A stretch of DNA of 64,000 nt, taken from positions 22,861,754 to 22,925,753 of the forward strand of contig CAIIXF020000011.1 of NCBI GenBank assembly GCA_903813345.2. The letters are read 5' to 3'. Positions 1 to 64,000 of the stretch are shown in pieces. The translations under genes were made by a program, and so were the position numbers. The stretch comes from Owenia fusiformis (taxonomy: Eukaryota > Annelida > Polychaeta > Sabellida > Oweniidae). A model generated the notes under the pieces. It was not told where the DNA came from. It saw nothing but the letters and a program-made list of their open reading frames with translations, and made no database searches. How positions within the stretch are numbered: position 1 is the stretch's first letter; the number at the start of each line of letters is the position of its first letter.

Positions 1-778
1 TAGACCTTCACCAGATATCTCAGTGATAAGTGCTGCAATGATAATAGAGGTGGTATGAGTGTTGGAATAGAATAAATACATTATAGTTAGAACAACTGTC
101 AAACACCCATTTATTGAGGTGGTATGATTGTTTATTATTATGTCATATGTACGATAACAGCCAGATGTGATATTTCATACATTATAGCGATACATGTGAT
201 ATTTTCCTAACATAATTTATGAGATAGTTTCATATTACAAAATAAACATGTGACTGCATAGAAAAATATGATAATAAATAAATAAATTTAAATCTCGTGG
301 CAAAATATATTTCTGGAAAGTAGCATTAGATAATTAATTTTTGTTGAATATCAATAAAGTTTAAACAAAACATAACAATTAAATAAACCCAGTTAATTTC
401 TCATGAAATCATTTATGAACTCATTCTGGTATCATGATAATATCAACCTATCAATAAAAATGATATCACTCAAAATAGTCTAATATTCTGTTCTCTCATA
501 TGCCTACTTCAGTTGGGTTCATGTTTTCATATTTTTCTTGCAGATATGCCACTTCTTGAAACAGGTGTAAGGGAAAATTACTAAGGTACATGTCAACTCA
601 AATAATCTACATACTGAGGTAATAGATTATGGTAACTTTTTGTTTCTTATCATTTCAGACTTTTAAAGTACACACTGCTGAACATGTACCATTCAGTTCC
701 TAACCCTTGTCTGAGTACCACATTCTAAGTTCCCAGGAAGTCATTTCATATGAACTACCTACCCAGAGATGAAAATAC
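1..778. other. no recognisable gene
   Basis: AT-rich sequence with stops in all frames and no clear inverted or tandem repeat. It precedes the first Helentron-like repeat and could be intergenic or intronic. Confidence 0.5.
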
Positions 779-1570
779 AGCAACTAGAAAATAGCAACTC
801 TGCGGGGTAGCAAATTCCACCAAATAAAATATATCTTATTAAATCCCTAGTCATTTTGGAGGTAGTTGAGCAGAACTGTCTCATTTTGGCAAAATCTACA
901 CCCATGATGTGATGTGACACTATTTAATAAATTCTTAATTGAGCAGATTGTTACTTCCATAAGGCATCAGCATAAAATTTGAACCAAATCCATCAACTTG
1001 TATTTGAGTATGCATAAGTTACCAAAGATTACATTTTTAACAAAAATGGCAGTTATTTTAAATTGGGTGGTCATATTGTAAATTCATTCTTGAACAGAGG
1101 TACTTTGCTACTTCACTTCTAAAAAGAGAGCTTCGTCTTCACTCTTTCAGTTTTCAATAAATCTCTGAACTCACCGAGCGAATTCGAGTTCATGGTCAAA
1201 ATACGGATGACTTTCTATGTATGTAGCTTATGGAATTTGGACCAAATTCTATACTTAAGTCTAAATTTTTTTTTCATGAAAAAAGGTGGCCATTTTGAAT
1301 TGAGCGATGACACCTTCAAAATTCCTTCTTCAGCAGAATCCCTATGTCCCTTAGGCATCAGCATATAGAATTTGGACCAAATCCGTCAACTGGTATTTAG
1401 TCATCATACATCACATTTTTAAATGATGACCATTTTGAAACTCATTAGGTATAAGCCTAAAGAATGAACCAAATACGAGTTGACAGAGTTATCACCCAAA
1501 TACACAAACAAATGACAAGTGAATGGACAAATGTTCAGACAGATGGCTTCATTATATCCCTTCCAGACTT
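779..1570 (+). mobile_element. Helentron-like (HINE/DINE-1-like) repeat, copy 1
   Basis: The left end reads CAACTCTGCGGGGTAGCAAA and the right end has a short GACAGATGG stretch followed by the family's tail around ACTTCGTTTGG. Between them lie degenerate ~165 bp monomers, each with a motif close to AAATGGCGGCCATTTTGAAA and the phrase TTTGAACCAAATCC. The architecture (subterminal inverted repeats, tandem core, RGAC microsatellite, 3' hairpin) is that of non-autonomous Helentrons such as Drosophila DINE-1 and oyster CvA/pearl. This copy is decayed and has a foreign segment at 1110-1178. Family assignment is by structure only. Confidence 0.5.
1110..1178 (-). repeat. dispersed copy of the 30.5 kb promoter-like module
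   Basis: The reverse complement closely matches 30541-30610; both contain GAGTGAAGACGAAGCTCTCT. Only the part lying downstream of the TATA box in the 30.5 kb copy is present here, so this is a fragment of a dispersed element inserted in or fused to the Helentron-like repeat. Confidence 0.6.
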
Positions 1571-1686
1571 CGTTTGGCAATATTACAATGGGAAAATATT
1601 GAAGCTATGGAAAAATGAAGTCAACACCTGCTGAGATGTCAAAATATTATTATGTGAAAGTAGCAAAAATAAGGCAAACTAGATAA

Positions 1687-2470
1687 GGGCAACTCCGCGG
1701 AGTAGCAAATCCCAACGAACAAAATATCAATTACCGAATTCCAATCAATTATACTCATTACTTTGGTTAAAATTGAAAAAAAATTTAGATTTTAGAATTG
1801 CGAATTCCTGCAAAGCAGCCATTTTGAATTTTCTGAGGTACAAATCTGAAAAATAATACCATAATTGTGATCTACTTAAAGATTCCTTCAATTTGAGTAT
1901 AATATAGCCATACTTTGAAGGGATCGAAAAATTATTGCGAAATCGTACATTAGACGGCCATTTTGAATTTTACGAGGCTCGAATCAGAAAAAAGCTACAA
2001 TATTTGCAATCTACTCTTAATTGCCTTTCATTTGAGTATAATAAAGCTATACTTCAGAAAGATCTAGAAATTAGCGAAAATTTCTGTTTTCCTGACCCCC
2101 CATACACAACCCCTGGGGGTCAGGATGAAAAAACACGGAATATATGTGAAATAGATAGATGTTGCGAATATACTACCAAAATTTCAAACAATAATATTAA
2201 TTGCTTTGGTTTAGAATGAAAAATTTATAATTTTTGCAAAAAAGTCCTATCATTTTTAAAGCGGCGGCCATCTTGAAAAAATTTTTTTTTGCGTAAAACT
2301 ATTCACCAATATACATCTTTCCACCAAATATGAAGAAAATCCGTCAACTAATATTTGAGTTATCTTCCGGACGGACGGACAGACTGACTGACGGACTGAC
2401 AGACTGACGGACTGACGGACGGACGGAGGGCTTCACTATATCCCTACCGAACTTTGTTCGTTGGGATAAT
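1687..2470 (+). mobile_element. Helentron-like repeat, copy 2 (best preserved)
   Basis: The 5' end has GGCAACTCCGCGGAGTAGC, containing the small palindrome ACTCCGCGGAGT, then ATCCCAACGAACAAAA. The 3' end has a ~60 bp GGAC/TGAC/AGAC microsatellite (2353-2428), then CTTCACTATATCCC and a hairpin CCGAAC-TTT-GTTCG continuing to GGGAT. The 3' TTTGTTCG..GGGAT is an inverted copy of the 5' ATCCC..CGAACAAA, which is the subterminal inverted repeat expected of Helentrons. RGAC is the complement of the (GTCY)n microsatellite described for DINE-1. A 94-codon open frame inside is chance reading of the repeat. Confidence 0.6.
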
Positions 2471-2650
2471 CATTCATTTTAGAGGGATAAGGAATAGGCT
2501 GAACTTCTACCATTCAGGTCTCTGAGTGCCACATTCTAGGTTCCAAGGGAGTCCTTTTACTTGAACCAGTAATAATTTAATGTAAACTTTAATGTAGGCA
2601 TGGCAATGGCCCAATCACCTATATTGGAAAAAAGCTAGTATAACTAGAAA

Positions 2651-3440
2651 CAGCAACTCCAAGGAGTAGCAAATCCCCCTGAACAAAACATATTTTGATA
2701 ATTAGTGGCAATCTTGAAAATTTCTTCTTGAAGAAATATTAGTACATTTATACAAAACTTGAACCAAATCAATCCTCTGATATTTGATTTATCAAACATT
2801 GTTTTTCAATGAAAAATGGCAGCCATTTTGAAATTAAACCACCATTTTAAAAATTCCTTCTTGAGCAGGGCTTCTTTGTCCCTAGGTAACAACACATAAA
2901 ATTTGAAACATATCCATCCTCTGGTATTTGAATTATCAAAGATTACGTTTTTTATGACAATGGCAGCCATCTTGGAAAGGTCTTCTCAAAAAGAGCTACT
3001 GTTCTTGGGCATCAGCATACAAAATTTGAACCGAAATCAGTTCACTGGTATAGGAGTTATCAAAGATTACGTTCTTTATGAAAAATGGCGGCAATTTTGA
3101 AAATTCAGTGGCCATCTTAAAAATCTCTTTTTGAGCGATTCTCCTTAGTCACTTGGCATCAGCATATAAAATTTGAACCAAATCCGTCAATTACAGTAGT
3201 ATTTGAGTTATCAAAGATTACAATTTTATGAAAATGGTGGCCATTTTAAATTTAGTGGCCATAATGAGAATTTTTTCTCGAGCAGAGGTCCTTCACCCAT
3301 AAGGCATAAGCCTATAAAATTTTAATCAAACATGTCAACTGGTATTTGAGTTATCACCCGGACAGATGGATGAACAGTAGGATGAACGGATGGACAGACA
3401 GCTTTTCTATATCCCCCTCAAACTTCGTTCGGTGGGATAA
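2651..3440 (+). mobile_element. Helentron-like repeat, copy 3
   Basis: Same plan as the preceding copy: CAGCAACTCCAAGGAGTAGC at the 5' end, about four core monomers carrying AAAATGGCAGCCATTTTG or a variant, a degraded GGAC/GGATG microsatellite at 3360-3402, and the 3' end CAAACTTCGTTCGGTGGGAT. It lies directly upstream of the first recognised lectin exon and is separated from copy 2 by less than 200 bp. Core monomers each run through the phrase GGTATTTGAGTTATCAAAGA. Confidence 0.6.
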
Positions 3441-3526
3441 CAATAAACTATTTTACCTTATCATTATTATATAAACTCAGTATAAACAAAACAACCCATA
3501 TTTGTTTGAAGGTTTTGGCAGCAATT

Positions 3527-6500
3527 ATGCTAATGATTGCATTGTACATTTTTGTAGGTTGTGCCCTTACCTTCTCTGTTGTAAGTGATGAGGTCATAAT
3601 TGAATATGATACTAACAGATATGTAACGGCTGTCACAACACTATCTCTGAATTTTGGTGAGTATACTTTATTACGTAGAAAGATATACAGGGTGGTGCAG
3701 AAACATGTATCAAATAATTCTTTTTAGTCTTGCTTCAAGACTGTAGACACCCTATCTACTTCTCTACTTCACTTACTTCTCTACTTCACCAAGTTACACA
3801 TGTGGGGAGGTGTGAAGTGGGGGCTTCTCCTCATATTTCGATATATTTTCCAAATTAATTGCTCTCCATAAAGAACACTTGCCAACTCGCTATAATAAAT
3901 TTGAATGATTTCATACAATTTTAAATAACTTATAAACATTATTACATTAATTGTTTATAAGTTGAAACCTAGATTAACATTATGAACATTATTTAAGTTT
4001 TACAAATCACATTTTTTCAGAGAAAATAGTAGCTATTTTACTGAAAATGGCCACCATTAGATAGTAGCCTTTAACATTTGGACCAAATTCCATTAATGGT
4101 ATCAAAATATTTTCATGAAAAATGATGGACATTTTGATATTCAGCAGTCATTTGAAATCTTTTTCTTGAACAGAACTACCCAGCATGCCAAGAGACATCA
4201 GCAATTTTTTTTAGCTGAATCTGTTAACTGATATTTCAGTTATCAAAGATTACATTAAACATCTATGCCTATTCCTAAGCCAGGGATTAGAATAAAATAT
4301 TCCTTCAATCTTCATTTGTCTTGATACAGTCATATGACTCAATATTTGATTTCTTAATAACAAATAACATTAGAGTGTTTGAATTGATTAAATAATGATG
4401 AACATGTATGTTAGCATTTTTGAATGAAAATATTTTTCCAGAAAATTCATCACAGTGTCAGCCAAATTTCATCAAACCTAAACACAGAGATGATGTCTGC
4501 TATATGTTTGTAACATCTAATTATTCATGGAGTGATGCAATCGTACTTTGTCAGATGAATTTTGGGGCTGGATTACTGGTGATTGATAATGAGGATGACC
4601 AACAAGCTATTATGGGGCATTTATCAGCCATCTATGGTATGTATGAATTCATGAAAATTAGTCATTCTACTCACGCATTCATATTATTGGAATTTTTTAA
4701 GGTGTGTTAAAACTGTGATATCTTTGAAATATGGAAGGTATACCAAGTTATAGTATGCAGCCTTCTCCATTGGATTTTTCTCAAGTGGGGGCAAAATTCT
4801 GATTTTTACAATTCAGACCAAAATTGTTCAAAATATGCTGATTTTTATGATTTTTCTCATCTTCAAGTAGACCATTCAAATGGATTTCCAGGTGGGTGCA
4901 AGTATGTTTTTAAATCTCAGGTGGGTGCTGCGTCCACTTGTTTTAATGTTAGGGAGATCACTGCCATGTGCCATAGTTGATTATGATTGGTATGTGTTTT
5001 CCATTGAAAATATCACTGTTCCTTAGTACTGCATCATAAACAAGGCATTGACATGCAAAATGTCAACACCTTCAATTTGTCATAGACCTCGACCACCAAA
5101 CATTGAACACCAAGCACCAAACACCAACAACTGATCGGCGAACAGTCCATAATAAAAGACTATGTTACATAAGACACCACTTTTGGGTAAAATATTTGGA
5201 TACAAATCTACCTCTATCTTTGTCAAAATGATGAAAATAAAGATTTCCTCAGACGGAAGTTTATTTTCATATAATGCTTATGTGTCTGATAATTACACAA
5301 ACAAAAATACGTCCAATGGGATGGAATATCTAGAACACAAGATATTTTTGTAATTTTGTAACATGGGTTTTTGCTTTTGGGAATCTCGCGACCTAGAAGT
5401 CATATTTTCAAAGAATTTTTTAAGTTGGTAAATACTTTTTTATTTCTAAATGCAATTTTACATGAAGACTTCAAGTATGATATCACTTTAATACTCTAGC
5501 AGCTCATGCTAGTTGAGTATGCACTTCTATGTCCAGAGATTTTCTCTTCAGAAATCATCTATGTGAAGGTCATTGATCAATTTCGCTTGGTAAAATATTT
5601 GCCACTGAAGGCGAAATAGGTCAAATGGCCACAGCCTTTTTTACGCAAATACTACCTCCCCCATTTTTGTATCTCCAGAACCGTTGGACATAGAAGGCTG
5701 TGTGACTAGTTAAAATGTCCAGCACGGCCACATTATGGGGAGTCAATAGTTCTCGAGATATTTGCCAAAAACTTATTTTAAAATGCACAAAATCACAGTT
5801 CAGAGACATCAAAAATCATCAAATTCTTTTTCGTTTAAGAGAACTCTAAAATTGAGTAATACTAGAAAAACAGCAAATCCCACCAAACAAATTTTTTTTT
5901 TTTGATAATTAGTTGCCATCTTGAAAATTTCTTCTTCGACAGAGCATATCAGCATATAACCAAATCCATCCAATGGAATTTGAGTTATCACCCAAAAAAT
6001 TCCCCAAAAAATTGTGGCCATTTTGAAATTCAGCTGCCATTTTGAAAATTTTTCCCTAAGCATAGCTAATCCTGTCCCTAGGTAGCAGCATATAATAATA
6101 TTTGAACCAAATCTGTTCACTGGTGTTTCAGTTATCAAGGATTACATTTTTAATGACAAATGGCAGCCATTTTGAAAAATAGTGGCCATCTTGAAAATAT
6201 CTTTTTGAGCCGTCTAAGCATCAGCATGTAATATTTGAACCAATATTTGATTCATCAAAGATAACATTTTTTAGCAAAAAAAGGCTGCCATTTTGAAATT
6301 CAGTTGTCATCTTGAAAATTTTCTCTCCACCAGATTTTCTTTGTCCCGAGGCATCAACATACAAATTTTGTACCAAATCCATCCACCGATATCTGAGTTA
6401 TCAAAGATTATGTTTTTTAACTAAAAAAGGCAGCCATTTTGAAATTCAAATTCCATCTTAAAAATTCCTTCTTGAGCTGAGCTTGTCCCAAGGCATCAAC

Positions 6501-9500
6501 ATAAAAGGGTTTTTCAAAAAAATGTACCCAAAAGTATATCAACAGCATTGACAAACCAATCAATATTTTCAGACATTTTTTGCATGGTCTTGTAGATAAA
6601 AGATGAAAGTTTTTTCCCCTATACAGTTTTTAATTCAGTTTTGCCTTTTTGATACTTTAACCCGTTGCCTTTTACCTCATATTTCGATGACATTCTTACT
6701 ACTACATTGTTCATCACATTTTATTTCTATTTATTTTTTTTTAATTGTTTTTATTTCAAAGAAAAAGCATGTTAAAGCAATTGCAAAAAACAATTACAAT
6801 ACATCTATGAATGTTCATCTCTCTGGTAGTAATGTACAAAGTTGTTGATTTTCTTCCTCAGAAATATTAAAAATAAATATTAAATAAATATAAATATTAA
6901 AAATAAAAAAAATAAAAAAAATAAAATAAATATCTCTGAGAAAGAAAATCAACAACTTTGTAAATTACAATACAGTTACATGGTAAACATACATTTTACA
7001 ATACAATATTGGTTAAACGTTAGTCTTTAAGACATTTTACCGCATTGGCAATTTTTTTATTTAAAGGAAAAAATCATCAGTATCAGTTGTTTAATTTTAT
7101 ATTTCTGGTAGAATGATTTGATTTCTGTTCGGATGCTGGTCTTAAGTTGTTCTAAATGTAGGTCTCTTAGCTTGGATTTAGCATAAAAATTGTCCTTCAA
7201 ATAGCCTCAGAGAAAAATGTATGGGCCGTCAAATATGGTGAATAGGGAGGCCCTCACAATGTCTTAGAGCCCCCTTATACAGAGAGGTTAGAGGTTTAAG
7301 AAACTGCATTGGTTGGGATTCTAGTTTAGCCTTTGTTGTGTGTATTTTTACCACTGTGTTTTCATTTGGATATCATTTGGTCTCCAGACTAGCCTGCCTA
7401 ACTCTGGAAGGTAACTCCTGAATCATTTGCCAATAATTGACCTGATTATCTGTGATTGTTCTGTCATCGTCATCATCAAACATCTTTCTCTGTGGCTATT
7501 TCAAGGAGTGTTTTAATGCTCATTCCAAGCAAAAAGACCTAGAACAACTTAAGGGCAACATCCAAAGAGAAATCCAAAACATTCCACCGGAATTATTATC
7601 AAACGTGATGAACAATGTAGCAGTAAGGATACAGGCTGTCATCGAAATATGAGGTTACATTGATTATGTGGTGTAAAAGGTAAAGGGTTAAAGCATCAAA
7701 AAGACAAGACTGAAATAAAAATGGTGTATTGGGGAGAAAACTTTCATGCTTTGGCTACATGACCATGCAAAAAATGTCTGAAAATTTTGATTGGTTTATC
7801 TGTGCTCTTGATATACTTTTGGGTACATTTTTTGAGACACCCTGTAAAATTTGGACCATATCGGTCCACTAGTATTTGAGATATCAAAGATCGTGTATTT
7901 TTAAGAAAAATGGTGGCCATCTTGAAAATGTCTTCTTTAACAGAGCTCCTTTGTCACTTGGCATCAGCATATAAAATTTGAACCAAATCCTTTCACTGGT
8001 ATTTGAGTTATCAAAGATTACGTTTTTTTTACGGAAGATAGCAGCCATTTTGAAATTAAGCCGCCATGTTAAAAAATCTTTCTAAAACAGAGCTATTGTG
8101 TTCTCAGGCATCATCATATAAAATTTGAACCAAATCCATTTGGAATTATTACACCAAAAGTAGTGCGAAATGGCCTTTTCACGTGTTGGCATAAAGTTTT
8201 GATGACATTTAAAGACATAGTTCCTCTTTCACGTATATTATCTCATGGAAATGGGCATACCAGCGCAAAGATCTTTGTTCCGTGGTGAAGAAAAGCCATC
8301 AAACATTGTCTGAAGAGCAGATTTATCTCCGTAATTCTACTTTTAACATTGCGACCTTGACCTTGAAAAAATATAGCCATTTGGGCAATAATTGGTGATT
8401 CAAAAGTGAAAATGAGTGCTTTTTTCTGAGTTTTACTTTGACCAAGCCTAGAAAAAAATCGAAGTGGTAAACCTACCCCCAATTTCTGATATTTTCGTTG
8501 TCTAGAAGTGTCCTAGATGATATCAAAGTTTAAGAAAATTTGTATGTCTAGAAATATTTTATAAATTAGTGCCAATATGGTGGGTTTGGGTGTTTTTTTG
8601 CTCTCATTTTTTACCCCATTTCTACGGTTGCCATGGCAACTATAAGGCTTTGGTAACCATGCCAACTTGATTTTTGAAGGACATCCACCTGATAGTAGTT
8701 GGGCCAAGTTTGATGGAAAATGGGCATGGTTTGATATGCTGGCAGTGAGGTTGATTGTGGCATGTAGTAAAACGGCAAAACAATGGTGGAGTCATACCAT
8801 TATTTTGCCACATTTTGATGCTTTATTTTCAATTTATAATCGTTTGGTACCATCGTGACGTCACAATATAGCGTCTGACCTCATGATATGGGTACCAAAT
8901 TGAAGAGGACGTGACAAGCTTTAAGATGGTACCAAACATGTGGCCATTCATTTGATTAAAATGCTAACTTGAATAAGCCCAAAAGGTGTGTCACTCCCCT
9001 ACCCCATCCATTTTTCAGGCCAGTGAAAAACACCAAAATCTCAAATAATCCAGGCATCTTCAGGGGTCATTTTTTGGCCCCGTTTTATTCAAAATATCAT
9101 GTTTCTGGATACCATTTTTATCAGAAATGTCTCAATTACCTAAAAACAGTTACACTTGTGCTGAATAAGAAAACATGTCTCCATTAATATTTACTGGTAT
9201 TTGAGTTATCAAAGATTATGTTTTTTTACAAAAAAATTGCCACCATTTCGATATTCAGCCGCCATCTTGAAAATTTCTTCTATAGCCAAGTTCCTCTGAT
9301 CCCTAGGCATCAGCATATAAAATTTGAACCAAATGTGACTACACTTCGTTGGTTTAAAGCTTTTTCTACCGGTAGCACTCCCCTTCCCCTGTCTTTAACG
9401 ATGTTTGTTTTTGTTGCTGTTTTCCTTCTATAGTTTACCCTCATTTCAGAGACTGGTATCTAAATTCTGTTTATTCTTGTTGTTTTTCTCATTTCCTTAT

Positions 9501-12500
9501 TAGCCTTAGAACTCTGACCATATCTTTAATATTTGATTTTTTGGCTTTTTGTATTTTATCTGTATCCATTTATTTTTAGCAATTGTCTTTTTCATATATG
9601 CTGACAGTGTTTCTTTCTTATATCCTTGAGATATCAATTTTTCTCTTTTGGAAGCATTTTTTTCATCACTGCAGACTCTTGATATTCTTATTATCTGTGA
9701 CACATAGACCCCATATGATTGTTTTCTTGGAATGTTTCCTGAAAGGTCTGGATAGGAAACTATAGACTATAAAGAAATATTGCTTCGTTGTTGTTTGCAT
9801 TTTCTTCGTTCAGTTTGAGTTCAGGAGGGTATATAGTTTCCCTGTCATTTTCTAATTTATCATCATTATTTATACGGCATAAATGGACGGATGGACGGAG
9901 GCATTCCCTATATCCCTCCAAACTTCATTCGATGGGATAACTATAGAAATCTACAATATTAGAAAATTCCATAGTGGTCTTTTTGAAAAAAGGATAATTC
10001 AGTATAGGGGCTTTATCACTTTTGAGCTGTTCTGCAGGGGGTCTTTTGAAGATTGTTGAATTAGCATAGGGCCCAATATAGGTTTTTATAGTTTTTAACG
10101 GCTAGATATATCAAAAATAAGAAATTTTCAGAAATGTGTCTGTTTGATTTTCCTTAAATCAAGATATTACCTATAGAAATCTACAATATTAGAAAATTCC
10201 ATAGTGGACTTTTTGAGAAAAGGATACTTAAGTGAAGCCATATTGATAGTGGTTTATAATGGCAGCCAATGGAGATTTCCAAAATTCAAACGCCAATATC
10301 TTTTGAACTAGGTAAAACAAAAAATTTAACCATTCTGATTTGGAAGATAATCATGTTTTTGTAACATACTAGGAATATGGGCTTTATTGCTCTAGAACTG
10401 TTATACAGGGGGTCTTTTGAAGATTGATAAATTAACATGGAGCTCAATGTAAATGTGCAAAATTTTTGAGGCCTGCTATTATGAAACTGGGGCCATTTTT
10501 CAACACTACTTTGTTAGATATCAAAACTATATGTACAGTATTAATGATACTTTGGTCAAAAAATGGTGCTTTATATATAGCAAGTGCCATTGAACAGCTA
10601 ACTGGCCCCACTAATATGTGGGTCATAATAACCGTTTCCTTATACTTTGCATAATCCAAACCTCTACTATGAGAGAGATGTTCTCTTTATCCCCTCAAAC
10701 TTTGTTCAATGGGATAATGAACATATGTCACCACTTGTTTTTATTTTTATTTATTTGGGTTGAGCCAGACTGAAATAGGACTGATAGGCTTCCAAGTTAA
10801 ACTAGAAATTGGCAACTCCATGGAGTAGCAAATCCCAATGAACACTTTATTCACGTATCTGTATATATCAAAATATATTATTTACCATCTAATCTTCCCT
10901 CGATTTGCAGATAATAAAATCAGAATTTATACCAATTAAGCATTTGGGTGACTGTTTAAGACTCAAAGGCTCAAAAAATCAAGACAATGCAATTTTTGAG
11001 ATCTAATATGCTGTAATATAACCATACTTTAAAGAGATAACTAAATTATCTGGATTGATCAGGATTCAATATAGGTGACCTACTCTCATATAATTGAGGT
11101 AATAGAAAATACACTGGCATGTAGCGATTATAGCGGTCCTGTCTTGGCTTATTGAATTGTTACGAAGTTACGTATGCGGTGCGGAAGTTAGAGAGCAAAT
11201 GACCATCATTTCAATGTAATAGTTTATGCAGGAAAATTGAGATTAGGCCATTGGAGTATTTGTTTCATACATTTGTAAAACGTTACCCACTCATAGGTCA
11301 TACTTATCGTTAAACCAATAACTCAAATATATGCCCTTGTACACCGATCACCTGTTGAAATTAATACAGGCCGATTTCAACAAATGTAAACGGCGATATA
11401 TTTAAAATCGTATTCAAGCATGACCACGTCCCAACTTCTTTTGTTTTCTTTACAACTAAGCTATGACTGCAGTCTATTCAGTGTTGCGTATCGAACCTTG
11501 TTTATTATAAAAATAGTGCAACAACAAGCAGAATTCACACATTTACCTTATACTTATTCTCAACTGAAGACATTGAATTTATCTCTTAGGTTTTACATTA
11601 TAAATATCTTAACATGCAGAATACGAAAATAGAGGCTTAGGCCCAACTTTGTATGAATTTTATGAGAATAATCTGATTTTAGAGAAATGAAAAGAAAAAT
11701 GTCCACACACTACACAAAATATTTATGGTTCCCCGGGAATACGTATGTGCTGCTTGTATATTAGAATCGTATTCCAGTTACAGAAAGAAGTACATATCAT
11801 GCTAAACTATATACAACAGTTATGCACTTGGAGGTTTTGGATACAGGGAATATCCCGAGGGATACATAATATGTCTTCCCTTGGTCCCTCGGGAAGAAAT
11901 ATTGTATATCTCTCGGGATATTCCCTGTATCCAAAACCTCCAATTGCATAACCCCTATATAATGGCCAAGGGATAATCCCAATATCCTGACTATAGGATA
12001 ATATGTTTATCCCATACCAATCTTGGTCATCTGGTTCACATTGTTAAATCGTGGAAATATTTTAGAATATTCATGTCCAGTTTTGTTTTCTTGGCCGTGG
12101 GCGGATTTTCATGTTCTCTCAAATAATTCCATATTTATTTTCTCGAATTTTTTATTGATAAAGTGGATGCTCTCTCCCTTTTTTAACTATCAAACAGACC
12201 CTGATTGTCTGTGTTTTCTCCATTGCCGTTTACAGTCATTCCGCGAACGTTACAAATTATGAACAAATATGCAAGCGGCGATTATGACGTAGCGGGCAGA
12301 TATACTACATCTGCCCGCTTGGAGCGGGACGTAAAGCTTTATCCCATGGTTGCAAGGAGGATATAGATCGAATATCACATGATGATATATTTGATATGTG
12401 GATCAAGATATCATATTTTAGCAAACAATTTACGAACCATCGAATATCACTTTTAAACTATCGAATATCACATCTTAAATAGAGGATATCCTATGATTTT

Positions 12501-15500
12501 TATCCACGAATGGATATGATATCTGCACGAGTGAGCGTAGCGAGAGATTAAAATCATATCACGAGTAAATCATAGGATGTTCTTTATATTCCATAGTTAA
12601 AGTCATCATCAGAATCTTCGGGAATTAAGTGATCTAAAACGAATTTTCCAAACGATACGGCGATATTGACACTTAGCCTCGTTTTGAGTCTAAAGTAGCA
12701 AAAATCCATAAACCATGGCATACGGCGCCGCATGTCATGGCTAAAACACCGTATGCTATGGTTAAGTGAAAATTTGCCAAAAATATCATATTTTACCACT
12801 GATTTCAAAAATACCGTTTTTATTTTGACATGTTATCCTATGGATATCATGCTAACTATGGAATAATATAGGAATATCCTATGGCTCTGAAAAAATATCA
12901 CTTATATCTATGAGTGGATATTGATATCTTCGCGAGTGAGCGCAGCGAATGAGTGAAGATACTGATATCCATGAGTGGATATAAGTGATATTTTTGAAAA
13001 ACTATAGGATTGTCCGTTTCATCCCATTGGGAATTATTATCCAGCGAACATTGAATAGTCAGATAAATTGCAATGGAAATTCCATTTCGTCTGACATTTT
13101 GATTGCGATAATTCAACGAAAGTCATATACGTGACGTAACAGAGTGGTTTGTATTTAATGCGAACGCCGTAAAAACAGGATCCCAAAAAATAAAAATATA
13201 TAATAAATATATAATTCAATTCAATTCAATTCAATTCAATTTATTTCATATTTCTTATATAATATACACTATAAAAACAAGCCGCTAGACACCCTAGTGG
13301 GTATATGTTGCGGTCTAACAGAAATCATTTAAATGACATCTAGACTACATATAAAAGAAAACACTTATATTATGTTACATGTAGGTATATAAAAATGGTA
13401 TTAACAATTAATCTAAGGATGTACAATGTAAAAATGTTACAAAAATCAGGTATCAGTATAAAATCAACAGTATAGTATGATATTGGTATTATACATTATC
13501 GATAGATGAGTAGTTTTTTATATGAAGATTTGAAAATGTTTAGAGTGGAGCATTTTTTAATATCATGTGGTAGAGCATTCCAAAGATTAGGACCTAGATA
13601 GCGAAGGGAAAGTTTAGAGCATTTAGGGATATGAAAATAATGCAATTGTCTTGTGTAATGATGATGAATATTAATGTTGATATCAAACAAGTCTTGAAAT
13701 AGATTTTTTGGAAGACTGGGGTGCTTATTAAAGATTTTGTACATGAACTGACCAGTACAATATCTGTTGACATCAAAAATATTTAATATGTTAAGATCTT
13801 CAAATAAGGGAGCGGAGTGAGAAAGTCTATCCTTATTTAAAGCTAGCCTTAAGAATTGTTTCTGCAGTTTATGTAGACGATCATAAAATGATTTAAATGT
13901 GTTACCCCAGATTATGTTGCAATAATTTAATTGAGAGTGTATCAATGAGTAGTAAATTGTTTTGAAACTGTCTATTTGAAGTAGATGTTTAATGTGATAA
14001 AGAGAACCAATGACGCGAGAAATCTTTGTTTCAATAGATTTTATGTGCTCTTTAAATTTCAAGTTTTTATCAATAATAATTCCAAGAAAGTCAATTTTAT
14101 CCCGGAAATTTATGTTCTCATTGCGTATTTTGAGATTCAGATTTGTTTGATTTTTTTGGGGTCCAAATAGAATAGCATTGGTTTTGCCAATATTAAGTGA
14201 AAGTTTGTTTGCTTTTATCCAGTCATCTATTGAATTCAAGTTTGCATTAGTTCATTTAAATCATAATCACTATCAAGAAGATTGGTGTCATCAGCAAACA
14301 TAATAAATTTTAGATTAGGGTCAACAAAAGGCAGATCATTTATGTAAAGAATAAATAATAGTGGTCCAAGCACCGAGCCCTGCGGAACACCACAATTTAG
14401 AGATGATTGTTTAGATTCATAATTGTTAATGGTGACATATTGTTTGCGGTCTTTTAAATAACTTTCAAACCAGGACTTAGCTATTCCTCTGATGCCATAA
14501 TATTCAAGTTTTTGTATCAAAATGTCATGATTAATAGTGTCAAAGGCCTTGGAAAAATCTAATGTTATGCCAATGCTCGTTTTCCCCAAATCAGTTGATT
14601 TTCGAATTTGTTCAATGAAATATAAAATGGCCATGTAGGTAGAGTTGAATTTCTGAAATCCAAATTGATAAGTAAAAATAATTTCAAAACGTTCTAAAAA
14701 ACCAGTGAGTTTGGCGTGCATGAGCTTTTCTAACAATTTAGAAAATACCGATAAAACTGAAATTGGTCTATAGTTCGAAGGATTTGTAGTGACTCCTTTT
14801 TTAAATACAGGTGTTACTTTGGCCAATTTGAGGGCGTCTGGAAAAATACCAGATTTAAAAGATAAGTTAAATATATACAAGAGCGGATCAATTAAAAACT
14901 GTCTTACAGACTTAATAAGTGATGGTAGAATCCCATCAGGTCCAGGCGAGGAAGATTTTAGAAGACATATTTCTAATTCAAGCTCAATTTTTGAGGTCTT
15001 TTTGAGATAAATAGATGATTGAACTTTTTGAGCTCTTGCTAGGTATTCATAAACAATCGTTTTGCTGAATTAATAAAAAAAATTGAAAAAATCAAAACCA
15101 TCGAATATCACTTTTGAAACCATCGAATATCAATTTGAAACCATCGAATATCACCTTTCAAAAAGTGATATTCGATGGTTTCAAAAGTGATATTCGATGA
15201 TTTGGAAATTGTTTGCTAAAATATATCTTCATCCACGTATCAATTATATCTTCACGTGATATTCGATCTATATCCTTGTAACCATGGGATAAATATATAA
15301 GGGTTATGTACTGGGAGGTTTTGGATACGGGGTTTTTCCAGAGGGAGATATGCATATCTACCTGAGGGACCGTAGGGACAGAAAGTAGATGTGCATATCT
15401 CACGAGGGATGAACCCAATATCCAAACCGACCGTACATAACTGCTTTATCCTATACCAAGTAGAGTTTTCAGTAGTACAAGGTGTAAAAAATAAACAAAT

Positions 15501-17897
15501 CATTCATATGCAAAGTCATTTTATTGCATTTCCACTTTTTGGAAGCGGGAAGATACGCCCCGAAGCGGGAAGATATGCACCGAAGCGGGAGATATGACGG
15601 GAGATGTGGAGGTTCTTGATATGGAAACCTCAAAATCAGGATACGGGATATATCTTACCAACTTATCTCCCTAAAACCCTACTTGGCATAGGATAAATCA
15701 AGATAATTTCTACTCGCATCTAGTCTATTCCACATGTTTGGGAAAAGTGTACAGGAAAATCTCCATGTTCAATTGATGTATGATCAACCCTCATAGGGGT
15801 CAATCCAGTTGTCCGAAACCCAGTTGTCCGAAACTCAATTCTCCGAAACCCAGTTGTCTGAAACCAAGTTCTCCGAAAATTAGGGGATCTTATCAAAAAA
15901 TACAATTTCTTAAAACGAATCTTGTCGCAACCTCTGCGAATCACGACAGCATAACATTTGAATCACGTTGACATCATTGCAAAATTAGGCTAAATATGCT
16001 AAGTCAAGACGTTAATTAGCCCACGAAAGTTCATGGGTAACTTGAGAACTACAAAATACAACCAAATACTTTTCGAACGTACAATAGCAATATTTCTCAC
16101 CCAACGTCTTCATAGTTTTAGGAACGTATTTTAAACGCATGATAGCCAAATATATCAAGATACTATATCTGCCTAAATGAAGTTATCTAGTGTTGACAAA
16201 GTTTTGAAATATATTTTATCCAGATCCATCAGAAATTAACTTAGCCAATACATTTGTTCATAAGAATTCTTTAATTCTACCTCGTTCCCAATACGTCCTC
16301 AGACAGACAAGAAATTGAAGTCACACCCGTTTGTTTGCGTGGCATATTTATACGTATACACACTTTCTCTGATTATTGTCAAACAAATACATTTCAGGAG
16401 AAGAACATAAAAAACAAATGCCTGAAACGAATGCCGAAATATAAATCCCAAGTGATTAAGTTTAGAATGTTTTATTCTTTTACGATTTGATAAGAGACTG
16501 AGACTAAGAAATTAAATGCGACGAAATATTTTGACAACGTAATTTGTATATCTGTTTTATTCTTAAAGTTCTATGCGATACCTTATTTTATCTGTTTCAA
16601 AATGTTTCATTTTATTTTGCCTATATAAAAGAGATTGAAGAAGATAAGATAAACTGTTCCGTAATATATATTGTGTTTTAATAACCTTTTTTAGAATCAC
16701 AATGTAAAATAAATCTCCCGTTCCTGCCATTCTGGTAACGCCATACAATGGATGCAATTCAAAGTGAGAGAGAGAGATCTATGAATATCAGAATGCGTCC
16801 ATGCCATTAATTTGGCCAAATACATGGCATGAAACTGACGTAAGCTTAAGTAAGCTACGCCCCCCCCCCTTTCTCTGGTAAATTATGACTTTATTTTTCG
16901 GAGTAATGGGTTTCGGACAACTGGGTTTCGGGGAATTGGGTTTCGGACAACTGGGTTTCGGACAACTGGGTTTCGGACAACTGGGTTTCGGACAACTGGG
17001 GTGTCAATATATACGAATCGAATGTATTCTCGTGTGCATTACAATATCCACATTGAAACATTTTTGGCCTGCAATGGACGTATAATGAATTAGAATATGA
17101 GGCCGTGTTATCATTCTAATGTAAAGTCATGGTATTTACTGTAGTATTGGGTTGCAAGTTAATATCAGATTCAATGCAAATTAATCATCTAATATCAGAT
17201 GCGCGATCAGTCCAATAATCTAATTTCAGGTCATCAGTTCGATATCTAGCACTTGTTCTAACGACACGGTATTACTAGACTATCATATTATAAATACACA
17301 CAGATATAAAACAATCAAACTGGTACACGATATAAGCACGACTGCTCTTTCAATTGAGTATAAATGTTGATAAACTTACCCGGAAGCCAAGACATACACG
17401 TTTAGACGATGCTATTTTCAGTTCAGTGTAAGAGTAAATGCCCGGATATCGAGGCTTTTTCGTGTAAAGTTTTAACTACGCATCTAAAATCGGGTTATAT
17501 TGCGTGTAGAATTTATCGATATCAGGGCCGCTACATGCCAGTGAAAATACCAATATAACAAATAATGTGGCCCACACAATACACTGCCCATATCATTAAA
17601 AATTTTACTTGACTTTACTTTTTAGATCTGAGGCCAGATAATGGACAGGACTTAGCATATTGGACAAGTGGTCACAATTTGGGGACTTTTGGTAGTGAGT
17701 ATGAATGGCTAACAACTGGACGACGTTTCAATTACTCACGTTTCCTTTATCAAGGAGTGCGTCGTCCTCCTGGTGCAGTACTGCTGTATGAGTCTAGAAC
17801 GGGTAATAATGTTGATACAGGAGCTCCATACTGGGGTTGGCTCGATCGGACCCAAGGAGAACAATTAAGATCCATATGTATGCATTATATTGTATAG
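3527..17897 (+). CDS. C-type-lectin-like secreted or type II membrane protein, three exons
   Basis: Recognisable exons are 3527-3656, 4442-4636 and 17626-17897. The joins have GT-AG borders (donors GTGAGT and GTATGT; acceptors TTTTCCAG and CTTTTTAG) and both introns are phase 1 with matching phases. The N-terminus is a ~20-residue hydrophobic stretch (MLMIALYIFVGCALTFS), a signal peptide or membrane anchor; an upstream exon remains possible because the frame stays open to 3506. The lectin fold is seen as SSQC..F, then DDVCYMFV, the helix WSDAIVLC and LLVIDNEDDQQAI (exon 2), and LAYWTSGHNLG, EYEW and WGWLD..SIC (exon 3). The calcium/sugar motifs EPN or QPD and WND are absent, and the Cys normally before the final SIC is not seen, so sugar binding by the classical site is unlikely. 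The stop after SICMHYIV is taken as the end; a donor-like GTATGC lies in the last codons. Intron 2 is 13 kb of mobile elements. Confidence 0.7.
4021..4275 (+). repeat. Helentron-like core monomer fragments
   Basis: Degenerate copies of the ~165 bp core (phrases TTTGGACCAAATTCC and TATTTCAGTTATCAAAGATT) lie in intron 1 of the lectin-like gene without recognisable element ends. Confidence 0.5.
4637..5870. other. intron sequence, nothing recognised
   Basis: This start of the large second intron of the lectin-like gene holds no coding exon, tandem array or strong inverted repeat that I can see. A short low-complexity run of CACCAAACACC words lies near 5090-5130. Confidence 0.5.
7060..7240 (-). 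pseudogene. mariner-type transposase C-terminal remnant (minus copy)
   Basis: Read on the minus strand, this segment gives fragments resembling the end of mariner-type transposases: a FxLRxxxxxxF block, then an EQLK-like stretch and an acidic IRTEI-like helix. It is full of frame breaks and lies head-to-head with a second, better preserved copy on the plus strand, so the element is partly an inverted duplication of its own 3' end. Confidence 0.45.
7452..7655 (+). pseudogene. mariner-type transposase C-terminal remnant (plus copy)
   Basis: The 66-residue open frame contains IFLCGYFKECF, then LEQLKGNIQREIQNIPPELL and VAVRIQAVIE. This is the order seen at the end of mariner/Tc1-like DDE/D transposases (FFLWGYLK, then LKxxIxxEIxxIPxExL and a final RxxxCI block). 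The catalytic core upstream is not recognisable, so the protein cannot be functional. Confidence 0.6.
9941..10720 (+). repeat. irregular tandem repeat with a Helentron-like 3' end
   Basis: A ~55 bp block containing AGAAATCTACAATATTAGAA occurs at 9945-10000 and again at 10167-10222, and GGGGGTCTTTTGAAGATTG occurs near 10037 and 10408. The segment 10477-10629 is an imperfect palindrome (arms TATTATGA..CTGGGGCCA), which explains open frames on both strands. It ends with TTATCCCCTCAAACTTTGTT and CAATGGGATAA, the 3' tail of the Helentron-like family. Confidence 0.45.
10811..11105 (+). mobile_element. Helentron-like repeat, copy 5 (5' part)
   Basis: GGCAACTCCATGGAGTAGC followed by AAATCCCAATGAACA marks the 5' end. 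The copy is cut by the 6.4 kb element that starts at 11112. No core array or 3' hairpin is seen on the other side of that insertion. Confidence 0.45.
11815..11962. repeat. long near-perfect hairpin
   Basis: The arms are about 65 bp. The left arm contains GGAGGTTTTGGATACAGGGA and TATCCCGAGGG, and the right arm is its inverse. Related but diverged palindromes occur at 15301-15443, so this is a dispersed fold-back family. Confidence 0.75.
12340..12500 (+). repeat. left arm of an inverted repeat flanking a LINE
   Basis: The segment from TATCCCATGGTTGCAAGGA through TTTAGCAAACAATTT to ACCATCGAATATCAC is repeated in inverted orientation at 15090-15295. The two arms enclose palindromes and a 5'-truncated LINE, suggesting that the LINE landed inside a fold-back element. 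A short hairpin, GCGGGCAGAT..ATCTGCCCGC, lies just outside at 12293-12320. Confidence 0.65.
12888..12996. repeat. palindrome with GAGTGAGCG core
   Basis: Arms of about 45 bp share AAAATATCACTTATATC and GAGTGGATAT, with the centre around CGCGAGTGAGCGCAGCG. A related, less regular palindrome with GAGTGAGCGTAGCGAGAG lies at 12490-12575. Confidence 0.65.
13213..15065 (-). mobile_element. 5'-truncated LINE (CR1/L2/Jockey-like)
   Basis: This is the 3' part of a non-LTR retrotransposon on the minus strand. It holds reverse transcriptase from the GPDGI block to the C-terminal domain, a ~255 bp 3' UTR and a short 3' tail of five ATTGA units (13215-13240). Such pentamer tails replace poly(A) in several CR1/L2-like clades. 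The 5' end stops inside the RT domain at about 15065, a typical truncated insertion. It lies inside a fold-back element. Confidence 0.75.
13496..15060 (-). pseudogene. LINE reverse transcriptase, truncated and frameshifted
   Basis: Read from 15060 down, an open frame without a start gives SSSPGPDGILP and LAKVTPVFKKG, then YRPISVLSVFSKLLEK (RT 1-2), LDFSKAFDTINHD (motif A), GVPQGSVLGPLLFILYIND (motif B) and the FADD box in IMFADDTNLL (motif C). A frameshift near 14238 separates this from a 247-codon frame beginning NSIDDWIKANKLSLN and containing FLGIIIDKNLKF, the RT thumb and C-terminal domain. Endonuclease and ORF1 are missing, so this copy is dead. The RT style is that of the Jockey/CR1/L2 group; the clade needs a tree. 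Confidence 0.8.
15090..15720 (-). repeat. right arm of the fold-back repeat and related palindromes
   Basis: 15090-15295 is the inverted counterpart of 12340-12500. Within it, 15137-15181 is a small hairpin with arms GAAACCATCGAATATCA. 15301-15443 and 15600-15710 carry diverged copies of the GGTTTTGGATAC module. A repeated GAAGCGGGAAGATA word is at 15540-15590. Confidence 0.6.
15805..16999. mobile_element. MULE-like non-autonomous element with tandem-15-mer TIRs
   Basis: The left end is an array of a 15-mer, CCAGTTGTCCGAAAC (15805-15878, about five units). The right end is the same unit inverted, GGTTTCGGACAACTG (16905-16999, about six units). The flanks are GGGGTCAAT (15796-15804) and GGTGTCAAT (17000-17008), a 9-bp direct repeat with one mismatch. 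Nine-bp duplications point to Mutator-like elements, some of which have repeat-built ends. The ~1 kb interior has no credible gene and contains an 11-bp C run. The reading FGQLG repeated in one frame is only the 15-mer translated. Confidence 0.6.
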
Positions 17898-17899
17898 TA

Positions 17900-18935
17900 T
17901 ATTGTCATACTATGTAGGTAAAAATACAGAAGCAACAGAAATTATTGTCTTTTGTTTTTGCAAAGATATACAGTTGTTTATTATATTTTCAAGCCAGATA
18001 TAATTAGGTAGACATAGTCGGCAAATTGGCACTAAATAAGACAAAGCATACATTACTTGTAACTTAGTGCCACTAACTCAGACATTACATATATGACCTT
18101 AATTAGACAAAAATGGTAGTCAAACTGTTACAAAAGCCTTGTAACTTGGCAAGCATGGTAAACAAACTGTTACTTAAGTCAGAATAACATACATTAGCTG
18201 TAACACCAAGCATAGGCAAACTGTTACTAAAGTCAGACATAACATACATTATACCTTATAACTAGGCAAGTGTGGTAAACAAACTGTTACTAAAGCCAGA
18301 CATAACATACATTATACCTTATAACTCGGCAAGCGTGGTAAACAAACTGTTACTAAAGTCAGACATAACATACATTATACCTTATAACAGTATAACTAGG
18401 CAAGCGTGGTAAACAAACTGTTACTAAAGCCAGACATAACATACATTATACCTTATAACTCGGCAAGCGTGATAAACAAACTGTTACTAAAGTCAGACAT
18501 AACTATATTACCTTATAACTGGGCAAGCCTAGGTAAACTGTTACTAATGCCACATAACATACATTACCTTGGAACTGTGCAAGAGTGGTAGGCAAAGTGC
18601 CACTATGTCAGATACATTACCTTGTAACTCGGCAAGGGTGGTAGGCAAAGTGCCACTATGTCAGATATATTACCTTGGAACTGTGCAAGAGTGGTAGGCA
18701 AAGTGCCACTATGTCAGATACATTACCTTGTAACTCGGCAAGGGTGGTAGGCAAAGTGCCACTATGTCAGATATATTACCTTGTAAATGGGCAAATATCA
18801 CAGGCAAAGTGCCACTATGTCAGATACATACCTTGTAACTAGGCAAATATCACAGGCAAAGTGCCACTATGTCAGATACATACCTTGTAACTGGGCAAGA
18901 GCTGTAGGCAAACTTTCACTGAAGTCAGACATTGT
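17900..18935 (+). repeat. minisatellite, ~63 bp and ~53 bp units
   Basis: The upstream part (about 18100-18560) is built of ~63 bp units containing CAGACATAACATACATTATA and GGTAAACAAACTGTTACTAA. The downstream part (about 18590-18930) has shorter ~53 bp units with GGCAAAGTGCCACTATGTCA. The two subtypes share the frame GTAACT-GGCAAG-GTGGTA, so one derives from the other. It begins just after the last recognised lectin exon. Confidence 0.8.
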
Positions 18936-19765
18936 ATTCTGTATGGTCTAAGCAATTGTATCTGAAAATTCAAATTGAGCTCAATAAGCAAAATTAGATT
19001 AAATTAATTTCAACCATCCATATGAGAGTATTAAGATGGTCGATGACAGTATTAACTATATGTGCTTTCAAGGTAAAAATATTTCCCATTATTCATTTTG
19101 CAGTTACTAAGTCACCTTTGTGAATTTTGATTGAGATGGGTATAAAGTTTAATAAACTAAGTTTCAAAAATGATTGGCTTTTGCAAAATAAAGGGTGATT
19201 AAGAGATGCTGCTACCATAGCACCAGAGGGAGTAAACAACTACATAATCAGGCAATGGAGGTCCTATGCCTGATAAACTTGAAACAGAATCAAGTAAGCT
19301 TATTCTAGTATATACATGTATTGCAAAGTTTACTTGCTGTACAGGAGCGCCTCATCACCATAATTTTTTGAATTTTATTTTCAAATGACTCAAACAAACC
19401 AAAAGTGCCCAGAACTTTCACGCAATCGCATTTTGATAATGGTAAAATTTTCTGGAGGAAGGATACCCTCAAGTATCCTACACCTACCAAGCCCGTCCTG
19501 AAGTAAAGAGTAAACTACATGTACTTAACATCCCTTAAATATTGTTTTACATTATTTTGAATTGCTTGAATACTAAATAGAAGTATTTCAATCACATCTT
19601 GAAGTGAAAATAATATCAGGTGTACCATATCACATACAGAAATGGTAAGATATTTATAAAAAATCTGGGAAAAAGAGGGGAGTGGTCGCCCCAACGCTCT
19701 CTCCCTTCCGATGCCAATGGTATATGGAATGGTACATTCTAAGCATTTCAAACTATAATTTGTTA
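18936..19765. other. no recognisable gene
   Basis: No exon-like segment, array or strong palindrome is seen here. Short open frames on the minus strand have no recognisable content. Confidence 0.45.
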
Positions 19766-21105
19766 ATCAACAAAGGTTCATGTGCAGTATGGCAAGTGAT
19801 TTTAGATGGTCATATCTTTCACCATTAGTACTTTCTGGCCATAAATACAGTGGTTTTTATTAAAACAATATGTTTTCTTTCAAGAGAAGTCCCCATGATA
19901 ATAAAATATCATTCAAACTCTCTGAAAAATTATGATTTAGGACCCCACCTTGGCACTTTTAAAAAAAATGTTAGGCTTATTTTCTAAAAAGAGGATCTTG
20001 TTTTTCTCAATTTATCCATACTGAAAGTTTCTTCTACACTATATTTACAACTTCTGAATAGGATATTGGTATTGAAATGTGTTAAAGTTAAAAACCATGT
20101 ATCCCATGTTATTTACCCATAAAGGGAAAACTCGTGCTATCCATTGTTTTCAGCATAATTTTGGTCATCGAAAATTGAAATCTCCAAAACTAGACTTTCA
20201 ATACCATTCTACTTTTGAAGAAGTTTTAGACCCCTTTTTGAATAATCCTTTCATGCAATAAAAATCAGAAAATGAGATCCTCTTTTGAGTAAATAGGTTT
20301 AACATTTTGAAAAATTTGTTGACATTCATAATTTTTGATTGATATTTTTATCATCATGGGCACTTCACTTGAAAGAAAACATTATTATTTAACAAGTGAA
20401 AATGAAGGCTCATGTGATGGAGATGTTTGCAGTGTTGTAATGAATTGTATTGATAAATAGGGATGCTTACTTTTAAAGCGGTTGTAATTTACCGAACGGC
20501 AAAAGTAGAAAAAAATCTGAACATTTTGAACTGATTAAGATCTTTAAATTGTGAAGGTCTGAGTACCTGGACCTCTTAGAAAACATCCAAACATATCAAA
20601 AAGTGAAGATGGGTCAATTTGATTCTCGTTCTCCGAAGATATTAATATAAAATAGTTAAATGTTCGGAGTTTTTTTAATGCTGTAAATTGTTCACAATTC
20701 TAAATCAAAAAGTCACTCGTATTTCTGTCAGATTTAGGAAATCATGTTGCCGAAAATCAGTGCACAGTTTTCATGGTGTTGTTTGAAACCCTCTCTAACG
20801 CAATTTTATTATAAACTAACACCTTAGGATTAAACTTTTGCTTGAGGAATTAACTCATTTTCATCAATAAATATTAACCCATCATGTTTTCTACTAGCTG
20901 CTAGTAGTAAACCTGAGTCTCAGTAGTAAACTAACGTTTAAACCTCAGTCCATTGTCGTTATCACTTACTAAACCCAAGTGAGATGGCTCTTGCCTCAGC
21001 ACGAGCCAATAAAAAACACTGTATTTATGGCCAGAAAGTACTCATGGTGAAAGATATGACTGTCTAAAATCACTTGCCATACTGCACATGGATCTTTTAC
21101 AAAGA
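19766..21105. repeat. long imperfect inverted repeat (fold-back element)
   Basis: The left arm 19770-20010 pairs with 21000-21100 (shared CAGTATGGCAAGTGATTTTA and TTTCTGGCCATAAATACAGT) and then with 20265-20395 (shared AGAGGATC and TTTTCTTTCAAG). The right arm is therefore split by a ~600 bp stretch (20396-20995) absent from the left arm, probably a later insertion. No gene is seen inside. Confidence 0.6.
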
Positions 21106-21276
21106 AAATTGCTTTTTTGTGGGGGTGGGGGGTGAAATCTGCAATGCGATCGCACCCATCGCTCCTCCTGGGCTCCTGGCTATGCCCATGGGAAGTATCT
21201 GATGAAAACATTAGTTCAGACACAACACGAGACTTGATATCATTCACTTTGAGGGAGGAGTACCCACACAAAAATC

Positions 21277-22245
21277 ATTTCATAATCATTAGCTAATGAT
21301 TATTGAATCCTTCAGGAATTAATCAGAAAACCTGAAGAATTTAACAGCAACGTCTGATTAGTTTCTGAATAATTAACTGAATTGTTTCTGAATGATTAAT
21401 AATCTGAATAGTTACTGAATAATTAAAGATTTGTTTCTGAATGATTAACTTGGAATTTTTTATTCCGAATTGTTACTGAGTGATTAACGATTTGTTTCTG
21501 AATGATTACCTAAAAGTCCATGATTTAGAATGAGAAACCCCACATTGGCAGACGTTAAAATTTGGTTAAGATGTGAGAGAATTATTTGTCTAATAAAAGT
21601 GAGCATAAACAACCTGAAGGGTGGCTAGACTATCGTGAAACTTGATCAACATAATCATAAAGGTATGTAGAACATGTTTAGATTGAAACTTATTCATATT
21701 TATCTCTTCTATTCTAATGAATTTGAATTCAAGATATTTTTTTTGAATTTGATCAATTTTGGGTTGTTCCCCATACATGATTAGGCACAAACACTCATTT
21801 TAGCCCTAGGTTTCTGAGCAGATAAATATAAATTAATTTGGAGTATATGTCACCTCGATATGTGCATGTATTAGTCAGAATAATACAAGACAGCTCCAGG
21901 AGAGGCAACAGGGTCTTGATAAAGAAGAAAATGAGTCAGATAACCTGAATAATTACTGAATAATTAACGATTTGTTTCTGAATAATTAACGGTTTCTTTC
22001 TGAATAATTACCGATTTGTTTCTGAATAATTATTGATTTGTTTCTGAATAATTAACTATTTGTTTCTGAATAATTACTGAATGATTACTGAATGATTAAC
22101 GAAGAAAGAAATCAGTGTTTCATTAAATTCACAATCATTAGCTAATGATTACCCTGAATGATTATCTCATTTGCATGTCAAATTGCTATACTATTTGTTA
22201 CCTATTTGTTTCATAATCATTAGCTAATGATTACCCTGAATATGT
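21277..22245. repeat. repeat with GAATAATTAACG arrays and a thrice-used palindrome
   Basis: The 16-bp perfect palindrome ATCATTAGCTAATGAT occurs at 21285-21300, 22134-22149 and 22216-22231, close to both edges. Between the copies are two arrays (about 21350-21510 and 21945-22105) of a ~22 bp unit, TTTGTTTCTGAATAATTAAC. The middle (21520-21940) is unrelated AT-rich DNA. The palindromes look like the ends of a small mobile element. Confidence 0.55.
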
Positions 22246-23114
22246 ATGCTATTATTTTGACCTGGGTAGGCCTTACTCGAGTCTCTAGCCAATACTTGGC
22301 TAGAGGGGATTCATCTGGAATACTGTGAACTCTATTTGAAAAAAGCTGCCGGGGTGTCATAAATTTATTGAATATTTTAAAAATCGCCAGATAAATAAAT
22401 CATTAATCAAACCGGACCCAGCTCGGCTCCTTGATGAGATATGACATGATTTCATCAGGATTTCGTCTAAAATTAAAACAAAATGGCTCCAAGAAAAATG
22501 GCGATGTTCGAAAACTGGACGAAATGTCGTTACGTCTGACATTAGTAACTGGCTGTAAATTCTAAGTTAGCGATCCAGAAGATGTGAACTAATACACTGA
22601 TCACTTTGTGTATGTTTTGGAATTTTTGGTGAGGTAATAAGACCAAAACTCGCAATTCAAATTGTGATGTGGAAAAATGGCGGACATATGATTTCAAATT
22701 TTATGATTACGACATGACCAGTTGTTCATGCAGGAATATATCTGTACTGGAAGGCCACGATACAGTGGCCTTAGAAGAAGGTAAGGTAGGCCTAGGCCTA
22801 TTTTGTATCATTCATGCCGAGCATTCATGTCATGATCTAAGTAACAGTTATTGGCTATATGAATGAGATGATGTCAATCCCACACTTTCAACCACTACAT
22901 TTAATTGAATCAAAATTCAGCTTTGAACACAAACCTTTAGATATTTTAATTCTAGATAATCTACTTACAAATGTGTAGATTTTGTACTTTCCGCCAAGTG
23001 CACGAGATTTAGCGAGAGATCTCGAGAAGAAGCCTGATATCCGTCTGTTCGTCGCCCGGTGAAAATTTTAAAAATTTTCGCATTTTTGGTGATTTTTAGT
23101 AAAATTACACTGTG
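22246..23114 (+). promoter_or_regulatory. upstream region and probable 5' UTR of transportin-3
   Basis: No TATA box is evident near the gene start. AAAATGGCGGACAT at 22673-22686 matches the YY1-like AAnATGGCGGC element that often sits at transcription starts. It is followed by a possible short non-coding or alternative first exon ending at a GAAG|GTAAGG donor near 22780. The stretch 22980-23114 (GAGATCTCGAG and TTCGTCGCCCGG) is richer in GC and is the likely leader just before the start codon. Promoter position is an inference. Confidence 0.35.
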
Positions 23115-26100
23115 ATGGAGTCGGCACCATCGCTAGAGACAGTGCTTAATGCGCTCCAAGCGTTGTATCGTAATCCAGATATTGCAGGGAAGGAAAAAGC
23201 ATCAGTATGGCTGGGGGAAATGCAAAGATCGGTGAGGTTCATTCATTTTTTTCTTTTTTTTTCGAGATCAGATTTGAATTTGATCTTTTGGTTTATACAT
23301 TTTCGTATAGTAGTTCGAGTTCAGAAAGGCTTGTGAATAAAAGTGTATCATTCTATTCGCTTGGTTATGTAGTGATAATGTCAGACCTGAAGAAATTGAT
23401 TGGAAACTCCACTAATCTTGTCCCAGCCTTGTTTTGCCGCTAGAGGCACTGTCATTTTCACTGTCTCACTACCCATGCATGAGAAATAATACCAATGACG
23501 TCATACTAGAAGAACACTGGTAATATAAAATGGAAGCAGTTCAGCTTTAAGAAAGTGAATGCATGAGAACTAGAGTACTGCTATACCATTTATAATAGCA
23601 GCAAATAAGCATTTAGGATGAGACAATATTGGTTAAATGGAAATCTTCGTTTCTGTGAAATTTGAGACATTGATTTATCTTTGGCATAAAATCAGCTGGA
23701 ATGGCAACTGAATTGTGTATCTATTGGTTGATTGGTAATTAGTATGTTTGTCTCATATATCGTTGAAATAAAAATCTCATTTGAATTTAAACCACTATGT
23801 CACATCTTGAGAAGAACTTTATCCCATGTTGTTTGCAAGTATTGTGTGTTACAGCTATTGTGTTGGGATGCAGTATATAGTATGTATAGAATAGATAATC
23901 ATGATTAGGTACTTTGAGGCTAACCTTGCAACTGAAATTACATTAATACCTCAATATTCTTGAACTCAGTGTAACTGATTTGGTTCGTACCTTAATTATC
24001 TGGGTTAATTGGCAGAACAAGATCTTTTAGTTTTTAGAGTGGATTTCTGGGCTGGTCTAGTCAAAATGGAGGTTAAGGTTCAGCTGGAAAGTAACATTTT
24101 GGTAAAAAATTGCTATACCTGCACATGTTATTTTCTGGTACAGAATTAAGTATGAAGGCATGTGTGTATTTCCTTGCTTTTTTCAGGAAAGTATCATTAC
24201 ACTGTCTACTTTTAGTAAACCTGGAAACAGGTCAATGGTAGCTCCCGTGTTGTCTGGAAACTTTGAAAGAAAAATTGGAAAAATAGAAAGTGTGAAATAT
24301 CAGAATTTCCTGGAGTTTCCATTGAACTCCTACCAGATTTTCTAAAAGAAGACAATGTGATGATGCTTTTCTGAAAAAGTAAGGAAATTGACACATGCCT
24401 TCATACTTTATTTTGTACCAGAAAATAACATGTGCAGTTATAGCAATTTTTTACCAAAATGTTATTTTCCAGCTGTAACTTAGTAATTTACCAAAGTTTT
24501 TTTTAGGACATTTCGTCTCATCCGGTGATTTTTCCCTTAAAAAGCTTACATGAAAATTGATGCACTTAATTTTATTCAATATTAATTGACGCACTTAATT
24601 TTATTCAATATTAATAAATATATGATATTATTTCTATCATGTCAGTGCAGCAAAGTTAAAAATGTTATAATATTTGAATGTTTATTTCTAGGTGTTTGCC
24701 TGGCAGATTGCAGACCAACTCCTGCAGATTAACCAAGATGTGGAGTCATGTTATTTTGCAGCTCAGACCATGAAAATAAAGGTAGATCTTTATCCTCAGC
24801 AAATATAGCAAATATTTTATCAAGATGCCCTATTTTTTTCAATGGCAGCCTTAATTTCCTCCATCTGCCAAAGTCCCCAATTCTGACCAACTTCAAGTCA
24901 ACCTTTACCAAAATTACAACAATTTTACGTAAAAAGGCAAATCAGAAATTTTCTGGGAGATGTTTGGGTGAATGCTTATACTTTGGGCATGCTATTGCTT
25001 AAATGATATGATCTCTAAAGCTTATAAAGAATAAGTCGGCTTTCCTTTTTTAGTGAAAAATTTATAAATATTAGTTTTTTATTTAGTATTTAAGTTTAGG
25101 AAACAATGCAGAGCAAATATGTCAACTATTGAATCCTTAAGTTTTTGTATTTTCAGATTCAGTATGCATTTCACGAATTACCTGCAACTGCACACATGGT
25201 AGGTTAAGAGCCATCTATAATGTAAACATCACCGTATGCCACATATCAAGTAGTGGTGCTATTCGTCAGAAAAAAGCCACTGGAGTAGAAAGTGTAAAAT
25301 GCCACAGTGATCGAGTGTCCCTTGCAAAAATGAGGGAAAATTGTAAAAATTAATCATTTTGCCCCTGGAGACAATATTTTATTCGTTCAGTGCATACAAA
25401 AAATGATCATTCTCAGGGTTATAATAAAACATGCCTACTCAAGTTTGAAAAACATACTCAAGCAACTATTTGTAGAGGTTCAGTGAGTGAGTGGCAAGTA
25501 CTGACATATGAGTTGCACCACTAATATCAAGAAATAAACTAAAGAAATGCCTGATTTCTTTTATATTTCAAAATATAGCAAATAGAGGGGACTAAGAGGT
25601 GAATTTCTTGGAATCTCCTCTCTGATTTATTGGCGTTTCACTTTAAATTTTTAGTTTAGTTTTCAACATATTGATGTAACATATACTCGCAAATTGATTC
25701 CAAGCTGACAAGTTTAGATGTCACAAATATATTTTTTTATTTGTCTTCAGTCTTTGAGGGACTCCCTGTTAAACCATGCAGCCAAAGTGGGACCAGCTAC
25801 TCCCCCTGTCATTGTGACTCAGGTGAGTTACAGTCATTTTGACACCATCTGTTATTTTGAAACTATCAGTCATTGTGGCAAAGAAATGATTCAGTCATTT
25901 GGACACCATCAGGTATCATGGCAAAGAAATGATTCAGTCAATTTGACACAATCAGGTATCATGGCAAAGAAATGATTCAGTCAATTTGACACAATCAGGT
26001 ATCATGGCAAAGAAATGATTCAGTCATTTTGACACCATCAGGTATCATGGCAAAGAAATGATTCAGTCATTTGGACACCATAGCTATCATTTTGACACTA

Positions 26101-28246
26101 GTGGTTGAATTATTATGTGGGCCTAATAAGAGATTAGGATGCTAAAGTCTTTGTCAGTGTAACTCAGGTTGCAAGTTGTGAGTAACTTAGAAATCAATGG
26201 GAACCATCTGAGCAGTGTTTTACTTTTCAGAGTGTTACCAAACTTAAGGATCCATGTATAACAGTATCGAAAAATGAATTCATATTTTCTTAATATGTAT
26301 TTGATATTAACATTGTATTCTATTATTTTACTAGTTATGTCTTGCCCTGGCTGACCTGGCTCTGCAGATGGCCACTTGGAAGCATGCAACCACTGAAATT
26401 ATACAAAAGTAAGTGAACATACTTGAGTTTATAATGGTACGATCAATGGGAATAATGATGCAACACAAATAGCAATCTGATTTGAGATTTGACTTTCATC
26501 TGTAACAGCTGTTGCACTTTTGTAACCATTTGCAGGCGATGAGATTTTGTCAGGTTGATGCCTTGTTTCTTTACTCATTATTGCAGAGATGTTATAAATT
26601 TTTTCTTCAGATTTGATAATTCACTAACTCCCTTCACTAATTCGGTTTTTGTTATACAATTCTTTCAGTTGGATGTACTTCAAGTATTTGCTTGTAATTT
26701 CTTGTTACAGGTTTGGTACTAATTCCCAGCACCTGTTCTTTCTGCTGGAGGTCCTCACAGTTCTCCCAGAAGAGGTAAGGTACTCCCATATAGCAATAGG
26801 GAGGAGGTAAGAAACTCCCATATAGCAAAAGAGAGTACGTAAGATACTCCCATATGGCAAAAGGAAAATTTAAGATACTCCCATATTGCAAAACAAAGGA
26901 TGTATATAGTATTGTATTTGGTTTACCACCAATGAAGGTGAACAATACATCTGGGGTATATCCCGTATAAATATTGTCGTAACTAACGCATGTAACCATA
27001 GAAGGCAGACCTAGGATCCCCTCCTTGAAGGAGCCCTGTGTTCTTTTATGAGCACTCATACATAGTCATACAAGTACACACCACGGCCTTTTGTATGAGT
27101 TGTGGACCACTTAGTCAAACACCTTGAAATAATTTACGCAAACAAGCAAATTTATTCTTGACACTCCCATATAGCAAGAGTGAGGTGATATAGACACTCC
27201 AAATAGAAAGAGGGAGGAGGAAAGTTACTCATATGTTATTGTTGTAGATATCCAGTAGATCACTGAGGCTAGGAGCCAATAGGAGGAATGAAGTTACTGA
27301 AGAAATGATGCAAGCAGCTCCCCTGGTACTCAACCTATTGGTAAGCACAAGTACAAAATCCCAACAATTTATATAATAGTACTGATGTATGTACTGAATA
27401 TGCTCCATTTCATGAATACAATGCTGTGCTAAATGTTTTATACTGTGATTAAAACTACCCCTGGATAATCACTTATCTCATCTTAAATATGTAGCATTTT
27501 TAGACTTGATATTATAATATCACCTATCTCATCTTAAATATGTAGCATTTATAGACTTTATATTGTTCTATGTGTTTTGTCGCAGACTTCATGTCTAACC
27601 CAGTACCCAGACCCTGGCCAACAACCCACTTCAGAGATCCAGTTCAGGCCTCATGTTCGGATATACAGATGTCTAAGTAGCTGGTTCAATATTGGAGCCA
27701 TACCTCAGGAACATATCGTCAACTCACCTTTATTGACTGCACCCTTCCAGGCACTGGTAAGTTAATGTTCAAGGCTTTGTAAGTTAACTTAATCTTGAAG
27801 ACCTTGTTAAGTTTATTTTTAAGGCCTTGGTTGCTTCTGGTGTTAATAGATTAGGAATGAATTGTAGGTAGTCCAATGTTGTTATGTCACATATTGTTAA
27901 AGTCTCCAACTTTTTTATGGACAGTGTTTGGCACCCTGCAGTTGGTGTCTGGCAGTTGGTGTAGGGCATTTAAAGTTCGGCTTCCCTTACAAATGACAGG
28001 TGGTGACATTTCAAATGTCGATGTCTTGTTGATAGACTTGGAGAGATAATTGGAAAACTAAAAATAGCCATGATGAATGTTTTTCTTAAAATGTGAAATT
28101 GACCTCTCACAAGGTTAACTTAAGGTTAACTTATTTTTTGTCATAAAGATGTCACTGTGTTTCACTTTCAGTGTAATCCCAAGTGTTCATCAGAAGTCCA
28201 CGAGGCTGCAACTGACTGTATATGTAGTGCCCTCTATATTTCTGAG
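23115..28246 (+). CDS. transportin-3 (importin-13 family), N-terminal exons only
   Basis: Nuclear import receptor that carries SR-type splicing factors through the pore and releases them on RanGTP. Nine exons can be placed: 23115-23231, 24692-24781, 25157-25198, 25751-25822, 26335-26408, 26711-26774, 27248-27340, 27586-27756 and 28172-28246, all with GT-AG borders and matching phases. They encode ~266 residues with no internal stop. Blocks nearly identical to vertebrate TNPO3 include [84 protein letters not shown] and [13 protein letters not shown]. These are the first HEAT repeats, which bind Ran. The family is ~920 residues, so about 70% is missing; the next expected block (equivalent to NVETNLPLAMQLF) was not found before 64000. 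The start is the ATG at 23115. Confidence 0.93.
24081..24475. mobile_element. MITE-like hairpin in transportin-3 intron 1
   Basis: The ~400 bp segment has arms of ~65 bp (24081-24145 and 24410-24475). The outer end is CAGCTGGAAA, then TAACATTTTGGTAAAAAATT, both present inverted at the other side. A further inner pairing runs through ATGAAGGCATGTGT. No clear target duplication is visible. No protein is encoded. Confidence 0.65.
25832..26095 (+). repeat. minisatellite in transportin-3 intron 4
   Basis: About six units of ~43 bp contain CAGTCATTTTGACACCATCA and GTATCATGGCAAAGAAATGA. It starts ten bases after the splice donor of exon 4 and ends before the branch region of exon 5. Confidence 0.8.
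26768..26905 (+). repeat. short tandem repeat that copies a splice donor
   Basis: Units of ~35 bp begin with the exon 6 donor itself: AGAGGTAAGGTACTCCCATA, then GGAGGTAAGAAACTCCCATA, then GTACGTAAGATACTCCCATA, then a decayed unit. Related ACTCCCATATAGCAA words recur at 27164-27235. Each full unit carries a GTAAG that could compete with the true donor at 26775. Confidence 0.7.
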
Positions 28247-30268
28247 GTGAGTTCATTTACACGATCCCTCACAAAATCCTAGTTGCGTTGGATTACTGTA
28301 AATGTAAATGAATTGAAAATGCATGTAAATGTCTTCAGACCAGTTATTTTGAGGTTGACTGTGATGATTAACGATTTACTAGATCAGCTACTCATGTGTA
28401 GAGTATAGCATCTTAACCTTTTTTAGTAGTAAACTTTACTTTTCCCAAGTGGGAGTATCGTAAAGTTGCTTGTACTGGTAGTTTTAGTAAACTTGAAGGG
28501 GATTACGCAAGAATCCTAAAATGTAAAATACCAACCCAAGAAAGACTTAGACTTGCCATGATAGCAATGTCTTTCCTAAAATTCTAATACAGGCTACATA
28601 CAAGGTATATACAAGGTTATGATTTATGTAATTGTAATTTGTCCACTCTATTCCTTGGTGGTTTCAGTCTGATAAGGAAAATGTCATGTTTATCGTGAAA
28701 TTTTCTGAATGTGAAGATAATGATGAAATCAGTTTTGACTTATGAGGTCAGCTTGATTCTTTCCACTTCATGGGTGAAATATGGAACCTATTGAACATGT
28801 CATAGTAATGATTTCAATTTCAAAAAAGTTAGAGATCTTGTGAAGAAACTTTATGGAGAAAAACTTTAAATATTCATGTAGTAGTATGTACACATCGATG
28901 CATTTTGCCCAGTTTTTTAGTTATGTAAAATTGCCCCCATCATGTTGCCCCCATTATGTTTTGGACACTAGGTTTGTGTACATTTAGAGCAGTAATTGCT
29001 TGGGGATGTCTTAATGAGATAAAGAATAGGCCTCCACCTCCCTTACTGTAAAAGTCATTCCCTTCCCTCAGCTCTCTATATTGGGATTAAAAGTTGAATG
29101 GCCAGAAAGCACATTAACCAACCTAGATTCCAGCCAGGCAGGCATATAATTTCAGATTCCTCTGAAGTGATTGAAGACCATAGTAGAAGAGCAAACTTAC
29201 TTTTTATCATCAATTTACTGTCAGTTATATAGCTATTTTAGGACATTAAAACCCAATCATAGATAGCCACTGGCAAGCAGAAACTGTATACCCTTCCAAG
29301 ATATTTCACACATTCTGCGTACTCCCAAGATTTGAATAAAACCCCTGGCTTGCACTAAAGAAAATTTACATAGTTTGGAAGGTCTTTCGCTCTCATTATT
29401 AAATTCCTCACTGACTCTTAACTTTTCATATCAGTTTTTCTGTTGTATGTTACTTCCTTACTCCCTTAATGAATGGGATATTTTAGGCTGGGATTTAAGA
29501 GCAGAGAGTTCATCTTCATTAAATGTCAATTTTCATTCAGGAGTCAGTTACAAAATCATTAAGTGTGATGTTGATATATTTAATTCGCATAGTTGATGTT
29601 GGAAAATTACATTTTGATTGTTTTTGAGTTTCTGAGTTATGCTATATTTCCATGATTATTATCAGCACAGACAGAATGTCCAAGGGTGTAAATTGTGGAG
29701 TCACTAAATCCCTCTATATTTTATAAAAAAAAGTTAAAAAGGTTAATTATGCAATACTCATGGGATAACTCTGGGATTTTTGCAATTTTGGAGTAAAAGA
29801 AAAAAGCCTTGCCACCTACTTCTTTTTTTAAATCCTACTTAAGAGGCAATTAATCTGTTGATTCCTGACACTTAAAGAATAATGAGTGAGTATTTGACCT
29901 TGCGTAACAACATGATTCATTTGATGTTTGCCTCATAATTTATCTACTTAAAAACAACACATAAATACAAAACACCATATCCTCATATATTGACTCATGT
30001 GAGTAATAACAATATATTACATGTGAATTATATGAATACTTTGCCGCTTTCTGAAGTGGTTGTTTTTCTGGAATTCTTGACAATCTAAAGAGCAAACAAT
30101 TTCTTTCCAGGATTTTAACTCAAACATTTCATTTTGCAATAAAAGTACATATTTGTCATAATTTACCCCAGAACAAGGAAAAAATCCTGAAATTCTGAAA
30201 AGGCAAAAATGTTTAACAATAAAGGACATTTTTGGATGATCAGATATTGTGTAAAGCTACCCTGCGTG
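28247..30268. other. start of the next transportin-3 intron, nothing recognised
   Basis: No segment encoding the next transportin-3 block was found on the plus strand, and no tandem or inverted repeat stands out. If the gene is collinear, this is the beginning of an intron of more than 35 kb. Confidence 0.5.
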
Positions 30269-30610
30269 CAGAGTATAGTTAAACTACACTCTGCCTAGCA
30301 GAGACCATATTACAGTTTAGTAGCCCCGCCCCCACGACGGGTACTGGCGACAGTTTGGGTAAATCACTTTTGACCTACGCGCTGACCTTCCACCAATCAG
30401 CGAGCTTGAAGAAACATACGCCAAATGCGTTCTAATTAAATATGCACATGTCATTGGTCAATTCCGGGCTCAACGATGACGTCAGAAGGAATGACCATAT
30501 AAAGAACGTCGGTCAAATTTGGCCGACGAACACTGATTGGCGCGGTGAGTTCACAGGTTTATTTTAGTTTGAAAGAGTGAAGACGAAGCTCTCTTTTAAG
30601 AAGTGAAGTC
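30269..30610 (+). promoter_or_regulatory. promoter-like module with TATA, CRE and CCAAT boxes
   Basis: A near-perfect palindrome (30269-30295, around AGTTAAACT) precedes a GC box CCCCGCCCCC (30324-30333), CCAATCAG (30393-30400), an inverted CCAAT ATTGG (30453-30457), a consensus CRE TGACGTCA (30477-30484) and ATATAAAG (30497-30504). A start near 30530 would be expected. The following ~70 bp (30541-30610) recur inverted at 1110-1178, so the module belongs to a dispersed repeat. No open frame follows at once; which element or gene it serves is unknown. Confidence 0.5.
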
Positions 30611-30818
30611 AAACGAATGCAAAGGGTAGTGTAAAGCCTAAATAATTGTGAACTTTGTTTGGGGTCTAAATCTATCTAGTATAATCGTTGAAAGATACAA
30701 AGTTTATTGTAAAGTTCCTCATAATTTCCCATTATGTTAATTTCCCTTGGGATGAATATATCTCTTTGGTAAATACCATTAGCAAAAATTACCCAGTTAG
30801 ACATACAATAATTAGCTT
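30611..30818. other. short flank between the promoter-like module and the Ngaro-like element
   Basis: No coding content is recognised. It ends with ATTAGCTT (30811-30818), which recurs at 51117-51124 on the far side of the retroelement. Confidence 0.5.
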
Positions 30819-31597
30819 TTATGTTCATGTAGAGTATAAATATGGCTGTGAGAGTCGTACATGTAAAATTATTAATATAAAATTAATATAAATAAATATT
30901 GAGCCAATTAACACAAAACACAATACCTAAGAAATTAATGGCTAATTTAAGTTAATTAGCTACAAGAGTTTAGAATTTGACATAACTGTTAATTAGCTCA
31001 ATTGGATATATTATAATACCATCTCCAACTCATCTTCTTGGGCGAAAATAAGGCCCCAACTGGTGGTGTAAGCTGGGGAAGGAGGTGAGGGAAAAGAATC
31101 GAAATGTATAACTTACATTGATGTTTAAGGATTTTTTAAGGACCTAGGGAGAAGACCCTCCAACTTCAATCCTATCGATATCTCGTCTGAAGTCTCATCT
31201 CGTACTCTCGAGATCTGAAGCTTGATGTTTCGTTCAGTGTAACTTACCAGAAACATTTACCTGGGATAACCGGGGAATGGTCTTCTCAGGGCTTGTTCAT
31301 ACCTAAACCTTAACCGACTCTCACATTGCCATAAATGAAATTATTGTCAATAATTTGAATTTATGTTCATGTAGAGTATAAATATGGCTGTGAGAGTCGT
31401 ACATGTAAAATTATTAATATAAAATTAATATAAATAAATATTGAGCCAATTAACACAAAACACAATACCTAAGAAATTAATGGCTAATTTAAGTTAATTA
31501 GCTACAAGAGTTTAGAATTTGACATAACTGTTAATTAGCTCAATTGGATATATTATAATACCATCTCCAACTCATCTTCTTGGGCGAAAATAAGGCC
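30819..31597 (-). repeat. B2-A2-B1 terminal repeat block of the Ngaro-like element
   Basis: B2 is 30819-31055, A2 is 31092-31360 and B1 is 31361-31597. A2 and B1 abut exactly. The B units share GAGCCAATTAACACAAAACA and the A units share GACCTAGGGAGAAGACCCTC. A 36-bp spacer separates B2 and A2. Confidence 0.9.
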
Positions 31598-32076
31598 ATG
31601 CGCGATCTCTCGCGAGAGCCCAAAAGAAAAGAAGATTAATTACAAAGTAGTTAAATCATTTATTGATACACATAAATCAATACATGAATACCAAAATATA
31701 AGAACATCATAGAAATGAATTAAAGTAAATCCGCAAATTCTGAAATAAGGGCAAATTAATGTAATGTAGTGTAATAAACTATCATTCTCAGGTAAGATAA
31801 AGGAATTAGAATTGTATGAAAATTTTGAATTCAGAAAATGCGGGTTTATCTCAATTAAGTTTCTAGTACATCTTCCTGAAGAGAAAGATTAGCTACTTGA
31901 AATTTGTATGCTCGACACCTGTCTGAGCAACTTGGGGCTTACATGAAAATTGAATACTCGACACCTGTCTGAGCAACTTTGGGGCTTACATGAAAATGCA
32001 TACTCGACACCTGTCTGAGCAACTTTGGGGCTTACATGAAAATGCATACTCGACACCTGTCTGAGTTTTTAAATGT
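31598..32076 (-). repeat. non-coding tail with four ~45 bp tandem units
   Basis: Between the recombinase end and B1, 31907-32065 holds four units containing ACTCGACACCTGTCTGAGCA and GGGGCTTACATGAAAAT. The rest (31598-31900) is AT-rich without genes. CGCGATCTCTCGCGAGAG beside B1 is a short palindrome-like word. Confidence 0.7.
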
Positions 32077-32238
32077 CTACCTAATATATTTTCTAAAGGC
32101 TAAAGATTTCCATCTCCCAATCTTTTTGATAGTATAGTCATCAAGTCCGAGATTTGCTGCCCATGTAGCCCCGCCTATCCGCAAACTGTGGCATTTGTAG
32201 AAGGTAGGATCTACCTGACATTGAACAAAGAGTTTGTA
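32077..32238 (-). pseudogene. Ngaro-like element: distal part of the tyrosine recombinase region
   Basis: On the minus strand this part reads HSLRIGGATWAANLGL followed by IGRWKS, the HxxR region that ends the catalytic domain of tyrosine recombinases. It is the 3' side of the recombinase region, separated from the rest by the nested 13.1 kb element. Confidence 0.8.
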
Positions 32239-33560
32239 ACACCCTTTTTTTTGAAATGAGAATTGATCAAATAATGAGAATATATAGTTCCACTATTTTA
32301 TGAATTTGATTTGACCAAAATTTATGCCCGGCATAAAATTTGTTCCAAAATTTATGCCGGGCATAAAATTTGTTCCAAAATTTATGCCGGGCATAAAATT
32401 TGTTCCAAAATTTATGCCGGGCATAAAATTTGTTCCAAAATTAATGCCCAGCATAAAAATTGTTACAAAGTTCATGCTAGGCATAAAAATTGTTACAGAA
32501 TTTATACCCAGTTTAAATTTTGTTACAAAAATCATGCCATGCATAAAATATTGCTTTGGAGATGGAATTTGTTTCAAATGCTAGAATCATTATGCCAGGG
32601 AAAAAAATTGGGGGAAAATTAATACTTTCACCAACATCAATTTTTAGTCTTTTTCGGCCATTATTTCAATGCTCTAATAAACTTTTAGTTTTCTGCAAAC
32701 AAGCATTTTACCACTCATTTCAGCAGTTAATAACAAAGAAGCATTTACTTGTATTGTATTTATTTTTAACAGTTAACTCTTTATTTTCCATGCATATAGG
32801 CTACAACATATTTATTCTAAGGCTATTGTATTAAAGTATACTCCATAAATATTGTGTATATATTTTTGTCAAGTATTTTAAGTTGATTTTAACTTAATTT
32901 GCAGTCAGTAGTGTTATTTAGAGCTTCAAATGTCATTTCAATCCAATGTTGACTTGAGATATCCACAGATTTGCAGAACTTTTAACTACAACAGGTTACT
33001 CAGTTGTAATCCAAATGTAACGATATCATGAGGTGACCATCCATCATATACAGGATGTCAAATAAGTCCCATCCCACTGCTACAGCTAAAACCTTAAAAG
33101 ATGGTACCGAGTATGATATACCATTTGAAAGGTCACCTAAAGTATCTCAAGTAATTTAGATGAAATTTACCTATATTTTCATGATGTCCAGAAATCAGTT
33201 AAATTCACTGTGATATGCATCTTGAGCTCACTTGACTTTCTGATACATGATTTTTAGTATCCTGCTAAATACGTCAAATTGCCATGTTTCTAGGTCTATG
33301 GTCACCTTAATTGATAGCAGTTTTGTGACATTGATTGACATGTACCAGATATAACACATATTAAAGTATCTTTGGATGATCTTTCCAATGATGCATTAAC
33401 TTGGTACCATACATCTTGGTTTGGGCTTTAGAGGGGGAGGGGGTGGAACTCACAACACCCTGTATATGAGGAATTTTAGGGTTTGTCTTATTCATATAAA
33501 ATCCCTAACCTTGTAATTTTCACTATCACTAATTGATTGGATAAGACGCCTGTGAAGGTT
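32239..33560 (+). repeat. left TIR of the 13.1 kb element
   Basis: The order is a terminal unique ~75 bp, then ~30-bp units reading AAAATTTATGCCGGGCATAA plus AATTTGTTCC (32319-32530, four clean and three decayed), then diverged sequence to 33046, a MITE (33049-33465), and a last matched block 33468-33560 (shared ATGAGGAATTT and TTGATTGGA). Each 30-mer is centred on the palindrome TTTATGCCSGGCATAAA, a likely transposase-binding site. Confidence 0.75.
33049..33465. mobile_element. MITE with TACAGGRTGT ends
   Basis: The left end TACAGGATGT and the right end ACACCCTGTA are inverted, with TA on both outer sides (a Tc1/mariner-type target). It sits exactly where the left TIR of the 13.1 kb element departs from the right TIR, so it is a later insertion into that arm. 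The interior is non-coding and contains a GAGGGGGAGGGGG run. Confidence 0.65.
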
Positions 33561-34822
33561 AGCGAGCTATATCTACCGCTATTGCCTGATGAATTACCCC
33601 GATATACCCCCCTTACCTCATTTTGATATTAGATTCTTTAATGACCATGAAAATATCATAATGTCATGCGTTTCATTTCAATCGAATTCTACTCGCACAC
33701 ACATGTGTGATGTCACTGATAAAACATAGCCATGGGAATAAAGGTATGTAATACACCAGCTATGTCACTATGACATGAAATATGCCTTCGTGTGATTAAG
33801 ATGTTATAGTTGTGTAATCATTCATAGTCAACTGTTTTCAGTTTTCTGCTTCATCTGCTGTTAGTGCTTCCTTGCACAGGGCACTGTCGTTTCTTCATAT
33901 CAGCACTGGTTTAATAATAAGGCTCTGATTCCATTATTGCAACATTTTGTCTCAGGTAGTTTGATAATCATTTCACTGTGAGCAGTCTGGACAGTGTGAG
34001 ATGTGAAGTCTAGACACTTCTCACTTCTAGATGCATTTTCGTGTCTTGGCCTGGTCTTCTAATCCTCACATGTATTTTTATCAGGAACTGAGTTTTGCAG
34101 TGGCAAGTCAATGTAGCCAAGCTGAATAACTCAAGACGGTCAGTGTTTGGTATTCTAGAGCCACAGTCACAATAGGCCTAGCTGATGGTGAAGTTACGAT
34201 ATGTCATTTTTGTTGATTGTTTCTTTTGACAATTTTATGATTTGTATGTAGGTTTTGGATTCGAAATAGATCGGGAGTATCAGTATCAATCAGCGACCTT
34301 GGAAATCAGTTGATTCTAACACCAATGACAGGGAACATCTTCTGCAAACACTGAAAAATGAGAAAATTCATTATTGACATTATCAGTCAAAATCTAATAC
34401 TGTAGATTGGGTTAATTTGGTGCCTGCTTTAATTTGGCAATTTGGCGAAATAGAAAAAATGTCCAATTCACATCTTCGCCAAATTTAGAAAGGATCTGCG
34501 GGAAATTTCCAGGGAATTTTGTACGGTGTATTTAAATCCCTTACGTTTTAGTTTTTACAAAATCTGAAAAGAGTAAGCTTTACAAATATCAATATGATTG
34601 AGCTACCACGCGGAAGCCAAATTTTTGAATAATGAATTACTAGCTAGATAAAGTAATTGAATTGAAGGAATTGATGTAGCAATTTGTATTTTATTTGAGT
34701 ATGTCATCTATGTATCTATGGAAGTTGTGGCATACATAGCAATGTCCAAGCCCCAGTGTCCGTCAAATCAAATGGCTGCCATAGCCTGCCAATATGCAAA
34801 TAAAAAGTACCATGGGTACTGG
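33561..34822. other. interior of the 13.1 kb element, nothing recognised
   Basis: No exon, array or strong palindrome is seen. The sequence does not resemble the corresponding stretch at the other end of the element. Confidence 0.45.
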
Positions 34823-36002
34823 GCTCACATGGTGTTGCTCAAAAGTGAATGGATAATGGCTAAAATGGCAGAGAAGAAACGGGTATAATTTTTTTCTGAT
34901 TTTTTGCAACAAAATTATTTCATATAACTACTCTTTACAGTGACATGGCTTTTTACAATGCAGGACACCTGAAATTATTTGTAAAGCTAGAAAATGGGCA
35001 AAAGTGAATTTTGCAAGACAAAATGGCGACCATTTTAAAAATAGGCAAGCTTTTGAACCAGTAGTCATAGGGGAGTTTTCTGTATTGATGTTGAACAAAA
35101 ATAAGTTAAAGCGGGAATCCTATTGACATGGTTTTAAGGCAAATAGTCCAAAAGTGGATTTCGCGAGAGAGATGGAGAAATCAAAGATAACTAAAATGGC
35201 TGAAAATAAAAAATGGATAAAATGTTTTGCGGATTTTTTGTAACAAAATTATTTCATAAAACTACTTTTTACAGTGAGATGGCTTTTTACAATGCAAGAA
35301 ACCTGAAATTATTTGTGAAGCTTGGAAATGGGTCAAAAGAGAATTTCGTGAAACAAAAATGGCAACCTAATTGAAAAAAGGCAAGCTTTTGAACCAGGGC
35401 TCAAAGGGGAGTTTTCTGTATTGATGTTGAACAAAAATAACTTAAAACTGGAATCCTATCGACAGAGGTTTTAAGTCAAATGGTCCAAAAGTGGATTTCG
35501 CGAGACAGATGGACAAATAAATGTTAACTAAAATGGCTTAAAATAAAAAAATCATTTTATACAACTACTCTTTACAGTGACATGGCTTTTTACAATGCAG
35601 GAAACCTGAAATTATTTGTAAAGCTAGGAAATGGGCCAAAAGTGAATTTCGCAAGACAAAAATGCCGACCATTTTGAAATAGGCGAGCTTTTGAACCAGG
35701 AGTCATAGGGAAGTTTTCTGTTTTGAAATCAAACAAAAATAAGTTAAAAGGGGAATCTTATCGACGCAGGTTTTAAAGCAAATGGTCCAAAAGTGAATTT
35801 GGCGAGGGCAAAATTGCGGCTATTTTGAAAATAGGGGAGCTTTTGAACCAGGAGTCATAGGGGGTTTTCTATATTGATGTTGAAAAAATGACTTAAAACG
35901 GGAATCCTATTGACAGAGGTTTTAAAACAGGCCAATATATTGTTGACAGCCAGACAGACAGACGGACAAGTGAGTAATTGCAATAGCTCACCATGTGAGC
36001 TA
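34823..36002 (+). mobile_element. second Helentron-like family (tandem core, RGAC repeat, 3' hairpin)
   Basis: The left end holds GCTCACATGGTG (34823-34834). The core has two ~335 bp monomers and a partial one (starts near 34857, 35188 and 35526), each with ACAAAATGGCGACCATTTT or a variant and AGCTTTTGAACCAG. A short AGACAGACGGAC microsatellite (35953-35969) precedes the terminal hairpin AGCTCAC-CAT-GTGAGCT (35986-36002), which pairs with the left end. The plan matches the first Helentron-like family although the end sequences differ. Confidence 0.5.
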
Positions 36003-36389
36003 AAAATGGCAAAATCGCCAAATTAAGTAGCACCAAATTTAAAATATTAATACTATTGAGTTGAGTGTAAATGTATCCAAACTCAATGCTGAATGTAGTG
36101 ATTAAATTGCCTGCATTGCACATTGTCAATAAAATTCAATGGTTTTCTCATATTTCATGTTGAGTTATCCTAAAGGCCTAATGCAAAATATGAAAAGTTT
36201 AATCACAAATCATTTAAATTATTACTTTTCATGATTTTATTAACTGTATTCAAGACATTTTTGAAAATGTGACTTTTGAAAAACATATAGAATCTATTAA
36301 AAGCGTCACCAAGTCAATGTTTTCGCTATAAATCAAGCAACAATGGTCTACACAACCGGTAATAATATAATAGGTCTTATATGTGTTAT

Positions 36390-36805
36390 TATAACAAAAC
36401 CAATGTCATTGCTGTTTTTTAAAAATAAGTTTCCAAATCTTAGATAGTATTAATCGAGAATTATTAAAATTGAACGGAGAGGGAGTGAAAGGAGGGGGGA
36501 GTAATATGTTTTGTAGGTGGAAGAATTTTCCACGATTTTGTGTATTTGAAAACTGATCTAGTAAGTAAGTAACAACTCGATGTTACAACTCTTTAAGAGT
36601 GAAAAATAGGGACATTTGGATTTATTGGAAATAAAGTCAAGTTACATCTCTTATCATATGTCTTATAGACATTACTCCCCCTTCTGTTCACTCCAGCTCC
36701 ATTCAATTTTTATTACTTTCGATTATTTTTTATATAACGTATCATAACAAATTTCACAAAACCAGCAATGACAATAGTTTTGTTATAAAATAATAACATT
36801 ACGTA
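36390..36805. repeat. hairpin element
   Basis: Arms 36390-36515 and 36680-36805 pair imperfectly (shared CCAATGTCATTGCTG against CAGCAATGACAATAG, and GGGGGAGTAAT against ATTACTCCCCC). The loop is ~165 bp. No protein is encoded. Confidence 0.6.
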
Positions 36806-37644
36806 CAAATATTTATAACAGATCCTGTAGATGACATTTACACATTTCAAATGTTAACATTCTCTTAAAAAATAAATCTTCCAGATTTGTTCTCTCACGA
36901 AAATCAGCTACCCCCCCCCCCCCTCCGCTCGTTTCTTCTAATCACTGTGCGTGATCATTATAGAAACAAACATTTAGAATTTGAAATCATTAAATAAATC
37001 TCTTAATGCCCCCATATAAACTTTAAACCATTGTGGCTAACTGTACTCTAATACTTGACACTATTATATTTTGGGATATTGAAACTTTGCGGCTATTATA
37101 TTTCGCTAATTTCAATTTCAATTTCACCATTTCCTGGATTTTGGCTATTTTCTGAGGATTTAAACAGGTGCATATGTTAGATCAATGCATTATCTCCAGG
37201 AAAAGCACTCATAGAGATGATAAAATAATTTCGACTTTGAGACTGGGAAGATGCAAACAGCCCATCTACATGAAATGTTGTTCTGATTTTCAACCCCTTC
37301 CACCCCTGCTTTTCAATTTTTGTTGCATCAATATGTTGCGTTTTGACACACAGTTAACCCCTTTAAAGGAATAAAAAATTATGATTTAATAGAGGTTGAG
37401 GTGCTACGTGCTGTTGTCCAAGATATGTTATTGTAAATCTTATCCAAATATGACAATGGGTAGGAGTAACACGTTTACATCAGGGAAAAATAAACCAGTG
37501 AAATCCATGAAATTAAATAGCCACAATATGGTGATTTTTCAAAATTCGTTAAATTTACCGGGATCAAGTGCAGTAAATCATGTCATAGTGATCCCAAGAA
37601 AACAACTTCACAAAAACTTCACTTTCTACCAATTTTTGAGAATG
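36806..37644. other. no recognisable gene
   Basis: This stretch has a 14-bp C run (about 36911-36924) and two plus-strand open frames of 68 and 84 codons without recognisable domains or splice context. I take the frames as chance. Confidence 0.4.
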
Positions 37645-37915
37645 AAATAAAATGTCTTTCCGAACCTTGTTGGAACAAAATAGCATATACAGCATGTTTT
37701 AGACAGACCTCTCATGTACAAAGGAATTTTTTGGTTGATTTTAAAAAAGTATTCAAAAAATTAAAACAAAATCCCCAAAAATAGATAAAAATCAAGACTT
37801 TTGAAATCAACCAAAATTTCCTTAGTACAATTACAATATTGAGAGACCTAAACATGTTGTGTTTATGTTGTTTTGTTCAAATGAGGTACGGAAGGATGTT
37901 TCATTTCACTCTGGA
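37645..37915. repeat. hairpin element
   Basis: Arms of ~95 bp (37645-37745 and 37800-37915) share GGTTGATTTT and CATGTTTTAGACAGACCTCT (imperfectly) around an A-rich loop. It is a compact MITE-like palindrome inside the 13.1 kb element. Confidence 0.55.
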
Positions 37916-38264
37916 AACGTAATACCAAGAACAAAACAAGTGTTTGGTTTGTTTTCTAAAACAATATAGATGAAAGTATATATATTTTTTTCAAATTATA
38001 TTGTTACCATTCAAAAGATGACCATGTAATTGACGATGTTTTAAATTTTTAGATTTTTTTATGACTGGTTTAAGAGAAAAGTGTGTTCAAAAAGTTCTCC
38101 ATATCGAATCCACTCCTTTGCTTCAAATTTTCACACATGTTACATGGTAAGAAGTTCTAAAGCTGATTAACATTTTGCACTCTGGCAGCCATCTTGGAAG
38201 TTTTTAGAAAAATTTGGTCATCCTCACACTGGTATCGAAAGATTTGTCCGTTGTGACGGAGCAT

Positions 38265-41200
38265 GTTATTTTTCATAAAAACACTAAAAAAACATACAAT
38301 TTATTTTTTAACTCATATGTTTCATTATCACGGTGACCAAGAGTTAACAGTGCAAATCGGCCCGGTCGTGTTTTTTTTAACTCTTTAGTCGTGTTTTTTT
38401 GAAAATTTGAGAGGTAGGTTGATAAATTTGGTCATGAAATTGCTGTCACTTGACTTTATGTAAAAGTAAGTAATTTATATTGCTTTCCATACTATATATC
38501 TTAACTTCAGGTATTCGTAAACGTGTTATTTGCACGAATCGTATGCTATAGTCTTGTTATATCGGGAAATGAGCAGTTCTGTCAGTGTTATACATATTTT
38601 TGCCTGAAAATCACTTGCCTGACTTGTATTCAATGAATACATCGATTCATAAGGGAAGCATTCACAATATGTGCGAAAATCAAAAGTTAGAAGAGCTTAA
38701 ATAAGTAGCAATTGACCGAATAATATTTTTTAGATTAAACTCTTTAGACGTGTTGAAAAGATTGCGGTTAATGACGTTGACCTGTTAGTGAAACGTTCTA
38801 GACGTGTAGAGACATTGAGGTTTAACGATTTGGAAGTGGGAAACAGCACAATTAACATTATGTATTTCCCAAAAAATGATCTCAATGTGGAAGAAGTTGT
38901 TGTCTGAGTGACACCATCTTAATTATAAATGATTAACAATAATCAAATGTACGACATAATATGTCAAGATTGATCTATGGGATCACTACCGAATTTGATA
39001 CTTAATCAAAATGGTTAGAATCAGACACGCATAGTTAATGCAAGCGAGCTTTGCCTCGTCGCTCGTCATTTTGAAAATTTTACCAGTCATATTATTTTTT
39101 AATTGCCCTGTCGTTCATTAAATGGCTCGTTGCTATTTTTGAATTTGCCTCAGATACGTTTTAAAACGTCCCTATTGGCTTTAAACTCACTTTTCCCTGT
39201 CATGAACGTAAATAAATTTATTTAAAATGAGAGGAAATGTTTAGTTTATGATGCTCTACATGTAAATGCATATATATGATCACCTAATGTAAGGAATAAC
39301 TCCACCGTTATTAAAATTGTATGCTCAATATCTATTAGGTTTGCCTCAGGATTTTTAACAATTTGATTCGATGTTATTCCCTAATTCGCCTCACACAATG
39401 CAATACAATTTCAATTTTAATTTTCAAATTGCAATAGGTAAAAAACGCTACATATGCTGCTATCGTTCTATGAGTGATCTATGAACTGTACTGTAACATA
39501 GTTTTCTAGCGAATTAAATTACAACATCTGTTGATCTTGTTAAATCATATATCTGTCTTTTTTATTTATTCTTATTTATTCATATCTTGACTACAAATTA
39601 CAATAAACGGGTGACACATAATGTATATTCCCGTGTTTATACTAATACATGAACAGATGGTGGGGATCTGCTTGTGTAATAATGCATACTATTTGTTTCT
39701 GGTTAATAGTGTGTGTCGCACTAGGCCCGCAAATTATTATAAAACCAACATAAACTATAAATTATATTATTGATTAAGAAGATACTTTTTGAGTTTTAAC
39801 TTCTAGCAGAAATACGAGATAGTAAGAATTTAGTTTTTCAATTTATTTTAGTACTAGATCGTGGATAGGGATGTCAATTCTGAACAGATCAGTCGGATGA
39901 ACCTTCTCATAATGTTCAAGTATTCTTATGAGCACTTTTGAAAGAGCACGCGTGGCACTTATTCCGAGGAACTGAAATTACAAAATATGTGAATAGTCAT
40001 GTAGTACAAACACTTATCTTCAAAGTACTAATACGATTATTTTCAGAAGCACAGACAAATTATTAAGCAACAAAACATGGTCAATGTGAACAATATTACA
40101 AGACAATTCAAAGTCGTTAATTTTATCACGTCTAAAACGTTATCTTTACAATTCCAAAACGTTAACATGCTTATTATAAGACACGTCCATGACGTTATAT
40201 TGTCCCTTCTCCATAGTTAACTCCACTTTCTACATTTACGGTCATTTATGGCAATTTTAAGATAAATACAGTTAAAATATTTATACGATATTTAGAGTAG
40301 TGAATATTATTCCACGTTGTTGAATGGATTGTCTGTTTAAACTTGATTAAATAACACTAAATGCAAATTAAGTACATATTTCTGGCACTTTTGGTATATA
40401 ATTGCGATTGATATGAAGTATGATGGATTTATCCCCAAAATAGATTCGTGGGTATGAAGAAGAACATCTTAGGTAGAAGTCAAGATATGTAAGTTTGTAA
40501 AATATAGAATATTCTTACCATTTTGCTCCATTCTATCGAATGTCGCATCCCATGTTCTTACAAAACACGACTAAAGAGTTTAAAAAAACACGACCGGGCC
40601 GATTTGCACTGTTAACTCTTGGTCACCGTGATTATCAGATTATATCAAAGAATTAACTTACATGATACATTGATTGAAATACAATTCCATTCAATTCCAT
40701 AACGCTAGGAGTAAAAGCTATTGAAAATGGCGCCACCTGGTTAGTATCAAACTCTAAAATGTTCCATTTCTTTTTTAACTTTGCAATGGCACGATATAGT
40801 GACAAAGTAACATTTACATATGTTTTCAGCATAACTCTGAAGGTATTGATAAAATAATTGATGTATTTGGTCTATTTAATTTCTTTTATAAAAAATAATG
40901 TTTAATTTTTCGTCCACTGTGAGGGAGCAGTTGCAAATACAAACTGCCCGTCACACAGCGGACAAAAACTTTTAAACATTATTTTTTATGAAAAATTAAA
41001 AAGACCCAATACATCCATATCTCATTAATACATTCAGAGTTATGCTGAAAACATATGTAAATATTATTGTGTCACTATATCATGCCATTTAAAAGTTAAA
41101 AAAGAAATGGTTCATTTTAGATTTTGATACTCTTGTGCCATTTTCTGTTAGCTTTTGTTCTTAGCGTCACTGAACTTCAAATAGAAGTGAAGCTTATCCG

Positions 41201-41310
41201 CAATGATATATTATAATATGCATTGCATGGAGTAGGTTATTTTCTTTGATTAAACGAAACATATGAGTTAAAAAATAAATTGTGAAGTATTCTTAATGTT
41301 TTTATGAAAA
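38265..41310. repeat. large hairpin element carrying a nested TIR element
   Basis: The left arm is 38265-38328 plus 40636-40925, and the right arm is 40945-41310. The two share AATTTATTTTTTAACTCATA, CATATGTTTTCAGCATAACT and ATAAAAAATAATGTTTAA. The centre near 40935 carries GTCCRCTGTG..GGG words on both sides. The left arm is interrupted by the element at 38329-40630, which is missing from the right arm. Confidence 0.65.
38329..40630. mobile_element. Transib/RAG-signal-like TIR element, 2.3 kb
   Basis: The inverted ends are ~72 bp and nearly identical, starting CACGGTGACCAAGAGTTAAC. Both sides are flanked by a perfect 5-bp duplication ATTAT (38324-38328 and 40631-40635). The uninterrupted right arm of the surrounding hairpin gives an approximate empty site. 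CAC-starting ends with 5-bp duplications fit Transib and ProtoRAG elements; CACGGTG differs from the RAG heptamer CACAGTG at one position. TTTAGACGTG-like words lie forward in the left half and inverted in the right half. No transposase is encoded. Superfamily is inferred from ends only. Confidence 0.6.
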
Positions 41311-41829
41311 ACAAATTTGATATCATTCATAGAAAAAGAAAAAAATTGAAAAAACTGATTTGAAAAGCGATCTATTCTCCTTTTTATGATTGCCATTTTT
41401 GTTTCAGAGAATTTTCTAAAAGTTCATAGATTGTACCTGTTAGAGCATTATATTGGGCACATTTCTGAAAAATTCAAAAGATTTTGTTCAGTGACCTTCC
41501 CTATTTCCTACTTTTAGCTATTTTTCAGTCACATTTTCAAAGGGCTGAAAAGGTTATTTCATCATGTTCAGGGTCATTCTGACCATGCACATTGTGATTC
41601 TGGTCCTGTAATTGATATGTGAAAATAGTTAAATTGACTGGAGGTCAAAACAGAACTCTGTTATCTTTGTTCAAAAAATCTCTAAAAATGCCAAAATTTT
41701 TGTCACTTCCTGTTTCGTCATTTCCTGTTAAGTATCATGGCACCTTAATGTCGGATAACTAGTTAGTAATTTCAATACTGGCAAATACTCAATTCCATTG
41801 ATGAACCGGCATTAATGGATTACTGTTAG

Positions 41830-43000
41830 CCTCTCAAAAGCCCTTGAGCAAAAGGTCCTTTTTTGAATATCAGTGACCATCTTTAAAATTTCTTCAAGAG
41901 CAAAGCTCCTTTGTCCCTAGATCACAGTGTTATAGCATGACGGTTACGTGAAGGCGATTTGCAAAACTTTGCGGTAACGATAACAAAAAATGGCGGATGG
42001 GAAAGGCAGCATGTCCTCTTTCTCGCCTGTAAGCAATATTCACAGATAAGATTTCCTTTTAAACTAGTTCCATTCGGTGACGTATATATGGATGGTTATA
42101 AAGACCGGGTCAAATCTGCCAGGTGGTCTACAAGAAACAGAATATAAGCTGTATACCTAACGACTGAGATATCAAAGTTCATAATTTTTTGTCCATTCTC
42201 GTGTTTTCTCAGTACATGTGCCTCAGAACCACTCAAAGTATTAACTGTAAGTAAACTGTGTATAAACAAGGCAAAAAATGACAAATCCAGAACAGGAACA
42301 TGGAGAATATCGTAAATAATAAGGTTTCAAACGCAATGTCGCAAAGTGTAAAAGATAGCAATGAAGAGATTAAGGATCAAGTACATGTACTGATGAAGAT
42401 GACAAAATTAATACATTATTATGGCTTGAGTATATAGAACATATTAAGTGGTTTCCAATGCTCAATTGGCTTTGTATGATTGTATGTAGGTTACATCTAT
42501 ATACCCCAAGGTTTTTAGGCAATTTTATGTAGACCATGCCCTAACAACAAAAATAAACAAATTACTAAATTTTGTGTAGTTTTGAATTTCAAACTCGACA
42601 GTTTTTCTCTTATTTCATGCTATCCCCAGGAATTAATTTGCAAAGACTACCTTCAAAATATACATTACTGAATGCATCACCGAATGCAACACTTACATAA
42701 ATCGTTCATCCTTTCATTGATACACAGTAAAAGTAGAAAATAATGCACCAACCTTAGTTTCTCTTCCATCGTAGCCATTTTATTGGATAAATCAGTTAAC
42801 GTAGCCGTCCAACCTCGTTTTCAGAGGTGGCGTAACCGTCATGCTATAACACCGTGTAGATTGTGCATTAGCATATAACCAACCAACCAGCCAGCCATAT
42901 AAAACTTGTATTGTATTTGGTATTTAGATTCAGATTGATCAAAGATTGCATTTTTACAAAAAATGGTGGCCATTTGAAATGAGCAGACATGAAAATATTC
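41830..43000 (+). repeat. Helentron-like core fragment split by an insertion
   Basis: 41860-41922 (CTTCAAGAGCAAAGCTCCTT, TGTCCCTAG) continues after the insert as CATTAGCATATAA and AATGGTGGCCATTTGAAAT, following the order of the family's core monomer. It provides the pre-insertion context for the 934-bp element at 41923. Confidence 0.6.
41923..42856. mobile_element. Transib/RAG-signal-like TIR element, 934 bp
   Basis: The left end is CACAGTGTTATAGCATGACG and the right end (inverted) CACGGTGTTATAGCATGACG. Matching continues through GTTACG, giving ~26 bp TIRs. The flanking 5-bp duplication is TAGAT on both sides (41918-41922 and 42857-42861). The left terminal heptamer equals the RAG signal heptamer; no nonamer-like ACAAAAACC is seen at the usual 12- or 23-bp spacing. 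Internally AAAATGGCGGATGGG on the left mirrors a related word on the right. A 62-codon open frame is not recognisable. Confidence 0.65.
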
Positions 43001-44036
43001 CCTTTGATAGATGAAAATATAGCCCCCTCCATCAAAAATATTAGAATTAGGTCAGGCCTTTTTGGAAGAAATGAAGCTAGCCTGATGAAAGCCTTTTGAC
43101 AAAAGTTCAAGCTTTCAACTCAAAGCCAAATCTGAAAAATCATCAAAATATTTTGAAATAAAAAACTGATTAATTATTCACATTTCATATCAGTTTTCTA
43201 TGAACTTTATTTAGATCTATAATTTTATTTGGGCAATAACAATAACAAACATAATTTCAATACATACTTACATAATGTTGATCAGGAAGATCTATTCAAT
43301 AGCCTAACATTTTTCCCTCAAAGATTTTCTGCCAAGGCTGTGTCTTGTGTATCTGTCTGCTGATGACTCATCAAACAAACAGGGTCAAAGGTCAACATGT
43401 CAACAAAACTTCTTGTGTCATGGCAACCAAGCATATGACAAGCAGAAAGCAGTGTAAGATACAGAATTCTCAGAAATATGTGTCATCAAACAAACCATGT
43501 AAACAAAGCTTGTGCCATGACAACCAAGGTCATAAGTATTAGCAGACAGCAGGAAGCAAAAGACCAAAAGACTGACTGATGTGATTTTAGAACAAAATTG
43601 TTGCAGAATTTGGGGTATGTTTTCATGATATTATATAAATTATTATTTTTTGAATATAAACAACTAATATGCATAACATAATTTAAAATATCTTAGAATA
43701 TTTAAGAATGAGCTAATGATACTGCAAGATCAATCTTCAACTAAAATCTGGGACAAAAATTGTCAGAATTGAAAAACTGAAAATGGGCCTAGGAAAGCTA
43801 TTGGAAATTGAAATTATTCTTAAGACATTTGTCATGTTGTTCAGGCTTATTGAGCTACTGATACAACTTAAAGATTACAGTTGAGCTGGATGGAATTTGG
43901 GGTAAATATGAAATAGCTTGTGTTCCATTCATTGCTGAAAAAAATTACAGTTTTGTCTTTTGTGATTTTCAGAATGCTGGAAAGGTGTCAAAGGCTAAGC
44001 TTAGATGCATTAGCCAGTTGCTAAAAACATACTTAC
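43001..44036. other. interior of the 13.1 kb element, nothing firm
   Basis: No tandem or inverted repeats stand out. Short frames on both strands lack recognisable content; one on the minus strand (43486-43674) is hydrophobic by chance composition. Confidence 0.4.
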
Positions 44037-44135
44037 CACTTGACTCCCAATTAGAAGATGGAATAGTGATTCTGTGGACCTAAACTGTTTTTCATGTTGT
44101 GACTGTAGCGAGTAGGCCTCGTATACCCTCTTCAC
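44037..44135 (-). other. exon-like segment inside the 13.1 kb element
   Basis: A 99-bp open segment on the minus strand is bounded by a CCAG acceptor and a GTAAGT donor, both phase 0. It reads KRVYEAYSLQSQHEKQF, then STESLFHLLIGSQ. Composition is less AT-rich than the surroundings. It lies ~165 bp inside the right TIR. It could be a captured host exon or an exon of a lost transposase gene; I do not recognise the family, and no partner exon was found. Confidence 0.25.
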
Positions 44136-44299
44136 CTGGATCGGTATTGATGTTTGCATGCTGAGGACCTTGATATAACAATACAACCATATGTTTCCTC
44201 GTGACATTCATCAAAGGAAACTTTTGCCGTACTCTACGTATGTACATGTGTATATAGGAACTATGTATAGTCATATACATTGATTACGTCCACCAGTTG

Positions 44300-45351
44300 A
44301 TATTCTGACACAAGCGTCTCTTCCAATCAATCAATTTGTCATAGTGAAAATCACTTGATGAGGAATTTTACACAAACAACCAAAACCCTCAAATTCCTCA
44401 TGGGAGCCAAGGATAGCTACTACTACATGTCATAGTTACATCTGGATTACAACATGTACAATGGAGTAACCTGTTGTAGTTAAGAGCTCGGGAAATCTGT
44501 GGATACTTCAAGTCAACATAGGAGCTCCAAATAATAACACTACTGCACTAGGCCACTGGGTGACAATAAATTCAAGTCAAAACCAAAATAAAATACTTGA
44601 CAACAAAATACAATCACCATGTTTATACAGTGTACTTATTAAATTAATAATAATAATATATTAATAATAAAAATAGTGCATATATTAAATAAAAAGTGGG
44701 ATTATTAAAAATAAATACAAACTATAGATAGTAGAAAGTAAACTTTTGTTTATTCATTGCTGTACTGACTCTTGTAATATTTGTTCAGTTGGTAGAAAAT
44801 TAAAACTTTTTTCTTCAAAATCCACAGAGCATTTAAATAATGAGCCAAAAGACTAAAAAAATAATGCTGGAATAAAATTAACATAAATTTTTTTGGACTT
44901 TATTTTTCCCCTGTTTTTATGTCAACACCAGAGACGTTGACATATTATTCTTCCTGGCAGTGGAATAATGATATTTGTAACAAATTCCATGCCCAGTTCA
45001 ATATTTATATGTGACATGACCCTTTTAACAAGTTCTATGTAGTGCATAACTTCTGTAGCAAATTTTAAGCCCGGCATAAATTTTGGAACAAATTTTATGC
45101 CCGGCATAAATTTTGAAACAAATTTTATGCCCGGCATAAATTTTGGAACAAATTTTGTGCCCGGCATAAATTTTGGAACAAATTTTATGCCCGGCATAAA
45201 TTTTGGAACAAATTTCCAAAATTTTATGCCCGGCATAAATTTTGGAACAAATTTTATGCCCGGCATAAATTTTGGTCAAATCAAATTCATAAAATAGTGG
45301 AACTATATATTCTCATTATTTGATCAATTCTCATTTCAAAAAAAAGGGTGT
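44300..45351 (-). repeat. right TIR of the 13.1 kb element
   Basis: Inverted counterpart of the left TIR. The outer ~75 bp are identical to it; the 30-bp palindromic units (TTTATGCCCGGCATAAA cores, 45060-45275) number about seven, with one spacing irregularity at 45205-45222. The inner ~850 bp align imperfectly (shared CAACAGGTTACTC and TCAAGTATTTTA). Confidence 0.75.
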
Positions 45352-46095
45352 TTTGTGAAGAAAATTGTTAAAAACAGAAGTCTTCACTGGAGCATCTCTA
45401 TAAATGAACAGAGGACCTGGTTTAAAAGATCTTATGTTCAGGTACAACTTCATATGTAATACTGGACAACAAGAAGGTAATTGAGAATTAATTGATATCG
45501 TAGCAGGAGATGAGCTATGTTTAAAATGCGGAAAGGTAATGGTGAAAAAGGCTTCATCAGGAGAGAATTTAATACTTTCTAACTGTAAGTTGTGTCCAGC
45601 GGAAGTACTTGTCATCTCACTACTTCTTAGTAAGCCAAAAAAGGCTGTAGATAACATAGCTCTGTACAAGACTTGAGCAAAAGGGTCAAACTCTACTTCA
45701 GAAGTTTTAGAAATCATTTTTTCTAACAAGGCTATGTTGATTGGCAATCTAGTGTCTATGGTAGGATTTTGTTTACAAAAACCGGAAACTATTTGAGAGA
45801 CTACATAAGAAGTAGTGGGATCCTTGAAATTGTTAATTTTGTGAAAATATGATATACCTGACAGAATTGACTTGATTGAATTAGGGGCATACTTTTTTAA
45901 ACGAAGATGTGCTGCGAAAAGGCTAGCAGAGGCTGGGGTTAGAGGAAATTCACCTATACCTGTCTGGGAGTTGAACTGTACTAATAAATCCCATGCTCTT
46001 TCATATGACTTTCTGGTAGACGGGGCTTGGGCAGCTTGAAGTGCTTCTAAAACGATAGTGTCCAATTGTGAGGTAAATACTGATCTGGTACACAT
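45352..46095 (-). pseudogene. Ngaro-like element: tyrosine recombinase, proximal part
   Basis: The N-terminal core-binding part (APSTRKSYERAWDLLVQF, then LRLKKYAPNSIKSILSGISY) and the first catalytic region (MLSTAFFGLLRSSEM, with the conserved Arg) are recognisable. The recombinase integrates the circular cDNA. Its start overlaps the end of the RT-RNase H gene in another frame, as is common in the group. The nested 13.1 kb element separates it from the distal part. Confidence 0.8.
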
Positions 46096-47831
46096 GACGG
46101 ATCTTTAGATGCTGTCGGAATAAGCTTCTGAAAGTAAGATAAATTGTTTCTAGATAAAGCGTCAGCTGCAGAATTATGAATACCAGCAATGTGTTCGCTT
46201 TTGAACATGATATTGTTTAAGAGACATTTTAATATCATGGGACGTAAGAGTTGCATGGACGTTTGATTGCTGGTGGAAAATTTATTTAGAATGTTCACTA
46301 CTGCTTCATTGTCAGAATGTAGGATAACTGTGTGTCCAGACATAAAATTAGCCCATGTAAGTATAGCAGTAACAATGGGATATAATTCAAGAATATTGAT
46401 GTCCAATTCTTTCCATTCTGCTGGCCATTCCCCTTTAAACCAAAGATTATTGCAAACGGCTCCATAACCTATCGTAGTAGAAGCATCGGTAAATAGATGC
46501 AATTGTTCTCTTGTCTCTTGTTCTTCTGTAAGGAAAATAGATTTCCCATTAAAGTGTATTAGGAACTCTTTCCACATTAATAAATCCTGCATAGCTGGAG
46601 TGTTGATTAAGATTTTATAGTGTAGCTCCTTCACTTTTTTAGATAGATGAATAAGTCTTGAAATAAATGATCTACCGAAAGGAATCACACAACAACAGTA
46701 GCTAAGGAATCCTATAGCAGATAAAAGTTCTCTTTTTGAGACTTTCTTTGGTTTTGGCTTATTGGTAATGGGGTTAATGTTACATAAAGTGTCAATGATT
46801 GTTTTGCCTTTGACTATTTTTTCCACAGGCAAACGAGCTTCTAATAATAAAGTGTCTAACTCTATTCCAGCGAAAGTTAAAGTAGTGTTAGGTAGAAAAG
46901 TTTTCTCTGGAGACAAAGGCACTCCGATATCTGCACACATACTCAAGAATTTGTTTAAATCGCCAGAACATTGTTCTTCATTTGCTGACAGAATTAGAAA
47001 ATCGTCAAGGATATGTATCATGTAAGGGATGTTCAGTTTATTCTTAGCGATCCACTCCAGTGAAGTACTGAAAAGTTCAAAAATTGCACATGATGAAGAA
47101 AGTCCCATTGGCAGACATCTGTCGAAATAAAATTTGTTATTCCATTTCATACCCAGAAGATTATGGGTGGATTGATGCATAGGTATGATACGGAAGGCAG
47201 CTTCGATATCGGTCTTACACAAGAAGCAACCTTTTCCTAAATGTTTTATAATATCTATGGCTTGCTGTACAGTTGCATATTTAACTGTAGAAGTTTCATC
47301 TGGGATAGTATCATTTATGGATTGGCCTCTGGGATGTGATAAGTTGTGAATAACACGGAATTCGCCTGGAGATTTTTTAGGAACGAGAAATAAGGGTGAA
47401 ATAACATAGTTATCAAATGGTGGCTGGTCAAAAGGTCCCAGTATTCTACCAGCTTTAAGCTCTTTGTTTAATTTTTTATCGAGAGCTTCTGGGTTCTTAG
47501 ATACGGATGACAAATTATCATGAGTAATGTTGTAATGTTCTGGCATATCAGAGTGAGGAAATTTAAATCCATACGTGAAACCTTGAACTATTTCTTCTTG
47601 ATGTTCATAACCTTCGAGCCAATATCTGAGTCTTTCAGGTTTAACTGGAGTAACAACTTGTGTTGACATAAGTTCACTCGAAGGGTTTTTTGGAGTCTCC
47701 AGTACTTGAACGCTTTTTGTTGGGGAATTGGGCTTGCCTGTTGTTGTTGCGGGAGTAACATTTTGACATGGAGTGTTTGGAACGATTGCAGGTTGGGCAG
47801 GTGTGGTTAAAGGGACAAGGGGATTTGTCAC
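46047..47831 (-). CDS. Ngaro-like element: reverse transcriptase-RNase H
   Basis: The RT shows SPGEFRVIHNLSHPRGQSIND, the CKTDIEAAFRIIP block (motif A), PMGLSSSCAIFE (motif B) and ILDDFLIL (catalytic DD). RNase H follows with HLFTDAS, ILELYPIV, LHSDNEAV and AADALSR, supplying the acidic residues. This sequence style (IHNLSxPxGxSIND) is typical of DIRS/Ngaro elements. The frame overlaps the end of the gag-like gene, suggesting a frameshift or re-initiation as known for such elements. Confidence 0.88.
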   Translation of the reverse strand: MTNPLVPLTTPAQPAIVPNTPCQNVTPATTTGKPNSPTKSVQVLETPKNPSSELMSTQVVTPVKPERLRYWLEGYEHQEEIVQGFTYGFKFPHSDMPEHYNITHDNLSSVSKNPEALDKKLNKELKAGRILGPFDQPPFDNYVISPLFLVPKKSPGEFRVIHNLSHPRGQSINDTIPDETSTVKYATVQQAIDIIKHLGKGCFLCKTDIEAAFRIIPMHQSTHNLLGMKWNNKFYFDRCLPMGLSSSCAIFELFSTSLEWIAKNKLNIPYMIHILDDFLILSANEEQCSGDLNKFLSMCADIGVPLSPEKTFLPNTTLTFAGIELDTLLLEARLPVEKIVKGKTIIDTLCNINPITNKPKPKKVSKRELLSAIGFLSYCCCVIPFGRSFISRLIHLSKKVKELHYKILINTPAMQDLLMWKEFLIHFNGKSIFLTEEQETREQLHLFTDASTTIGYGAVCNNLWFKGEWPAEWKELDINILELYPIVTAILTWANFMSGHTVILHSDNEAVVNILNKFSTSNQTSMQLLRPMILKCLLNNIMFKSEHIAGIHNSAADALSRNNLSYFQKLIPTASKDPSCVPDQYLPHNWTLSF

Positions 47832-48990
47832 AAGTGAGTCCTTGATGGAAGGGAAAACAATACCCTAATGGAATCTCAGATTTGGACTGGGTGGTTTTTT
47901 GTGAATTTTTGGGGGGATAATACATCTTGTTGTCAGTAAAACCAAACATGTTTTGCTCATGTTTAGAGATCCAAAGAGTTGAAGCATTTGCATTAAGTTC
48001 TTTGGCTTTTAACCAGTATTCAAAATGTAGCATTCCCCACGGAAATTTTGTCTTTGCCCTTTCATCTCTAAATTTTTCGTCATACACCCTCCAACCTTGA
48101 TGTCTTTGAAAAAGTTCCGTAACAGAAACCATATATTTCAAGAGGTGTGGGGTTTGATCAGGAAATCTTTGGGTATAGACAGCAATAAATATACTGAATG
48201 CTCGGATCCATTCTGGAAATGAAAGGATTTTTCCTTTCTTTGAAGGGTTTAAATTCAAATGTTTTGATTCAAAAGAACCATCAGATTTCATTTCACAGAG
48301 GACATAATCATTGTTTTTGTCTTCTTCAGGGCCTTTGACAAGGGATGAAAGGGCAATATATTCGTCAGCCCAAATTTTATCTTTAAGCTTTTGGGGAATG
48401 AGGTTATGAAGGGGAGCAGACTGCATGGATAGAGAGAGTTGATAATCGATAGGATTGAAGTTTTGTGGAAAAGTTGAAGCAAAACTCGGTTGAGTAGTAG
48501 GAGGGAGTGTAAAACCACCTTGTGTTTGTCCTTGATTTGGAAAGGGCATTTGATTGGGAATGGGATTCATAGAGGCTACGGACACCTGTCCTTGTAGCAT
48601 GGCATTTGGGTTGGGAATTAAGCCATAAGCTGTAGAGACAGGTTGGAAATTAGGAAAAGCTGAAAGGTTAGAAGGGGTGGGAGGGATAAAAGGGGTGGGA
48701 GGGATAAAAGGGGTGGGAGGGATAAAAGGGTAGGGTTGGATATTACCGCTTGATGCAAAAGATGGAATAGGGCGAGTAATAGATGATGTGGGTCTATTTA
48801 GAGAGAATGACATGTTGGGTTGGGATGGAATGGAAGATGTCGTGGAATAGGAAGGTATACCGGGACAAGTTGTTGTAAAGTTGCCTCTTATTAAAGTGGG
48901 CATAGACTTGGCTGCAGTCAGGGTATTAGAAGTGTGATACTCTTCTATAGTAATACTTGGGCTAGGATCAGATCCTTCAGTTTCAGACAT
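47674..48990 (-). CDS. Ngaro-like element: gag-like protein
   Basis: The 438-codon frame has a Pro/Ser-rich N-terminal third containing three near-identical FIPPTP octamers, a central conserved domain (SFPEWIRAFSIFIAVYTQ, WGMLHFEYWL) and a C-terminal zinc-finger region with CFPFHQGLTC, CPFNHTC and CNRSKHSMSKC. This order matches gag-like proteins of DIRS/Ngaro elements, presumed to package the RNA. Confidence 0.75.
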   Translation of the reverse strand: MSETEGSDPSPSITIEEYHTSNTLTAAKSMPTLIRGNFTTTCPGIPSYSTTSSIPSQPNMSFSLNRPTSSITRPIPSFASSGNIQPYPFIPPTPFIPPTPFIPPTPSNLSAFPNFQPVSTAYGLIPNPNAMLQGQVSVASMNPIPNQMPFPNQGQTQGGFTLPPTTQPSFASTFPQNFNPIDYQLSLSMQSAPLHNLIPQKLKDKIWADEYIALSSLVKGPEEDKNNDYVLCEMKSDGSFESKHLNLNPSKKGKILSFPEWIRAFSIFIAVYTQRFPDQTPHLLKYMVSVTELFQRHQGWRVYDEKFRDERAKTKFPWGMLHFEYWLKAKELNANASTLWISKHEQNMFGFTDNKMYYPPKNSQKTTQSKSEIPLGYCFPFHQGLTCDKSPCPFNHTCPTCNRSKHSMSKCYSRNNNRQAQFPNKKRSSTGDSKKPFE

Positions 48991-48999
48991 CTGGAATGA

Positions 49000-49450
49000 A
49001 ATAAGTAGTATTTATATAGAGGGTAAGCAACTTCAAGACATAATAATATTTTAGATAAATATAAATAGAAGCACATGCTCCTTTGCTAAGATGTATATAA
49101 ATATGCTGCCCATAGCTTAAGGCTAATCATAATAAATGCCCATAAGGCTAATCATAATAAATATGATTTAGAATACACTGCATAAATAAATGCATATGAT
49201 GTATAAAAAATATGGAATATCATAATATAAATATGATAACCTCTAAGAATAAAGGTAAAGTATACAATGCATGAATAAATGCATATGATATATAAATAAT
49301 ATGAATTTTTATCATAATATAAATATGATAACATCTAAGTCTAAAGGTATAGTATACACTGCATGAATAAATGCAGATGATATATAAAATAATAGATATT
49401 ATCATAATATAAATATGATAATATATAAGTAAGGAGGAAACTAAATTTCC
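49000..49450. repeat. AT-rich tandem repeat inside the Ngaro-like element
   Basis: Three to four irregular units of ~95 bp contain ATCATAATATAAATATGATA and ATGAATAAATGCA. They lie between the SGNH-hydrolase gene and the gag-like gene. TATA-like words abound, so a promoter for the gag-like gene could lie here; that is an inference. Confidence 0.6.
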
Positions 49451-49581
49451 TAAAGTAAGTATAGTACTTATGAAGGATAAATAAGTGAATAAACTATTGT
49501 GAATGGTTAACGACTCTCTGGCTTATGTTCGGTTAGAGAAGAGTAGCCGTCTCTTCTAATGTTAAGTCTACTTATTCTTAC

Positions 49582-50181
49582 CTAATAAATGTAATCAAGA
49601 AATCTCAGGACTGCGCCTTTCCAGGACTTGACCAAACGCTTTTCCCCTTTTGCATTGAGATGTATGGGATCGTGGGTGTCATCTATTAAATTCGACCATT
49701 GATTTTTATATTGGGTGGTATGTGGGTGATGGAGGAAGAAAAGTCTATTGTCCTTATGATGGTGAATATCATTTAACAATTTGAAATTGGTAGATAGGAT
49801 TTTTGAATTATACTGAATGCAGTCTGAAGTAGTATTGATTGAGGATTTGAAAGGATGCCATGAACGTTGAAATAGTTCTCCAATATAAAAGGCTTTCAAT
49901 GAAGGATGTATGTCTAAATATTGTTCAGCCAAGGTGATGAGATTTTCTGCAACAAAGGTAGATGATCTGTGAACCAGATCATTTTCTCCTAGCTGTAATA
50001 TAGCCATATCTGGATAGGGATTTTCATATTTTACACCATCTTGGAATTGTTTAATTGTATATACAATGGAGGTTTTATGATTAACTATGTCTTCCTTTAA
50101 TTTAAAGTCAAATTGGTTAGTTTCCTCTATTTTCCGGACAAAACTGTGGCCTATAATGTTGACCCTAATATTCTTAGGCAT
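49582..50181 (-). CDS. Ngaro-like element: SGNH-hydrolase protein
   Basis: 199 residues from the ATG at 50181 (the frame is open further upstream without an ATG). All four SGNH blocks are present: INIIGHSFV (Ser), a Gly-containing region near VNHKTSIVYTIKQFQDG, LQLGENDLV (Asn) and DPIHLNAKGEK (Asp and His). The fold belongs to GDSL-type esterases. Accessory hydrolase-like genes have been reported in some Ngaro-group elements; here it is the first gene, upstream of gag. The substrate is unknown. Confidence 0.75.
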   Translation of the reverse strand: MPKNIRVNIIGHSFVRKIEETNQFDFKLKEDIVNHKTSIVYTIKQFQDGVKYENPYPDMAILQLGENDLVHRSSTFVAENLITLAEQYLDIHPSLKAFYIGELFQRSWHPFKSSINTTSDCIQYNSKILSTNFKLLNDIHHHKDNRLFFLHHPHTTQYKNQWSNLIDDTHDPIHLNAKGEKRLVKSWKGAVLRFLDYIY

Positions 50182-50847
50182 ATCTAATTTCTTGTATAAT
50201 GGGAGAAGAAAAGGGAAGGATATTTTTGACTCCTGTCTTATCCTCAGAGTAAAGTCTATTATGTGCAATAAGGTGTCTGAAATATAGAAAGAAAAGGAAT
50301 AATATTATAGCTCTCTCAAGAGATAACTACATATCAAGTAATAAAATGATATCTGTACCTTTATGGTACTATGAATAATCCCGATATCAACCAGAAATCT
50401 CTGGAATGGGATAATAAATAGAATAGGTATATTTATTTAAAAGCCTACAAGGTAACTTACACTCGTAAATAAATGAAATATCTATCGTTAGATTGGATGG
50501 AGTCTATCGAAATTGGCACAAGAATGATAAGAAAAAACGCCAATTCGACCCCACATTATGCGGGTAATAGAACGTAGTTTTAGGACATGTACGTGACGTG
50601 TCCATCTTCATCAATAAATTAATCATTTTGTATAAATTCAAGTTTTAAAATTATATGTTCAAGATATCAATTGAATATTTCAAACAATAAAAACAACTAC
50701 AAAGGCATAAAAGACAAAAGATGAAACGTGTTTGAAATTTTTTTGAACATTTTTAAACTGACGTTTTTTGTGTGAAATATTACGATAAAATTTTCACAAA
50801 ACGATTCAGCGATAGATAAATGTATATACAAGAGATAAATGTCGATA

Positions 50848-51116
50848 AAAAGAATCGAAATGTATAACTTACATTGATGTTTAAGGATTTTTTAAGGACC
50901 TAGGGAGAAGACCCTCCAACTTCAATCCTATCGATTTCTCGTCTGAAGTCTCATCTCGTACTCTCGAGATCTGAAGCTTGATGTTTCGTTCAGTGTAACT
51001 TACCAGAAACATTTACCTGGGATAACCGGGGAATGGTCTTCTCAGGGCTTGTTCATACCTAAACCTTAACCGACTCTCACATTGCCATAAATGAAATTAT
51101 TGTCAATAATTTGAAT
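50848..51116 (-). repeat. A1 terminal repeat of the Ngaro-like element
   Basis: Matches A2 (31092-31360) over the full 269 bp with about one difference (TCGATTTCTCG here, TCGATATCTCG there). It contains CTCGTACTCTCGAGATCTG and GGGATAACCGGGG. This is the 5' end of the element in its own orientation. Confidence 0.9.
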
Positions 51117-51418
51117 ATTAGCTTATTATAGCTTATATTTGAAGGCTTTAATCTATAACATTTAGGCACATAAAACTTAATATGTTTTCAAATACATATA
51201 TTGCACTGTAATTTTATGTTGTTTTGTTTCGCATTATACAAAAATTGAGCTTAATTTTGCAATAAAGAAACAAAATGAAGGATTAACTGGAAACTTCTGA
51301 TTCAACGAAAAAGTCCTCAATGTAACATAATAGTTCACATCATATCTTTTAACATTTGTCATATAAAACCTCACATTCCAAACAAGAACTCCATTCAATG
51401 CCTAATATATAACATTCA

Positions 51419-52543
51419 TCATGATTCAATTTCTATATTTCTGTTGATATCAGAATTATCCACGTCCCTAGGTTTATTCCGCCCATTTGCCGTGGGTTTA
51501 ATAGTACTAATCCCACTCTGTATTCCTGTTTCATCATCCAAAATGATTGCATGTCGTCGACATTTTCGCACATTTTTACATGCCTGTTTAAACTGGCTAC
51601 TGAAGTAAATATAGATGGCAGCATTTAACCAACTGTAACAAGAGACGCTAACAATTGATGCGATGAATACATCGTAAAGGTTTAAGAGTTGCTGAAATTG
51701 TGGAAATGTTAATGTGATGTTACGTTCAGCTTTGTAGCCGAACAACCAGAAATAACTTGTGAGACAGATGCATTGTGGGAGCCAGCATATCGTGAAACAT
51801 ATGACGATCATGAGCATCATTTTTACTGCAGTCATCTTTGCTCTGATTGACGATTCAGATTTCACAGAGGATGGCTTCCGTAACACTTTGATAATGCTGC
51901 TATAAAGCACAGATATGGTCGCAAGTGGAATGATGTAACTAAACAAAGATTCAGTGATGTAGCCGTAAAGTTTTGGAGAATCACATAAGGCTGGTTGTAC
52001 ATTGTAAATTGTGCCATTGTAGTCTACTTTATACTGCTGTGAGGAGTAGGATGAGACCGGTATAGTGGCCAATCCTGCACTAAACAACCATACAAGGAGT
52101 AATATAAGACAGCATTGTTTCGGAGTAAATTTCTTCTTATGCGGAGACACGATACTCCTGTATCTGTCAATTGCTACAGCAACCATAGCCCATATGCTAC
52201 TGAGAGCTACCAAATAGAGAACATATAGCTTCACGAAACAGTTCTGTGACTTGAAGTTGTCTTTTATCCCGATCGCTGAGAGACCATCAATGGTGGCATA
52301 CACACTATAAATACTGAATATCAAATCGGAAATGCTCAGGGAACATATGTACAGATTAGCTGTAGAATGAAAAGCTCGGGTAAAAAGTATCACAAAAAGA
52401 ATGGTCCCATTGAAAACAATGTTAAGCGCCACTGTTATACTCAAAAGCACCATCATTGCGCTATAATATAATGTACTACCATTAACATGTTCTGCAACAT
52501 AAATATCCAATATTGTTAAATTCGCTTTAATCATTCTATCCAT
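51419..52543 (-). CDS. class A (rhodopsin-like) GPCR, intronless
   Basis: 374 residues with seven membrane segments. The N-terminus carries two glycosylation sites (NLT, NGS). TM1 has the conserved Asn in FNGTILFVIL, TM2 LSISDLIF, ECL1/TM3 the Cys in QNCFVKLY and the DRY motif in AIDRYRS, TM4 the Trp in LVWLFSAG, TM5 the Pro in SYIIPLATI, TM6 CWLP. TM7 has NAAIY where NPxxY is usual (Pro to Ala). ECL2 has a Cys in PALCDSP for the disulfide. The C-tail is short with basic residues (CRRHAI). The ligand cannot be told; aminergic Asp in TM3 is not evident, and a peptide-type or orphan receptor is more likely. It lies 300 bp beyond the Ngaro-like element and on the strand opposite to transportin-3. 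Confidence 0.9.
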   Translation of the reverse strand: MDRMIKANLTILDIYVAEHVNGSTLYYSAMMVLLSITVALNIVFNGTILFVILFTRAFHSTANLYICSLSISDLIFSIYSVYATIDGLSAIGIKDNFKSQNCFVKLYVLYLVALSSIWAMVAVAIDRYRSIVSPHKKKFTPKQCCLILLLVWLFSAGLATIPVSSYSSQQYKVDYNGTIYNVQPALCDSPKLYGYITESLFSYIIPLATISVLYSSIIKVLRKPSSVKSESSIRAKMTAVKMMLMIVICFTICWLPQCICLTSYFWLFGYKAERNITLTFPQFQQLLNLYDVFIASIVSVSCYSWLNAAIYIYFSSQFKQACKNVRKCRRHAIILDDETGIQSGISTIKPTANGRNKPRDVDNSDINRNIEIES

Positions 52544-55500
52544 TCATGTATTCAGGTTCTACTGCTTTAATTAATACTTGCATCTAATATCCATATTTGC
52601 TGTTATCTGATTCTGACAACTCGCTGATGTCAGGAATGATGTCCTGTAAATGTCATGTTGTTAATTTATTTCTCTTTCTTTGAATGTCAGTGTCATCGGC
52701 AACACTTATTTTTTATTGAGGAACACTTCAATGTTTGTTAATCGGGTCTCCTAATTGTTTTGCTGAAAAAAAGTAACATTTAATTATTTTTTGACTGCAT
52801 TTATGTTCGGGCAAACTTATTAATGGTTTTTATTGTGTCTCGCCCTCGTGCTTGTTTTTCCTGATAAGCTACAATTGTGGCTCGTTAGAATGCCATTTGC
52901 CATCTTCTTTATAATTATTTATTAATGTGCGATCTTTATAGAATTGCAAAAAAAATCAATCACTGTGGCCCACTGATACATTATCAAGATCTTTTATATA
53001 CTTTCCATTATTGTATTTTGCCAAGATTGTTTAAACCATTTTAACAATTAATTGGTTCAAAGTTGAAAAAATTATACTTTCTTTTCACCTTCTAAAAAAT
53101 AACATGGCTGAAACTCACTAAATTACAATAGACCATAGGTTTACTGTATATTACAATTTTTATTTGAAATGAATTTAAATTTTGTGTCTAAAATATGAAT
53201 TTATTTTTCCATATAATATTGCATCCTTTGATCATTTGATTGGTAATTTTTGATTGACAGCCTTATATTTTCATTGCCTTGCACTATAATTATCCTTACC
53301 TGTTTCATAGAATCCTTTTTGGTTTGTCGCAGTTTGTAGCCATAAATCCTCCTACTCTGCCTAATGTGTTATGAGTTCTGTTTCGAAATGCTTGTAATGA
53401 TACGACACCAGGGAGATTATCCAATTAACGACACTATTGTTTCACCGGTATCATATATCCGTTAACATCATCTAATTACCGAGTTACCACTTAGTTCAGT
53501 TATATTAAGTGTGATTCACATTTCCCGATTGTCCAAAAGTGTAACTGTATTACATACAGAAGTCAGTAAAGATTGCTTTCTTTCATAATATTGTGAACTG
53601 TATGCACTTTGCACTCAGATTTGATATTTCCCTCATCATTTGTATAATGTTAGTGTCTGATATCAAATTATGTAAATTCATATACTCAAGTCTTTGTCAT
53701 AATTTTGATAATATTTTATTTACTTTTCTTGGACAATTCAAATTGATTCTCAGAAATATAAAGTGATGTCTGATTCAAACCATTTATTCCCCGTTGATTC
53801 TTTAAATAATTCATGCAACTGTTTTTCCATTTCATTTGAACCTAGATTTATGGGGCGATGAATTCTGTATAAATCACCTTAAGTTCATCATTCTTCCACA
53901 AAGTTAAGTTATTTCTGCAAATTTATCAACTTTCAGGAACATACAGCTGATTTTAATATAAGTTCTTTCCAATTTATAATCCTCTGTTTTACAAATGGTA
54001 CTTCTCCACAAGTCGAGATAATCTCAGCTATTAGTAAAACTGAGATTAAACACTATAACTTGCTCTCCACGAATCTATCTTAAATGTCAGGTATGTTATT
54101 AATGTATTGCTCGATATGTGTTTCAGTAGCCTAATGTTTCCGTTTTGACTTTGACTCTCATCCGGGTCAGATTTTTTCTAATGTGATTGTCACTAAGTTT
54201 TAATACAGTGAATTGTCAGAACTGTAGCCCTTGTAAATGATTCAACGCCATGTTCTTCTTTTTCTCATTTAAAGTGTTTATTCTATTTACAATTTCATCA
54301 CTAGGTGTGATCCTCTAAATAGAATTCAATTCAATCTTTGCAATTTTCTCACTGTTTCAAATTTTAACGATTGTTTGGTGACACCATCTAGCTGCTATAT
54401 TCAGTTGTACGTACAGGTCTAGGGAATAATGGTACAGTAATGTAGAAGCTTATCTATCTATATACTTAGCCAATCAGGTATCATTAACCAGAAATCAATC
54501 TTCTCCAGCTATTATAGAAGGTCTAGGTAGATTATCTTATATACTTTCTCCATAAAATGTTTATGAAAATTCTTATTTAAATACTTTTACGTGAAATGCT
54601 TATAGAAGTTTCTTGTTTAAATACTTTATCCATGAAATATTGATGAAGTTCCTTACTTAAACACTAAGATATTTTGTTTTCTCCCTTAAATGTTTATTAC
54701 ATATTTTATTTTAAATCCTGTCTCCATTGTTATTATTATGGTATTCAGTTTATTCCTTTTTATTTTTATGTTTTTTTTTGTAAATTTCCGCTGTGATCTG
54801 AATTTGTAGATGGCGTCTTGAAGAATATCTGAATGAATGTAAATCTCAACATATCATTGAATGCGTATTACACCTCTGTTTAAGTACGATTGTATGATCT
54901 CATTATGATAATATTCCTCATAGAATTTGTCAGACCTAATTTTTGTTACATTTATGGTGCAATTATGTTAGTGTTATTGCCTGTACTGTTCACAATTTCT
55001 TCGTGCTTGATGTTTAAAATGTCGTTGGTAATATGTAGGGGTTGAAGGTATTCCATGCGATTCTATTTTATAGACTTATATTTGGTTTAGCTGTGTTTAT
55101 GAGAAAAAAGGACGGCTGCTATTCAGAAGATATTTAGAAAACTTAAAAGTTCACCATACTTATTGTACTTAATAACAAGGCAAAGATAGAATTCCATTCA
55201 GATTTCATTAATGTCATTTCCGATTTCCCATCCCATTTAGAAACATGGTTGTTGCTTACATTTAGATATGTTTTGAAAGGTTCTAATAAGAAATCGGAAA
55301 TGACATCTTTCGATTTATCCGTAGCTATAATTGTTCTTATTTATGAGACTGTAAAGTGCTCTAATTTTGCAATTCTTCATGTTGTCAAAGAGGGACAGAG
55401 TGTAACAGAGGGACAGAGTGAGAGGTAACAAAAACGGACTATGATACAGAAGATATTACCTCAAACTGATTTATTGATACTATATTCTAAAATTGGCAGA

Positions 55501-57039
55501 TCGGTAAATTAAAAACCCAAAGATTAGATTAATGTTCATTGCTCTTTTTCTTATTTAGTGATTTTTTCACAGTCATGAACAAATATTGATGTGAATTCCC
55601 TAGTTTTATTTCAGATGTCACAAAAGACATAACCTAAGCTGACTTTCAGTATTCCTATGTCAGCCTCCAAATAAAATGACATTTTTAAAAGAAAGATGAA
55701 TTTAATTTTTGCAAAATTTGCTTAGGATGTTTTACTGTGTGAATAATTTAGTTATCTTTGCTTGTTGATGTCTATGATTTCTTTCAAGTGTTTTCTGTAC
55801 TGGTTACCTAGTGTACATGATCATTTTGGCTATATTTTTACTTCAACCTCTCCCCTTGAAAAAATATTGCTGGGTTACTAGTAATTAAAGGATAACGTAT
55901 GGGATACACTTTCTAATTATAGCTCCTGATGTTACGGGGAAAACAAGAGATTTCTCTCAATCCGAAGAAAAGTTCATAGTTATCCGGAAATTATTTGAGT
56001 GGGTTTAACATTTCCCATGTCAGTTTGTAGGTTTCCCGTGGGTGACTCTTTTGTTAACATGCTTGATCAAACACAACTCCGTGATCTCTGAGCTTTTTCT
56101 GTGCCATTATATCACATTTCATTTGTACATTTATGGGTGGTTGTTTAAAATATTTAGCCTCATAGCATGAATTAATTAGCCCATTTCATGAATTAATGTC
56201 GTTTAATGTCAGTTTAACGTTTTTAAAGTCAAAACCACATATGTCAGTTCAGGTTATTTGTATAAGACTTGGGCAGGTGTATTATAAATTCCTCAGGATA
56301 TTCCTCATATCCTGAACCTCATATAGGATAATCTCTGTATTTATGGCCACAAACATAATTTTGATTGTATTTAGGAGGGGTTGGGGTAAAATTCCATTAT
56401 CCATTATGAAAAAGATGGGACTAAACTGAAAGTGTCATTGAAATATTGATCTGGTCCTTTGCATGATAATCCCAGCCTTAGATCAGGAATGCCCCTAAGT
56501 GCAGAAAATAATGTCACAATTACATATAAGTCGATTCTTGAAAAGACTTCATTCCCAGAGTTCATTTCCAGAAACTAAATCTAATAGGAGAAATAGAACA
56601 CTAATTAAGCGAGTGCATAAAATAAATAACATCATCTCGTTAGCACTCAATGTATTTGAAACAAAAGTAGAAATAGAATCTATTGTAGTAATAAAGCTGT
56701 AATAAACCTATCAGGAGAGTCCATATATCCTTTCAAACGACAGAAAATGATATGGAAATAATGATATAATGAACTTTATGACTAATAAGGGGAATGGAAA
56801 CCGTTTTGAAAGAATATTTCCCAGCTATAAAAATATCAAATGAACCATTAACATCACCCCATCCTCATAATTTGTGTAAATTGAACAGACTTTGTCACAG
56901 TTAGAGCCATAATTGTGAAAAATTCTGTCACTAATATATGTCACTCTTTACATTATATTCAAGATTTGAAAATCTGTCTGAACTTCCGAATTTTTTCTGA
57001 AAACAATTGCAAAATACATGTTATATTTCACTTGCATAA
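52544..57039. other. long AT-rich stretch, nothing recognised
   Basis: No exon, array or mobile-element end stands out in 4.5 kb except one perfect hairpin (separate entry) and a short GAGGGACAGAGTG repeat at 55388-55426. It is the upstream side of the GPCR gene and may hold its promoter and leader. Confidence 0.5.
55211..55306. repeat. perfect 17-bp inverted repeat hairpin
   Basis: ATGTCATTTCCGATTTC (55211-55227) and its exact inverse (55290-55306) flank a 62-base loop. It may be the remains of a small MITE. Confidence 0.7.
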
Positions 57040-57545
57040 TCATTCAGAGCTGTGATTATATTTTTCCTTATTCCAACAAAGTTTGAGTTGGGAAATAGAG
57101 TCATCTGTCTGTTTGTATGTCTGTTTTCAATATGGCCATTTAATGTAAAATGGCCACCATTTTTATTACAAATGAAATTATTGATAACTCAAACACTGGT
57201 TGGCAAATTTGATTCAAAGTTTGTAGACTTTCAGCTCTATCGAAATATGACCTTTCATCTAGAAGGAATTTTAAGAATGGCCAAAATGATTGCAATTAGA
57301 ATAACTTGAATGCTTTTACCAAAACCTGGTTTAGTATCACCCATTTTTCCATTTTTGATGTCCCCCAAAAACTGAGACAAGTGATGAGGGAATATTCTTG
57401 ATATTCGGGTCTTCTGACAAACAGTTTAATATCATAAAAATAAGAAAGTTTCATGAAGTTTAGATTAAATCTAAAGAAACTTGTTTTAGTATCTTTGGCC
57501 ATTTTTCCACATTTGGAATTACATTCAGCACTGATTGAGATCATT
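57040..57545 (-). repeat. inverted Helentron-like fragment
   Basis: CCAACAAAGTTTGAGTTGGGA, then ATCTGTCTGTTTGTATGTCTG, are the inverted 3' tail and microsatellite of the family. They are followed by inverted core words (ATGGCCACCATTTTT and TCTAGAAGGAATTTTAAGAA). No 5' end of the copy is recognised. It lies beside the 3' end of the intact LINE. Confidence 0.5.
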
Positions 57546-57705
57546 TTGGCGAAGAGGAGATACTACTATTTAATAATAGGATTTTATTAGTACTGATGCC
57601 CTTTTAGGGCCAAACGTACATCCAATATACAATTTTCAATAACAGTAAATATAGGCAATAAAGTAAAGAAAATAGGATTACATTCTTCAAATGACATATA
57701 AAATG

Positions 57706-60700
57706 TTACTTTGATATAAGAATCCTGTCTCTACCAATCATTAGATACTTTATCATGTCAGCAGATTCTTTTAATATGATCCCCTCACTCGTCAATAGAA
57801 AAATTGTCTTTTGGTGGTCATTCATGTTTTTAAAATTACGACACAGGTTTTCAAGTTTTTCAATATGGGATTTTCTGATAAACTCCAATTTTTTACATTT
57901 GAATAAAAAGTGTGTTTCATCTTCTATAACCGAGTCCTTGCATATTTTACAAAATCGACTATTAAGATCAGTAATTGGTTTTGTATATCGGCCTCTCTCT
58001 ATCTCTAGATTGTGGGCGCTTATACGTAATCTAGTTAAATGTTTAGCATTTGAAAGTGTCGTTTCTGAAAGGTAGTGTTCAAATCCAAAGTGCGATTTTA
58101 GTTGTTTAAATAATCTAAGTTTCCCCCCATTCCCACTTATCAGATTCTTCCAATATACTTGATATCTCTCTATTAGTTTCCTTTTGACTTTAATAGCAAG
58201 CCTATTCGTGCTCAACTCTATGTTTACCCTATCTTCAAGATTCAATTCATCAGACATTTTTATTTTAATATGGCACAGTATATTTTTGAGTTGTTTGTGC
58301 CATGTAAATGTGTTATTTGTTAAATCAAATGTTTTACTCATAATTAATGAATCGTTTAGTAAACTCCCATTTGAACTCAACTCTAAATGACCGAGGTATT
58401 TGATTTGTCTTTTTATAATATCAACTACCAAAGGTATTCTTCCCAATTCTCCTCTTACTGCCATGTTTGTGGCTTTTCTATGAACCCCGAGAACATATTT
58501 TTGGAACCGAATATGATTGTTTTCAATTAAAGCACTTTCGTATTTCTGTTCAATATCTCGATTAGTTTGGCAGTCACGCTTGGTATATATATCATTACAC
58601 CATATTTCCGAACCGTATAAAGCGACGGGTTTGATAAGTTGATCATACAATTTCATTTTCAGTGAAGACTTCATCTCTGTGCCGCTTGTCAATTGATAAA
58701 GTTTAAACATGGCTTTATTTGCTTTTTCTTTTATGTTTTGTTGGGCCGCTTTAAAAGATCCCGAAGCACTTAAGACAATTCCCAAATATGTATACCTTTG
58801 AACATTTTGTATATTCTTACCATTTATTTGAAATCGTTCTTGACAAACTTTGCCACATTTCCAGAATTTCATAATTTTTGTTTTGTCAATGTTAATTTCA
58901 AGTTTCCAGTCATCACAGAAGGATTCAAGAGTGTTCAGTTTTAGCTGCATTCCTTCTTTACTAGTATCAAATATGACTAGATCGTCTGCAAATAGCAAAC
59001 TGCTAACATGTTGAGTTTCAAGGAACGGAGATTCCCCAACATTATCAAACTTTTTTATAATATCATTTATATATATGTTAAATAATAATGGACTGAGCGA
59101 GTCTCCTTGTTTTACACCCCTATCACATGAAAACGATTCCGTATAAGTTGAATGATTAAGTTTTACACACGCCGTGGCATTTTCATACATGGTTTTAATG
59201 ATTTTGTAGAAGTGCCCTTTGATTCCTGACTTTTGTAACTTATACATAAGGCCTGTGTGCCATATCGAATCAAATGCCTTCTTTAGGTCCACAAAGCAGG
59301 CATAAAAATTACTTTTATTTTGATGAACATGTTTGTCAATAAGAGACCGAATTATAAATATATGGTCGGTCGTTCTTGCTTTCTTCATAAAACCTGCCTG
59401 GTTTTGTGAAATAATATTATTTGATTTGACAAATGCATAAAGGCGATTATATAGCACATTGGAGAAAATTTTCGATAAGCATTCCGAAATAAATATGCCA
59501 CGATAGTTACCTGGTACTCGAGGGTCATTTTTCTTGTAAATTGGTACAATATAGGATTCATTCCACGATACTGGGTATTGGTTATTACATAATATTTCAT
59601 TGAATATCTTGCAAATGCGAGGAATTAAAATTTGCCTTCCTGCCTTTACCCATTCATTAGATATTCCACTTTTACCCGCAGCTTTTTTATTTTTTAGTTG
59701 GTTTACTACCATATTGATCTCTTCATATGTTATCTTGTAACTAAGTTCGTCAAAATTAGGCTCGTTTTCTAGTTTTTTCAATCTATTTAAAATATCGTTG
59801 TCATCATTACTGTTATTTGAAAATAATTTAGAAAAATGATTTTTCCATTCAGATGCCTCTATATCATTAGAGGGGTTAAATGAATTGCTGTCTTTTCTGA
59901 GGCTACTGAGAAGCTTCCAATATTCAGAGGGGTTATTTTCTTCAAAGTCTTCAAGTTTCAATATTAGACTGTTTTTGAATCGTTTATTGCTTGACTTACA
60001 TAATTTTCTATATTGTTTTAGTACATGGAAATAGGATTTTCGAGCTTGTTCGTTGTTCGGTGATTTCACCAGTTGCAAACCCAATCGTCTAACGCGCTTA
60101 TTCAGAACGGAACAAGAAACGTTAAACCACGCTTTGTTATTCCTTTTATTAGGTCGTGATTTTTTTCTCTTCTTTAGAGATAATGTCGCTGTTGTAATAA
60201 GTAAATCATTTAATTTATTCATACTTTCATTTACCCTGTTTTGTGAACAGTGCTCAATAAGCCCATCCAATTGCTTTAATTTAGCTGCGATCGGCGCTGT
60301 TTGAAGAGTTTCACGAAAGACAGATGGGGATAAGTTATCCCATTTAAATGAATCTGCCTTCGAACTTACATGATTTTTTTTGGTGCAGATAGGATTCTTA
60401 TAACAATTTTCTACTTTAAGTAACATGGAAATCATGCAATGATCTGATAAAGAGCTTAAACTATCATGAACCTTAAATAATCTTATTCTATTCATAATTG
60501 ACTGTTTTGCAAGGCAATAGTCAACAGTACTACTACCATTGTATTTATGGCATGTGAACGAACCAAATGTGTCGCCAAAAATACGACCGTTCAATATTCT
60601 CATGTTTGTAGATTTGCATATATCAAGCAATTTGTATCCACTATCGTTCACTTTTGAATCTTTGTTCAAACGTGAAGTTGGTACTGAGTCAATTATGTAA

Positions 60701-61326
60701 TCATCATAAAGTGGAATTGTACTATCTCCATCACATTCAATATAATCATTTAGAACACCGGTTCTTGCATTGAAATCTCCCATCATTATTATGTCCCCAA
60801 GACCTGATACTTTTGATAATTCAGCTAAAAGTGTGTCAAATGGGTCAACCGTATCCATGGTCTTTTTAACATAATTTGATGGGGATATGTAATTAAATCC
60901 CAGGTAGATATCATTGCTCAAACCGAAGAAAGCCCTTTTCATTTTAACCCACATTAAATCGGGCGTTGTTGATTGAATTATCTGAATTCCAGGAGTTAAA
61001 TGCTTTTGTATAAATACTGCAACACCACCATGTCTTTTATTGCCGGTTTTTGAACGGTTTGAACAAAATGATGTATACCCTTCTAGGGAAAACGAACTGC
61101 CCTTATCACCATGTGTTTCAGTCATACCTATAATGTGATGCTTTTTGATTTCTTTCGTAAAATCAGCGTTTTCAAGCTTATTGAACATATTGTTTTTAAT
61201 TCCTTGTACATTCCAACATGCAACAGATAAGTGTGATCCATTATTCATGCTACAATGTGTTTTACAGTCTGTCAACGATTTAGTGATATTTAATGAGTTA
61301 TAACAATTGTGTATAAAGTTCACCAT
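57706..61326 (-). CDS. LINE ORF2: endonuclease-reverse transcriptase
   Basis: About 1180-1206 residues. The ATG at 61326 or, more likely, 61248 begins it, since the endonuclease starts directly after the latter (SVACWNVQGI). APE endonuclease: GMTETHG (Glu), MMGDFNARTG (Asp/Asn), LSDHCMIS (catalytic His). RT: WNESYIVPIYKK, NYRGIFISE, VDLKKAFDSIWH (motif A), RGVKQGDSLSPLLFNIYIND (B), SLLFADDLVIF (catalytic FADD). The C-terminus carries CKICKDSVIEDETHFLFKC, a CCHC-like knuckle. Target-primed reverse transcription in the nucleus is the family's mechanism. No stop or frameshift is seen. Confidence 0.92.
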   Translation of the reverse strand: MVNFIHNCYNSLNITKSLTDCKTHCSMNNGSHLSVACWNVQGIKNNMFNKLENADFTKEIKKHHIIGMTETHGDKGSSFSLEGYTSFCSNRSKTGNKRHGGVAVFIQKHLTPGIQIIQSTTPDLMWVKMKRAFFGLSNDIYLGFNYISPSNYVKKTMDTVDPFDTLLAELSKVSGLGDIIMMGDFNARTGVLNDYIECDGDSTIPLYDDYIIDSVPTSRLNKDSKVNDSGYKLLDICKSTNMRILNGRIFGDTFGSFTCHKYNGSSTVDYCLAKQSIMNRIRLFKVHDSLSSLSDHCMISMLLKVENCYKNPICTKKNHVSSKADSFKWDNLSPSVFRETLQTAPIAAKLKQLDGLIEHCSQNRVNESMNKLNDLLITTATLSLKKRKKSRPNKRNNKAWFNVSCSVLNKRVRRLGLQLVKSPNNEQARKSYFHVLKQYRKLCKSSNKRFKNSLILKLEDFEENNPSEYWKLLSSLRKDSNSFNPSNDIEASEWKNHFSKLFSNNSNDDNDILNRLKKLENEPNFDELSYKITYEEINMVVNQLKNKKAAGKSGISNEWVKAGRQILIPRICKIFNEILCNNQYPVSWNESYIVPIYKKNDPRVPGNYRGIFISECLSKIFSNVLYNRLYAFVKSNNIISQNQAGFMKKARTTDHIFIIRSLIDKHVHQNKSNFYACFVDLKKAFDSIWHTGLMYKLQKSGIKGHFYKIIKTMYENATACVKLNHSTYTESFSCDRGVKQGDSLSPLLFNIYINDIIKKFDNVGESPFLETQHVSSLLFADDLVIFDTSKEGMQLKLNTLESFCDDWKLEINIDKTKIMKFWKCGKVCQERFQINGKNIQNVQRYTYLGIVLSASGSFKAAQQNIKEKANKAMFKLYQLTSGTEMKSSLKMKLYDQLIKPVALYGSEIWCNDIYTKRDCQTNRDIEQKYESALIENNHIRFQKYVLGVHRKATNMAVRGELGRIPLVVDIIKRQIKYLGHLELSSNGSLLNDSLIMSKTFDLTNNTFTWHKQLKNILCHIKIKMSDELNLEDRVNIELSTNRLAIKVKRKLIERYQVYWKNLISGNGGKLRLFKQLKSHFGFEHYLSETTLSNAKHLTRLRISAHNLEIERGRYTKPITDLNSRFCKICKDSVIEDETHFLFKCKKLEFIRKSHIEKLENLCRNFKNMNDHQKTIFLLTSEGIILKESADMIKYLMIGRDRILISK

Positions 61327-61510
61327 ATAATATTTAAACTGATATGTGCTATACTTACAATACAACACGTATTTAACACAATACTCTAAAACATTTTATA
61401 CTATATTATCGTTATGTACTTGTACTAAAACTTAATATAAATGGTATTTTATACCCAACACTACATGTACTTTTCAGTAATTGACAAATGATGTGTTTAG
61501 ATGGTTAGTT

Positions 61511-62938
61511 TCACCATCTATCAAACCACTTTCTCTGGCCTTGAAATGGTCTCTTAGGACCAAACCTTTGTGGGGGAGTGATGTTACATAGTTTCCTGAT
61601 GCAATCAAGGATGTTTTTACATAGAACTGATGTACCCCTTTCGTTTGGGTGAACTCCGTCTCTGTATAAAGATGTGTTTGGGGTTCCATTTCTTCCAAGG
61701 TTGCTGTTTAGAGAGCAGGTAACCTGTCGATCATCATGATATTTAGCTTGTAGCTGGGCTGATATGGATGCTGATCTAATATTCCATAATTCATTGTCGC
61801 TTCTTGGTGGTGGTAAAGATAGAACGATCTTCGTATTCCCAAGTTTCCTCTTAGTCTCATTTACCAGAGTATGCATCTCATCGATTATGTCAGTGTCCGT
61901 TTTTTGACTATCTTTAATATCATTGCTGATAACCTGGTATACTACAACATCTGGCGTGTTTAAACTTTCCAGTGATTTTCTGGCTTGTGGTATGGTGTAT
62001 GCATGTTCTAAATAGGCGTCCATGTCATGCATACGACTTGTTTTCACCAAGCTCAAAATCGAAGAACCGATAAGGGCTACTGATGGCTTCGACTTTTCGA
62101 TAGGATTGATTAACGCCTCTGTTGGTTTAGGCTTACTTTGGACGGTTTTGAAGGGTTGGGAATCAGAATTATCAGCAAGAACCTTACATTGTATCTTTAG
62201 ATCACTGATCTCTTCCTGGGCCTTTGCTAGTTTCACATTATTTGACGTAATTAGTTCTGTGATTTCTTCTATTTCCCGGTTCTTACTGTTAAGCTTATTT
62301 TCTATTATTTCGAGTTCTCTAGCTTTGATTTTTAGCGATCTGTTTTCCGTCTCCAGTGCAAACCTTTTTTCGTTCGAAATGTTTATCATTTTATGAAGAT
62401 CTTCAATCTCTTGGTTTTTAGATTGTAGAATAGCTCTCTGGTGGTTAAGCTCACTTTGTAGCGTGCTTAGTTGTTTCGACTTGTCAAGACTTTCATTCAT
62501 TGCTAGTTTTTTCTCCCTCATTAGTTGTTTTATTGAATTGTTATTTTCTTTGATTAACGAATCTGCTCCTTTGTCAACCACTACTTTATCCATTAAATCA
62601 GCAAATGTTTTTTCGAGATTTTCAAGTTTAAGTAGGCGTTCAAGTATCTCCTCGTGATTGTTTTGCATTTTGTATTCAATGTCTTCAACTTTTGTTCTCA
62701 AACGAATGTTGTCTAAAAAACTAGATGGATCTCGCGAGGATATTGGCGTATCATGACTATCATTGATCAATTGAGAAACTGTTGCTGTAGTGTTCATTTC
62801 GTCCGTGAGGTTATTGTCTGCCATTCTAATGGCATCTATCAAACTCGATTCATTTTCAGAGTCTAGATCAATGTCCGATTCGTCGAAAATATCTGATACT
62901 TCATTGGTTTTAGTTCTCAGGTTATATCTCTTTGCCAT
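61511..62938 (-). CDS. LINE ORF1: coiled coil with C-terminal SGNH-hydrolase domain
   Basis: 475 residues from the ATG at 62938 (MAKRYNLRTK). An acidic N-terminus is followed by a long coiled coil (about residues 95-260, Leu/Lys/Glu rich, e.g. KSQLSTLQSELNHQ-like heptads), a linker, and an SGNH domain: VALIGSSIL (Ser), VVYQVISNDI (Asn), YRDGVHPNERG (Asp, His). Such ORF1 proteins trimerise, bind the element's RNA and may act on lipids; esterase activity has been shown for a related zebrafish ORF1p. It lies just upstream of ORF2, as expected for a bicistronic LINE. Confidence 0.85.
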   Translation of the reverse strand: MAKRYNLRTKTNEVSDIFDESDIDLDSENESSLIDAIRMADNNLTDEMNTTATVSQLINDSHDTPISSRDPSSFLDNIRLRTKVEDIEYKMQNNHEEILERLLKLENLEKTFADLMDKVVVDKGADSLIKENNNSIKQLMREKKLAMNESLDKSKQLSTLQSELNHQRAILQSKNQEIEDLHKMINISNEKRFALETENRSLKIKARELEIIENKLNSKNREIEEITELITSNNVKLAKAQEEISDLKIQCKVLADNSDSQPFKTVQSKPKPTEALINPIEKSKPSVALIGSSILSLVKTSRMHDMDAYLEHAYTIPQARKSLESLNTPDVVVYQVISNDIKDSQKTDTDIIDEMHTLVNETKRKLGNTKIVLSLPPPRSDNELWNIRSASISAQLQAKYHDDRQVTCSLNSNLGRNGTPNTSLYRDGVHPNERGTSVLCKNILDCIRKLCNITPPQRFGPKRPFQGQRKWFDRW

Positions 62939-62951
62939 TTTAATACCACTC

Positions 62952-63080
62952 TTTACACTGAACGAAGAGTTTATAGCAGGATGACGCAATGTCACAAGGT
63001 TTTCACATTAATTTCGAACAATTTACACTGAACGAAAAGAGTTTATAGTAAGATGACGCAACGTCACAATATTTTCTCAA
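62952..63080 (-). promoter_or_regulatory. duplicated 5' UTR unit of the LINE
   Basis: Two units at 70-bp spacing (62952-63003 and 63022-63078) share TTTACACTGAACGAA, GAGTTTATAG and ATGACGCA(A/C)GTCAC-like words. The last is a pair of CRE-like half-sites (TGACG and CGTCA) facing each other. Repeated 5' UTR units often carry the internal promoter of LINEs; function here is inferred. Confidence 0.5.
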
Positions 63081-64000
63081 TATTTTTTGGGCGATAATAG
63101 GGATATATATCAAATTTATCAAAATATCTTTAAAAAAACGATCTGTTTAGATTACTGTTTGTCACAAACCCCGCGTAATATCCTTCCTAGGAACTTTAAG
63201 TGTCTCTCAATGGTATATCTAGTCCGTTTCACTCATTATATATCACCAAAATGTTGAATTAGAACCAGTACCGCATTTTACGTCTTGCAGTTATGCCGGA
63301 TTACGCTATATTGCATATAGGTTATTTCCAACATGAAACGTTCAAAATGAGTTATTTGATTTGTCGGATGGGATTTGCTTCTCCCTGGTGTTGCTGTTCT
63401 TTTGTTATATAAATAGACTTTCCTAAAATAACAAAATAAATCCTCTTTATTCTGACTTTCAAAAATATCAAGCCAAGATTATGTTGTAATTACTATAGTA
63501 TGTCACCACAACAAGTTATAGTCTCTAATTTTTTGTGGATTGTGTTAAGCAGTTGGTGTTTGTCATTCAGTGGTGTAACAAATGGCAGATGGAGATATTT
63601 TCCTTGTTCCTAACTACTGCTGACCTTGAGAAGCCAGCCTTGACATTGACTTTTGATTTAGTGGCCCTAGTTTAATCACTTGGTTGCATTTCAAATAAAA
63701 ATATACATAAAGTATATTAAGTGACATAAATTGTACTAAACATTCTTAATCTGTGGAAATTATGTCATGTTAAATGTGAACAAGTGGCAGATTTAGCCTT
63801 TAATAATAACCACCAGCCTTGGCTTTTAAATCCCTCGCCCATGGTTAAATTCCTATTTAGTAGCCCTGATCTACTTATAAAAGGACAGACAGTTTATTTC
63901 CCCATATAGATTGCACAGTACATTCAAGGTCTGGAACATTTGTGTCATTTTCTATAGCGTAAGCCATTTACTTCCAAGACATCTTCTTTTCAACTCATTG
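63081..64000. other. no recognisable gene
   Basis: AT-rich end of the window without exon-like segments or repeats that I can identify. No further transportin-3 exon was recognised here on the plus strand. Confidence 0.5.

Follow-up and report, generated by a model that had tools for sequence, protein, structure and literature searches.

A 13 kb insert in a Ngaro-type retroelement

The window, i.e. the whole stretch of 64,000 nt analysed here, contains an otherwise open Ngaro-type retroelement whose recombinase gene is broken by a 13 kb element.

30819-51116, minus strand: host Ngaro-type retroelement with split direct repeats and reverse transcriptase (RT)
30819-31055, minus strand: Ngaro repeat B2
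31092-31360, minus strand: Ngaro repeat A2
31361-31597, minus strand: Ngaro repeat B1
32238-45352: 13 kb element (13,115 bp), inverted ends AACACCC...GGGTGTT
Either side of the element: recombinase ORF in two pieces (Phage_int_SAM_4 0.0021, Phage_integrase 0.25, both below cut-off)
46047-47864: RT ORF (RVT_1 1.7e-15; RNase H 0.0051, below cut-off)
47674-49011: ORF that is gag-like by position only, no Pfam family
49582-50304: weak GDSL/SGNH-like ORF of the host
50848-51116, minus strand: Ngaro repeat A1

The split direct repeats follow the order A1...B1 A2 B2, the same layout as that of Ngaro in the available text of PMC9210276. The A repeats differ at 1/269 positions and the B repeats at 3/250 over the whole match (0/238 from position 30818 on); all three B mismatches fall in the first 12 bases compared, which, in the other copy, overlap A2. 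Together the Ngaro repeats show 4/519 differences, or 1/507 once the outer 12 bases of B are left aside. This confirms the original prediction that the insert lies within a Ngaro-like element and that the repeats of the latter are almost identical. Besides the recombinase, three host ORFs are still open. The left recombinase piece alone aligns with positions 128-160 of Phage_integrase (E = 0.25, below cut-off) and includes a RIGGATW stretch, which we take to be a conserved recombinase box. A search of viral_contigs for relatives of the Ngaro RT returned one stretch that fitted the pattern and no confirmed relative.

In none of its six frames did the insert match a Pfam family at E values up to 1, and no transposase was found, in agreement with the almost complete lack of coding capacity that had been predicted. 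RVT_1 was recovered from one like-sized control frame, although this single control is an intact gene and therefore says little about decayed coding traces. Neither tRNA genes nor Rfam families (at gathering thresholds) were found in the 64,000-nt window.

Ends, target site and inverted arms

Both junctions are sharp and base-exact within the Ngaro-like element. The limits first proposed (32239-45351) describe a real insert and are one base short on each side.

32234-32237, no strand: left target duplication TTGT (earlier TTTGTA, 32233-32238)
45353-45356, no strand: right target duplication TTGT (earlier TTTGTG, 45352-45357)
32238-33554, plus strand: left inverted arm, interrupted by E1
32315-32549, plus strand: left subterminal array of 30-bp units, eight in register
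44309-45352, minus strand: right inverted arm, aligned with the left arm as inverted repeat
45044-45275, minus strand: right subterminal array with a 30-bp unit; seven copies match at 27-30/30 and decayed copies lie further in

The target duplication can be read in three ways: as TTGT (4/4, element ends AACACCC), as TTTGTA/TTTGTG (5/6, ends ACACCC), or as 5 bp TTTGT, which leaves one terminal base unpaired. The 4-, 5- and 6-bp readings lead to one identical empty site, in which the recombinase frame is continuous. It is best read as the perfect 4 bp TTGT; its length is not fixable from a single copy, and 5 bp TTTGT or 6 bp with one mismatch are possible. A duplication is therefore present as predicted, but its near-perfect 6-bp form carries a mismatch and the 4/4 form is preferred. 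When the flanks are joined and one target copy (4 bases) is dropped, the recombinase is in frame, open for 302 aa, and reaches RIGGATW in the left piece. Dropping 0, 2, 5 or 6 bases gives open frames of 282, 258, 257 and 280 aa. The 4-base trim is thus the longest of the five, but the difference in length is modest (302 versus at most 282 aa) and the frame alone has a 1-in-3 chance. CACCC as the true element end was rejected, the flanks then offering no fitting duplication. Exact-pattern scans with the outer end (viral_contigs and genome_contigs) and with the array unit (viral_contigs) returned zero matches, which says little about an animal genome because these collections are viral or prokaryotic. 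Neither another copy of the element nor an autonomous relative was seen, and this weighs against the preferred reading below.

The outer arms, 134 nt at 99% complementarity, bear out the inverted ends. Over the full alignment the arms agree at 179/180 of the outer aligned bases and at 75-93% per 60 columns over the inner 660. This divergence sets in abruptly, not gradually, inside the 30-bp tandem array (2/191 mismatches, 19/100 in the next alignment block; Fisher p = 5e-8), and the homology of the inner arms is significant (score 210 versus a maximum of 53 in 200 shuffles). The strong internal divergence claimed for the inverted repeats hence holds for the inner arms, but it is not uniform. 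In the left array the outer four units match the unit at 29-30/30 and the following ones at 26, 24, 22 and 21; intact units contain the near-palindrome ATGCC(G/C)GGCAT. The right array has one spacing of 39 bp. A composite of two complete foldback elements is not favoured, as the terminal sequence does not recur further in among inverted pairs of at least 40 nt and pairs of at least 45 bits.

Nested elements

Eight nested inverted-repeat structures were examined, picked from pair listings (25 of 29 pairs listed) and by eye; E2 was first noticed by eye.

33050-33463: E1, MITE of 414 bp confined to the left arm, with ACAGGRTGT ends, arms 77/96
34414-36039: E2, 1.6 kb, AATTTGGTGC-type ends (28/31), no clear duplication
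36347-36831: E3, inverted-repeat element, 485 bp, arms 118/157
37639-37912: E4, hairpin, 274 bp, arms 84/102
38266-41314: E5, small inverted-repeat element, arms 59/65, apparently split by E6 and E7
38329-40630: E6, 2,302 bp, ends CACGGTGACC, TIR 72/74, ATTAT duplicated on both sides
40702-41167: E7, hairpin MITE, 466 bp, arms 230/262, no clear duplication
41923-42856: E8, 934 bp, ends CACAGTG / CACGGTG, TIR 25/26, TAGAT duplicated on both sides

Hairpins and MITEs are thus nested in the insert as originally described, one of them (E1) in a single arm. The duplication of E1 is AT-rich (ATAT on both sides, or TATA one base in), and its joined flanks align with the right arm, which is without E1. 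The 5-bp duplications of E6 and E8 are perfect, and their ends are Transib/RAG-like, with CAC. These ends may have differed from birth. The arm divergence of E1, E3, E4 and E7 was rejected as a source of dates because the arms may differ at birth. The continuation of E5 past E6 is weak, the same score being attained in 45 of 500 shuffles. E2 comprises tandem units of ~300-336 bp, a GACA/GACG microsatellite and a stem-loop AGCTCAC-CAT-GTGAGCT.

Age and mode of movement

If the nest travelled with the element, the insertion would be a datable case, because the host retroelement has its own clock. With Ngaro repeats differing at 4/519 positions (1/507 without the 12 bases), the insertion of this 13 kb unit without recognisable coding domain is most likely recent, a well supported conclusion that agrees with the very recent move originally proposed. 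The abrupt identity step and the significant inner-arm homology place the inner-arm divergence before the insertion; at 75-93%, as against 4/519 at most in Ngaro, it cannot post-date it. The best reading is that the 13 kb element moved as an old unit.

The cargo was likely, though on weak dating, aboard before the jump. Mismatches in the ends of E6 and E8 (3/100) exceed those of the Ngaro repeats at 1/507 (p = 0.015). Including every position of the Ngaro repeats removes the significance (4/519, p = 0.088) and weakens this dating; against the outer arms of the element itself (2/191) p is 0.34. The density argument for cargo is likewise weak, the chance that all nested elements fall in 13.1 of 20.3 kb being 0.27 for E1, E6 and E8 and 0.03 for all eight. 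Of the predicted en-bloc move of an old unit, the arms therefore sustain the age of the unit, while the dating of the nested elements is weak.

We regard the insert as probably a large non-autonomous foldback-type DNA transposon that moved en bloc and in trans with the nest already inside. Its arms measure ~0.9-1.0 kb at each end (E1 left out) and combine an outer unique end with a 30-bp array, the near-palindromic units of which are probable transposase-binding sites. If the unit moved as a DNA transposon, mobilisation in trans follows: a transposase from elsewhere in the genome would excise it at AACACCC/GGGTGTT, and it would have landed in a young copy of Ngaro, within the recombinase gene, with 4 bp duplicated. 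The smaller transposons would have been inside before this jump. Recent homogenisation of the outer ends, via gene conversion or array turnover, would account for 179/180 outside versus 75-93% inside.

That a smaller foldback element entered Ngaro and some or all nested elements, notably E6 and E8, came later is unlikely, yet the intact 5-bp duplications and near-identical ends of these two would fit such an order, and they have no direct date (p = 0.088 with all Ngaro positions). The Ngaro repeats (4/519 at most), however, leave little time for several insertions, the inverted-repeat listing holds no pair of at least 40 nt in the Ngaro body, and E6, seemingly inside E5 (weakly supported), would require two rounds. 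Retroelement repeats are renewed at every retrotransposition, as is well established. An earlier insertion into an ancestral Ngaro and retrotransposition of the composite as one RNA would accordingly leave repeats whose identity dates the retrotransposition, not the insertion, and the divergence of the outer arms (2/191) does not differ significantly from that of the Ngaro repeats (p = 0.18 for 1/507, 0.66 for 4/519). We nevertheless consider this very unlikely, because the transcript would have to be ~20 kb long and run through a 1 kb inverted repeat, recombinase would be needed in trans, and the three other ORFs are still open.

The chance that the insert, instead of never having been coding, was once a large autonomous transposon, e.g. 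Polinton-like, that has since decayed strongly or suffered internal deletions appears slight. In outline, its size, its long inverted arms and a duplication of possibly 6 bp resemble Polintons, but neither integrase, polymerase B nor other Polinton/Maverick genes were matched by Pfam in six frames of the insert (E up to 1), other transposons fill much of the interior, and the AG termini typical of Polintons are absent. An assembly error joining unrelated repeats is most improbable: both junctions carry long inverted repeats, and such places are hard to assemble, but the two are base-exact, share TTGT and together continue one reading frame.

It is decidedly doubtful, although conceivable, that the preferred foldback-type unit represents a new superfamily, marked by AACACCC ends, duplications of 4 bp and subterminal arrays of near-palindromic 30-bp units, which ferries multi-kilobase nests as a non-coding unit and in which gene conversion across 13 kb keeps the outer ends identical despite decay elsewhere in the arms. 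The abrupt drop in identity along the arms offers a test case for conversion versus selection in keeping element ends alike. If the nest travelled along, transposons inside a large foldback element would gain a second route of spreading without enzymes of their own. Literature searches on nested or en-bloc movement, judged by titles and the opening lines of abstracts, listed nothing on point.

Comparison with known systems

Usual target duplications are 6 bp in IS3EU/GingerRoot, 4 in Ginger1, 4-5 in Ginger2, 6 in Polinton and 4-10 in the MuDR group (PMC10045372, available text); these lengths overlap that of the insert, so that length alone rules out none of them. According to the same text, IS3EU ends in TA..TA and GingerRoot mostly in TA..TA, sometimes TG..CA. 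The insert, in contrast, ends in AA(C)..(G)TT and shows a 6-bp duplication of this type only with one mismatch.

E6 and E8 resemble Transib/RAG elements in their CAC heptamer-like ends and 5-bp duplications, a likeness for which 7 bp of the ends and the duplication length were the sole criteria. For the RSS the consensus is CACAGTG, and ProtoRAG makes 5-bp duplications with a GC bias, as far as the available part of PMC8289069 goes, whereas ATTAT (E6) and TAGAT (E8) are AT-rich. Pfam, in six frames, revealed no transposase for E6 or E8 inside the insert. HINEs consist of a tandem array, a 4-base microsatellite and a palindrome at one end, with microsatellite and palindrome in opposite flanks in oyster HINEs (PMC7492417, available text). 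E2 has all three components, but its microsatellite and palindrome share one flank of the array, no subTIRs were identified, and its units measure ~300-336 bp as opposed to Cg170. The Helentron fragments of the original prediction consequently survive as a HINE/Helentron-like outline in E2, the label itself being unproven.

Galileo (P superfamily) and Tetris are, in the available descriptions, foldback-like with long, internally repetitive inverted repeats as in the insert, which differs in lacking a transposase of any kind by Pfam. The target duplication of Galileo is 7 bp. Many copies of the Drosophila foldback element FB are without transposase, and two FB copies acting as a pair are able to mobilise very large segments. 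According to the available part of PMC7642927, the inverted arms of FB combine unique ends with subterminal 27-31 bp repeats in blocks of five, its target duplication is 9 bp, and other elements (NOF) are often inserted in it. Since foldback elements that hold other elements are already known, the nest itself is of limited surprise. The insert departs from FB in its duplication (4 bp, or no more than 6 if one mismatch is allowed) and in a far larger interior with a nest of other elements; likened by description and not by sequence, it shares with FB the long arms, the unique ends, the subterminal tandem repeats (30 bp in the insert) and the elements inside.

Results

Host element and insertion site

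30819-51116, minus strand: Ngaro-type retroelement (host)
32238-45352: 13 kb element (insert, 13,115 bp)
32238-33554, plus strand: left arm of the insert
44309-45352, minus strand: right arm of the insert

The 13 kb element is inserted in the putative recombinase gene (minus strand) of a Ngaro-type retroelement; the original prediction had placed it inside a Ngaro-like element. The direct-repeat order of the host (minus strand, A1 ... B1 A2 B2), its reverse transcriptase (RVT_1, 1.7e-15), an ORF at the gag position (no family match) and a GDSL/SGNH-like ORF (49582-50304; Pfam domain match under cut-off) fit Ngaro as described in the excerpt of PMC9210276. Here the GDSL/SGNH-like ORF precedes the gag-like one, whereas in the amphibian elements of that excerpt it follows the recombinase. 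Some 300 bp separate the Ngaro end from an open frame for a rhodopsin-type receptor (51419-52543, minus strand; 7tm_1, 5.3e-32).

The host repeats are near-identical, as predicted, with 1/269 mismatches in A and 3/250 in B. All three B mismatches fall within the first 12 bases compared, which overlap A2 in the other copy; for this reason the initial tests used 1/507, and 4/519 (every position) is reported alongside. The three host ORFs besides the interrupted recombinase are all open. Given the near-identical repeats and these open ORFs, the Ngaro copy is therefore young, and the insertion is most likely younger still, unless the whole composite was retrotransposed.

The predicted inverted ends were recovered by repeat finding as a 134-nt pair (32238-32371 and 45219-45352, 99%); their outermost bases are 32238 and 45352. 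When the window was compared with itself by BLAST, their outer ~70 bp had no further match among the pairs of at least 45 bits. Base-by-base reading gave the junctions GTTTGT/AACACCC (left) and GGGTGTT/TTGTGAAG (right). The shortest mutation-free reading is a 4-bp TTGT duplication flanking the ends AACACCC/GGGTGTT; a duplication of 5 bp (TTTGT) is also possible, with one end base unpaired. The predicted 6-bp duplication (TTTGTA/TTTGTG, ends ACACCC) contains one mismatch. The empty site is identical under the 4-, 5- and 6-bp readings. Joining the flanks minus one 4-base copy yields a 302-aa open frame into RIGGATW of the left piece; when 0, 2, 5 or 6 bases are trimmed, the frame is 282, 258, 257 or 280 aa long. 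The advantage in frame length is small, and what counts more for the 4-base trim is the continued domain. The separate pieces match phage-integrase models weakly, under cut-offs (E 0.0021 and 0.25).

Inverted arms

In the window self-BLAST, arm-to-arm homology extends as far as 33554 (left) and 44309 (right). In the alignment, which omits 33040-33466 (E1, a nested structure, and its edges), the first three 60-column blocks show identities of 60/60, 59/60 and 60/60, and the next eleven full blocks 45 to 56 of 60. Inner-arm homology is not due to chance (score 210; the highest of 200 shuffles scored 53). The predicted internal divergence thus applies to the inner blocks, but the outer three are nearly identical and the change is abrupt: 2/191 mismatches plus one 9-base gap versus 19/100 in the adjoining block (p 5e-8). 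This step is located inside 30-bp arrays, with outer units intact and inner units decayed in both arms, and suggests old inner arms with outer ends that were recently made alike, presumably by gene conversion or turnover of the arrays. Inner-arm divergence far exceeds host-repeat divergence, so the arms were already old at the time of insertion.

Nested elements and coding content

Eight inverted-repeat structures were examined inside the insert, in line with the predicted nested elements.

E1, 33050-33463: breaks up the left arm but not the right; the sequences on its two sides, once joined, align with the right arm
E2, 34414-36039: Helentron-like outline
E3, 36347-36831: no clear target duplication seen
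E4, 37639-37912: no clear target duplication seen
E5, 38266-41314: no clear target duplication seen
E6, 38329-40630: CACGGTG end, ATTAT on both sides, TIR 72/74
E7, 40702-41167: no clear target duplication seen
E8, 41923-42856: ends CACAGTG/CACGGTG, TAGAT on both sides, TIR 25/26

From base frequencies, the chance of the 5-base match is about 0.004 (E6) and 0.002 (E8). An arm continuation, whose score was reached by 45/500 shuffles, is a weak hint that E6 may lie within E5.

Pooled end mismatches of E6 and E8 (3/100) were compared with the Ngaro repeats (1/507, p 0.015; 4/519, p 0.088) and the outer arms (2/191, p 0.34). Repeat finding listed no inverted pair of at least 40 nt in the Ngaro body, versus several nested structures in the insert; such a distribution has a chance probability of 0.27 if three insertions are counted and 0.03 if eight are. 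Mismatches and density, weaker evidence than that for the arms, are no more than suggestive of nested elements on board before insertion, as in the original prediction.

None of the six translated frames of the insert (6/6, stops written as X) had a Pfam match at E up to 1, in agreement with the predicted near-absence of coding capacity; the control, one like-sized frame with intact reverse transcriptase, was detected and represents an intact gene, not a decayed coding trace.

Other features of the window

677-9340: many related units with ATGGCGGC-type motifs, among them two pairs in tandem (139 and 147 bp); short self-BLAST matches near 41876 and 42938 (both in the insert) and 57124
12338-15293: reverse transcriptase frame (14236-15069, RVT_1 2.2e-29) between ~155 bp inverted repeats (137/155) with 22-bp tandem motifs
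15802-17000: further element whose subterminal arrays of 15-bp units (CCAGTTGTCCGAAAC) are inverted; second foldback-like layout in the window
19772-21097: 90 bp inverted ends (84/90 identical), 1.3 kb span
57706-63007, minus strand: non-LTR retrotransposon, possibly full-length, with open frames of 1,229 aa (endonuclease-reverse transcriptase) and 498 aa (GDSL-like match under cut-off)

Discussion

The insertion is real: a large non-coding transposon that harbours other transposons. It is probably recent (very recent in the original prediction), unless the composite was retrotransposed whole.

Among the nested elements, E2 resembles Helentron-associated elements in outline, as predicted, but its microsatellite lies on the opposite side from that in the oyster elements of the PMC7492417 excerpt. 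E6 and E8 resemble Transib/RAG-like elements in end type and 5-bp duplication; their duplications are AT-rich, in contrast to the GC-biased ones reported in the excerpt of PMC8289069.

The likeliest account is a large foldback-like unit, excised and inserted by a transposase acting in trans. The ends of IS3EU and GingerRoot in the excerpt of PMC10045372 do not match those of the insert. Drosophila FB has a similar layout and a 9-bp target duplication (excerpt of PMC7642927); because the insert lacks a 9-bp duplication, it was not assigned to FB. Duplication length alone would allow Ginger or MuDR-type elements.
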